A stretch of DNA of 46,070 bases from Stagnimonas sp. (GTDB lineage Bacteria > Pseudomonadota > Gammaproteobacteria > Nevskiales > Nevskiaceae): NCBI GenBank assembly GCA_030652575.1, contig JAUSQI010000036.1, positions 1 through 46,070 on the forward strand. Reading direction: 5' to 3'. This document shows positions 1 to 46,070 of this stretch, piece after piece. Positions within the stretch are counted from its first letter, which is position 1, and the number at the start of each line of letters is the position of its first letter. The position numbers and the translations under genes are program-made. The notes under the pieces were generated by a model. The model made no database searches. It saw only the letters and a program-made list of their open reading frames with translations, and was not told the DNA's origin.

Positions 1-602
<602 letters not shown>

Positions 603-605
603 GCC

Positions 606-1478
606 ATGCGCTGGAGAGACGCGAGACGCAGCAGCAACATCGAGAACGGCGGCAGCGGTGGCGGCATGCGCTTTGGCGGCGGTGGCGGGCTGGGTATCGG
701 CGGCATCGCTGCCGTGGTCGTCATCAGCCTCATTCTCGGCAAGAACCCGCTGGAGATGCTGGGCCTGGTCAATTCAGTGGTCGGTGGTGGCGGGCCGGTG
801 GCAACACAGAACGCCGAGCCCTCGGCAGAGAACAACGCCAATCGCGATTTCGTCGCGGCCATCCTCGGCGAGACCGAAGACGTGTGGGGCGCGATCTTCC
901 AGCAGTCCAACGCCCAGTACGAGCAGCCGAAACTGGTGCTGTTTTCCGGCGTCGTGCAGACCGCCTGCGGCGGCGCATCGAGTGCCAGCGGGCCGTTCTA
1001 CTGCCCTGGGGACCACAAGGTGTATCTCGACACCAGCTTCTTCGACGAGATGCGCGCCAAGCTCGGTGGCGGCGGCGATTTCGCCGAGGCTTACGTCATC
1101 GCCCACGAGGTCGGTCATCACGTGCAGACGCTCGTCGGCGTCAGCGCCAAGGTCAATGCCGCGCGGCAGGCCGGCAAGGATGTGAAAGGCGACGGCGGCC
1201 TGCTGGTGCGGCAGGAATTGCAGGCCGACTGCTACGCCGGCCTGTGGGCGCACCACGCCCAGCAGCGCCATAACTGGCTTGAGGCGGGCGATATCGAAGA
1301 AGCCATGAACACCGCGACTGCGATTGGTGATGACCGCCTGCAAAAGCAGAGTCAGGGCGAGGTGGTGCCGGATGCGTTTACGCATGGCACGGCGGCGCAG
1401 CGGGTGCGCTGGTTCACGATCGGGTTTGAGAAGGGCGACGTTGGGGCTTGCGATACGTTTGCAAGCAAGCAGTTGTAG
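606..1478 (+). CDS. ypfJ: Neutral zinc metallopeptidase, YpfJ family
   Basis: A 290-residue membrane-anchored putative zinc metallopeptidase of the YpfJ/KPN_02809 family (PF04228). The N-terminus has a glycine-rich stretch (residues 15-33) followed by one hydrophobic segment (about 31-45), which suggests an anchor with the domain in the periplasm. The zinc-binding motif HEVGH is seen at residues 167-171, and the C-terminal QELQADCYAGLWAH contains the acidic third ligand region typical of the family. The start ATG is 3 bp after the tgt stop, which suggests translational coupling. A strong inverted-repeat terminator follows at once. The physiological substrate of this family is not established. 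Length and motifs look complete. Confidence 0.9.
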   Translation: MRWRDARRSSNIENGGSGGGMRFGGGGGLGIGGIAAVVVISLILGKNPLEMLGLVNSVVGGGGPVATQNAEPSAENNANRDFVAAILGETEDVWGAIFQQSNAQYEQPKLVLFSGVVQTACGGASSASGPFYCPGDHKVYLDTSFFDEMRAKLGGGGDFAEAYVIAHEVGHHVQTLVGVSAKVNAARQAGKDVKGDGGLLVRQELQADCYAGLWAHHAQQRHNWLEAGDIEEAMNTATAIGDDRLQKQSQGEVVPDAFTHGTAAQRVRWFTIGFEKGDVGACDTFASKQL

Positions 1479-1485
1479 CGTTCGA

Positions 1486-1537
1486 TCAGTCTTCCCATAA
1501 AAAGCCCGCAACTGCGGGCTTTTTATGGGAAGACTGA
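1486..1537. terminator. Bidirectional rho-independent terminator with 25-bp perfect stem
   Basis: Two perfect 25-bp arms (1486-1510 and 1513-1537) flank a 2-nt centre. The GC-rich core AGCCCGCA/TGCGGGCT is followed by a T-run on the plus strand and preceded by the matching A-run, so it can stop transcription from both sides. It sits between ypfJ (plus) and the toxin gene (minus), which converge on it. Confidence 0.92.
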
Positions 1538-1538
1538 C

Positions 1539-1841
1539 TCATTGATTGAGGGATGCCAGCAAGCGCTCTTGATCTCTGCTGCCATGCCATATCGCCAAAA
1601 CGTCTACGAACTCGCCAGTGATCGAGTAATAGATGTTGTAGGGAAACTGTTGAATCACACAGCGCCGAATGTCATGAGCGACTACGCGGCAGGCAAACGG
1701 GTGTGCTTCGATGAACTCAAATTGCCGATCAACGACTGCCATGAAAGCAGCGCCCATTTGGGCTTGTTGCTCATACCAACAGTAGCCTTCCGCCAGGTCA
1801 AGTGCAGCCTCGTCAGTGACAACCAGCCGATACGCTGGCAC
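1539..1841 (-). CDS. RelE/ParE-family toxin of a type II toxin-antitoxin module
   Basis: A 100-residue protein with the RelE/ParE fold pattern: N-terminal YRLVVTDEAALDLAEGYCWY, a helical hairpin, and the C-terminal strand IYYSITGEFVDVLAIWHGSRD. Members are mRNA interferases or gyrase poisons, and sequence alone does not decide which. It starts with GTG at 1841-1839; the upstream in-frame codon is a stop, so no longer form exists. The gene follows the antitoxin by 3 bp, the usual antitoxin-first order. Its 3' end abuts the 25-bp-stem terminator. The family call is firm; the biochemical target is unknown. Confidence 0.88.
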   Translation of the reverse strand: MPAYRLVVTDEAALDLAEGYCWYEQQAQMGAAFMAVVDRQFEFIEAHPFACRVVAHDIRRCVIQQFPYNIYYSITGEFVDVLAIWHGSRDQERLLASLNQ

Positions 1842-1844
1842 CTA

Positions 1845-2072
1845 CTACGCCCCCATGATGCGTTGCTTGACCTCCGCCCATGATCGGCCTGCGCCGGGGT
1901 TGGCGGCAGCATGCTTTGCGCGACGCAATAACTCTTGCTCTTGCGTGATGGAAAGCTCGGAAAAAGTGCAGTCAGACAAGGGCATCACACTGCCACGAAC
2001 AGCTTCGAATACCTCCAGCTTGTCTTGAAGAGACAGGCCAGCAAGTTCGGCTTTGAAAGTGGGGCTAAGCAT
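1845..2072 (-). CDS. Antitoxin of the RelE/ParE pair (addiction module protein, PF09720-like)
   Basis: A 75-residue acidic protein with the pattern of PF09720 addiction-module antitoxins: an N-terminal helix LSLQDKLEVFEAVRGSV and a C-terminal segment ending in SWAEVKQRI that would wrap the toxin. The ATG at 2072 has a GGAG about 8 nt upstream. It is followed after 3 bp by the toxin gene, and the pair forms a two-gene minus-strand operon. The 132 bp upstream, to the glutathione peroxidase gene, holds nothing else recognisable. The call rests on size, neighbour and the DKLEV-type helix, so it is slightly less certain than the toxin. Confidence 0.82.
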   Translation of the reverse strand: MLSPTFKAELAGLSLQDKLEVFEAVRGSVMPLSDCTFSELSITQEQELLRRAKHAAANPGAGRSWAEVKQRIMGA

Positions 2073-2204
2073 GGATGAACTCCGGCAAGTGGCGCGACAA
2101 GTGGCCTGAGTGTAAAGACACTGCCCACAGCACGATCAACCCCGTGATCAGGAAAATCGCCTTCGCAGCAGGGAATCTGCGAGGCGGCTCTGTGATGAAA
2201 ACGC

Positions 2205-2684
2205 CTACAGCAACTTCTCCACATCCTTGGCAATGTCTTCCGGCTTGTCGATGGAGCCATAGCGCTTCACCACCTTGCCGTCTTTGCCCACAAGGAACTT
2301 GGTGAAGTTCCACTTGATGCCCTCGGTGCCGAGCAGGCCCGTGGCTTCGCTCTTCAGGTGCTTGTAGAGCGGGTGGGCCTCGTCGCCATTCACCTTGATC
2401 TTGGCGAACATCGGGAAGCTCACGTCGTAGGTCAGCGAGCAGAAGTTCTTGATCTCCGCCTCGTCGCCCGGCTCCTGATGACCAAACTGGTCGCAAGGGA
2501 AGCCCAGCACCGCAAAGCCCCTGTCGGCGTACTGCTTGTGGATCGCTTCAAGCCCCTTGTATTGGGGCGTGAAGCCGCACTTGGAGGCGACGTTGACGAC
2601 GAGCGTCACCTTGCCCTTGTAGGCGTCGAGCGAAGTCTCGCCGCCGTCGATGGTCTTGGCGGAAAAATCGTAGGCGGTGGTCAT
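2205..2684 (-). CDS. Glutathione peroxidase family, cysteine type (thioredoxin-dependent-like)
   Basis: A 159-residue peroxidase reducing H2O2 or organic and lipid hydroperoxides in the cytoplasm. Peroxidatic Cys36 lies in NVASKCGFTP. The other catalytic residues are Gln70 (GHQEPG), Trp125 and Asn126 (KWNFTKF). Cys82 (NFCSLTYDV) is at the usual position of the resolving cysteine, so thioredoxin is the likely reductant, as for other bacterial Cys-GPx. The conserved FPCNQF motif reads FPCDQF here, an Asn-to-Asp change next to the active site. The start ATG at 2684 is preceded by an AGGAG-type site. The adjacent acyl-CoA dehydrogenase gene upstream lies 73 bp away on the same strand, so cotranscription is possible. 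Confidence 0.95.
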   Translation of the reverse strand: MTTAYDFSAKTIDGGETSLDAYKGKVTLVVNVASKCGFTPQYKGLEAIHKQYADRGFAVLGFPCDQFGHQEPGDEAEIKNFCSLTYDVSFPMFAKIKVNGDEAHPLYKHLKSEATGLLGTEGIKWNFTKFLVGKDGKVVKRYGSIDKPEDIAKDVEKLL

Positions 2685-2757
2685 TGTTCTTCTCCTGTTT
2701 TAAAGCGGGGCCGACAGGCCCCGTTGGATACGGTGATCAAAGCCAGCAGCTGGCGGC

Positions 2758-4521
2758 TCACGCCGCCAGTTGCGCAGCGGGCAGGCTCATGAACTCGCCT
2801 GCGCCGCTCTTGACGGTCTCGCACAAGGGCGTGACCTGCGTGAGCAGCTTGCTGGCAAAGAACCTGGCGGTGTTGAGCTTGGCGGCCTTGAAGTTTTCGT
2901 CGCCTTGCGCCGCAGCTGCCTGCGCCATGCGCAGCCAGTTGTAGCCGAGATAGACGAGGCTGAAGGCGCGCAGGTAGTCGCAGCAGCCGAACGAGGCTTC
3001 CTCTGGCTTGCTCTTGAAGGTCTCGTGGATCCAGCGGGTTGCAAACTCCAGATCGCTGAGCGCCTTCTTCAAGGGTTCGGAGATGAAGGCGAAATCCGGG
3101 CTGGCATCGGTCGCTGCCTTGCCGACCAGTGCGAAGAAGCGCGTCACGGCGCGGCCCTCGCTGAGGAAGAGCTTGCGGCGTACGAGGTCCATCGCCTGGA
3201 TGCCGTTGGTGCCTTCGTAGAGGCAGAGGATCTTGCTGTCGCGCAGGATCTGCTCGACGCCATGCTCGCGGATGAAGCCGTGGCCGCCGTAGACCTGGAT
3301 CGCCATGCTGCCCAGGTCCACCGCCATGTCGGTGCAGTAGCCCTTGACCAGCGGGGTGTTCAGTTCCACCCAGTCGTTGGCTTCTTCGCGCACGGCAGCG
3401 TCTTCGTGGTGGTGGGCGAGATCGACATACATGCCGGTCTCGTAGGCCAGCACGCGTGCGCCTTCGGTGACCGCCTTCATGGTCAGCAGCATGCGACGCA
3501 CGTCGGGGTGGTCGGCGATGGTGGGCTGGCCGTTGAAGGTCTTGCCCTGCTTGCGGTCGAGCGCGTAGCGGATGGCGTTCTGGGTTGCCAGTTCGCACAG
3601 CCCCAAACCCTGCACGCCGACCAGGATGCGCGCGAGATTCATCATCACGAACATGTTCATGATGCCCTCGCCGGGCTTGCCGATCATGGTGCCCACCGCG
3701 CCGTCGAAGTTGATGACGCAGGTGCAGCTGCCGTGGATGCCCATCTTGTGTTCGATGGAGCTGCAAGTCACACCGTTGCGCGCAGTGGTGGGCGAGCCGT
3801 CGGCATTGAGCGTGAACTTGGAGACGACGAAGGTGGAGAGCCCCTTCACGCCTGCCGGTGCGCCATCAACGCGTGCCAACACGAAGTGGACGATGTTGGG
3901 CGTGCAGTCGTGCTCGCCGCCGGTGATGAAGATCTTGCTGCCGTCGAGCTTGAAGGTGCCGTCGGCCTGCGGCGTGGCCTTGGTTTTCACCGCGCCCAGG
4001 TCGCTGCCGGCCTGCGGCTCGGTGAGGCACATGGTGCCGGCCCATTCGCCTGCGCCCAGCTTGGGCAGATAGGTGTTTTTCTGCTCTTCGTTGCCGTTGG
4101 CGAGAATCGCCTCGAAGCAGCCCGTGGTAAGGCCGGGGAAGAGTGCAAAGCCGACGTTGGCCGAGCAGGCCATTTCCTCGACGACTTTCGCCATCGTGTA
4201 GGGCAGGCCCAGGCCGCCGTATTCGGTGGTGTTGGGCAGGCCGACGTAGCCGTTGGCGGCGTACTTGTGAAACGCCTCCTTGAAGCCGTCCGGCAGGGTG
4301 ACGCTGCCATCGGGGTGACGGGTGCAGCCCTGGGCGTCGCCGGGGGCGCTCAGGGGGAAGAGCTCCTTCTCGCAGAACTTGGCGGCGGTTTCGATCATTT
4401 CGGTGAACACCTCCGGCGTTGCATCCGCGAAGGCGGGGAGGGTTTCGGCAAGACGGCCGACTTTCAGCACGTCGTTGAGCACGAAGTTGATTTCGCGCAG
4501 GGGCGCGGTGTAGCTGGCCAT
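2758..4521 (-). CDS. Acyl-CoA dehydrogenase with C-terminal extension (FadE5/DmdC-like)
   Basis: A 587-residue flavoprotein dehydrogenating acyl-CoA to trans-2-enoyl-CoA in beta-oxidation. It has an N-terminal helical cap, the FAD/substrate motifs CLTEPQAGSDLGAVKTKA (165-182) and KIFITGGEHD (196-205), catalytic base Glu436 in YEGTNGIQAMDLVRRK, and about 140 further residues matching the extended dehydrogenase C-terminal domain of the DmdC/FadE5 group. The chosen ATG at 4521-4519 has GGAGA five bases upstream and begins MASYTAPLREINFVLND, a family-typical start. The frame stays open for 81 codons upstream but lacks family sequence there. Chain length and exact substrate (long-chain acyl-CoA or 3-methylmercaptopropionyl-CoA) cannot be read. 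It diverges from the DUF1329 genes. Confidence 0.93.
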   Translation of the reverse strand: MASYTAPLREINFVLNDVLKVGRLAETLPAFADATPEVFTEMIETAAKFCEKELFPLSAPGDAQGCTRHPDGSVTLPDGFKEAFHKYAANGYVGLPNTTEYGGLGLPYTMAKVVEEMACSANVGFALFPGLTTGCFEAILANGNEEQKNTYLPKLGAGEWAGTMCLTEPQAGSDLGAVKTKATPQADGTFKLDGSKIFITGGEHDCTPNIVHFVLARVDGAPAGVKGLSTFVVSKFTLNADGSPTTARNGVTCSSIEHKMGIHGSCTCVINFDGAVGTMIGKPGEGIMNMFVMMNLARILVGVQGLGLCELATQNAIRYALDRKQGKTFNGQPTIADHPDVRRMLLTMKAVTEGARVLAYETGMYVDLAHHHEDAAVREEANDWVELNTPLVKGYCTDMAVDLGSMAIQVYGGHGFIREHGVEQILRDSKILCLYEGTNGIQAMDLVRRKLFLSEGRAVTRFFALVGKAATDASPDFAFISEPLKKALSDLEFATRWIHETFKSKPEEASFGCCDYLRAFSLVYLGYNWLRMAQAAAAQGDENFKAAKLNTARFFASKLLTQVTPLCETVKSGAGEFMSLPAAQLAA

Positions 4522-4841
4522 GAAGGTCTCCAGAGGGGGGGCGTATGGGTGCGGCGAGTATAAGGGCGGCGAGACTGCGGGCGGGCGCGCCGGGCGGGTT
4601 CGACTGGAGCGGTATTTATCGCGAAATGTCATCGCAGACCCGCTGACAGCGTTAAACAGGTTGGTTAGTCTTGCAAACGAAAAATAAACAACCCGCGTTC
4701 GAGAGGTTGTGCTGAACAAGAAAGCTGAATCCGTCAGGCGGCGCATCGAGAGGCGTCCCTGCAAACAATCGAGAGGTCAAGGCACGGTGTGCATAGCGCG
4801 CCGGGGCTGCAACCGCGCAATCAATGTCTTAAGGAGACAGG
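4522..4841. promoter_or_regulatory. 320-bp divergent intergenic region, acyl-CoA dehydrogenase / DUF1329
   Basis: No gene is seen here. It must carry the promoters of both divergent units. On the minus strand a TATACT box (4562-4557) lies about 35 bp before the dehydrogenase start, but no good -35 is seen. On the plus strand a clear AAGGAGA site lies 7 nt before the DUF1329 ATG. No convincing operator palindrome was found. Confidence 0.45.
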
Positions 4842-6191
4842 ATGAAACGCACGCTGTTAGTGGCACTGGCCTTGAGCCTGACGAGCTTCGCGGCGACCGC
4901 CAAGGTCACACAGGCCGAAGCCGACAAGCTGAAAACCACGCTGACCCCCGTGGGTGCCGAGCGTGCGGCGAACAAGGACGGCACGATCCCGAAATGGGAA
5001 GGCGGCCTGACCAAGCCGCCGGCCTGCTTCAAGCCGGGTGGCTGGTATTGCGACCCCTTCACCACCGACAAGCCGAAGTTCACCATCACCAAGGCCAATC
5101 TCGACCAGTACAAGGCGTACCTGACCGACGGCCAGCGCGCCCTTTTCGCCAAGTACGGCGACAGCTACAAGATGAACGTCTATCAAACCCGCCGCACCGG
5201 CGCGTTTCCCGATTTCGTCTACGAGGCCACCGCCAAGAATGCGGTGACGGCCGAAACCGGCGGTGGCGGCGAGGCCATCAGCGGCGCGGTGCTGGGCATT
5301 CCGTTCCCCATCCCCAAGACCGGCAACGAGCCAATCTGGAACCACAAGTTCCGCTATCGCGGTATCGGCATCGACCGTTGGAACGTGCAGGCCGCGGTCA
5401 CCACCGGCGGTGACGCCAACATCACCAAGATCCGCGAGCAGGTGAAGTTTCTCTACGACACCAAGGGCATCACGCCCGAGCAGCTCAACAACGTCGGCAT
5501 CTACTTCATGCAGACGGTCACCTCGCCGCCGCGTCTGGCCGGCACCATCACCCTCGTGCACGAGACGATGGACCAGGTGAAAGAAGCGCGTCGCGCCTGG
5601 CAGTACAACCCCGGCCAGCGCCGCCTTCGCCGCGCGCCCAACGTCGGTTACGACAACCCCGGCACCGGCGCCGACGGCCTGCGCACCAACGACCAGACCG
5701 ACACCTTCAACGGGGCGACCGACCGCTACACCTGGAAGATCATGGGCAAGAAGGAGATGTACATGCCCTACAACTCCTATGTGCTGCACAGCGACAAGGT
5801 CAAATACAAGGACATCATCAAGAAGAGCCACATCAACCAGGATCTGCCGCGCTACGAGCTGCACCGCGTCTGGGTGGTGGAGGCCAACGTGAAGGCCGGC
5901 ACCACGCACATCTACAAGAAGCGCATGTTCTACATCGACGAGGACACCTGGCAGATTCTGGCCGTGGACAACTACGACTCGCGCCTCATCCTGTGGCGCG
6001 TGCAGGAATCGCACACCGTGATGGCCTACGACAAGCCCTTTGCCAATCCGGTGCTGGAATCTGTGTATGACCTGCAATCCGGACGCTATCTGGTGCAGGC
6101 AATGAACAACGAGGAGAGCGAGAGCGTCGAGAAGGACTTCGATGTGGCGTTCTACGATCCCTCCAACGTGTCGAAGCAGGCCTCCAAATAG
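4842..6191 (+). CDS. DUF1329 exported protein, copy 1
   Basis: A 449-residue exported protein of the DUF1329 family (PF07044), with a Sec signal peptide of about 20 residues (MKRTLLVALALSLTSFAATA). The family is distantly related to LolB/outer-membrane lipoprotein-sorting folds and often lies next to DUF1302 proteins and RND-type exporters in gene sets for hydrophobic compounds. Its molecular role is not established. Typical family features seen: EADKLKTTLTPVGAERA near the N-terminus, LTPVGAERAANKDGTIPKW, and RRLRRAPNVGYDNPG mid-protein. There is no lipobox cysteine at the cleavage site, so it is probably soluble periplasmic or peripheral. The start has AAGGAGA upstream. A closely similar paralogue follows after 119 bp. 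Confidence 0.9.
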   Translation: MKRTLLVALALSLTSFAATAKVTQAEADKLKTTLTPVGAERAANKDGTIPKWEGGLTKPPACFKPGGWYCDPFTTDKPKFTITKANLDQYKAYLTDGQRALFAKYGDSYKMNVYQTRRTGAFPDFVYEATAKNAVTAETGGGGEAISGAVLGIPFPIPKTGNEPIWNHKFRYRGIGIDRWNVQAAVTTGGDANITKIREQVKFLYDTKGITPEQLNNVGIYFMQTVTSPPRLAGTITLVHETMDQVKEARRAWQYNPGQRRLRRAPNVGYDNPGTGADGLRTNDQTDTFNGATDRYTWKIMGKKEMYMPYNSYVLHSDKVKYKDIIKKSHINQDLPRYELHRVWVVEANVKAGTTHIYKKRMFYIDEDTWQILAVDNYDSRLILWRVQESHTVMAYDKPFANPVLESVYDLQSGRYLVQAMNNEESESVEKDFDVAFYDPSNVSKQASK

Positions 6192-6310
6192 GCTTGTGGC
6201 TGTGCAGTGGGGCAGGACGGCCCCGAGAAGATTTGGCCCTGTCGCGCAGCGCTGGATGCGCATGGCGGCAGGGCACATCAACCAATAATAAATAGTCCCG
6301 AGGAGTCGGT
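6192..6310 (+). other. Spacer between DUF1329 copies with a nested hairpin
   Basis: A 119-bp spacer. The arms GCCCTG (6236-6241) and CAGGGC (6269-6274) enclose an inner GCGCA/TGCGC pair (6244-6248/6257-6261). No T-run follows, so this looks like an RNA stem between cotranscribed genes rather than a full terminator. The downstream gene has its own GAGGAG site. Confidence 0.4.
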
Positions 6311-7675
6311 ATGAAACACAAGTCGCTGATGGCAATAGGTCTCGTCCTGGCCAGCTTTACCGTGCTGGCCAAGGTCCCGCAGGCTGAAGCCGACAAGCTC
6401 AAGAACACCCTCACCCCGGTGGGGGCCGAGCGTGCCGCCAACAAGGACGGCACGATCCCGAAGTGGGAAGGCGGCCTGACCAAGGCACCGGCCTGCTACG
6501 GCGGGCCGGGCAAGCGCCTGTGCAATCCCTTCCCCGAAGACAAGCCCAGGTTCACCATCAGCAAGGCGAACGTGGAGCAGTACAAGACCAAGCTGTCGGA
6601 CGGCCAGAAGGCGCTGTTCGCCAAGTTCGGCGAGACCTACAAGATGAACGTGTATCAGACGCGCCGCACCGGTGCGTTTCCGCAGTTCGTCTACGACGCC
6701 ACCTACAAGAACGCGCTCAATGCCGAGATCGCCAATGGTGGCGAGACGGTGGTCAACGCGATCCTCGGCATTCCGTATCCCATCCCAAAATCGGGCAACG
6801 AGTTGATGTGGAACCACAAGCTGCGCTACCGCGGCGTGGGCGCCGATCGCTGGAACATCCAGGCCGCAGTGACCACGGGTGGCGACTTCAACCTCGTGAA
6901 GATCCGCGAGCAGGTGAAGTTTCCCTACGACTCGCGCACCGCCACGCCGGCCGACCTCAACAACGTCAGCATCTACTTCCTGCAGACGGTCACCTCGCCG
7001 CCGCGTCTGGCCGGCACCATCACGCTCGTGCACGAGACGATGGATCAGGTGAAGGAGCCGCGCCGCGCCTGGCAGTACAACCCCGGCCAGCGCCGCCTGC
7101 GCCGCGCGCCGAACGTCGGTTACGACAACCCCGGCACCGGTTCGGACGGCCTGCGCACCAACGACCAGTTCGACATGTTCAACGGTGCCACCGACCGCTA
7201 CACCTGGAAGCTGATCGGCAAGAAGGAAATGGTTGTGCCCTACAACGCTTACGCACTGCACTCCGACAAGCTCAAGTACAAGGATTTCGTGACCAAGAAC
7301 CACATCAATCCCGAGTACCCGCGCTACGAGCTGCACCGGGTCTGGGTGTTGGAGGCCAACATCAAGGCCGGCACCACGCACATCTACCAGCGCCGCCAGT
7401 TCTTCGTGGACGAGGACACCTGGCAGATCCTGGCGGTCGACAACTACGACTCGCGCGGCACGCTCTGGCGCGTGCAGGAAGGCCATCACATCCAGGCCTA
7501 CGACGGCGCGCGCGACCAGCTGGCACCCAGCACGGCGCTGGAGACCGTCTATGACCTGCTCTCCGGCCGCTACCTCACGCTGGCCATGAACAATGAAGAG
7601 CCGGAAACGCTGGAGCGGGACTACGACGTGGCCTTCTTCGACCCGGCGAACGTATCCAAGCAGGCCACCAAGTAA
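6311..7675 (+). CDS. DUF1329 exported protein, copy 2
   Basis: A 454-residue paralogue of the preceding gene, clearly a tandem duplicate: the two share long identical blocks (LTPVGAERAANKDGTIPKW, KMNVYQTRRTGAFP, VTSPPRLAGTITLVHETMDQ). The signal peptide is MKHKSLMAIGLVLASFTVLA. Differences cluster in short surface-like stretches such as the region after PACYGGPGKRLCNPFPEDK, and the C-terminal linker ARDQLAPSTALETVYD is longer than in copy 1. It probably acts in the periplasm with the DUF1302 protein 71 bp downstream. As for copy 1, the function is unknown beyond the association of the family with envelope handling of hydrophobic substrates. Confidence 0.9.
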   Translation: MKHKSLMAIGLVLASFTVLAKVPQAEADKLKNTLTPVGAERAANKDGTIPKWEGGLTKAPACYGGPGKRLCNPFPEDKPRFTISKANVEQYKTKLSDGQKALFAKFGETYKMNVYQTRRTGAFPQFVYDATYKNALNAEIANGGETVVNAILGIPYPIPKSGNELMWNHKLRYRGVGADRWNIQAAVTTGGDFNLVKIREQVKFPYDSRTATPADLNNVSIYFLQTVTSPPRLAGTITLVHETMDQVKEPRRAWQYNPGQRRLRRAPNVGYDNPGTGSDGLRTNDQFDMFNGATDRYTWKLIGKKEMVVPYNAYALHSDKLKYKDFVTKNHINPEYPRYELHRVWVLEANIKAGTTHIYQRRQFFVDEDTWQILAVDNYDSRGTLWRVQEGHHIQAYDGARDQLAPSTALETVYDLLSGRYLTLAMNNEEPETLERDYDVAFFDPANVSKQATK

Positions 7676-7746
7676 GGCGACAGGGATTTCCGTACAAACA
7701 ACTCAAGGCCGAAGACGGCCTGAAAGCAACAGGGAGAGGAAACGAC

Positions 7747-10098
7747 ATGAAGGATCGTAGTCGGCAATTTGCCGTGACGGCAGTGGTGATGGGCATGGCG
7801 ATGGCAGGCAAGGCGACCGCCATCGAGTTCGATCTGGGTGGCAACCCCATCAAGATCGAGAATCTGGCGACGGTGGGCGCGCTGGTGCGCATGCAGGAGC
7901 GCGACAGCCGCCTGGTGGGCAAGAGCTCGCAGGCCAAGCTCGACGGCACCGCGCGCGTGCCGGGCACGGTGGATGGTCTCTGCCTCGCGCGTGTCGGCGA
8001 TGACGGCGTCAACGGCCCCGACGATGCCAACAACACCTATCGTGGTGACACCTGCTCGGGCACCCGTGAAGGTGCCAACGAGGCCTTTATCGCCGCGTCC
8101 GGTGCCTATACACCCAACGGCGACAACGGCAACCTCAATTTCGACAAGTACGACATCGCCTTCGCAACCGCCAAGCTCACGTCGGACATCTCGGCCACGG
8201 TGGGCGAATTCAATGGCTTTGCCCGCACGGTGGGCTACTTCGACGGCATTTATTCGGAGCGTGACGAGCGCTATGCCGACACCACGTTCCAGAATGCGCG
8301 CCAGCGGTTTCCTTCGGATGTGCGCGATCGCAGCGGCATGCGCTTCGGCGTGCTGGACTACTTTGTCAGCCGGCGCTTCGAGCTGGGCGAGCGGCAGTTC
8401 AACGTCAAGGTCGGCAACCAGGTGCTGAACTGGGGCGAAAGCTCCTTCCTGCTCGCCAACTCGCTCAATTCCATCAATCCACCGGACCAGGCGCTGCTGC
8501 GCATCCCCGGTTTCGACGTGAAGGAATTGCTGCGGCCGGTCGGCATGGTGCTGCTGGAAGGCGATGTGTTCGAGGGGGCGAGTTTCCAGGCTTTCTACCA
8601 ATACGACTGGAAGCACGTCATCGTCGATCCGGTCGGCAGCTACTTCTCGGTGTCCGACACGCTGGGCGAGGGCGGTACCTACGCCATGCTCTCGTTCGCC
8701 AAGGCGCCGGACGATCCGCTCGGCCTCTACGAGCCTTACCGCAATCCCGACGACCCGACCGCCGTGCTCGGTTCACGCTCCAGCCGCACGCTGCAGCGTG
8801 ATTTCGTGGAAGAAGAGCGGCGCAAGCCTTCCGAGGGTGGCCAATACGGCGCAGCGGCAAAGTTCTTCCTGGAGAACTTCAACAACGGCACCGAGGTGTC
8901 GCTCTACTTCGCCAACTACCATGCCCGCGTGCCGAGCATCTCGGGGTTTGCAGCCCAGGCCACCTGCCTGCCCGACCCGACCAATGCGGTCGCCAACATT
9001 GCCGCACTGGTGACGGATTGCGGCGTGCCGGTCGGCAACGTCCCGGCACTGCTTGCCAACACGGCCGTCCCCGGCTCTGCGGCTTACATGCCCGCCACCG
9101 GCGAGGCGCTGCCGCTCGATTCCGGCCGGGTGTTCGTCGAATATCCCGAGAACATCAAGCTGTATGGCATGTCGTTCAACACCACGCTGGGTGATTTCGC
9201 ACTCTCGGGCGAATACGCCTACCGACCCAATCTGCCCTTGCAAATCCATAGCACCGATCTGGTATTCGCCATTCTGCAGCCGGGTTTTCCCTCCAACGAC
9301 TACAGCATCCAGGCTGCCACCTTGCCGGGCCGGCGCACAGCGGTGCCAGATTTCGTCAGCCAGTATCGTGATCCCGATTGCAGCACCACCTCCAACGGTG
9401 CCGATCGCTGTGTAAGCCCCGGCCAGTACATCCGGGGCTACGAGCAGATGAAGATCGGCCAGGCAGGCCTGACGCTGTTGAAGACCATCGGGGGAGACAA
9501 TCCTCTCGGTGCCTCGCAGATCAGCCTGCTGCTCGAAATGGGCCACACCTACGTCTTCAACATGCCGGGTCTGGACGAATTGCAGTTCAACGGCGCGGGT
9601 GCCGACACCCACCTCTCGGCCGGCATCGGTGGTTCGCGCGGCATCAATCCGGTCGATATCAGGCCCAATGCCAACGACCCCGGTTCGCACCGCTGCGACA
9701 CCGTCACACCGACCGGCCAGCAGACCCAGGCCACCGCCACCGCAGCCTGCTACACGCTGCTGCAGAACCCGATCGCGCAGGGGCAGGTCGACATCAATGC
9801 CTTCGGCACGGCGGAATCGTACGGCTATCGCTTCGTCACGCTCACCCGCTACGACAGCGCGCTGTTCGGCGCCAACGTCGAGTTCCTGAACGGGTTCTTC
9901 CACGACGTGAAGGGGGTCGGCCCCGGCTTGGGCCAGAACTTCGTCGAGGGCCGCAAATCGATCCTCTCCGGCATCCGCGTCGACTACCTTTCGCGCTTCA
10001 TCGGCGAGCTGCGCTACACCTGGTTCACCGGTGGCGGCCTGCGCGACCAGTTGCGCGACCGTGACAATCTGTTCCTGTTCCTCGGCTACCAGTTTTGA
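7747..10098 (+). CDS. DUF1302 family outer-membrane-type protein
   Basis: A 783-residue exported protein of the DUF1302 family (PF06980). The N-terminus is a signal peptide (MKDRSRQFAVTAVVMGMAMAGKATA). The body alternates short aromatic-rich strands and ends in LFLFLGYQF, a terminal aromatic residue typical of outer-membrane beta-barrels. Seen family features include FGVLDYFVSRRFELGERQFNVKVGNQVLNWGESSFL and the N-terminal IEFDLGGNPIKIENLATVGA. DUF1302 and DUF1329 genes co-occur in many proteobacterial loci for steroids, alkanes or ketones, so a joint role in moving a hydrophobic compound across the outer membrane is a reasonable inference, not a demonstrated function. GGGAGAGG lies upstream of the ATG. 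A stem-loop follows at 10112. Confidence 0.88.
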   Translation: MKDRSRQFAVTAVVMGMAMAGKATAIEFDLGGNPIKIENLATVGALVRMQERDSRLVGKSSQAKLDGTARVPGTVDGLCLARVGDDGVNGPDDANNTYRGDTCSGTREGANEAFIAASGAYTPNGDNGNLNFDKYDIAFATAKLTSDISATVGEFNGFARTVGYFDGIYSERDERYADTTFQNARQRFPSDVRDRSGMRFGVLDYFVSRRFELGERQFNVKVGNQVLNWGESSFLLANSLNSINPPDQALLRIPGFDVKELLRPVGMVLLEGDVFEGASFQAFYQYDWKHVIVDPVGSYFSVSDTLGEGGTYAMLSFAKAPDDPLGLYEPYRNPDDPTAVLGSRSSRTLQRDFVEEERRKPSEGGQYGAAAKFFLENFNNGTEVSLYFANYHARVPSISGFAAQATCLPDPTNAVANIAALVTDCGVPVGNVPALLANTAVPGSAAYMPATGEALPLDSGRVFVEYPENIKLYGMSFNTTLGDFALSGEYAYRPNLPLQIHSTDLVFAILQPGFPSNDYSIQAATLPGRRTAVPDFVSQYRDPDCSTTSNGADRCVSPGQYIRGYEQMKIGQAGLTLLKTIGGDNPLGASQISLLLEMGHTYVFNMPGLDELQFNGAGADTHLSAGIGGSRGINPVDIRPNANDPGSHRCDTVTPTGQQTQATATAACYTLLQNPIAQGQVDINAFGTAESYGYRFVTLTRYDSALFGANVEFLNGFFHDVKGVGPGLGQNFVEGRKSILSGIRVDYLSRFIGELRYTWFTGGGLRDQLRDRDNLFLFLGYQF

Positions 10099-10111
10099 GA
10101 TGCGCTTAAGG

Positions 10112-10141
10112 GCGCCGGATGGCTTGCGTATAATCCGGCGC
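10112..10141 (+). promoter_or_regulatory. 9-bp inverted repeat containing a TATAAT box, ahead of yajC
   Basis: GCGCCGGAT (10112-10120) and ATCCGGCGC (10133-10141) are perfect arms around 12 bases. A consensus TATAAT lies at 10129-10134, overlapping the loop and second arm, and TCTTTT follows. Read as RNA this is a stem followed by a U-rich tract, able to end the DUF1302 transcript. Read as DNA it is the likely -10 of the yajC-secDF operon, with only a weak TTAAGG -35. Confidence 0.6.
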
Positions 10142-10166
10142 TCTTTTGCATCAATGGATTGAAACC

Positions 10167-10505
10167 GTGCTTCTCGATTTCCTGATTTCGCCCGCCTACG
10201 CCCAAGCCACCACCGCTGCCAAGACGCCCGGCATGCTGGAGGCCTTCTGGCCCCTCATCGTGATGGTGCCGCTGTTCTACTTCCTGCTGATCCGCCCGCA
10301 GATGAAGCGGCAGAAGGAAGCCAAGCAGATGACCGAGAGCCTGTCGAAAGGTGACGAGGTGGTTCTTGCAGGTGGCATTGCCGGCCGCATCATCACAATC
10401 GGCGAGGTGTATCTCACGGTCGATCTCGCCGACAACGTGCTGGTGAAAGTGGAGAAATCCGCCATCACCAAGGTGCTGCCAAAGGGCACGCTGAAGCAAC
10501 TCTGA
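10167..10505 (+). CDS. yajC: Preprotein translocase subunit YajC
   Basis: A 112-residue single-pass inner-membrane protein that associates with SecDF and the Sec translocon. Seen: the N-terminal LISPAYAQ, a hydrophobic segment FWPLIVMVPLFYFLLIRPQ (about 26-44), then the characteristic RPQMKRQKEAKQM and the beta-rich domain LSKGDEVVLAGGIAGRI. The start is taken as GTG at 10167, giving MLLDFLISPAYAQ as in homologues. The frame is also open from a TTG at 10146, but that adds seven residues without family support. It is the first gene of yajC-secD-secF; secD starts 53 bp later. Confidence 0.95.
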   Translation: MLLDFLISPAYAQATTAAKTPGMLEAFWPLIVMVPLFYFLLIRPQMKRQKEAKQMTESLSKGDEVVLAGGIAGRIITIGEVYLTVDLADNVLVKVEKSAITKVLPKGTLKQL

Positions 10506-10558
10506 TTGCTTTTGAAGTTGGCGGCATTTGCCGCCGACCTAATTACCCGAAAAAAGCC

Positions 10559-12418
10559 ATGCAACCCTATCCACTCTGGAAGACGCTCACCCTCGTCTTC
10601 GTCACCCTGCTGGGCGTGCTGTATGCGCTGCCGAATATTTACGGTCAGGCGCCGGCCGTGCAGGTCAACACGCTTTCGGGCGACCCGTTGCCCAGCGATT
10701 TCGACGCCACGACCGAAGCGGCACTGACCGCCGCCTCGCTCAAGGCCGAGACCTCGCACGCCGAGAAGAAGCACTGGGTGCTGCGCTTCGCAAGCCCGGA
10801 AGACCAGCTGAAAGCCGCTGACGTGCTCAAGCGCGCCTTGGGCAACAGCTACATCGTGGCGCTGGCCACCGATGCAAAGACGCCCGCCTGGCTGCTCGCC
10901 CTCGGCGCCAAGCCGATGTCGCTCGGCCTCGACCTGCGCGGCGGCGTGCACTTTCTGCTGGAAGTGGATATCGCCGACGCCAAGAAAGCTGCCGCCCAGC
11001 GCTATGTCACCGACATCCCCAACTTTCTGCGCAAGGAAAACATCCGCTACACCGGCCGTCGTCAGGACGGCGAGACCACGGTGCTGGAGTTTGCCGACGG
11101 CGCGCTGCGCGAATCAGCCCGCAAGGCGATCGCCAAGGAGTTCCCCGAGCTCGCACTCGACCTGCCGGCGTCCAGCCTGACGCTCACGGCCAAGCTGACC
11201 GATGTCGAGATCAAGCGCATCGTCGATTTTGCGGTGGAGCAGAACCTCACCACGCTGCGCAATCGCGTTAACCAGCTGGGTGTGGCCGAACCTCTGGTGC
11301 AGCGTCAGGGCCTGAACCGCATTGTCGTGCAGCTGCCGGCCGTGCAGGACACCACCCGCATCAAGGATCTGCTGGGTGCCACGGCCACGCTTGAATACCG
11401 CGCCGTGGAAGATTCCGGTGCGGCCGCCGACAGCGCTGCGGCGAGCGGCATCATCCCGCCCGGCACGGATCTGTTCTTCACCCGCGAAGGCCGTCGCCCC
11501 GCGCTGCTGAAGAAGGAGATCATCGCGGCCGGCGTGAATCTGGTCGATGCCACGGCCACCGTCGACGAGAACGGCAATCCGGCGGTGTCGGTGAAGCTCG
11601 ACAGTCCCGGCGGCAAGCGCATGTACGACTTCACTTCCAAGAATGTCGGCAAGCCGATGGCTGTGCTGTTCAAGGAAATCGTCTACGAGACCAACTACAA
11701 CGCCGAAGGCGTGCCGCTGCGCGAAAAGCGCAACGTCGAAGAGATCATCTCCATCGCCACCATCCAGGGCATCTTCGGCAACCAGTTCCGCACCACGGGC
11801 CTGGAGAGCAAGGAGGCGCAAAGCCTCTCGGTGCTGCTCAAGGCCGGTGCGCTGGCAGCACCCGTCGAGATCGTCGAGGAGCGCACGGTCGGCCCCAGCC
11901 TGGGGGCGGACAACATCGAAAAAGGCTTCACCGCTGCCTTGCTGGGTCTGGCGATGGTCAGCGTATTCATGGCCGTCTACTACCGCGTGTTCGGCCTGTT
12001 CGCGATTGCCGCACTGGTGCTCAACCTGGTTCTGGTGGTGGCCGTGCTGTCGCTGATCGGTGCCGCGCTGACGGTGCCCGGTATCGCGGGCATCGTGCTG
12101 CACATGGGTATCGCGGTGGATGCCAACGTGCTGATCTACGAGCGCATCCGTGAAGAGCTGCGCAATGGTGTGAAGCCGCATGAGGCGATCCAGCACGGCT
12201 ACGACCGCGCCTTCCTCACCATCGCCGACGCCAACGTTACGGTGCTGATCGGCACGGTGATGCTGTTCGCGCTGGGGGCCGGTCCGGTCAAGGGCTTTGC
12301 CATCACGCTCGCCATCGGCATCCTCACCTCGCAGTTCACCGCAATTGTGGGTTCACGCGCCTTGGCGCAACTGGTCTTCGGGCGCAAGACGCGTCTCAAA
12401 GATCTGCCTATCTGGTAA
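10559..12418 (+). CDS. secD: Protein translocase subunit SecD
   Basis: A 619-residue inner-membrane RND-type protein that, with SecF, uses the proton gradient to complete preprotein export. Order seen: TM1 (LVFVTLLGVLYALPNIYGQ), a large periplasmic region with the family motif LGLDLRGGVHFLLEVD (about 121-136), and five C-terminal TM segments beginning near GFTAALLGLAMVSVFMAVYY and including GIAVDANVLIYERIREE, the conserved motif in TM4. Length matches E. coli SecD (615). The start ATG at 10559 follows a purine-rich GAAAAAAG. SecF begins 6 bp after the stop, so the pair is coupled. Confidence 0.97.
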   Translation: MQPYPLWKTLTLVFVTLLGVLYALPNIYGQAPAVQVNTLSGDPLPSDFDATTEAALTAASLKAETSHAEKKHWVLRFASPEDQLKAADVLKRALGNSYIVALATDAKTPAWLLALGAKPMSLGLDLRGGVHFLLEVDIADAKKAAAQRYVTDIPNFLRKENIRYTGRRQDGETTVLEFADGALRESARKAIAKEFPELALDLPASSLTLTAKLTDVEIKRIVDFAVEQNLTTLRNRVNQLGVAEPLVQRQGLNRIVVQLPAVQDTTRIKDLLGATATLEYRAVEDSGAAADSAAASGIIPPGTDLFFTREGRRPALLKKEIIAAGVNLVDATATVDENGNPAVSVKLDSPGGKRMYDFTSKNVGKPMAVLFKEIVYETNYNAEGVPLREKRNVEEIISIATIQGIFGNQFRTTGLESKEAQSLSVLLKAGALAAPVEIVEERTVGPSLGADNIEKGFTAALLGLAMVSVFMAVYYRVFGLFAIAALVLNLVLVVAVLSLIGAALTVPGIAGIVLHMGIAVDANVLIYERIREELRNGVKPHEAIQHGYDRAFLTIADANVTVLIGTVMLFALGAGPVKGFAITLAIGILTSQFTAIVGSRALAQLVFGRKTRLKDLPIW

Positions 12419-12424
12419 GCAGCC

Positions 12425-13354
12425 ATGCGCATGTTCTCGGGTGTACCCAAAATCAACTTCATGGCCCAACGCAAGACGGGCTTGTGGATTTCTGCAATCG
12501 TCACGATCGCTTCGATCCTGCTGGTGGCCTTCCGGGGTCTCAACTTCGGCATCGACTTCACCGGCGGCGTTCTGGTGGAAGTGCACTATCCGCAAGCCGT
12601 CGAGCTGGATGCCGTGCGCGCCGATCTGGCCAAGGCCGAGTACGAAAACCCGGTGGTGCAGTTCTTCGGCACCAGCGAGGACGTGCTGATCCGCCTGCCG
12701 CCAACGCAGGAGACCAACTCCGCCAAGGTCAGCACCACCATCATCGATGCGCTGAAAACCAGCCAGCCGAACGTCGAGCTGCGCCGTATCGAGTTCGTCG
12801 GCCCGCAGGTGGGTGACGAGCTGACCCGCGATGGCTCGCTGGCGCTGCTGCTCGCCTTCCTCGGCATCATGGTCTACATCGCGCTGCGCTTCGAATGGAA
12901 GTTCTCGGTCGGTGCGGTGGCCGCACTCATCCACGACGCCATCATGGTGCTGGGCTTCCTCTCGCTCACACAGATCGAGTTCGACCTGACCACCGTCGCG
13001 GCGATCCTGGCCTTGATCGGCTACTCCAACAACGAAACCATCGTCATCTTCGACCGCGTGCGCGAAAACCTGCTGGCGATGCGCCGCATGGAGATTCTCG
13101 ACGTGGTGAACCTGTCGGTGAACCAGACGCTGCTGCGCTCGGTCATCACCCACTTCACGACGCTGCTGGTGCTCAGCTCGCTGCTGCTGGTGGGCGGCAA
13201 GAGCGTTCACAGCTTCGCCTCGGCGTTGTTCGTCGGCGTGATCGTGGCGACGTATTCGTCGATCTACATCTCGACCGGTCTCGCGGTGGTGCTCGGCATC
13301 TCGCGCGAGGATCTGCTGCCGGCGGAGAAAGTGGAAGTCGACGAACTGCCGTAA
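12425..13354 (+). CDS. secF: Protein translocase subunit SecF
   Basis: A 309-residue partner of SecD. Seen: TM1 near residue 20, the FGIDFTGGVLVEV motif (about 41-53) of the first periplasmic domain, and the five-TM bundle with LIGYSNNETIVIFDRVREN, the SecF counterpart of the SecD TM4 motif. It acts in the inner membrane with SecD and YajC. It begins 6 bp after secD and ends 11 bp before a strong terminator, so it closes the operon. Length is normal for the family (E. coli 323). Confidence 0.97.
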   Translation: MRMFSGVPKINFMAQRKTGLWISAIVTIASILLVAFRGLNFGIDFTGGVLVEVHYPQAVELDAVRADLAKAEYENPVVQFFGTSEDVLIRLPPTQETNSAKVSTTIIDALKTSQPNVELRRIEFVGPQVGDELTRDGSLALLLAFLGIMVYIALRFEWKFSVGAVAALIHDAIMVLGFLSLTQIEFDLTTVAAILALIGYSNNETIVIFDRVRENLLAMRRMEILDVVNLSVNQTLLRSVITHFTTLLVLSSLLLVGGKSVHSFASALFVGVIVATYSSIYISTGLAVVLGISREDLLPAEKVEVDELP

Positions 13355-13365
13355 AGGGTTTGTCC

Positions 13366-13405
13366 GTGCAACAAAAAGGCCGCATTCGCGGCCTTTTTGT
13401 TGCAC
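13366..13405. terminator. Bidirectional terminator between secF and suhB
   Basis: Perfect 18-bp arms (13366-13383 and 13388-13405) around ATTC. The core AAAAAGGCCGC/GCGGCCTTTTT has A- and T-runs on opposite sides, so it serves both secF (plus) and suhB (minus), which converge here. Confidence 0.93.
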
Positions 13406-13412
13406 GCCACCT

Positions 13413-14210
13413 TCAGGCGGCGGGCTGTGCGGGCATGAAGGTGCCCAGCGTGTCCTTGAGCGAGGCGATCAGCTTGTTGTTGCTGGCCAGGATGTGCCCA
13501 TGCGTCAGCACGTCACCCGCAGCCAGCCCGGTGACGACACCGCCTGCCTCCTGCACCAACACGATGCCGGCGGCGATGTCCCAGGGTTTGAGATTCAGCT
13601 CGAAGAAGCCATCGAGTCGGCCTGCGGCCACATAAGCGAGGTCGAGGGCGGCTGCACCGGCGCGACGCAAGCCGGCCGTGTTTTCTGCGACGCGACGCAT
13701 CATCGGCAGATAGCTGTCGAGCATTTCAGGATTGCGGATCGGCACGCCGGTGCCGATGAGTGCATCGTCGAGATCCTTGATCTTGCTCACCCGCACGCGC
13801 TTGTTGTTGAGCGTGGTGCCGCTGCCGCGGCTGGCCACGTAGAGATCCTGCGTCGCCGGCGCATACACCACGCCGTGTTCCAGACGGCCGCGCACTTCAA
13901 CGCCGATCGACACCGCGAAGTGGGGCAGGGCGTGCAGAAAATTGGTGGTGCCATCGAGCGGGTCGATGATCCAGCGCACTTCGTCGTCGCTGCCGGATGC
14001 ACCGCCTTCCTCACCCAAAATGGCGTGGTGCGGATAGTGCTTGCGGATGATCTTGACGATCTCGGCTTCGGCGCCGCGATCCACCTGTGTGACGAAATCG
14101 CTCAGGCCCTTGCGCTCGATCTTGAGCGAATCCGCCCGGTCGAAGTTGCGCATGATGTAGTTGCCGGCAGCACGCGCTGCGAGCAAGCCGACGTTGGCAA
14201 GAGGTTCCAC
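13413..14210 (-). CDS. suhB: Inositol-1-monophosphatase family protein SuhB
   Basis: A 265-residue Mg-dependent inositol monophosphatase family protein. In E. coli SuhB also joins the rRNA antitermination complex. Metal-site motifs seen: GEEGG (Glu67/68), WIIDPLDGTTNF (Asp83, Asp86) and WDIAAG (Asp211). The start is set at GTG 14210-14208 because MEPLANVGLLAARAAGN aligns with E. coli MHPMLNIAVRAARKAGN and gives the family length (267 in E. coli); AAGG lies upstream. An ATG at 14252-14250 is in frame but adds 14 atypical residues, overlaps the trmJ start codon and would lie upstream of the likely -10 box. It diverges from trmJ, as suhB does in other proteobacteria. Confidence 0.92.
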   Translation of the reverse strand: MEPLANVGLLAARAAGNYIMRNFDRADSLKIERKGLSDFVTQVDRGAEAEIVKIIRKHYPHHAILGEEGGASGSDDEVRWIIDPLDGTTNFLHALPHFAVSIGVEVRGRLEHGVVYAPATQDLYVASRGSGTTLNNKRVRVSKIKDLDDALIGTGVPIRNPEMLDSYLPMMRRVAENTAGLRRAGAAALDLAYVAAGRLDGFFELNLKPWDIAAGIVLVQEAGGVVTGLAAGDVLTHGHILASNNKLIASLKDTLGTFMPAQPAA

Positions 14211-14234
14211 GGGCAAGGCCTTGAAAGAGCGAAG

Positions 14235-14250
14235 GTTTAGAATACCACGC
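14235..14250. promoter_or_regulatory. Overlapping divergent -10 boxes for suhB and trmJ
   Basis: On the plus strand TAGAAT (14238-14243) stands 7 nt before the trmJ ATG. On the minus strand TATTCT (14244-14239) carries an upstream TG as in extended -10 promoters and would start the suhB transcript about 25 nt before the GTG at 14210. The two boxes share five base pairs. Neither has a good -35. Confidence 0.45.
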
Positions 14251-15066
14251 ATGTCGAGAAATCCCGTCACCAACCCCAACGTGCGCTTCGATGATCTGTT
14301 CGATCCTCGCCTCGCCAACATCCGCATCGTGCTCAGCCGCACGCAGAATCCGGGCAACATCGGCGCGGCCGCGCGCGCGATGATGACGATGGGCCTGCGC
14401 GACCTGGCCCTCGTCAACCCCGAGCGCTACCCGCATCCGCAAGCCCGCGCGCAGGCCAGCGGTGCGCTCAACGTGCTGGAGGAAGCGCCGGTTGTCGCCA
14501 CCCTCGAAGAAGCCGTGAGCGACTGTGCCTGGGTCGTCGGCACCTCGGCGCGGGCGCGGCATCTCGGCGACGAGCCGATGACGCCTGAGGCCTTTGCCGA
14601 AAAAGCGAAAGAGATCAGCAAGACCGGCAAGGTGGCGCTGGTGTTCGGCTACGAACAGAGCGGACTCACCAACGAGGAACTGGACCGCTGCAATGCCGTG
14701 GTGGCGATCCCGACCAACCCCGGCTACAGCTCGCTGAATCTGGCGCAGGCGGTGCAGGTGCTGTGCTACACGCTGCGCCGCACGGCCATCACCGAAGTGC
14801 CGCGTGTGACGATGAAAAGCGACAACCCCATCTATCAGCCACCGACGGCCGAGCAGACCGAGCAGTTCTATGAACACATGGAACGCGTGCTGCTGGGCAC
14901 GGGGTTTCTCGACCCCAAGAATCCGCTGGTGGCAATGCGCCGCCTGCGCATGCTGTTCAACCGCGCGCAGCCGGACTTGAACGAGCTCAACATGCTGCGC
15001 GGCCTGCTCACCACCGTTGAAAAACCCAAGCGCCGCCGCATTCTCGGTGAAGGCAACGAGGACTAG
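14251..15066 (+). CDS. trmJ: tRNA (cytidine/uridine-2'-O-)-methyltransferase TrmJ
   Basis: A 271-residue SPOUT methyltransferase that 2'-O-methylates position 32 of several tRNAs using S-adenosylmethionine. Seen: IRIVLSRTQNPGNIGAAARA (motif 1, about residues 20-39), the knot motif FGYEQSGLTNEELDRCN, and YSSLNLAQAVQVLCYTLRR (motif 3). The start MSRNPVTNPNVRFDD is chosen because the upstream open frame carries no family sequence. No Shine-Dalgarno is at the normal distance, and a TAGAAT box ends 7 nt before the ATG, so the mRNA may be leaderless. cysE begins 3 bp after the stop. Confidence 0.94.
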   Translation: MSRNPVTNPNVRFDDLFDPRLANIRIVLSRTQNPGNIGAAARAMMTMGLRDLALVNPERYPHPQARAQASGALNVLEEAPVVATLEEAVSDCAWVVGTSARARHLGDEPMTPEAFAEKAKEISKTGKVALVFGYEQSGLTNEELDRCNAVVAIPTNPGYSSLNLAQAVQVLCYTLRRTAITEVPRVTMKSDNPIYQPPTAEQTEQFYEHMERVLLGTGFLDPKNPLVAMRRLRMLFNRAQPDLNELNMLRGLLTTVEKPKRRRILGEGNED

Positions 15067-15069
15067 AAC

Positions 15070-15807
15070 GTGCTTTCCCAACTGGCAGACGACATCCGCA
15101 ACATTCGCGCCCGCGACCCCGCTGCGCGCTCGGTGCTGGAGGTGCTCACCTGCTATCCCGGCCTGCACGCCGTCTGGGGCCATCGCGTCTCGCGCTGGCT
15201 GTGGTTGCACGGCCTCAAATGGCTGGCGCGGCTCAATTCGCATATCGCGCGCGGATTGACCGGCATCGAAATCCATCCCGGCGCGGTGATTGGCCAGCGT
15301 CTGTTCATCGACCACGGCATGGGCGTGGTGATCGGTGAAACCGCCGAGATTGGCGACGACTGCACGATCTACCAGGGCGTAACGCTCGGCGGCACCAGTC
15401 TGGACAAGGGTGTGAAGCGCCATCCAACTTTGGGCAATGGCGTGGTCGTGGGCGGCGGCGCGAAGGTGCTCGGCAGTTTCACGGTGGGCGAAGGCGCGCG
15501 CATCGGCAGCAATGCCGTGGTGGTCAAGGCTGTGCCGGCGGGGGCGACTGCGGTGGGCATCCCCGCGCGCATCATCAGTGATGTAGGTGAGGCGGCGACG
15601 CACGGCTTCGATGCCTACGGCATCACCAAGGACATGCCCGACCCGGTCGCCAATGCCATCCGCGCGCTGCTCGGCCATGTGCAGGCCCTGCAGGCGGAAG
15701 TGCAGGCGCTCAAGGCCGGGCCGGATACCTTCATCGAACCGATCGGGTCGAGCAAGAAGATCGAACTCGGCGATGACTGTGGGGAGTTCGGCCAGAAGTC
15801 TGGCTAG
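15070..15807 (+). CDS. cysE: Serine O-acetyltransferase
   Basis: A 245-residue hexapeptide-repeat enzyme that makes O-acetylserine from serine and acetyl-CoA, the committed step to cysteine. Seen: the N-terminal helical region ([20 protein letters not shown]), the left-handed beta-helix with [24 protein letters not shown] split over repeats, and catalytic His/Asp in [19 protein letters not shown] and GSNAVVVK complete the coils. It starts with GTG 15070, 3 bp after trmJ. It is followed after 2 bp by a cysteine desulfurase, so cysteine production and its use for sulfur transfer are encoded in one run. The C-terminal tail of about 45 residues after PARI is a usual variable tail. Confidence 0.95.
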
Positions 15808-15809
15808 CC

Positions 15810-16928
15810 ATGCCGGCCTACCTCGACCACAACGCCACCACGCCGGTCGACCCGCGCGTCGTCGACGCGATGCTGCCCTATCTCAAAGGGCCGTACGGCA
15901 ATCCCAGCAGCCTTCATCGCTTTGGCCGCGCCGCGCGAGATGGCGTGGAGCGCGCGCGGGCGCAGGTCGCGACCTTGCTGGGCGCACAACCACAGCAGCT
16001 GATCTGGACCAGCGGCGGCACCGAGGCCAACAACCTCGCCTTGAAGGGTTTGTGCACCGGCAAGCCGCAAGGTCGCGTGCTGTATGGCGCGACCGAACAT
16101 CCGGCGGTGATGGAGGCTGCCGAGAGCCTCAAGCGCGACGGTTGGCTCGTGGAAAAAATAGCGATGACTAGTGACGGGCTCATCGACTGGCCTGCCTTCA
16201 CCGCCCAATGCGCAGCCGGGCCGGTGCGGGTGGCGAGCCTCATGGCCGCCAACAACGAGACCGGCGTGATTCAAGACACCGCCAGAGCCGCCCCACTCGT
16301 GCATGCCGCCGGCGGCTGGCTGCATGTCGATGCCACCCAGGCCGCCGGCAAGCTGCCGTTGTCGTTCGTCGAAAGTGGTGCGGATTTGCTTACCTTGAGC
16401 AGCCACAAGCTCTACGGCCCCAAAGGCATCGGCGCGCTGGTGGTGAAAGCCGAGGTGGACTTGAGCCCTTTGCTGCACGGCGGCGCGCAGGAGCGCGGCC
16501 TGCGCGGCGGCACCGAGAACCTGCCCGCCATCGTCGGTTTTGGTGCTGCCGCCGAGCTCGCCCTGCTGGAACTGGACGAACGCACGGCGCACGTGCAGGC
16601 CTTGCAGGCGCAACTGGAAGCTGGCCTGAGGGAGATGCCCGCGGTTCGTCTGTTCGCCGCCGCCGCGCCACGGTTGCCCAATACCTCGCAGTTCGCCCTC
16701 GCGGGCTGGGAGGGCGAGGCACTGCTGATGCACCTCGACCGCAAGGGCTTTGCGGTGAGCAGCGGCTCGGCCTGCGCCAGCGGCAGCGGTGAGCCCAGCC
16801 ATGTTTTGCTGGCGATGGGTGTGGATGAGACCACTGCCAAGGGCGCGATACGCGTGAGTTTCGGCAAGGGCAACACGAGCGATGAAGTAAAAGGCTTTTT
16901 GACTGTGCTATCGGGTTTTTCTAGCTAG
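15810..16928 (+). CDS. Cysteine desulfurase (NifS/IscS family), 3' end at an IS boundary
   Basis: A 372-residue PLP enzyme that removes sulfur from cysteine as an enzyme-bound persulfide. Seen: YLDHNATTPVDP at the N-terminus, His97 (TEHPAV), Asp174 (HVDATQAAGK), PLP Lys200 (SSHKLYGPKG) and catalytic Cys322 (SSGSACASGSGEPSHVL). It starts 2 bp after cysE. The last codons (16890-16926) become AT-rich, and the stop TAG at 16926-16928 is made of the TA and first G of the inverted repeat of an IS5-type remnant. The natural C-terminus may therefore have been cut by a few residues, though all catalytic parts are present. A second desulfurase lies beyond the IS island. Confidence 0.92.
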   Translation: MPAYLDHNATTPVDPRVVDAMLPYLKGPYGNPSSLHRFGRAARDGVERARAQVATLLGAQPQQLIWTSGGTEANNLALKGLCTGKPQGRVLYGATEHPAVMEAAESLKRDGWLVEKIAMTSDGLIDWPAFTAQCAAGPVRVASLMAANNETGVIQDTARAAPLVHAAGGWLHVDATQAAGKLPLSFVESGADLLTLSSHKLYGPKGIGALVVKAEVDLSPLLHGGAQERGLRGGTENLPAIVGFGAAAELALLELDERTAHVQALQAQLEAGLREMPAVRLFAAAAPRLPNTSQFALAGWEGEALLMHLDRKGFAVSSGSACASGSGEPSHVLLAMGVDETTAKGAIRVSFGKGNTSDEVKGFLTVLSGFSS

Positions 16929-17990
16929 TCGCCCCTGAAGAATTCGTTTTCACGCGATTACGGGTGCAAACCGGAAGGCGAAGGCGCGATTTTCCGGGAG
17001 CGCTGATGAGATCAGGTGCTGCAAGAAGAGCACAAAAGAGGCGATCCACCGCAGCAGCCATCTCAGGTTGTAGCCGGCAGCGCAGAGTAGGGCGTGATGC
17101 GCATCGCCTTCTTGGCCTTTCAGGGCACAGCGGCGCATGCCGCAGTCGTCTTTGACGTGACCGATGATCGGTTCGATGGCTTGGCGTCGTTTCACCCAGC
17201 GCCACTGACTTCGGGTGAGTCGCTTGGCCTTGCCGCGATGCAGGATGGTCGTACCGTCGATCTCTCGCCCCCGGAATCCCAGATCGACAATGGCGGTCTG
17301 CGGCTTGATCCGGGTCAGACACTCGACCTGCTCCAGCTGCTCTTGCAGGGTGTCGCCGTCGTAGGGATTGCCGGGGAAACTTCTGGCTCCGACGATCAGC
17401 CCCTGTCTCGCCGTGATGGCCAATCCCACCTTCACCCCGAATTCGTAGGGCTGACGCGCCTTGCCCTTGCCGATGCACTCGTCGACCTCCGGCGCATGCA
17501 GGGCATACAGCTTGTCTTTGTCTTTCGGGCGTTGTCGGTGCAAGCGCGCTGCACGCTCCAGTCAAGGCGTGAGGGCTTCGCGGGCGGCCGCACTGGCCCC
17601 GGCCAGCTGGCGCTGCACATCCCGCAGCAGCCGTCCCAGGATCGTGCGCTGGCGCTCCATGAGTCGCACCGGCAAGGCCGGACGACCGCCGGCGACCGGG
17701 GCCGGTGGCAGGGTGTCCTGAAGGGCATCTTCGAGTGCCGCCCAGGGCATCCGCTGGGCCAGGCGGATCAGGGGATGTCGCAGATCCACCTGCCCATCCA
17801 ACCGCGAGCGAAACAGATCGTCGCTCCGCGCTGCAGATGTCTCCGAAGCCGTCAATCGATGACGCTCAAACCTCCCGAAATTGCCAGAAATCCACACGCG
17901 GATTCTCTCTTCCCGGCAATCCAGACTCCACAGAAAACGATCAGAAACCTATAGACAACGTGGCTTCAGGGGATTCTTCAGGGGCGACTA
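16926..17990 (-). mobile_element. IS5-family element remnant A (about 1.07 kb, intact ends)
   Basis: An 18-bp perfect terminal inverted repeat TAGTCGCCCCTGAAGAAT occurs at 16926-16943 and, inverted, at 17973-17990. The outer TA on each side may be a target duplication, not part of the element. A partial second copy of the end (CTTCAGGGG) sits just inside the right end. The only gene is a broken transposase on the minus strand. The insertion point coincides with the stop codon of the upstream desulfurase. Confidence 0.88.
16950..17897 (-). pseudogene. IS5-family transposase, internal deletion plus nonsense codon
   Basis: The N-terminal part (LFRSRLDGQVDLRHPLIRLA) is typical of one large IS5-family DDE transposase group. 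The chain then jumps from PALPVRLM straight to ERQRTILGRLLRDVQRQLAG. In intact relatives about 80-100 residues lie between, including the YLKH/NPYWQYFCG region and the first catalytic Asp. A TGA at 17562-17564 interrupts the same frame in the line LTP-stop-LERAARLHRQRPKDK. After it come KLYALHAPEVDECIGKGKA, the second Asp (IVDLGFRG) and the Glu (AIEPIIGHVK). With one catalytic Asp missing and a stop in frame, it cannot be an active transposase. Confidence 0.88.
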
Positions 17991-18056
17991 TTTACCTACT
18001 CGCAGCGAATTGCACACACTCAGGACGCTACCTAAACGCAATGAAATTTCTCCAGT

Positions 18057-18092
18057 TGGGTAATAGACGACAATCAAGCCGTCTATTACCCA
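18057..18092. repeat. 13-bp perfect palindrome with 10-nt loop downstream of the secreted-protein gene
   Basis: TGGGTAATAGACG (18057-18069) and CGTCTATTACCCA (18080-18092) are perfect inverted arms. It lies 21 bp beyond the stop of the minus-strand 305-residue gene. There is no T-run, so it is either a terminator-like or mRNA-stabilising stem or a protein/recombination site at the edge of the AT-rich island. Confidence 0.55.
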
Positions 18093-18112
18093 TTCTGATA
18101 AATATCAAGATC

Positions 18113-19030
18113 CTATGGTGTTGAGTAATATGAGCATGTCGGATAGAAAAATGTATTTGGACCTAGAGAAATACTGCCGCTCGTGCATTGATAAGCGTAG
18201 AAAGTGCGGCGACCGCCACCGGCTGTGGATCCACCGTTAAGATTTTCCTTGCCTTCAACATTGTTTCCAGATTGTCGTGTACCGTCAGCATTGGTTACAG
18301 AATCTAACTGAAATCTTACAACCTCTGACCCACCTAGAGGATCGATATCGACGAGTATCGTCGAGCCATCTTCAAATCTCAGGGTGTGCGTAGAAACATT
18401 TGATTGATTGATCAGAAATTTAGCGACTCTTAACCAAATCAGTGAAATGGCACCAAAGTTACGAGCGATTACTTGCGACGTTAAATAATTGCGTACATTA
18501 AGCGCTACCTGTTCATCGGTTACTACCTTATTAGCATTAGTACAACCACATGCCTGTGCTGGAATTGGAATTGGTAAAATTCCGTGCAATGAGTCACCGC
18601 CATCTTTAGAAGTTAAGTTATAAAAAACGGAGCCATTGCTTTTATTCCAAGTCGACGTTTGGTTTGGATCATACGCCATTTGAGCAGAATTAAGACGCTG
18701 ACGGATGTAGCTGAAGAGGTTGTAGCCCTCAACTAAATCATTTGGCGCGGCATCAACGTAGGCGCTAGTAATTAATCCGCCTGTTCCGTTCGGCTCTTTT
18801 TCGACTTTCACTGGCCAATACAAATTTTGCAAGGAGTTGAAGATCCAAAATTCTTGGGTTCCTACGCTTGGGGTAGCCAGCGACTTACTCTTATTAATAG
18901 CTGCGGTTTGATTGGTGCAAGTCTGGCATAGGAACATCCTTGGGTCCGCTGATGCGTTAAAGCTGAGAATCAAAGCAGCCATCAGAAAAATAAATTTTCC
19001 AGTTACATTAATTTTTCTATTTGCTTTCAT
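18113..19030 (-). CDS. Predicted secreted protein of unknown function with paired cysteines
   Basis: A 305-residue protein not recognised as any family. Seen: a Sec signal peptide (hydrophobic run KFIFLMAALILSFNASA, cleavage likely after ASA near residue 28); the mature part begins DPRMFLCQTC. Further cysteines lie in ACGCTN and near the end in YQCTSG and YPTCSYY, six in total, which suggests disulfides in the periplasm or outside. The last 60 residues are Gly/Ser/Asn-rich. The ATG at 19030 has AGGGAAAA upstream and lies 1 bp after the stop of a small membrane-protein gene. Base composition is far more AT-rich than the neighbours, which indicates transfer from another source. An effector/immunity-like pairing is conceivable but unproven. 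Confidence 0.7.
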   Translation of the reverse strand: MKANRKINVTGKFIFLMAALILSFNASADPRMFLCQTCTNQTAAINKSKSLATPSVGTQEFWIFNSLQNLYWPVKVEKEPNGTGGLITSAYVDAAPNDLVEGYNLFSYIRQRLNSAQMAYDPNQTSTWNKSNGSVFYNLTSKDGGDSLHGILPIPIPAQACGCTNANKVVTDEQVALNVRNYLTSQVIARNFGAISLIWLRVAKFLINQSNVSTHTLRFEDGSTILVDIDPLGGSEVVRFQLDSVTNADGTRQSGNNVEGKENLNGGSTAGGGRRTFYAYQCTSGSISLGPNTFFYPTCSYYSTP

Positions 19031-19031
19031 A

Positions 19032-19445
19032 TTATTTTCCCTGTTGTTTGAATATTTTATGACGAAATTTACTTATCAAAATTGAAAACACCATTGGACT
19101 CGCCGTGAATACTACTGCGTCCTTAATTGTTGCAAAGCCAGAATAATCAAATGAAAAGTTTACCTGCAACAACGAAATCATGGAATAACTTAGCGGCAGA
19201 ATCGCGACAAAGAATGCCCCCACTAGTGCGCGTTCCTGCAAAAGCCATCGCAAAGCTAATGCGGCAAAAAAACCATTTATAGCTACAGAAGCAACTTGAA
19301 GCGCATCCTTTATAATGTAGTATTTATCTACCGATTCGTATTTTTCAACAAAAGGACTCGAAAAGTAAGCCTGTAAATAAACATTAATTAATGCAACACC
19401 AAAAAAATACAGTAGCGCAATTATAAATGTCATTACTATTTTCAT
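19032..19445 (-). CDS. Small integral membrane protein of unknown function
   Basis: A 137-residue hydrophobic protein, not recognised. Four likely membrane segments are seen: MTFIIALLYFFGVALINVYL, ASVAINGFFAALALRWLL, VGAFFVAILPLSYSMISLL and AVVFTASPMVFSILIS; the tail KFRHKIFKQQGK is basic and so probably cytoplasmic. The ATG at 19445-19443 is chosen because it places the first TM at the N-terminus. The frame is open to 19505, but that stretch runs into the end of IS remnant B. It is the first gene of a two-gene minus-strand operon with the secreted protein, 1 bp apart, and shares its AT-rich composition. No homologue can be named. Confidence 0.65.
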   Translation of the reverse strand: MKIVMTFIIALLYFFGVALINVYLQAYFSSPFVEKYESVDKYYIIKDALQVASVAINGFFAALALRWLLQERALVGAFFVAILPLSYSMISLLQVNFSFDYSGFATIKDAVVFTASPMVFSILISKFRHKIFKQQGK

Positions 19446-19494
19446 AAAATCATCCGGCTTTTGGGGATAACCTGAAAGATTGTTGCTTAAAAGA

Positions 19495-20157
19495 AAACCC
19501 TGCACAAGTCACTGAAGGATCGGCTGCGCGGGTAACTTGGGGCGAGTCGGCGGGGTTGATCGCTTGGAAGCGAGCCCAGCGGGTTGCACTGGTTGCCCTT
19601 CTTCGTTTGACTCATGTCCGGATCGCGCGCGCCGTCGGCATTCTTGGTTGAGGGTGGGGCCGCAATCAGAGTGGCATCCACCACCGTCCACCGCCTTAGC
19701 AGCATTCCCTGCTCCTAGAGCAAGTGATTCACCACGCCCAGTATCGACGGAGCCAACTGGTTTTCTTCCAGCATCCGCCGGAATCGCAAAATGGTGCTTT
19801 CGTCCGGTAGTGCCTCACCGCCATCCAGGCCAGCAAACCGACGCAGCAAAGGCTAGTCGATCAGGGCTTCTTCCATCGCTTCGTTGGCACAGCCAAACCG
19901 CTGCTGCATCAAATGAATCCGCAGCATCGAAGCCAGGGGACACGGCTGACGGCCTCGTCCAAACGCCGGGTAGTGCGGGCGAATCAGGTCTTCCAGACCA
20001 GACCACGGGACTACTGCATCCATCTCAGCCAATAACACCTGACGGCACGTCGCACGCCGAGTCCACTCAAAGCCCGTTTCCGATAAGCCCAGCTGCACCG
20101 CCAACTCACTCCTTCCTCAGATCGCCGCATTCAACTCGCAAGACTTGTGCAGGGTTT
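19495..20157 (-). mobile_element. IS5-family element remnant B (deletion derivative, 663 bp)
   Basis: A 16-bp perfect terminal inverted repeat AAACCCTGCACAAGTC lies at 19495-19510 and, inverted, at 20142-20157. It differs from that of remnant A, so the two elements are unrelated insertions. The internal gene keeps only the N-terminal half of a transposase; the distal half is deleted up to the end sequence. No obvious flanking target duplication is seen. Confidence 0.87.
19589..20104 (-). pseudogene. IS5-subgroup transposase N-terminal half with two in-frame TAG codons
   Basis: One continuous minus-strand frame reads VQLGLSETGFEWTRR, MDAVVPWSGLEDLIRPHYPA, LASMLRIHLMQQRFG, then TAG at 19855-19853, then LPDESTILRFRRMLEEN, a second TAG at 19717-19715, then TVVDATLIAAPPSTKNADG (the first catalytic Asp region) and KKGNQ. 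After KKGNQ (about 19590) the expected WYFGMKAHIG is replaced by unrelated sequence running to the IS end. In relatives both stop positions carry ordinary sense codons, often Ser. The rest of the DDE domain is missing, so the gene is dead although its frame is otherwise preserved. Confidence 0.85.
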
Positions 20158-20210
20158 CCTTCAGGTGGCTCATTGGTGGCTCAAGCCCCGCCCTAGGTAA
20201 AATGGTCGCC

Positions 20211-21776
20211 ATGATCTATCTCGACTACGCGGCCACCACGCCGCTGGCTCCCGAAGTGCTGACGGCGATGCAACCCTATCTGACGGATGTGTTCGCCAAT
20301 CCCGCCAGCGATCACGGGCCGGGGCGCAAGGCGAAAAAGGCCGTGGAGGGTGCAAGAGCGCAAGTGGCCGCACTGATCGGCGCGACGCCCGAAGAAATCA
20401 TCTGGACCAGCGGTGCGACCGAGGCCAACAACCTCGCCATCAAGGGCGCGCTGGAGTTCCGCGGCGTCGACAACGCCCACATCGTCACCAGCAAGACCGA
20501 GCACAAGTGCGTGCTCGACACCTGCCGCCATCTCGAATCCGTGTATGGCGCACGCGGTCTGCGCGTCACTTATCTCAAGCCTGGCCCCGAGGGTTGCGTG
20601 ACCGCACAGCAGGTCATCGACGCCCTCACGCCACAGACCGTGCTGGTGTCGCTGATGTGGGTCAGCAACGAGCTGGGCACCATCAACGAGGTCGAGCAGC
20701 TCGCGCTGCTTCTGCGTGAGCGCGGCGTGCTGCTGCATGTCGATGCCGTGCAGGCGGCGGGCAAACTGGTGATTGATCTGGCCACGACGCCAATCGATCT
20801 GCTCTCGCTCAGCGCCCACAAAATTTATGGCCCCAAAGGCATCGGTGCGCTGTTCGTGCGCAAGCGGCCGCGCGCGCGCGTCGCCCCGCAGCTGCATGGC
20901 GGCGGGCACGAGCAGGGGATGCGCAGCGGCACGCTGGCCCCACACCAGAGTGTCGGCATGGGGGCTGCGTTTGCACTGGCGGCGACGCGGTTGGCCGATG
21001 ACGCGACCCGCATCAGCGCGTTGCGCGACCGCCTGTGGATGCGCCTGCAAGCCCTGCCGCGTCTGCATCGCAACGGCAGCGGCGCAGCGGCCCCGCACAT
21101 CCTCAACGTCAGCTTCGAAGGCGTGGAGGGCGAGGCGCTGCGGGCGATGTTGCCCGCGCTGGCGGTGTCTTCCGGCTCGGCATGCTCCAGCGCCACGCGC
21201 GAACCGAGCTATGTATTGCGGGCGCTGGGCCGCAGCGACGCGCTGGCCAATGCCAGCCTGCGGTTCTCGCTGGGCCGCAGCACGACCGAGGCCGAGATCG
21301 ACGCGGCTGCGCGGCAGTTAATCGACGCGGTGCTGTGGCTGCGCGACATCAGCGGCGATGCCGCAGGCAGCGTCGCAGCGCCCACTTCCGACAACGTGTT
21401 CGACTATCCGACCCCGCTCTGGACGCAGTTTCTGGAGGCCGCCGGCAACAGCGGCGAGTTCGCGGCCGGCACCGCCGACGTGGTGACGGTCAAGGTCGAG
21501 AACCGGGCCAGCGCCTCCTGGCTGGCCCTGCATCTGCGGGTTGCCGAAGGCCGCGTGGTCGATGCGCGCTTCACCGCGTTCGGATGCCCCGTGGGCATTG
21601 CGGTCGGCCACTGGCTGGCGGTCTGGGCCATCGGCAAAACCGCCGCCGAGCTGCATGCGCTCACGACGGCGGAATTGCGCCGCGTGCTTGAAATCCCCGA
21701 CGACAAGCTCCACTGTGCACTCATGGGCGAAGACGCCCTCCAGTCGATTGCCATCCCCCAAGCCCAAACCAGATGA
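20211..21776 (+). CDS. Cysteine desulfurase fused to an IscU-like scaffold domain
   Basis: A 521-residue fusion. Residues 1-380 are a complete cysteine desulfurase: His98 (TEHK), Asp178, PLP Lys204 ([10 protein letters not shown]), catalytic Cys325 ([17 protein letters not shown]). Residues about 396-515 resemble Isc[12 protein letters not shown] (Cys459, matching IscU Cys63) and [11 protein letters not shown] (Cys502, matching Cys106). No cysteine lies between 401 and 458, so the IscU Cys37 equivalent is absent. The HscA-binding LPPVK motif reads EIPDDK (494-499). The start [12 protein letters not shown] is chosen; an in-frame ATG lies at 20202, and a TAAAAT box ends 7 nt before 20211. iscA overlaps the stop by 4 bp (ATGA). 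The gene starts 53 bp after IS remnant B. Confidence 0.88.
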
Positions 21777-22093
21777 TCCAGCTCACCGCCCCTGCCGCCA
21801 AACGCATCAATGCCCAGCTCGCCAAGCGCGGCTCCGGCGTCGGTTTGCGGCTGGGTGTGAAGAAGTCCGGCTGCTCGGGCTGGGCCTATGTGCTCGATTA
21901 CGCCGACGCCATCGAGCCGGGCGATCAGGTGTTCGAGACCGAAGGTGCGAAGGTGGTGGTCAAGACCGAGCAGCTCGACAAGCTCGACGGCATCACGCTC
22001 GATTTTCAGCGCGACGGCCTGAACGAAGCCTTCAAGTTCATCAACCCGAACGTGAAGGGCGAATGCGGTTGCGGCGAGAGCTTCGCGGTCTGA
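21773..22093 (+). CDS. iscA: A-type iron-sulfur carrier protein IscA
   Basis: A 106-residue A-type carrier that binds iron or Fe-S clusters and passes them to target enzymes. The three conserved cysteines are present: Cys34 ([10 protein letters not shown]), Cys98 and Cys100 (GECGCGESF). The length equals E. coli IscA (107). Its ATG overlaps the stop of the fused desulfurase gene (ATGA), so translation is coupled and the two proteins are probably made together. iscR, hscB, hscA and fdx are not in this window. The last codons are repeated imperfectly just downstream (22113-22143). Likely customers nearby are IspG and RlmN, both Fe-S proteins. Confidence 0.94.
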
Positions 22094-22143
22094 CGATCGC
22101 GCTTCACCGGACTGCGGCGAGAGCTTATCGTCTAGCGATCACG
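22070..22143 (+). repeat. Imperfect direct repeat of the iscA 3' end
   Basis: The segment TGCGGCGAGAGCTT followed by CGCGGTCTGACGATCGCG (22070-22101) recurs as TGCGGCGAGAGCTT followed by ATCGTCTAGCGATCACG (22113-22143). The first 14 bases are identical. The copy lies outside the gene and appears to be a small tandem duplication that has since drifted. Confidence 0.6.
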
Positions 22144-22287
22144 ATGCTGCGCTGCGTCATTTGACGCCTTGCTGCGCTACAATGCTGATCCCGCGACGTT
22201 TTTAGGCCCGCCAAGAATGCTCTGGCGGACCGGCCCCAGATGCTTTTAGAGGCCAACGCGCATAAACCCCTAGTCGGACTTTCAGCA

Positions 22288-22719
22288 ATGGCCATCGAAC
22301 AAACCTTTTCCATCCTCAAGCCCGACGCGGTCGGCAAGAACAAGATCGGCGCGATCATCCAGCGCCTCGAAGAATCCGGCCTCAAGGTCGTCGCTGCCCG
22401 CATGATCCATCTCTCGCAGAAAGAAGCCGAAGGCTTCTACGCGGTGCACCGCGAGCGCGGGTTCTTCGCCGATCTGGTCAAGTTCATGATCTCCGGCCCG
22501 GTGATGGCGATGGCGCTGGAAGGCGAGAATGCCGTGCAGGTCTACCGCGACGTGATGGGTGCTACCAACCCCAAGAACGCAGCGCCCGGCACCATCCGCG
22601 CCGACTTCGCCGATTCGATCGACGAGAACGCCGCCCACGGCAGCGATTCACTTGAAAACGCGAAGATCGAGCTGGCTTACTTCTTCCGCACCACCGAGCT
22701 GTGCCCCCGCACCCGCTAA
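22288..22719 (+). CDS. ndk: Nucleoside diphosphate kinase
   Basis: A 143-residue enzyme that transfers the gamma-phosphate of ATP to nucleoside diphosphates through a phosphohistidine. Seen: [12 protein letters not shown] at the N-terminus, [18 protein letters not shown], and active-site His117 in NAAHGSDS. The start ATG 22288 gives [15 protein letters not shown] as in homologues; the open frame upstream to 22240 has no family sequence. A TACAAT box (22178-22183) and a hairpin with arms CCGCCA/TGGCGG (22208-22213/22223-22228) lie in the leader. It heads the run ndk-rlmN-pilF-rodZ-ispG-hisS-yfgM-bamB-der; rlmN starts 3 bp after the stop. Confidence 0.97.
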
Positions 22720-22722
22720 GGC

Positions 22723-23850
22723 ATGACTGATAGCGCGCCAGCCCAGCCAGCGACCCTGCCGACAGTCAATCTGTTCGGCCTGGATCGCACCGGCCTGCGC
22801 GCGCTGTTTGCGGAGCGGGGGGAGAAACCCTTCCGCGCCGACCAGGTGATGCAATGGATCTACCGTCGGGGTCTCGATGACTTCGACGGTATGACCAATG
22901 TCGCGAAAGACCTGCGCGGAAAGATGAAGCACTGGTTCTCGATTGAGACGCCTGAGCTGATCGCCGAACAGACTTCCACCGACGGCACCCGAAAATGGGT
23001 CTTGCGGCTGGACGGCGGCAATGCCGTCGAAACCGTTTACATCCCCGAAGACAATCGCGGCACGCTCTGCATCAGTTCGCAGGTGGGTTGCGCGATGGAC
23101 TGCTCGTTCTGCTCCACCGGCAAGCAGGGCTTCAACCGCAACATGACGGCGGCGGAGATCATCGCCCAGGTCTGGTTCGTGGCCCGTGCGCTGGGTAGCG
23201 ACTTCCAGAACGAGCGCGTCATCAGCAACGTGGTGTTCATGGGCATGGGCGAGCCGATGGCCAACTACCAGCCAGTGGTCACCGCCATCCGCATCCTGCT
23301 CGATGATTTCGGCTTTGGGCTTTCGAAGCGCCGCGTCACCGTCAGCACGAGTGGCTTGGTACCGTTCATGGATCGCCTGCGCGAAGACGTTGATGTGGCT
23401 CTGGCCGTCTCGCTGCACGCGCCCAACGACGACCTGCGTGACAAGTTGGTGCCGATCAATCGCAAGTATCCTCTCGGCGAGCTGATGGATGCCTGTCATC
23501 GCTACACCCAGGGCAAGGGCCCCAAGGCCCACATCGTCTACGAGTACGTGATGCTCGATGGCGTCAACGACTCGCTCGGCCATGCGAAAGAACTCGCAAG
23601 GCTCTTGGGCAATCTGCCCGCCAAGATCAATCTCATCCCGTTCAATCCCTTCCCCAAGGCAGGCTACAAGCGCTCGCCTTCGGAAAGAATTCGCGCGTTT
23701 GCCGAGTACCTGCGCAGCCGCGACATCGTCTGCACCACCCGCAAGACGCGCGGCGATGACATCGACGCCGCCTGCGGCCAGCTGGTGGGCGAGGTCATGT
23801 CGAAGCAGAAGAACCGCCTGGCCAATATCGCGGTACAGGTCGCCTCATGA
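22723..23850 (+). CDS. rlmN: Dual-specificity RNA methyltransferase RlmN
   Basis: A 375-residue radical-SAM enzyme that methylates C2 of A2503 in 23S rRNA and A37 in some tRNAs. The cluster motif CAMDCSFC supplies Cys123, Cys127 and Cys130. The two catalytic cysteines are Cys116 (TLCISS, matching E. coli Cys118) and Cys351 (DIDAACGQL, matching Cys355). GMGEPMANY and VSLHAPND are also typical. It starts 3 bp after ndk and overlaps pilF by 4 bp (ATGA). As a [4Fe-4S] enzyme it depends on Fe-S assembly, part of which is encoded just upstream. Confidence 0.97.
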   Translation: MTDSAPAQPATLPTVNLFGLDRTGLRALFAERGEKPFRADQVMQWIYRRGLDDFDGMTNVAKDLRGKMKHWFSIETPELIAEQTSTDGTRKWVLRLDGGNAVETVYIPEDNRGTLCISSQVGCAMDCSFCSTGKQGFNRNMTAAEIIAQVWFVARALGSDFQNERVISNVVFMGMGEPMANYQPVVTAIRILLDDFGFGLSKRRVTVSTSGLVPFMDRLREDVDVALAVSLHAPNDDLRDKLVPINRKYPLGELMDACHRYTQGKGPKAHIVYEYVMLDGVNDSLGHAKELARLLGNLPAKINLIPFNPFPKAGYKRSPSERIRAFAEYLRSRDIVCTTRKTRGDDIDAACGQLVGEVMSKQKNRLANIAVQVAS

Positions 23851-24554
23851 AATGGCTGGCGCTGCTGTTGCCCTTGGTGATCGCTGGCTGCGTGACCACG
23901 GGCGGCTCGCAGGACAGCGAGAAGAATCTCGACGAGGCGGCGCGCACCAACACCACCCTGGCGATCGAATACGCCCGCAAGGGCAATTACGACATGGCGA
24001 TGGAAAAAGCCCAGCGCGCGCTCTCGCAAAACGAGCGCTATGCGCCGGCGCATAGCGCCATCGCCCTCATCTACGCGCAGCGCGGTGACGATGCCGAGGC
24101 GGCCAAGCATTTCCGCCGAGCGATCTCGCTGGACTCCAAAGACCTGTTTACCCGCAACAATTTCGCGATCTTCGAGTGCGAACGTGGCCGCACCAACGAA
24201 GCGCTGGAGCTGTTCGAGAGTGTCGCGCGCAACAAGAGTTACAACGCGCCAGATGCCGCGCTCATCAACGCGGGTGTCTGCGCCAATCGCGGCAATCGCC
24301 CGGACAAGGCCGAGGCGTACTTCCGCGAAGCCCTGCAAGTGCGGCCCGAAAACCCCGAGGCCCTGCTACAGCTCGCTGAAATGGCCAGCAAGAAACAGGA
24401 CTGGCTGAAAGTGCGTGCCTTCATCCAGCGGCGTGACCGCGTTGCCAAGCCTTCGCAGGAATCGCTGCGTCTGGCCATCCGGGCCGAGCAGGCCCTGGGC
24501 GACCGCGACAATGCCGCACGTCTGAGCCAGCAGCTGCAGCGCGAGTTTCCCTAA
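23847..24554 (+). CDS. pilF: Type IV pilus biogenesis/stability lipoprotein PilF (PilW)
   Basis: A 235-residue outer-membrane lipoprotein that assists assembly or stability of the PilQ secretin. The lipoprotein signal MKWLALLLPLVIAGC has its lipobox cysteine at residue 15. The rest is a chain of TPR helices: NTTLAIEYARKGNYDMAMEKA, APAHSAIALIYAQRGDDAEA, and on to about residue 200. Its ATG overlaps the rlmN stop. This position, between rlmN and rodZ, is standard in betaproteobacteria and gammaproteobacteria. It implies that the host has type IV pili, although no other pil genes are in the window. Confidence 0.92.
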   Translation: MKWLALLLPLVIAGCVTTGGSQDSEKNLDEAARTNTTLAIEYARKGNYDMAMEKAQRALSQNERYAPAHSAIALIYAQRGDDAEAAKHFRRAISLDSKDLFTRNNFAIFECERGRTNEALELFESVARNKSYNAPDAALINAGVCANRGNRPDKAEAYFREALQVRPENPEALLQLAEMASKKQDWLKVRAFIQRRDRVAKPSQESLRLAIRAEQALGDRDNAARLSQQLQREFP

Positions 24555-24629
24555 ACTTTCGCCACAGGCGATGGGCTTGATGCGTCTACAATCCACGTCT
24601 CTCCGATCGTCGTTCACCTTAAGCGGCTC

Positions 24630-25490
24630 ATGACTGGCATCACTGACTTGCACAGCGACATTCCAACCTCCAACGCCGCTGGGCAGGGCCCTGGCCGCCT
24701 GGTGCGCCAGGCGCGCGAACAGAACAAACTCTCGCTCGAAGATCTGGCTGCCCAGATCAAGCTGTCCCGCTTCACGCTGGATGCCATCGAACGCGACGAC
24801 TTCGCACAGCTCAACGAGCCGGTGTACGTGCGCGGTTATTACCGCAAGCTCTCCAAGGTGTTGCCGGTCGCCGAAGCAGATCTGATGGCCGCCTACGAGC
24901 GTGTGGCGGGCCACAAGACGCCGCCGCATCCCTCCAAGCTCATCCTCGCCGGCGGAGCGGAACTCGGCAGTGGCCGGCGTATCAGCTTCAAGCTGGCAAT
25001 GGCGATCATCCTGCTGGGCTTGGTAGTCGGCGCACTCGCGTTCTGGGGTAAAAACCACACGCTGCTGCCTACCGTGACGCCGCCAGCCGTCGAGACGACG
25101 CCATCCGAAACCAGGCCCGAGTTGGCGCCGACGACGGAGGCACCTGCTCCGGTCGCGCCATCGCCTGAGGCCGCCGTGAGTTCGCCCGTCGCACCCGCAG
25201 TGCCTGCTGCAAGCGAGCCCGTTTCTGCTGCCGTAATGCCAGCAAATGCCACCGGCCCGCTGCAAATCCAGTTCAATGGCAGCTCCTGGACCGAGGTGAA
25301 AGACGCCACCGGCAAGGTATTGCTCTCCGGCCTGGTCGAGTCCGGCAGCAATCAAGCGCTGGATGGCAAGCCGCCGTTCGTGGTGTTTCTTGGCAACGCG
25401 CCGGGCGTCAAGATCACCTACAACGGTCAGTCGGTGGATACCTCCCAGTATCATCGCGGCGACAACACGGCGCGCATCACGCTGCCCTAA
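24630..25490 (+). CDS. rodZ: Cytoskeletal protein RodZ
   Basis: A 286-residue bitopic inner-membrane protein that links MreB filaments to the cell-wall elongation machinery. Order seen: a cytoplasmic helix-turn-helix domain (about 20-90; [35 protein letters not shown]), one TM segment ([18 protein letters not shown], near 120-140), a Pro/Ala/Thr-rich periplasmic linker (about 148-205), and the DUF4115 beta domain ([21 protein letters not shown] to the end). It lies between pilF and ispG, its usual place. ispG begins 2 bp after the stop. Confidence 0.92.
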
Positions 25491-25492
25491 TC

Positions 25493-26587
25493 ATGTCGAT
25501 GAAGGCGCAGCATGTGATCGTCCGGCGCAAGTCGCGGCAGATCAGTGTCGGCAAGGTGCTGGTGGGGGGCGATGCACCCATCGCCGTGCAGACCATGACC
25601 AACACCAAGACCGAGGATGTTGCCGCCACGGTTGCGCAGATCCTGGCCGCCAGGAAGGCAGGCGTGGATATCGTCCGCGTCTCGGTGCCGACCATCGCCG
25701 CCTGTGAAGCCTTTGGCGAAATCAAGAAACGGGTGGGTGATCTGCCGCTGATTGCCGACGTGCATTTCAACTACAAGTGCGCGCTCAAGGCCGCCGAGAT
25801 GGGCGCCGACTGCCTGCGCATCAACCCCGGCAACATCGGCAGCGATGCGAAAGTGGCCGAGGTGATTGCCTGCGCGCGCCACTACGGCGTGCCGATCCGC
25901 ATTGGTGTGAATGCCGGTTCGCTCGAGGGCGATCTGCAGGAAAAATACGGCGAGCCCAATGCCGACGCGCTGGTGGAATCCGCACTGCGCCACATCAACA
26001 TCCTGAAGAAGCACAACTTCGAGGACTTCAAAGTCTCGTTGAAGGCGAGCGAAATCTTCATGACCGTCCACGCCTACCAGAAGCTCGCCAAGCTCATCGA
26101 CCAGCCGCTGCATCTTGGCATCACCGAGGCCGGCAGCCTGCGCAGTGGCGCGGTGAAGTCCTCCATCGGTTTGGGCATGCTGCTGGCCGATGGCATCGGC
26201 GACACCATCCGCATCAGCCTTGCTGCCGACCCGGTGGAAGAAGTGAAAGTCGGCTGGGATATTTTGAAGTCGCTGCACCTCCGCAACCGCGGCATCAACC
26301 TGGTGGCCTGCCCCAGTTGCTCGCGGCAGATGTTCGATGTCATCAAGACCGTCAACGAACTCGAAGCGCGGCTGGAAGACGTTACCGAACCTATCGACCT
26401 TGCCATCATCGGCTGTGTCGTCAACGGGCCCGGTGAGGCGCGTGAGGCCACGCTTGGCGTCGCCGGCGGTCGCCCCAATTCGATCTATATCGGCGGCGCG
26501 ATCCAGCACAAAATTCACAACGAGAACCTTGTGGACGAGCTCGAAAAATTGGTGCGCCAGCAGTTGGCCGAGCGCGCTGCCGCATGA
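25493..26587 (+). CDS. ispG: 4-hydroxy-3-methylbut-2-enyl diphosphate synthase (flavodoxin/ferredoxin)
   Basis: A 364-residue [4Fe-4S] enzyme of the MEP isoprenoid pathway. It converts 2-C-methylerythritol cyclodiphosphate to HMBPP in the cytoplasm. A TIM-barrel part comes first ([30 protein letters not shown]), then the reductase-like domain with cluster ligands Cys273, Cys276 (ACPSCSRQ) and Cys308 ([11 protein letters not shown]) and the fourth ligand Glu315. These match E. coli Cys270, Cys273, Cys305 and Glu312. It starts with [10 protein letters not shown]; a second ATG two codons later is possible. It overlaps hisS by 4 bp (ATGA). Confidence 0.97.
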
Positions 26588-27870
26588 GCAAGTTGCAATC
26601 GCTGAGAGGCTTCAACGATGTTCTGCCGGCACAGTCCGCGCTGTTCCGTCGTGTGTTCGCCACTGCCGCCGACGTCGCCAGCCGCTACGGCTACGGCGAG
26701 CTGCGGCTGCCGCTGCTTGAAGCCACTACGCTGTTCAAGCGCGCCGTCGGTGAAGTGACGGACGTGATCGAGAAGGAGATGTATTCCTTCGACGATCGCG
26801 ATGGGGTTTCAGTGAGTCTGCGCCCTGAGCTGACCGCAGGCACCGTGCGGGCAGGCATCGAGCACGGCCTGTTGCACAACCAGCAGCAGCGTTTCTGGTA
26901 TGCGGGCCCGGCCTTTCGCCACGAACGGCCGCAGGCTGGGCGCTATCGCCAGTTTCATCAGGTCGGTGTCGAGGCCTACGGCATGGCAGGGCCGGACATC
27001 GACGCCGAGGTCATCGCCTTCTCGCATCGCTTTTTGACGGCGCTCGGCATTGGCGGACTCAAGCTCGAAATCAATTCGCTGGGTGGGGCCGAGGCGCGGG
27101 TGAATTACCGCGCGGCACTCATCAACTATCTGTCGCGCTTCGAGGCCGAGCTGGACGAAGACTCCAAGCGCCGCCTGCACACCAACCCGCTGCGCGTGCT
27201 CGACTCGAAAGTGCCGCGCACGAAAGAGATCGTCGCCGACGCCCCGCAGCTTGCCGACTATCTGGAAACCGAATCCCGCGCCCACTTCGACGGCTGGCGG
27301 CAGGCGCTGGAAGATTTGGGCATCGCCTACGAGGTCAGCCCGCAACTGGTGCGTGGTCTCGACTACTACACACGCGGCGTGTTCGAGTGGACCACTACCG
27401 AACTCGGCAGCCAGGGCACGGTGCTGGCCGGTGGCCGCTACGACAATCTGGTCTCGCAACTCGGCGGTTCGCCATCACCGGCTGTGGGCTGGGCGAGCGG
27501 GGTGGAGCGTCTGGTGCTGTTGCTGGAAAAACAGCAATCGCAAGCCGCTGCCGACGCCCCGCAGGTTTATTTCTGCACGATGGGCGAAGCGGCGGAGCGG
27601 CAGGCGCGCATCGTCGCCGAGGACCTGCGCAACCGCTTGCCGCAGTTGCGGCTGGTGCTCAATGCCGGTGGTGGCAAGCTCAAGAGCCAGCTGGGCCGAG
27701 CCGAGAAATCCGGCGCGGGCTTGCTGCTGGTGCTGGGCGAGTCGGAACTGGCCGAGGGCGCGGTTCAAGTAAAATCCGCGATCCAGTCGGCAACGGCCCA
27801 TCAGCAGGCCAGCGGCGAGCGGGTGATTTTTGCTGCTTTGGCTGATTTTCTCGCCACCCGATTGGTCTGA
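26584..27870 (+). CDS. hisS: Histidyl-tRNA synthetase
   Basis: A 428-residue class II aminoacyl-tRNA synthetase. Seen: [12 protein letters not shown] at the N-terminus, motif 2 [17 protein letters not shown], the His-binding [15 protein letters not shown], motif 3 around [15 protein letters not shown], and the C-terminal anticodon-binding domain ending [19 protein letters not shown]. The ATG overlaps the ispG stop, so translation is coupled. A short stem CTGACCG/CGGTCAG (27880-27886/27893-27899) without a T-run lies just after the gene, before yfgM. Confidence 0.97.
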
Positions 27871-27926
27871 ATGCAACCCCTGACCGTGTCCGCGGTCAGT
27901 CCACACAACGAACGGAGTTTCACAGC

Positions 27927-28559
27927 GTGTCCCACTACGATGACGAAGACCAAGCCCAGCGCGTCAAGCAATGGTGGAAGGAAAACTGGATCGCCCTCGC
28001 TGCAGGCCTGGTTCTCGGCCTGGGCGGCATCGTCGGTTGGGATCAGTACAAGGCGCACCAGCAGACACGCGGCGCCGAAGCGGCCCGCATGTTCGAAGAT
28101 CTGAAAACCGCGCTGCTCACCGACAAGGCCGACGAGGCCAACGCCATCGCCGACAAGCTCAAGACCGAGTTCGCCGGCACGCCGTACGCCGCACAGGCGC
28201 TGCTGCGCGTCGCCCAGCACGCGGTCGAGAAAGGCCGCTTCGACGAAGCCCTGCCGCCGCTCGCCTGGGTTGCCAGCAACTCGGAAGACAAGGTGTTGAA
28301 GCCGCTTGCGCAGTTGCGCCAGGCGCGTGTGCTGTCGCAGCAGGGCAAGTTCGACGAGGCCATCAAGCTGCTCGACGGCAATGCCGACGACAGCTACAGC
28401 GCATTGGTGCAGGAGCTGCGCGGCGACATCCTGCTGGCGCAGGGCAACCGCAAGGGCGCGCGCGAATCGTTCCAGAAAGCGCTCACCACCAGCGATGCCG
28501 CTGCCGCCAATCGTGAAACGCTGCAACGCAAGATCGACGATCTTGCCGACGCCGCCTGA
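27927..28559 (+). CDS. yfgM: YfgM-type tetratricopeptide repeat protein
   Basis: A 210-residue inner-membrane protein with a short cytoplasmic N-terminus (SHYDDEDQAQRVKQWWKEN), one TM anchor (WIALAAGLVLGLGGIVGW, about 17-35) and a periplasmic TPR domain. E. coli YfgM associates with the SecYEG translocon and the chaperone PpiD and helps hand over secreted proteins. The start is GTG 27927 with GGAG 11 nt upstream. Its place between hisS and bamB is conserved. bamB follows within 30 bp. Confidence 0.93.
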   Translation: MSHYDDEDQAQRVKQWWKENWIALAAGLVLGLGGIVGWDQYKAHQQTRGAEAARMFEDLKTALLTDKADEANAIADKLKTEFAGTPYAAQALLRVAQHAVEKGRFDEALPPLAWVASNSEDKVLKPLAQLRQARVLSQQGKFDEAIKLLDGNADDSYSALVQELRGDILLAQGNRKGARESFQKALTTSDAAAANRETLQRKIDDLADAA

Positions 28560-28586
28560 TGCATCTTGAGTTTTGAGGAGAATCGC

Positions 28587-29750
28587 TTGAGCCTTCGTTC
28601 CACCTGCCGCCACACCCTGCGCGCCGCGACCATCGTGCTGCTGGCCGTGGCTGCTGCTGCCTGCTCGACCAAGGCCAAGGTACGTGAGCCCGCCAAGCTG
28701 ACCGACATCGAAAACCCCAGGGTGAAGGTCAGCGAGAGCTGGTCGCAGAGCATCGGCAATGGCGCAGATGGCCGTCCCTCGGGTCTGCGTCCGCTGCTGG
28801 AGGCCGATGCGCTTTTCGTGGCCGACAGCGCCGGGCGCGTCTCTGCCCTGGACCCGGAAACCGGCCGTGAACGCTGGAAGACGCTGCTGAAGGCACGCAT
28901 CTCCGCCGGCCCTTCGGTCGTCGACGACTTGGTGCTGGTCGGCACGCTCGATTCCGATGTGATTGCGCTCAAGCGTGCCGATGGCAGTCTGGTCTGGCGC
29001 GCGAAGGTTTCCAGCGAAGTGCTGGCACCGCCCGCCGGTGCGGGCAATGTCGTGGTGGTGCGCAGCATCGATGGCCGCAGTTTCGGTCTCTCCAAGGCCG
29101 ACGGCCAGCGCCTGTGGAGCTTCGACCGCACGGTGCCCTCGCTGACGCTGCGCGGCATCTCGGCACCGCTGATCGAAGGTGACCGTGTGCTGCTCGGCAT
29201 GGACAGCGGTCGTCTCGCCGCCGTGCAGCTCAGCGATGGCATCCCGTTGTGGGAGCAACCCATCTCCGTGCCCAGCGGCCGCACCGAGCTGGAGCGTCTT
29301 GCCGACATCGACGCGCAGCTGGTCGAAGACCTCGACGGCGTGCTGGTGGCCAGCTACGGTGGTGACGTGACGCTGATCAACCCCGCAGACGGCGAAAGCC
29401 GCTGGCGGCGTGCCATCAAATCCGGCACCGGTATGGCGGTGGGTGGCGGCACGGTGTTCGTCAGCGATGTCGATGGCGTGATGTGGGCGCTGGATGCCGC
29501 CACCGGCGCTGCGGTGTGGAAGAACGAAGCCCTGCAATACCGCCGCCTGTCGCCGCCCGCGTTCTTCAAGGGTTACGCGGTGGTGGCCGATTATCAGGGC
29601 TACCTGCATTTCTTCGACGCCGCCGACGGCAAGCTGGTGGGCCGCACCCGCGTCGGCCGCGACCCCGTGCTGGCACCGATGGTGGCCACCGACACGACGC
29701 TTTATGTCTACAACGTCGACGGCCGTCTTGAAGCCCTGACGTTGCGGTAA
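28587..29750 (+). CDS. bamB: Outer membrane protein assembly factor BamB
   Basis: A 387-residue outer-membrane lipoprotein of the BAM complex, which inserts beta-barrel proteins. The signal LRAATIVLLAVAAAAC ends in a lipobox cysteine. The mature part is an eight-bladed PQQ-like propeller with repeats such as GRVSALDPETGRERWKT, DVIALKRADGSLVWRAKV and GVMWALDAATGAAVWKN. The start is TTG 28587, because GAGGAG lies 7 nt before it; a TTG at 28566 is in frame but lacks such a site. It follows yfgM and precedes der, the conserved order. Confidence 0.95.
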   Translation: MSLRSTCRHTLRAATIVLLAVAAAACSTKAKVREPAKLTDIENPRVKVSESWSQSIGNGADGRPSGLRPLLEADALFVADSAGRVSALDPETGRERWKTLLKARISAGPSVVDDLVLVGTLDSDVIALKRADGSLVWRAKVSSEVLAPPAGAGNVVVVRSIDGRSFGLSKADGQRLWSFDRTVPSLTLRGISAPLIEGDRVLLGMDSGRLAAVQLSDGIPLWEQPISVPSGRTELERLADIDAQLVEDLDGVLVASYGGDVTLINPADGESRWRRAIKSGTGMAVGGGTVFVSDVDGVMWALDAATGAAVWKNEALQYRRLSPPAFFKGYAVVADYQGYLHFFDAADGKLVGRTRVGRDPVLAPMVATDTTLYVYNVDGRLEALTLR

Positions 29751-29915
29751 AACGATTTATTCCCTTCTGCCGCGTCTTGCGGGAGAGGGGTCAGGGGTAA
29801 GGGGCTGTCTGCCGCTAGCCCCCTTCCCGCGCTTGATCGGGTCGAGGCTGACACAATGTCGGCCCGCCTTGGTCAAACGTTCTCCCGTCCGCGGGAGCGT
29901 GAGTAGGTTTTAGTT
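29751..29915. repeat. bamB-der spacer with G-rich repeat-like sequence and a hairpin
   Basis: A 165-bp spacer with no gene. GCGGGAGAGGGG followed by TCAGGGGTAAGGGG (near 29780-29804) resembles G-rich intergenic repeats common in GC-rich proteobacteria. A stem CTCCCG/CGGGAG (29882-29887/29892-29897) lies just before the der start and could fold in the leader. Confidence 0.4.
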
Positions 29916-31355
29916 ATGTCCGATTCAATTTCAGAAGCCGCCGTTGATGTCGACGCCGTGGCGCCCGCTGCGGCCGTGCTGCCCGTCGTGGTGCTGGTGG
30001 GCCGCCCCAACGTGGGCAAATCGACCCTTTTCAACGCCTTCACCAGCAGCCGCGACGCGCTGGTGATGGACCTGCCGGGCCTGACCCGCGACCGCCAGTA
30101 CGGGCAGGGGCGCTTCGAGGGCAAGGGTTTCATCGTGGTGGATACCGGCGGGCTCTCGCCGGACGAAGACGACGCGCTGGCGATGCTGGCCGAGGAGCAG
30201 GCGCAGATCGCGCTCTCTGAAGCCACCCACATCCTGTTCCTGGTCGATGCGCTGGAAGGCTGCACCAATGCCGATCTCGCCATCGCCCAGCGTCTGCGCA
30301 AGTTCGGCAAGCCGCTGACGCTGCTGGTCAACAAGGCCGAAGGCCGCACCAGGACCGCGATTGCCAGCGACTTCCACCAGCTGGGTCTGGGCGAGCCGCT
30401 GCCGATCTCCGCCGAACACGGCGATGGTCTGGGCAACCTGCTGCGCAGCCTGTTGGTGAATGCGCCACCGGCCGATTTCGCCACCGACGACGGCATCATC
30501 CGCGTCGCCGTGGTGGGTCGCCCCAACGCCGGCAAGTCGACGCTGGTCAACCGCCTGCTGGGCGACACCCGCCTGCTCACCAGCGAGGTGGCCGGCACGA
30601 CCCGCGATGCGATCAGCGTGCGCTTCGAGCGCGACGGACATGAGTACGAGCTGATTGATACCGCCGGTATCCGCCGCCGCAACAAGGTCAGCGAAGTGAT
30701 CGAGAAGTTCTCGATCGTCAAGGCGCTGCAGGCGGTCGAGCGTGCGCATGTGGTGATCGTGATGACCGACGCCCACGACGAGATCGGCGTGCACGATGCC
30801 AAGCTCATGGGCCTCATCGCCCAGCGCGGCCGCGCGATGGTGCTGGCCGTCAACAAGTGGGATCACCTCGACAACGACAAGCGCAACGCCATCCGCACCG
30901 ATGTCGATTTCAAACTGCCGTTTCTCGACTTCGTGCCGCCGCACTACATCTCGGCGCTGCACGGTTCGGGTTTGAAGGCGCTGATGGACGACGTGGTGCT
31001 GGCCTATGAAGCCACCACGCGCGACATCCCGACGCCCGAGCTGACCCGCGCGCTGGAGAAAGCCTGCGACAAGCATGCGCCGCCCGCTGTGCTCACCCGC
31101 CGCATCAAGCTGCGCTACGCGCACCAGGTCGGCACCAATCCGATCCAGATTCTCGTCCACGGCAACCAGACCGAGAAGCTGCCGACGAGCTACCACCGCT
31201 ATCTCATCAACGAGTTCCGCGAGGCGTTCCAGCTGGTGGGTGTGCCGATCCAGCTGCGCTTCAAGACCGGCGAAAACCCGTTCCAGGGCCGCAAGAACGT
31301 GCTGACGGCGAGCCAGATCAAGAAGAAGCAGCGCACGGTGAAGCGCTTCAGCTGA
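29916..31355 (+). CDS. der: Ribosome biogenesis GTPase Der (EngA)
   Basis: A 479-residue double-GTPase needed for 50S subunit maturation. G domain 1 has GRPNVGKST (about 29-37) and the DLPGLTRDRQYG switch. G domain 2 has GRPNAGKST and DTAGIRRRNKVSE. NKWDHLDNDKR is the NKxD specificity motif of domain 2, and the C-terminal KH-like domain contains KTGENPFQGRKN. The N-terminal extension of about 24 residues before the first domain is longer than usual. In many relatives hfq follows der; here the next gene, 100 bp on, is a metallophosphoesterase. Confidence 0.97.
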   Translation: MSDSISEAAVDVDAVAPAAAVLPVVVLVGRPNVGKSTLFNAFTSSRDALVMDLPGLTRDRQYGQGRFEGKGFIVVDTGGLSPDEDDALAMLAEEQAQIALSEATHILFLVDALEGCTNADLAIAQRLRKFGKPLTLLVNKAEGRTRTAIASDFHQLGLGEPLPISAEHGDGLGNLLRSLLVNAPPADFATDDGIIRVAVVGRPNAGKSTLVNRLLGDTRLLTSEVAGTTRDAISVRFERDGHEYELIDTAGIRRRNKVSEVIEKFSIVKALQAVERAHVVIVMTDAHDEIGVHDAKLMGLIAQRGRAMVLAVNKWDHLDNDKRNAIRTDVDFKLPFLDFVPPHYISALHGSGLKALMDDVVLAYEATTRDIPTPELTRALEKACDKHAPPAVLTRRIKLRYAHQVGTNPIQILVHGNQTEKLPTSYHRYLINEFREAFQLVGVPIQLRFKTGENPFQGRKNVLTASQIKKKQRTVKRFS

Positions 31356-31455
31356 CGCCAACTGCGGCAGCACGCCGAATGCGCGCGCTGCCGTCACGCC
31401 GTCGTCACAGACAGGCCGGAAAATGACGCTCGTGTGAACTCCACCGAGACCTGTC

Positions 31456-32322
31456 ATGGCCCGTTTGCCTCTCACCGCGAAGCCCGGTAACGCCAAACAC
31501 GAGGACGGCAAGACCCACTACCGCACGGTGTGGGTCAGCGATGTGCACCTCGGCACGCCGGGCTGCAAGGCCGAGCATCTCGTCGAGTTTCTGAAGAGCC
31601 ACACCTGCGACACGCTGTATCTGGTGGGCGACATCATCGACGGCTGGAAGCTCAAGAACACCTTCTACTGGCCGCAGGAACACACCAACGTCGTCCGCAA
31701 GGTGCTCACCAAGGCCAAGCGCGGCACGAAGGTCTATTACATCACCGGCAACCACGACGAGTTCCTGCGCAAGTTCGTCGGCTTCAAGATCGACCTCGGC
31801 AACATCCGCTTCGCCAACGAGCTGATCCACCAGACGGCGGATGGTCGCCGCCTGCTCATCACCCACGGTGACGCATTCGACGTCATCACCCGTTACCACG
31901 CCTGGATCGCGGTCACCGGCGATGCCCTCTACGAGAGCGCGATGCGCTTCAACTACTGGTTCAACAAGGGCCGCAGCCTGTTCGGCATGGGCTACTGGAG
32001 CCTCTCGGCGTTCGCCAAGCAGCACGTCAAGACTGCCGTCAACGTGGTCTCCACCTTCGAGGAATCGGTGGCGCGCGAGTGCAAGCGCCGCAAGCTCGAT
32101 GGCGTGGTCTGCGGGCACATCCACCATGCCGAAATCCGCGACATCGGCGGCGTCACCTATCTGAATTGCGGCGACTGGGTGGAGAGCTGCACGGCGCTGG
32201 CCGAGGACATGAACGGCAAGATCAGCCTGATCCAGTGGGTGACGCTGGATCACCTCAACCAGAGCCCCAAGGTGACGCCCCTGAAGGCACGGCAAGCGGC
32301 TAAACAAGCCGCGGTGGCCTGA
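31456..32322 (+). CDS. LpxH-like metallophosphoesterase (UDP-2,3-diacylglucosamine diphosphatase family)
   Basis: A 288-residue calcineurin-type phosphoesterase. The metal motifs are complete: VSDVHLG (Asp29, His31), VGDIIDGW (Asp59), TGNHDEF (Asn99, His100), ITHGDAFD and CGHIHHAE. The fold and the GHIHHAE motif match the UDP-2,3-diacylglucosamine diphosphatase family of lipid A synthesis, but it is longer than LpxH (about 240) and resembles the group often found beside glycosyltransferases, so its substrate is open. The start ATG follows a spacer with a CGGCAGC/GCTGCCG stem (31365-31371/31387-31393) after der. The C-terminus is Lys/Ala-rich. Confidence 0.85.
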   Translation: MARLPLTAKPGNAKHEDGKTHYRTVWVSDVHLGTPGCKAEHLVEFLKSHTCDTLYLVGDIIDGWKLKNTFYWPQEHTNVVRKVLTKAKRGTKVYYITGNHDEFLRKFVGFKIDLGNIRFANELIHQTADGRRLLITHGDAFDVITRYHAWIAVTGDALYESAMRFNYWFNKGRSLFGMGYWSLSAFAKQHVKTAVNVVSTFEESVARECKRRKLDGVVCGHIHHAEIRDIGGVTYLNCGDWVESCTALAEDMNGKISLIQWVTLDHLNQSPKVTPLKARQAAKQAAVA

Positions 32323-32435
32323 TGCGTTGACGGATGGCGTCCTCTGCGCGTTCGCGTTTTCGTGAGATGCGGACAGTCGGCCACGCGACGGGTGCACTAT
32401 GATCGCTGCCCTTTTCGATCCGTCCTGCCGCCGTC

Positions 32436-33332
32436 ATGTGGTTCAAAAACATTCAGGCCTATCGCCTCGCCGCCGGTTGGGCCATGTCGCCCGGCACGCT
32501 GGAAGCCGCCCTTGCCAAACAGCCGCTGATGCCCTGCACCGGCATGAGCCTGCTGAGCCGTGGCTGGGTGCCGCCGGCCGAGAACGTGGGTCTTGTTGCC
32601 TCGCACCAGAAGCATCTGCTGATCGCTCTGGGTGTGGAGCAGAAACTGCTGCCCTCCAGCGTCATCAAGGAGGAAGCCAAGCTGCGCGCCGTGGCACTCG
32701 AAACCCAGCAGGGCTACAAGCCGGGCAAGAAGCAGTTGCGCGATCTTGCCGAACGCATCACGGCGGAGCTGCTGCCGCGCGCCTTTGCCAAGCGCCGCGT
32801 CACCCGCGCCTGGATCGACCCGGTCGCGCGCTGGGTGGTGGTCGATGCCGCCAGTCCCGCGCGTGCCGAAGAACTGCTTGAACATCTGCGCAACACGCTG
32901 GGTGAGCTGCCCGTGACCCGGCTCGAAACCGAACTGTCGCCGCAAGGGGCCATGACCCAATGGCTCACGGTTGGCGATGCGCCGGGCCAGTTCGCGCTCG
33001 ACAGCGAATGCGAGCTGAAAGGCACCGGTGAAGAAGCGGCCACCGTGCGCTATCTGCGGCACGATCTGTCGGTGAAAGAGATTCGCGAGCACATCAGCGG
33101 CGGCAAGCTCGCCACGCGCGTCGGCCTGTTGTGGAAGGACCGCCTCAGCCTGCTGCTGGCTGAACCGTTCCAGATCAAGCGGGTGAAATCGCTGGCGATG
33201 GAGCAGGGCGGCGACGAAGGGGCAGGGATCAATCCCGCCGACCAGTTCGAGGCCGACTTCGCGCTGATGACCGGCGAGCTTTCTGCCCTGCTGACCGACC
33301 TGATCGGCGCGCTGGGCGGCGAAAAAGCGTAG
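32436..33332 (+). CDS. rdgC: Recombination-associated protein RdgC
   Basis: A 298-residue DNA-binding protein. RdgC forms a ring-shaped dimer on DNA and restrains RecA filament formation. Seen: the family start MWFKNIQAYRLAAGW, GMSLLSRGWVPP near residue 37, and the C-terminal DQFEADFALMTGELSALL. Length equals E. coli RdgC (303). It stands alone on the plus strand with 113 bp upstream and 57 bp downstream. No association with a mobile element is seen here. Confidence 0.94.
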   Translation: MWFKNIQAYRLAAGWAMSPGTLEAALAKQPLMPCTGMSLLSRGWVPPAENVGLVASHQKHLLIALGVEQKLLPSSVIKEEAKLRAVALETQQGYKPGKKQLRDLAERITAELLPRAFAKRRVTRAWIDPVARWVVVDAASPARAEELLEHLRNTLGELPVTRLETELSPQGAMTQWLTVGDAPGQFALDSECELKGTGEEAATVRYLRHDLSVKEIREHISGGKLATRVGLLWKDRLSLLLAEPFQIKRVKSLAMEQGGDEGAGINPADQFEADFALMTGELSALLTDLIGALGGEKA

Positions 33333-33389
33333 AGCAGTCTTCAGGGCGGCAGGGCAGACTTGGCACTTCATCAACGCCCGGAGTCCGTC

Positions 33390-33815
33390 ATGAGCACTGC
33401 CGCCACCTCGACCCGCAGCACCATCCATCCCAGCCTGCGCTACCGCGACGCGCCCGCCGCCATCGAGTGGCTGTGCGCGGCATTGGGCTTCGAGAAGCAT
33501 GCCGTGCACGAGGACGGCGCAGGCGGCATCGCCCACGCCCAGCTGAGTTTCGGCAACGGGCTCATCATGCTCAGCACCGCCCGTGACGATGCCTGGGGCC
33601 AGCGCATGGCGATGCCGGCCGACATCGGCGGCCGGGAGACACAGTGCTGCTGCCTGGTGGCTGCCGACCCCGACGCCCACTATGCGCAGGCCGTCGCCGC
33701 CGGCGCGGAAATCATCGACCCGCTGACCACGCAGGACTACGGCGGCAAGGGCTACAGCTGCCGTGATCCCGAAGGCCATCTGTGGTGGATCGGCAGCTAC
33801 GATCCCTGGGCTTGA
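33390..33815 (+). CDS. VOC-superfamily (glyoxalase/bleomycin-resistance-like) protein
   Basis: A 141-residue protein of the vicinal-oxygen-chelate fold with two beta-alpha-beta modules: IHPSLRYRDAPAAIEWLCAA with LGFEKHAVHEDG, then CCLVAADPDAHYAQAVAAGA with YSCRDPEGHLWWIGSYDP. This resembles PhnB/YdfO-like VOC proteins of unknown substrate. The ATG at 33390 is chosen for the GGAG 7 nt upstream; an upstream TTG at 33360 is in frame but has no such site. The sensor kinase gene begins 1 bp after its stop, so the two form an operon and the VOC protein might be linked to the signal sensed, which is only a guess. Confidence 0.85.
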   Translation: MSTAATSTRSTIHPSLRYRDAPAAIEWLCAALGFEKHAVHEDGAGGIAHAQLSFGNGLIMLSTARDDAWGQRMAMPADIGGRETQCCCLVAADPDAHYAQAVAAGAEIIDPLTTQDYGGKGYSCRDPEGHLWWIGSYDPWA

Positions 33816-33816
33816 T

Positions 33817-35433
<1,617 letters not shown>

Positions 35434-36645
35434 AGGTCGAGCCCAGACCCGGCACCGAACTGGCCAGCAACTCGCCACCGTGCAACCGCGCGACCTTGCG
35501 GCAGATGGCGAGGCCCAGCCCACTGCCCGCCGAGGCCTCGTGCGGATTCACGCGATGGAAACCTTCGAGCACTTTCGGTAGTTGCGCCGGCTCGATGCCG
35601 ATGCCCTGGTCGATCACCTGAACGTCCACCGCGTCGGCCGTCTGCTGCGCCTGCACGCGCACCACGGCACCGCTGCGGGCCTGGAACTTGAGCGCGTTGT
35701 GCACCAGGTTGACCAAGGCCTGTTCGAGCATCACCGCGTCGCCCTCGATCACCGGCAGCGGCTCCACCTGCAACAGGGCCTGACGGGTTTCCAGCTCCTC
35801 GGCCAGGCGGATGCGCACGCGCTGCAGAACGGCGTCCAGCACCACCGCCTGCGGCTGGCGGTTGGTGCGGCTCAGGTCCGAGAACTCCAGCAGGTCGCGG
35901 ATCAGCAGGGCGAGTGTCGTGCCATTGCTCACCACGTCCGCCAGCAGCGCGCGGCCATCGTCGTCCAGCTGCGCGGCATTGCGGCGCTGCAACAGCTGGG
36001 TGAAGCCGACGATGGCGCGCAGCGGCGTCTGCAAATCGTGCGAGGCGACGTAGGCGAAGCGCTCCAGTTCCTGGTTGGATTGCAGCAATGCGCGTTCGCG
36101 CTGGCGGCGGCTGTCGAGCAGCGCATAGGTGCGCAGCGCCGCGGCCACGCTCACATAGAGCCGCTCGCTGGTCAGCTCGGTCTTGGTGCGGTAGTCGTCG
36201 ATCTCGTAGTGGTCGATCACCGTGCGCGCCGGTGCCACGCCCGGCTGACCGGTGCGCAGCACAATGCGCACCTCGCGGTTGCCCAGCTCTTCGCGCACGT
36301 GCCGCACAAAGGCAAGGCCGGCGTCGTCGCTCTCCATCACCACATCGAGCAGGATCAGCGCCGCGTCGGGATGCGCCGCCATGAGTGCTCGTCCTTCGGC
36401 GGCCGAAGCGCCGTTGACGAGCCGCACACCGCGCCCCGAGAACTGTGCCTTTTCGAGCGTGAGGCGGGTGACGGCGTGGATGTCCGGTTCGTCGTCCACC
36501 ACCAGCACGATCCAGGGCGGCAGGCTGCCGAGCGAGCCTTCATCCTCGTCGGCAAACAGCAGTTCGTCGGTTTCGTTTGGGGTCATGCCAGAGGGTGCTT
36601 TGCCGCCGCAGATGCGGGCAGCGACAGTCTAGCGACGCGCGATGA

Positions 36646-36780
36646 CTAATGGATCAAGCCCAGCAGGCCGATGGCGATCAGATAGAACGCGACCACGTAG
36701 TTGAGGATGCGCGGCGCGATCAGGATGGCGATGCCCGCGATGAGCGAAAGCACGGGCACGATGTCGAGATGGATGGTCAT
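36646..36780 (-). CDS. DUF3096 small membrane protein
   Basis: A 44-residue hydrophobic peptide of the DUF3096 family (PF11295). It has two membrane segments, VPVLSLIAGIAILIAP and YVVAFYLIAIGLLGLI, separated by the conserved RILNY. The ATG at 36780 gives MTIHLDIVPVL, the usual family start; the frame is open further upstream but without family sequence. Its function is unknown. It lies 59 bp upstream of the receiver-kinase gene on the same strand and diverges from the dienelactone hydrolase gene, 196 bp away. Confidence 0.82.
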   Translation of the reverse strand: MTIHLDIVPVLSLIAGIAILIAPRILNYVVAFYLIAIGLLGLIH

Positions 36781-36976
36781 GGAAGTCAGCGACTGTAAAT
36801 GTGCAGGCATCACAGCCGCTGTTGCTGTCTCGCCCCTGAACAGGCTCACCTAGCGTGCGAGCTGATCGCTTTTGGCGATCGAATAATGTCGCCAGCCGAT
36901 TCGCAGGCCGATGTGAGGCAGACCCTTGTCGCCGTGCCAAACTCCACGACACCACCAGAAATCGGAGACAACCACC

Positions 36977-37849
36977 ATGTGCGAGCACGATGATTTCAAT
37001 GAGTTTGCGGGACCGGGAAGGCAGATCACGCGGCGCGAGTTCGGGCGCATGACGCTCACCGCCGGGCTGCTCGCCAGCCTGCCCAAGGCGGCATTCGCAG
37101 GCCACACCAAGGGCAGGGAGGTCGAGATCAAAACCGCTGACGGCACGGCGGATGCCTACTTCGTGCATCCCAACAAGGGCAAGCATCCGGCGGTGCTGAT
37201 CTGGCCCGACATCTTCGGCCTGCGCCCCGCGTTCAAGGACATGGCCACGCGCCTCGCCGAGGCAGGCTATGCGGTGCTGGTGGTCAATCCGTTCTATCGC
37301 AAGCAGCGCGCGCCCACCGCACCCGCCAACCCCAGCTTCGACGACCCTGCGGTGCGCGAGTCACTGATGGCGCTGAAGAACTCGCTCACCGAGGCCACCT
37401 TACAAGTTGATGCCAGTGCCTTCGTCGGTTTTCTCGACGCGCAGAAGGCCGTGGATGGAGAGCGCAAGATCGGCACCGCCGGTTACTGCATGGGCGGCCC
37501 GCTGGTGTTCCGTACGGCCGCATACCAAGCCGGGCGCATCGGCGCTGCCGCCAGCTTCCACGCAGGCGGGCTGGTCACCGACAAGCCCGACAGCCCGCAC
37601 CGGCTGATCCCCTACATGAAGGCGCAACATCTCATCGCCATCGCTGAAAACGACGACGCCAAGGAGCCGCAGGCCAAAGAGACGCTGCGCGCGGCCTTCG
37701 CTACCGCCAAGCTGCCCGCCGAGATCGAGGTGTATGCAGGCACCAAGCACGGCTGGTGCCCCACCGATTCCAAGGTCTATGACCACGATCAGGCCGAGAA
37801 GGCCTGGGGGCGGATGGTGGCCTTGTTCGGGCGTGCGCTGTCGGCGTAG
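36977..37849 (+). CDS. Dienelactone hydrolase family protein, Tat-exported
   Basis: A 290-residue alpha/beta hydrolase. The N-terminus carries a twin-arginine signal (TRREFGRM, Arg19-Arg20, then TLTAGLLASLPKAAFA), so it is probably folded in the cytoplasm and exported to the periplasm. Catalytic triad: nucleophile Cys171 (GYCMGG), an Asp in AENDDAKEP (226/227) and His258 (TKHGWC). A Cys nucleophile is the mark of dienelactone hydrolases, which open dienelactones in aromatic degradation. The exported group has no settled substrate. The ATG has GGAG about 10 nt upstream. A weak stem with a T6 run follows. Confidence 0.9.
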   Translation: MCEHDDFNEFAGPGRQITRREFGRMTLTAGLLASLPKAAFAGHTKGREVEIKTADGTADAYFVHPNKGKHPAVLIWPDIFGLRPAFKDMATRLAEAGYAVLVVNPFYRKQRAPTAPANPSFDDPAVRESLMALKNSLTEATLQVDASAFVGFLDAQKAVDGERKIGTAGYCMGGPLVFRTAAYQAGRIGAAASFHAGGLVTDKPDSPHRLIPYMKAQHLIAIAENDDAKEPQAKETLRAAFATAKLPAEIEVYAGTKHGWCPTDSKVYDHDQAEKAWGRMVALFGRALSA

Positions 37850-37859
37850 TGCAGCGGCA

Positions 37860-37921
37860 CGGATGCAATCCGGGTTTTTTAAGCAAAGAGTTCAATCCCG
37901 GATTACATCCGGGCTACGCTG
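37860..37921. repeat. REP-like hairpin cluster upstream of the restriction operon
   Basis: CGGAT/ATCCG (37860-37864/37868-37872) is followed by GG and TTTTTT, a weak terminator for the hydrolase gene. CCCGGAT/ATCCGGG (37897-37903/37907-37913) is a perfect 7-bp stem with loop TAC, followed by CTACG. CCCGGATTACATCCGGGCT resembles short repeats scattered between genes in many proteobacteria. It marks the left edge of the hsd operon. Confidence 0.55.
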
Positions 37922-37950
37922 GGCGCTGCATTGATTTTTGAGCATCAAAG

Positions 37951-40900
37951 ATGACCGCCGAACGCCACCTTGAAGAGCAGTTCATCACCAAGCTGCAAGA
38001 GCTGAAATATGACTATCGCGCAGACATCCGCGACCGCGCAGCACTCGAAAAAAACTTCCGCGAAAAGTTCGAGGCGCTCAATCGCGTCAGCCTGACCCAA
38101 GGCGAGTTCAAGCGCCTGCTTGAAGAGATCATCACCACCGATGTCTTCACCGCCGCCCGCACCCTGCGCGAGCGCAGCAGCTTCACCCGCGACGACGGCA
38201 CGCCGCTGAACTACACCCTGGTCAATATCAAGGACTGGTGCAAGAACAGCTTCGAGGTCATCAACCAGCTGCGCATCAACACCGACTACAGCCACCATCG
38301 TTACGACGTGATCGTGCTCATCAACGGCGTGCCGGTGGTGCAGGTGGAACTCAAGGCCCTCGGCATCAGCCCCCGGCGGGCGATGGAGCAGATCGTTGAC
38401 TACAAAAACGACGCGGGCAATGGCTATGCCAAAACGCTGCTGTGCTTTCTGCAAATCTTCATCGTCAGCAACCGCAGCGAGACCTGGTATTTCGCCAACA
38501 ACAACACCCGCCACTTTGCGTTCAATGCTGATGAGCGCTTTCTGCCCATCTACCAATTCGCGGGCGAAGACAACCAGAAAATCACCCACCTCGACCACTT
38601 TGCCGAGACGTTTTTGGTCAAGTGCGCGCTGGGCCAAAGCCTGAGCCGCTACATGGTGCTCATCGCCAGCGAGCAGAAGCTGATGATGATGCGCCCGTAT
38701 CAGGTCTATGCCGTGAAGCAGATCGTCAACACGATTCAGCAGAACTGCGGCAATGGCTACATCTGGCACACCACCGGCAGCGGCAAGACGCTCACGTCCT
38801 TCAAGGCCTCCACGCTGCTCAAGGACAACCCAGACATCGAGAAATGCCTGTTCGTGGTCGATCGCAAAGACCTCGATCGCCAAACCCGCGAGGAGTTCAA
38901 CAAGTTTCAGCAAGGCTGCGTGGAAGAGAACACCAACACTGGCGCGCTCGTGCGCCGCCTGCTGTCGGATGACTACGCCGACAAGGTCATCGTCACCACC
39001 ATCCAGAAGCTCGGCCTGGCACTGGATGAAAACAGCAAGCGCAATGTGCAACGCAAGAAAAGCGACCAGCTCACCTACAAAGAGCAGTTAGAGCCGCTGC
39101 GCGACAAGCGCATCGTCTTCATCTTTGACGAGTGCCACCGCTCGCAGTTTGGCGAGAACCACCGGGCCATCAAGGAGTTCTTCCCCAAGGCCCAGCTGTT
39201 TGGCTTTACCGGCACACCCATTTTTGAGGCCAATGCCTCGCAGCAGAAGATTGAAGACGTGCAGGCCTCCATGCGCACCACGGAAGATCTCTTCCAGAAG
39301 CGCCTGCACGCCTACACCATCACCCACGCCATTGAAGACGGCAACGTGCTGCGTTTCCATGTCGATTACTTCAAGCCAGAGGGCAAGAAAACGCCCAAGC
39401 CCGGCGAAGCCCTGGCCAAGAAGGCCGTCATCGAGGCCATTCTCGCCAAGCACGATGCCGCCACCGGCCAGCGCCGCTTCAATGCCCTGCTCGCCACCGC
39501 CAGCATCAACGACGCCATTGAATATCACGCGCTGTTTCAGGCCCTGCAAGCCGAAAAGCTCACCGCCGACCCTGACTTCCAACCCCTCAACATCGCCTGC
39601 GTCTTCTCCCCACCCGCCGAGGGCGATGCCGATGTGCGGCAGATACAGGAAGACCTGCCGCAAGAAAAAGAAGACAACACCGTAGAGCCAGAGAAAAAGA
39701 AAGAAGCCCTCAAGGCCATCCTCGCCGACTACAACAGCCGCTACAGCACCAACCACACCGTCAGCGAGTTCGATCTTTATTACCAAGACGTGCAGAAGCG
39801 CATCAAAGACCAGCAGTGGCCCAATGCCGACCACCCGCACGCGCAGAAGATCGACATCACCATCGTCGTGGACATGCTGCTCACCGGCTTCGACAGCAAG
39901 TATCTGAACACGCTGTATGTGGATAAAAACCTCAAGCACCACGGCTTGATTCAGGCCTTCTCCCGCACCAACCGCGTGCTCAACGGCACCAAGCCCTACG
40001 GCAACATCCTCGACTTTCGCCAGCAGCAAGATGCCGTCGATGCCGCCATTGCCCTCTTCAGCGGCGAGAAAACCGGCGAGCAGGCGCGTGAAATTTGGCT
40101 GGTGGACAAGGCCCCCGTCGTCATCCAAAAGCTCGACGCCGCCGTGAAGAAGCTGGGCGACTTCATGCAGACGCAGGGCCTGAGCTGCGCACCGGAGGCC
40201 GTGCCCAACTTGAAGGGCGACGACGCCCGCGCGGGCTTCATCAGCCATTTCAAGGAAGTGCAGCGGCTCAAAACCCAGCTTGACCAATACACCGACCTCA
40301 CTAGCGACAACGCCGCCGCCATCGAGCACATCATCCCCAAGGAAAATCTGCTCGGCTTCAAGGGCGCTTATCTCGCCACCGCCCAGCGCCTCAAGGCCCA
40401 GCAGGGCAAGGGCGGCAACCAGCCCGCGCCCAATGTGGATCAGCTCGATTTCGAGTTCGTGCTGTTTGCCTCGGCGCTCATTGATTACGACTACATCATG
40501 GGCCTCATCGCCAAGTTCTCGGCCAAGGGACCAGGCAAAAGCAAGATGAGCCGCGAGCAGCTCATTGGCCTCATTCAGGCCGATGCCAAGTTCATCAACG
40601 AGCGCGAGGATATTGCCGCCTACATCGCCACCCTCAAGGCGGGCGAGGGCTTGAGCGAAAAGGCCATCCGCGAGGGCTATACCCGCTTCAAGGCCGACAA
40701 AGACGCGGGCGAACTGGCTGGCATTGCCAGCAAACATCAGCTCGCCCCTGCTGCCCTGCAAGGCTTTGTAGACAGCATCCTGCAACGCATGATTTTTGAC
40801 GGCGAACGCCTGAGCGACCTCATGGCCCCGCTGGAACTCGGCTGGAAGGCCCGCACCCAGGCCGAACTGGCGCTGATGGAAGACCTGCACCCCCTGCTGA

Positions 40901-40953
40901 CCAAGCGAGCGCAGGGGCGCGACATCTCAGGGCTCAGTGCATATGAGCAGTAA
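37951..40953 (+). CDS. hsdR: Type I restriction enzyme, R (motor/nuclease) subunit
   Basis: A 1000-residue ATP-dependent translocase and endonuclease. The N-terminal PD-(D/E)xK nuclease has Asp119 and Glu133-x-Lys135 (VQVELKAL). The helicase domain has Walker A TGSGKT (275-280), DECH (393-396) and TGTP (420-423), with later motifs ITIVVDMLLTGFDSKYLNTLYVDK and QAFSRTNRV. Length fits type IC (EcoR124I about 1038). It is the first gene of a five-gene operon. Placing hsdR ahead of hsdM is unusual, since methylation capacity is normally encoded first. The hsdS start lies 11 nt inside its 3' end. Confidence 0.97.
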   Translation: MTAERHLEEQFITKLQELKYDYRADIRDRAALEKNFREKFEALNRVSLTQGEFKRLLEEIITTDVFTAARTLRERSSFTRDDGTPLNYTLVNIKDWCKNSFEVINQLRINTDYSHHRYDVIVLINGVPVVQVELKALGISPRRAMEQIVDYKNDAGNGYAKTLLCFLQIFIVSNRSETWYFANNNTRHFAFNADERFLPIYQFAGEDNQKITHLDHFAETFLVKCALGQSLSRYMVLIASEQKLMMMRPYQVYAVKQIVNTIQQNCGNGYIWHTTGSGKTLTSFKASTLLKDNPDIEKCLFVVDRKDLDRQTREEFNKFQQGCVEENTNTGALVRRLLSDDYADKVIVTTIQKLGLALDENSKRNVQRKKSDQLTYKEQLEPLRDKRIVFIFDECHRSQFGENHRAIKEFFPKAQLFGFTGTPIFEANASQQKIEDVQASMRTTEDLFQKRLHAYTITHAIEDGNVLRFHVDYFKPEGKKTPKPGEALAKKAVIEAILAKHDAATGQRRFNALLATASINDAIEYHALFQALQAEKLTADPDFQPLNIACVFSPPAEGDADVRQIQEDLPQEKEDNTVEPEKKKEALKAILADYNSRYSTNHTVSEFDLYYQDVQKRIKDQQWPNADHPHAQKIDITIVVDMLLTGFDSKYLNTLYVDKNLKHHGLIQAFSRTNRVLNGTKPYGNILDFRQQQDAVDAAIALFSGEKTGEQAREIWLVDKAPVVIQKLDAAVKKLGDFMQTQGLSCAPEAVPNLKGDDARAGFISHFKEVQRLKTQLDQYTDLTSDNAAAIEHIIPKENLLGFKGAYLATAQRLKAQQGKGGNQPAPNVDQLDFEFVLFASALIDYDYIMGLIAKFSAKGPGKSKMSREQLIGLIQADAKFINEREDIAAYIATLKAGEGLSEKAIREGYTRFKADKDAGELAGIASKHQLAPAALQGFVDSILQRMIFDGERLSDLMAPLELGWKARTQAELALMEDLHPLLTKRAQGRDISGLSAYEQ

Positions 40954-42115
40954 GACGAAAGCGTCCGGCGCAAAGGAAGACGGCGAACCAGTATTGGTGC
41001 CCAAGCAGCGGTTTCCAGAGTTTCGAGATAAGCCAGAGTGGCAACTCAAGCCATTTAAAAAATTGTTTTCAATTGGCAACGGCAAAGACTACAAGCACCT
41101 CTCAACGGGAGAAGTTCCCGTTTACGGCTCAGGCGGCTACATGCTTTCAGTCGATGACTATTTGCATGACGGAGAAAGCGTCTGCATCGGACGGAAAGGA
41201 ACAATCAATAATCCGATGTTTCTTACCGGGAAGTTTTGGACGGTAGACACGCTGTTTTATACACACTCATTTAATGACTGCCTGCCCAAATTCATCTATG
41301 CGATTTTTCAAAGCATTGATTGGCTCAAGCACAACGAAGCCGGAGGCGTTCCGAGCCTATCGAAGGCAAACATTGAAAAAATTGAAACAGCTGTCCCACG
41401 ACTACCCGAACAACAAAAAATCGCCGAGTGCCTGAGTTCGGTGGACGGGCTGATTGCCGCCCAAGCCCGCAAAGTGGACGCGCTCAAGACCCATAAAAAA
41501 GGGCTGATGCAGCAGCTTTTCCCCCGCGAAGGCGAAACCCAACCCTGCCTCCGCTTCCCCGAGTTCCAAGACGCCGGGGAGTGGGTGCCGCTATCTGTTT
41601 CGCAGTTTGCGAAGGTAACTACTGGGGCAAAGGACACTCAAAACAAGGTCGATGACGGACGTTACCCATTCTTTGTGCGTTCGCAGACAGTCGAGCGGAT
41701 AGATTCCTTTTCGTTTGATGGCGAGGCCGTCTTGACCTCTGGGGACGGCGTTGGCGTCGGGAAGAACTTTCACTACATCAATGGGAAGTTTGATTTTCAC
41801 CAACGCGTGTATTGCATTTACGATTTCGATAAAAGCGTAAGCGGACTCTTTTTCTACCTTTACTTCTCAGAGCACTTTGGGGAGCGTGTTATGAGAATGA
41901 GCGCGAAGAACTCGGTTGATTCGGTCCGCATGGCGATGATCACCGAAATGCCGGTTGTGTTGCCGTCACGGCCAGAACAACAATGCATTGCTGACTGCCT
42001 CACCTCGCTCGACGACCTCATCACCGCCGAAACCCAAAAGCTCGAAGCCCTCAAGACCCACAAGAAAGGGCTGATGCAGCAGCTTTTCCCATCACCTGCG
42101 GCGGTTGAGGCATGA
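40943..42115 (+). CDS. hsdS: Type I restriction-modification specificity subunit
   Basis: A 390-residue DNA-recognition subunit with two target recognition domains, each followed by a conserved helix. The half-site helices are near-copies: LPEQQKIAECLSSVDGLIAA and RPEQQCIADCLTSLDDLITA, each followed by a Lys/Ala linker and HKKGLMQQLFP. At DNA level 41 bp of this are repeated with two mismatches. The recognition domains (about 41040-41400 and 41600-41970) are clearly more AT-rich than the rest, as is usual for exchangeable specificity modules. The ATG at 40943 overlaps hsdR by 11 nt; a GTG at 40937 is also in frame. It overlaps prrC by 4 nt. Confidence 0.96.
   Translation: MSSKTKASGAKEDGEPVLVPKQRFPEFRDKPEWQLKPFKKLFSIGNGKDYKHLSTGEVPVYGSGGYMLSVDDYLHDGESVCIGRKGTINNPMFLTGKFWTVDTLFYTHSFNDCLPKFIYAIFQSIDWLKHNEAGGVPSLSKANIEKIETAVPRLPEQQKIAECLSSVDGLIAAQARKVDALKTHKKGLMQQLFPREGETQPCLRFPEFQDAGEWVPLSVSQFAKVTTGAKDTQNKVDDGRYPFFVRSQTVERIDSFSFDGEAVLTSGDGVGVGKNFHYINGKFDFHQRVYCIYDFDKSVSGLFFYLYFSEHFGERVMRMSAKNSVDSVRMAMITEMPVVLPSRPEQQCIADCLTSLDDLITAETQKLEALKTHKKGLMQQLFPSPAAVEA
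41483..41523 (+). repeat. hsdS 41-bp direct repeat, copy 1
   Basis: Starts CTCAAGACCCATAAAAAAGG and ends GCAGCTTTTCCC. It differs from copy 2 (42050-42090) at two bases only, while the surrounding recognition domains differ. It encodes LKTHKKGLMQQLFP. Such repeats allow recombination between half-subunits. Confidence 0.85.
42050..42090 (+). repeat. hsdS 41-bp direct repeat, copy 2
   Basis: Starts CTCAAGACCCACAAGAAAGG; it encodes the same LKTHKKGLMQQLFP as copy 1 at the C-terminal end of HsdS. Confidence 0.85.
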
Positions 42116-43305
42116 GCGACCAGCCAAAGATTTTTCGCTTTGCGTCATTCGACCGTTTGGTCACGCGGCTGCGCGACGACTTTCACAGTGGCGGGCAAGA
42201 TTTTGTGTTGCTCTATGCTTACAACGGCACTGGCAAAACGCGCCTCTCGATGGAGTTCAAGGCCGCCGGAAAATCCAAGAACGCAGGCACGCCAGACACT
42301 CTCTATTTCAATGCCTACACCGAAGACCTCTTTGTCTGGGACAACGATCTACAAGGCGACAGCAAGCGGGTTCTACAACTCAATTCGGATTCCCGCTTTT
42401 TCTCTGGCATCAAGGACCTTGCTCTCGACGAGAGCATCCAGGGTTATCTGAGCCGTTACACCGACTTGGATTTTGATATTGACTACACCAGCTGGGCGGT
42501 GTCGTTCAGCAAGGGCGAGTCTGAGCACATCAAGGTGTCGCGTGGTGAAGAGAACATCTTTGTGTGGTGCTTGTTCATGGCGATCTGCGAGCGAGTGATT
42601 GACGGGCATCCGTCCTATGACTGGGTGCAGCATCTCTATATCGACGACCCCATTTCGTCGCTTGATGACAACAACGCCATCGCGGTCGCCAGCGACCTCG
42701 CCAAACTTCTTCGCAAGGCCAAGGAACGGACAAAATTGGAGGCCACGGCAGGCGGCGGACCGGAGGCAACAAGCAGGGTGCCCGCGCCTATTAAGGTGGT
42801 TGTTTCCTCTCACCATGCCTTGTTCTTCAATGTCGTCTGTAACGAATTGAAGACCGCAAAGACAAAACGCTATTTCCTGCACCGCCCGAATGGCGGCGAG
42901 GATTTAACGCTGCGCGCAACCGACGACACGCCGTTTTTCCACCACGTTTCGATGCTCAGCGAAATCCGCAAGGCAGCAGACTCCGGCGCGCTCTTCACCT
43001 ATCACTTCAATATGCTGCGCAGCATTTTTGAAAAGACGGCCACCTTTTTCGGGAAGAAAGATTTCTCGGCCTGCCTTGAGGGCGTTGAAGATGAGGGGCT
43101 GTATTCCCGCGCGCTGAATCTGCTGAGTCACGGCAAGTATTCGCTCTACGAGCCAACCGAGATGCTGGAGGACAACAAGCAGCTCTTCCGCGACATCCTG
43201 TCAGCGTTTCTCGCCAAGCATCAGTTCGATCTGCCCGCACTGCTGAATGACGCGCCTGCACCAGCCGTTGCTTCGCCTGCATCAACTGCGGCCTTAACGT
43301 CATGA
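42112..43305 (+). CDS. prrC: Anticodon nuclease PrrC
   Basis: A 397-residue homologue of E. coli PrrC (396), the tRNA-cleaving toxin kept silent by a type IC restriction complex and released when phage inhibits it; E. coli PrrC cuts the tRNA-Lys anticodon. Family features seen: Walker A AYNGTGKT (36-43), YFNAYTEDLFVWDNDLQ (65-81), ABC signature VSRGEENIF (142-150), Walker B YIDDPISSLDDNN (176-188). In the nuclease domain, YHFNMLRSIFEKTA gives Arg303-x3-Glu307, and LNLLSHG gives His340, matching the PrrC triad Arg320/Glu324/His356. A 15-20 residue stretch around AGGGPEATSRVPAPI (213-227) looks inserted compared with E. coli. It overlaps both neighbours by ATGA. Confidence 0.93.
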   Translation: MSDQPKIFRFASFDRLVTRLRDDFHSGGQDFVLLYAYNGTGKTRLSMEFKAAGKSKNAGTPDTLYFNAYTEDLFVWDNDLQGDSKRVLQLNSDSRFFSGIKDLALDESIQGYLSRYTDLDFDIDYTSWAVSFSKGESEHIKVSRGEENIFVWCLFMAICERVIDGHPSYDWVQHLYIDDPISSLDDNNAIAVASDLAKLLRKAKERTKLEATAGGGPEATSRVPAPIKVVVSSHHALFFNVVCNELKTAKTKRYFLHRPNGGEDLTLRATDDTPFFHHVSMLSEIRKAADSGALFTYHFNMLRSIFEKTATFFGKKDFSACLEGVEDEGLYSRALNLLSHGKYSLYEPTEMLEDNKQLFRDILSAFLAKHQFDLPALLNDAPAPAVASPASTAALTS

Positions 43306-44312
43306 CCGACCTGATTCTCTACACCACCGAAGACGGCAAGAGCCAGATCAAGCTGCGGGCGCAGGAGCAGACCGTATGGCTCACCCAGCTCGAAATGGCA
43401 GAGCTGTTCGACGCCACCAAGCAGAACATCTCGCTGCACCTCAAAAACATCTTTGAAGACGGGGAGTTGGCGACGGCAGCAACTGTCAAGGAATCCTTGA
43501 CAGTTCAAACCGAGGGGGCGCGTGAGGTGCAGCGCAGCCTAACGCTCTACAACCTCGACGCCATTCTGGCCGTGGGTTACCGGGTGCGTTCGCCGCGTGG
43601 CGTGCAGTTCCGCCGCTGGGCCTCCACGGTGCTCAAGGAGTATCTGCTCAAGGGCTTTGTGCTGGATGACGAGCGCCTGAAGAACCCGGATGGCCGCCCG
43701 GATTACTTCGACGAGATGCTGGAGCGCATCCGGGGCATCCGCGCCTCCGAGAAGCGCTTTTACCAAAAGGTGCGCGATCTCTTTGCCCTGAGCAGCGACT
43801 ACGACAAGACCGACCAGGCTACGCAGCAGTTTTTCGCCACGGTGCAAAACCTGCTGCTCTATGCCGCGACGCGCAAGACTGCCGCCGAACTCATCAGCGC
43901 AAGAGCCAACCGCGACGACCCCCACTTTGGCCTGCATCACTGGAAGGGCGACAAGGTGCGCAAGCAGGACATCCTCGTCGCCAAGAACTACCTGACCGAG
44001 GATGAGATCGACACCCTGAACCGCCTCGTGGTGATCTTTCTCGAAACCGCCGAGCTGCGTGCCAAGGGCCGGCAGGAAACCCGCATGGCGTTCTGGAAAC
44101 AGAACGTGGATCAGATCATCACTTCAAACGACTTTCCGCTGCTGACCCACGCGGGCTCGATCAGCCATGAGCAGATGGAGAGCGCCGCGAGCGCGCTGTA
44201 TCTGGACTACGACCAGCGCCGCAAACAGCAGGAAGCACTCGAAGCCGACCAACAAGACGAGGCCGATCTCAAGGCACTCGAAAACAAGATAAAACGCCGC
44301 CCCAAAAAATGA
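43302..44312 (+). CDS. rhuM: RhuM family protein in the restriction operon
   Basis: A 336-residue member of the virulence RhuM family (PF13310), named from a Salmonella pathogenicity island gene and frequent in type I restriction loci, where its role is unknown. Seen: an N-terminal helix-turn-helix-like part (VWLTQLEMAELFDATKQNISLHLKN read as LTQLEMAELF, then KQNISLHLKNIF), the family block YNLDAILAVGYRVRSPRG with FRRWASTVLKEYLLKGF, and a C-terminal helical, highly charged tail (DQRRKQQEALEADQQDEAD, KIKRRPKK). ATGA overlaps with prrC and hsdM show that it is translated as part of the operon. A regulatory or toxin-control role would be a guess. Confidence 0.88.
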   Translation: MTDLILYTTEDGKSQIKLRAQEQTVWLTQLEMAELFDATKQNISLHLKNIFEDGELATAATVKESLTVQTEGAREVQRSLTLYNLDAILAVGYRVRSPRGVQFRRWASTVLKEYLLKGFVLDDERLKNPDGRPDYFDEMLERIRGIRASEKRFYQKVRDLFALSSDYDKTDQATQQFFATVQNLLLYAATRKTAAELISARANRDDPHFGLHHWKGDKVRKQDILVAKNYLTEDEIDTLNRLVVIFLETAELRAKGRQETRMAFWKQNVDQIITSNDFPLLTHAGSISHEQMESAASALYLDYDQRRKQQEALEADQQDEADLKALENKIKRRPKK

Positions 44313-45937
44313 CCGACCAAGACCAGAAAGCGCTAGGCAAAACCCTTTGGGCCATCGCCGACGATTTGCGCGGGGCGATGAACGCGGACGACTTCCGCGA
44401 TTACATGCTGTCGTTTCTCTTCTTGCGCTACCTCTCGGACAACTACGAGGCCGCAGCCAAAAGGGAGTTGGGCAAGGACTACCCCACGCCCGATGACGGC
44501 GACCGCCGCGCACCGCTGGCGACCTGGTATGAGGAGAATCTCGACGACGTGCCAGCGTTCGAGAAGCAGATGCGCCGCAAGGTGCATTACGTCATCAAGC
44601 CGCAGCACCTCTGGGCGGGCATTGTGGGCATGGCACGCACGCAGGACGCGGAGCTGCTGCTGACGCTGCAAATTGGCTTCAAATACATCGAAACCGAATC
44701 CTTCGAGAGTGCCTTTCAGGGCTTGTTCTCAGAGATCAATCTCGGCTCGGACAAGCTGGGTCGCACTTATGCCGACCGCAACGCCAAGCTCTGCACCATC
44801 ATCCAGAAGATCGCCGAGGGCTTGGCAACGTTCTCCACCAACATTGACGCGCTGGGCGATGCCTACGAGTATCTGATTGGCCAGTTTGCGGCGGGCTCTG
44901 GCAAGAAGGCGGGCGAGTTCTACACCCCGCAGCAGATCTCCGACATTCTCTCGGCCATCGTTACGCTCGATAGCCAGGAGCCTGCCACCGGGCAGAAAGC
45001 CCGGCTCGATAGCGTGATGGACTTTGCCTGCGGCTCAGGCTCGCTGCTGCTCAACGTGCGCAAGCGCATGGGCCCGCACGGCATCGGCAAGATTTACGGG
45101 CAAGAGAAAAACATCACCACCTACAACCTCGCGCGCATGAATATGCTGCTGCACGGGGTGAAAGACAGCGAGTTCGAGATTTACCACGGCGATACGCTGA
45201 CCAACGATTGGGATGCGCTTCGCGAGCTGAACCCGGCCAAGAAACCCTACTTCGACGCCATCGTCGCCAATCCGCCCTTCAGCTATCGGTGGGAGCCGAG
45301 CGATGCGGTGGCAGAGGATGTGCGCTTCAAAAGCCACGGCCTCGCGCCCAAATCCGCCGCCGACTTTGCCTTTTTGCTGCATGGCTTTCACTTTTTGAAA
45401 GACGAAGGCGTGATGGCCATCATCCTGCCACATGGGGTGTTGTTTCGTGGAGGTGCAGAAGAGCGCATCCGCGCCAAGCTGCTCAAGGATGGCCACATTG
45501 ATACGGTCATCGGCCTGCCCGCGAACCTGTTCTATTCCACCGGCATCCCGGTGTGCATTCTGGTGCTGAAGAAGTGCAAGAAGCCGGACGACGTGCTCTT
45601 CATCAATGCCGCCGAGCACTTTGTTAAAGGCAAGCGTCAGAACCAGCTGACGGACGAGCACATCGCCAAGATCGTCAGCACTTACCAGTTCCGCCGCGAA
45701 GAAGAACGCTATTCGCTGCGGGTGCCGATGGAGCGCATCGAGAAGGAGGGCTACAACCTCAATATCTCGCGCTACATCAGCACCGCCGTTGCAGACTCTC
45801 AGATCAGCTTGGAGGCGACACATCAAGATCTGGTGAAACTCGAACACTCGATCCAAGCGGCGACCGAGAAGCACAATCAATTTCTAAGCGAGCTGGGGTT
45901 GGCTCCCTTGCCTTTGCTCGTATCTTTAGACAATTGA
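44309..45937 (+). CDS. hsdM: Type I restriction-modification DNA methyltransferase subunit
   Basis: A 542-residue N6-adenine methyltransferase subunit. It has an N-terminal helical domain (ALGKTLWAIADDLRGAMNADDFRDY region), then the SAM-binding motif DFACGSGSL (238-246) and catalytic NPPF (321-324, VANPPFSYRW). AGEFYTPQQISDIL is a family block before motif I. Length and the FYTPQQI/CGSGS spacing fit type IC HsdM. It forms a methylase with HsdS and the restriction complex with HsdR. It is the last gene of the operon, its ATG overlapping the rhuM stop. The stop lies only 10 bp from the converging acs stop, with no terminator between. Confidence 0.97.
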   Translation: MTDQDQKALGKTLWAIADDLRGAMNADDFRDYMLSFLFLRYLSDNYEAAAKRELGKDYPTPDDGDRRAPLATWYEENLDDVPAFEKQMRRKVHYVIKPQHLWAGIVGMARTQDAELLLTLQIGFKYIETESFESAFQGLFSEINLGSDKLGRTYADRNAKLCTIIQKIAEGLATFSTNIDALGDAYEYLIGQFAAGSGKKAGEFYTPQQISDILSAIVTLDSQEPATGQKARLDSVMDFACGSGSLLLNVRKRMGPHGIGKIYGQEKNITTYNLARMNMLLHGVKDSEFEIYHGDTLTNDWDALRELNPAKKPYFDAIVANPPFSYRWEPSDAVAEDVRFKSHGLAPKSAADFAFLLHGFHFLKDEGVMAIILPHGVLFRGGAEERIRAKLLKDGHIDTVIGLPANLFYSTGIPVCILVLKKCKKPDDVLFINAAEHFVKGKRQNQLTDEHIAKIVSTYQFRREEERYSLRVPMERIEKEGYNLNISRYISTAVADSQISLEATHQDLVKLEHSIQAATEKHNQFLSELGLAPLPLLVSLDN

Positions 45938-45947
45938 CCTGGGCGGG

Positions 45948-46070
45948 CTAAGCCTTTGCCGCCAGCTGCGCCACGATGGCCGGGTTCTCCAGCGTCGAAA
46001 TATCCTGCGTGATGTCCTCGCCCTTGGCGATGGAGCGCAGCAGGCGCCGCATGATCTTGCCGCTGCGGGT
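45948..46070 (-). CDS. acs: Acetyl-CoA synthetase, last 40 codons (rest outside window)
   Basis: The minus-strand end of AMP-forming acetyl-CoA synthetase, which makes acetyl-CoA from acetate, ATP and CoA. Only the C-terminal stretch is present: [30 protein letters not shown], then [10 protein letters not shown] and a TAG at 45950-45948. The lysine in SGKIMRR is the catalytic residue that is acetylated by Pat and deacetylated by CobB in studied bacteria. It converges on hsdM. The start is beyond the window. Confidence 0.92.

Follow-up and report, generated by a model that had tools for sequence, protein, structure and literature searches.

An IscS cysteine desulfurase fused to a decayed IscU domain at an eroded isc locus of Stagnimonas, and its relatives among the Gammaproteobacteria

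Each protomer of the Escherichia coli cysteine desulfurase IscS takes either IscU or TusA, in competition, and both partners change IscS activity, according to PMC11302665. According to PMC2854127, IscS residues 374–404 form part of the IscU interface and are reported to be necessary for IscU binding, the K103E substitution in IscU and the removal of IscU residues 1–12 each abolish binding to IscS, and C37 is proposed as the first sulfur acceptor on IscU. Work on IscU has treated it as a scaffold, and what it does to IscS is not easily told apart from its part in building clusters. CyaY/frataxin, IscX and TusA have folds unrelated to that of IscU. In SufU the equivalents of C37 and D39 are the sulfur acceptor and a Zn ligand. 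PMC10631705 describes ISC and SUF as mutually exclusive in Gammaproteobacteria and IscU as not clearly monophyletic in preliminary trees. Homologues of each part of the protein described below, and the exclusion between ISC and SUF, are already known; among the open-access papers that our searches listed, covered through titles and abstract openings, we saw neither a fusion of IscS with IscU nor an IscU orthologue lacking the scaffold cysteines.

The stretch of DNA analysed here, the window, comprises 46,070 nucleotides of contig JAUSQI010000036.1 from Stagnimonas sp. The open frame at 20211–21776 on its plus strand encodes a 521-residue protein, P0001, with the following features:

20211–21365, plus strand: IscS-type cysteine desulfurase domain, residues 1–385 (Aminotran_5, alignment with IscS, predicted model)
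20820–20822, plus strand: codon of the PLP lysine K204, invariant among three aligned desulfurases
21183–21185, plus strand: codon of the catalytic C325, invariant among three aligned desulfurases
21366–21398, plus strand: linker replacing the canonical IscS C-terminal tail (alignment with E. coli IscS)
21399–21773, plus strand: decayed IscU domain (U domain), residues 397–521 (NifU_N, PDB relatives, predicted fold)
21510–21518, plus strand: S434-A435-S436, replacing C37-G38-D39 (alignment to E. coli IscU)
21585–21590, plus strand: C459 (C63), then P460 (G64 in canonical IscU) (alignment)
21693–21716, plus strand: I-P-D-D-K (I495–K499), replacing LPPVK, then L-H501-C502 (H105, C106) (alignment)
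21774–21776, plus strand: stop codon

A sequence-only reading of this DNA had described a complete desulfurase joined in frame to an IscU-like domain, and that description was borne out. Pfam assigned residues 2–365 to Aminotran_5 (E 3.1e-78) and residues 413–512 to NifU_N (E 8.5e-15 in the whole protein and 5.9e-16 for the U domain on its own), and both the PLP lysine and the catalytic cysteine expected of an IscS desulfurase are present. P0001 is 53% identical to E. coli K-12 IscS and its U domain 28% identical to E. coli K-12 IscU, and scores against the dedicated profiles fall below their cut-offs for the desulfurase (NF010611, 485.4 against 548 bits; TIGR02006, 477.3 against 643.2 bits, both IscS) as well as for the U domain (TIGR01999 for IscU, 49 against 192.4 bits; TIGR01994 for SufU, 17.3 against 92.5 bits). 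The top solved structures for the isolated U domain in a PDB sequence search were mitochondrial ISCU and bacterial IscU (best E 2.3e-12; E. coli IscU, 3lvl_A, 4.8e-12). Structures were predicted with AlphaFold2, that of the whole chain from an alignment of 57 sequences, those of the window and its relatives. Modelled alone, the U domain reached a pLDDT of 93.9, and in fold searches the prediction matched 3lvl_A with Z 18.0 (rmsd 2.6, 122 residues) and the best SufU, 5xt5_C, with Z 13.2. A C-terminal domain that is non-homologous to IscU, or that matches it by chance, is ruled out by the Pfam, PDB sequence and fold searches. The whole-chain model of 521 residues (mean pLDDT 88.9, pTM 0.87) matched IscS 3lvm_B with Z 50.9; fold searches with it returned desulfurases only, nearly all rows lying inside residues 1–387, and they therefore carry no information on docking of the U domain. 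Because the pTM exceeds what the desulfurase part, about 74% of the residues, should permit, the model suggests that the U domain is confidently placed.

Like E. coli IscU, the U domain combines the predicted fold and a position between iscS and iscA with C63, H105 and C106 (C459, H501 and C502 by alignment), K103 (K499) and Y3. Unlike it, the U domain lacks C37 and D39 (S434 and S436) and the LPPVK motif for HscA binding, has P in place of G64, has no hscB or hscA beside it, scores far below the TIGR01999 cut-off and is fused to IscS, the C-terminal IscU-binding tail of which is missing from P0001 and replaced by the linker. With SufU it shares the superfamily fold, but the structural and sequence matches are weaker and the equivalents of C37 and D39 are missing from the U domain. 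From residue 326 to residue 458 the translation is free of Cys, in agreement with the earlier remark that there is none between 401 and 458, and the two cysteines then noticed in the U domain, C459 and C502, are the ones that align to C63 and C106. The replacement of the HscA motif had also been recognized, but it was read as EIPDDK, which starts one residue early (I495-PDDK499), and the loss of D39 had not been mentioned.

The locus around P0001 contains these further features:

15070–15807, plus strand: cysE-like gene (name inferred), upstream marker of the isc locus (Hexapep)
15810–16928, plus strand: second, NifS-like desulfurase (TIGR03402, 399 bits, below the 530.75 cut-off)
16929–20210, no strand: 3.3-kb insertion that separates nifS from iscS and carries transposase remnants (DDE_Tnp_1, DUF772)
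21773–22093, plus strand: iscA (Fe-S_biosyn, E 2.4e-18; TIGR02011, 143.5 bits, below the 150.6 cut-off)
22240–22719, plus strand: ndk, 3′ flank of the isc locus (NDK, E 7.7e-56)
22723–23850, plus strand: rlmN (RlmN_N and Radical_SAM)

P0001 is preceded by secD-secF, suhB, trmJ, cysE and the NifS-like desulfurase and followed by iscA, the start of which overlaps the P0001 stop (ATGA) and the translation of which carries the GCSG and CGCGES cysteines, and then by ndk, rlmN, pilF, rodZ, ispG and hisS. Flank gene names are our presumption from the Pfam matches SecD_SecF_C, Inositol_P, SpoU_methylase, Hexapep, TPR, RodZ_C, GcpE and tRNA-synt_His, and secD is a putative assignment. Although detection of the flank genes is incomplete in some loci, the window and a second Stagnimonas locus (L074) share the order suhB-(trmJ)-cysE-nifS-iscS-U-iscA-ndk-rlmN-pilF-rodZ-ispG-hisS, and the same genes flank iscR-(nifS)-iscS-iscU-iscA-hscB-hscA in five HscA-bearing genomes (L214–L217 and L219), with ndk undetected in L214, L216 and L217 and trmJ and cysE undetected in L219; a sixth compared stretch, L218, has iscR and iscU only. 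A cysE-like match precedes iscR in the canonical loci L214–L217. None of the E. coli proteins IscR, HscB and HscA found a match in positions 10001–30000 of the window, and iscS, the decayed iscU, iscA and both flanks are present, while a Salinisphaeraceae locus (L115) retains iscR. Because of this gene-by-gene synteny with HscA-bearing isc loci, the window locus is an isc locus that has lost iscR and hscB-hscA, which contradicts the earlier suggestion of a module distinct from ISC, and the derivation of the U domain from the IscU of that locus is near certain. The NifS-like desulfurase, found upstream of iscS in 37 of the 45 loci L072–L116, has an intact SSGSAC loop in the window and occurs as well in the HscA-bearing loci L214, L216 and L217. 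The insertion behind it carries, on the minus strand, a DDE_Tnp_1 remnant at 16950–17543 and a DUF772 remnant at 19853–20104 (21.2 bits, slightly below its cut-off), and the genes at 18113–19030 and 19032–19505, both also minus, have no Pfam match. The nearest relative, L072, lacks the insertion and has a nifS-iscS gap of about 40 bases; the gap is about 0.9–1.0 kb in L073, L074 and L075.

The genome of the window (177 contigs, 95% complete) encodes a SUF operon, with a TIGR02944 regulator, SufB, SufC, SufD and SufS. NifU_N occurs in it once, in P0001, and a second NifU_N protein was sought elsewhere without success. No HscA scores above the cut-off in this 95% complete assembly, the HSP70 matches amounting to a 58-bit relative and two DnaK-like pieces that complement each other and both lie at contig ends. 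Among 83 genomes of the order, none has an HscA or an iscU (TIGR01999) above the cut-off, where lack of HscA is to be read as none above the cut-off, some hscA genes that adjoin iscU in other lineages scoring below it; one of 14 control genomes, presumably E. coli, passes the HscA cut-off and one the iscU cut-off. The expectation that the fused domain works without HscA-driven release is in keeping with these counts and with the lost motif. The arrangement resembles that of Mycobacterium tuberculosis, in which, according to PMC10848736, SUF is complete and an IscS persists as a remnant of ISC; unlike that lone iscS, which has neither iscU nor iscA beside it in this account (PMC10848736), the iscS of the window still has next to it an iscA that looks intact, as well as the decayed iscU. 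Two genomes of the window's family (G037 and G044) encode a separate NifU-like protein, in open frames of 346 and 341 residues, that matches TIGR01999 better than their isc-locus protein does.

Homologues of the U domain were found in 56 of the 58 genomes of the family, and profile A1 matched in 78 of the 83 genomes of the order, a few of these matches being weak or NifU/SufU-like; of the other five genomes, three have divergent remnants at the locus (L230, L231 and L233), and the contigs of the remaining two (L221 and L238) break off within iscS. By a frame test, 12 of the 45 loci L072–L116, which come from named genomes, are fused and 33 are split, and fused and free-standing forms alternate among relatives. 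Strain-named records with the fusion include Stagnimonas aquatica (L074), Stenotrophobium rhamnosiphilum (L095), Solimonas aquatica (L099) and Sinimarinibacterium sp. CAU 1509 (L104).

Another 93 loci from a class-wide survey (370 genomes), a closer search of 80 chosen genomes and stretches from the family and order brought the total to 138, one of which is a copy of another. Wherever hscB/hscA lies beside iscU, C37 and D39 are kept (26 of 26). Where iscS lies upstream and hscBA is not beside it, C37 or D39 has been lost in 94 of 97 loci, mostly in free-standing proteins, and both are kept in three (L136, L161 and L168). HscA is encoded elsewhere in the genome of L136; L161 and L168, from small genomes (1.3 and 0.9 Mb) with no HscA above the cut-off, keep C37, D39 and LPPIK and are exceptions to the decay rule unless a divergent HscA was missed. 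In the remaining 15 loci neither iscS nor hscBA was detected beside iscU, and eight keep C37 and D39. The 80 genomes were hand-picked as lacking an HscA-level match, and seven of them were misassigned: L127, L152, L154, L155, L157, L159 and L162 have hscB/hscA beside iscU, and all seven keep C37 and D39. Decayed IscU in an isc context was found in 31 family-level groups of Gammaproteobacteria, as judged by kinship codes. The decay of IscU is independent of fusion; fusion as the cause of the loss of C37 is ruled out, free-standing forms also lacking this residue.

The extent of decay is graded. Residues were counted on distinct sequences, 47 from the window's group (L072–L108 plus ten loci of the family, including a few MAG records under other names), 49 other decayed sequences, defined by the lack of at least one of C37, D39, C63, H105 and C106 and nearly all with iscS beside them, and 32 canonical ones. 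Left out were the NifU-type loci L164, L167, L169, L170 and L198 from the canonical set, L153, L160, L165 and L188, which have no iscS beside them, from the decayed set, L148 (a copy of L115), L001–L031 (for which named copies were used) and identical sequences. The canonical sequences, mostly the best A4 scorers of the class-wide survey, have all five key residues in 32 of 32 cases and LPPVK in 29, the three without LPPVK having I at position 102. In the window's group, C37, D39 and LPPVK are absent from all 47 sequences, Y3 and K/R103 are present in all 47, and 46 sequences retain C63, 46 H105 and 46 C106, L208 having lost C63 and L102 having lost C106. Among the other decayed sequences, C63 is kept in 24 of 49, H105 in 12, C106 in 10, D39 in 5 and C37 in none, the last count being so partly by definition, which is not the case for the 138-locus counts; K/R103 is present in 31 and Y3 in 29, and 23 of the 49 lack all three cysteines. 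C63 (C459) as the single universal functional residue, which it appeared to be within L072–L116, is ruled out by its presence in only 24 of the 49 sequences outside the window's group. Position 64 is P in 47 of 47 sequences of the window's group and in 41 of the 49 others and G in all 32 canonical sequences, so that P64 reads as a signature of the decayed class.

At the far end of the series iscU can no longer be detected. Of 44 genomes without HscA above the cut-off, chosen for lack of a match to the domain, 24 have a close desulfurase; 29 loci were found in the 44, and 24 were read, one per genome. In L220, L224, L226 and L227 the space between iscS and the iscA behind it would fit at most about 50 residues, and no iscU is detectable; L235, L237, L240 and L242 show the same arrangement, but with a NifS-like or more distant desulfurase in place of iscS. 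L228, L230, L231, L233 and L239 have weak remnants beside iscS. A desulfurase directly followed by iscA is a possible end state of IscU decay.

Of 93 desulfurases that partner a decayed IscU, 92 have H104, K206 and C328, and the remaining one is gapped at two of these positions. The tail after the active Cys measures 76–80 residues in 28 of 28 canonical IscS and, with a median of 62, 58–81 residues in the 56 split desulfurases measured beside a decayed IscU, a comparison that leaves out the fused rows and 20 rows in which the loop pattern was unfound or the score low; four of the 56 tails are long (78–81 residues), yet unlike the canonical tail. One desulfurase frame beside a decayed IscU (L085, 4691–5866) has a stop codon in a MAG, which may be an assembly error.

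NG86 estimates of dN/dS for the U domain lie between 0.10 and 0.35 in all seven pairs of fused proteins compared, against 0.06–0.28 for the desulfurase part and 0.02–0.20 for IscA in the same pairs, which share sequences and have dS near 1 in some cases. The U domain evolves faster than the desulfurase and IscA in these pairs, and the values suggest that it is still under selection and less constrained than its neighbours. A quick-search tree of 120 desulfurases, in which 48 of the 117 inner branches are open, several branches are long and the root is unknown, separates canonical from decayed sequences by one branch with support 97. All 18 fused rows fall among the 91 decayed ones, and the fused or split state changes at least 10 times, gain and loss not being distinguishable. 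A single origin of the decayed class is uncertain, given the long branches and the unknown root.

We lean, with some reserve, towards the view that the U domain no longer acts as a scaffold and serves as an accessory or partner-selecting subunit docked on IscS, P0001 being the IscS of an eroded isc operon together with its own decayed IscU. SUF would make the Fe-S clusters, and IscS would serve other uses of sulfur, such as tRNA thiolation. The decayed IscU would occupy the IscU site on IscS and, docked there, would tune desulfurase activity or the choice of partner, for example against TusA. Fusion would make occupancy of this site permanent, and since one protomer takes IscU or TusA and both alter its activity, a tethered U domain would disfavour the delivery of sulfur to TusA from the protomer that carries it. 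Alternatively, docking may have been weakened by loss of the tail, and the tether may restore it. The evidence that we count in favour of an accessory subunit includes the shared locus, the association of hscBA with C37 and D39, the lack of HscA and canonical iscU above the cut-offs in all 83 genomes of the order and the SUF operon; the intact IscS residues in 92 of 93 partners, the IscS-docking traits Y3 and K/R103 in 47 of 47 sequences, the dN/dS values and the pTM of 0.87 also appear consistent with it. Against it we count that K/R103 and Y3 fall to 31 and 29 of 49 outside the window's group and that the U domain evolves faster than the desulfurase and IscA. The tail that includes the IscU-binding segment is, moreover, mostly shortened in the partners, so that the binding of a free-standing decayed IscU may be weak or absent, and in lineages in which iscA follows a desulfurase too closely for an iscU to fit between them the subunit is dispensable. 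The earlier idea that the domain positions the desulfurase comes close to this accessory role.

The same reading had also proposed that the domain receives or relays sulfur. In the window's group, C459 (C63), C502 (C106) or both could still take persulfide from C325 and pass it on without building a cluster, an idea that fits the retention of C63, H105 and C106 (46 of 47 each) and the C328–C63 disulfide seen in E. coli, a species in which a C63-to-C106 transfer over about 4 Å is also proposed (PMC2854127). We nevertheless regard such a residual relay as unlikely even there, C37, the proposed first acceptor, being gone and each of the two cysteines having been lost once inside the group (L208, L102); outside it, 23 of 49 same-locus orthologues lack all three cysteines, so that a relay cannot be the shared function. 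The same three retained ligands, together with an iscA that overlaps the fusion gene and keeps its cysteines in translation, might instead form a minimal scaffold that builds or binds a cluster, or Zn, and passes it on without HscA; this is very improbable when none of the 47 sequences of the window's group has either C37 or D39, SUF is present in the same genome and no canonical IscU scores above the cut-off. That the U domain is a functionless relic, carried along by translational coupling and fusion during decay, would account for its fast evolution and for a graded loss that extends to disappearance of the gene, but we think it distinctly improbable in view of the dN/dS range in seven of seven pairs, the confidently predicted IscU fold (pLDDT 93.9) and the A1 match, sometimes weak, in all but five of the 83 genomes of the order. 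Of these five, three have divergent remnants at the locus and two are cut by contig ends. As for an artefact of sequencing or assembly, which a genome fragmented into 177 contigs might bring to mind, its chance is negligible: the same fusion is present in several strain-named records, including that of Stagnimonas aquatica, and in other MAGs, and it is therefore no assembly error.

An IscS-docked accessory subunit would resemble CyaY/frataxin, IscX and TusA as a non-scaffold partner of IscS, and would differ from them in its descent from the scaffold itself. Our broader and more tentative proposal, which we would not rate as probable, is a widespread class of "pseudo-IscU" proteins: once HscA was lost and SUF had taken over, at least 31 family-level groups of Gammaproteobacteria would have retained a scaffold-dead IscU as a subunit dedicated to controlling the sulfur partners of IscS, and repeated fusion of it to IscS would have made this control permanent. 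If true, pseudo-IscU would be a natural separation of the regulatory role of IscU from its scaffold role. The locus and its relatives provide a natural series in which IscU passes from nearly complete through cysteine-free to absent, beside or inside an IscS complete in its catalytic residues, and hence material on scaffold-free functions of IscU, on the replacement of ISC by SUF in Gammaproteobacteria and on the assignment of functions to residues. Such decayed proteins are easily annotated as IscU or as Fe-S scaffolds and are probably neither.

Three loci of a single family-level group, L153, L160 and L165, have S at position 37, keep D39, H105 and C106, keep C63 in two of the three and are followed by iscA, with no iscS beside them; judged by these residues, they represent a different kind of altered IscU.
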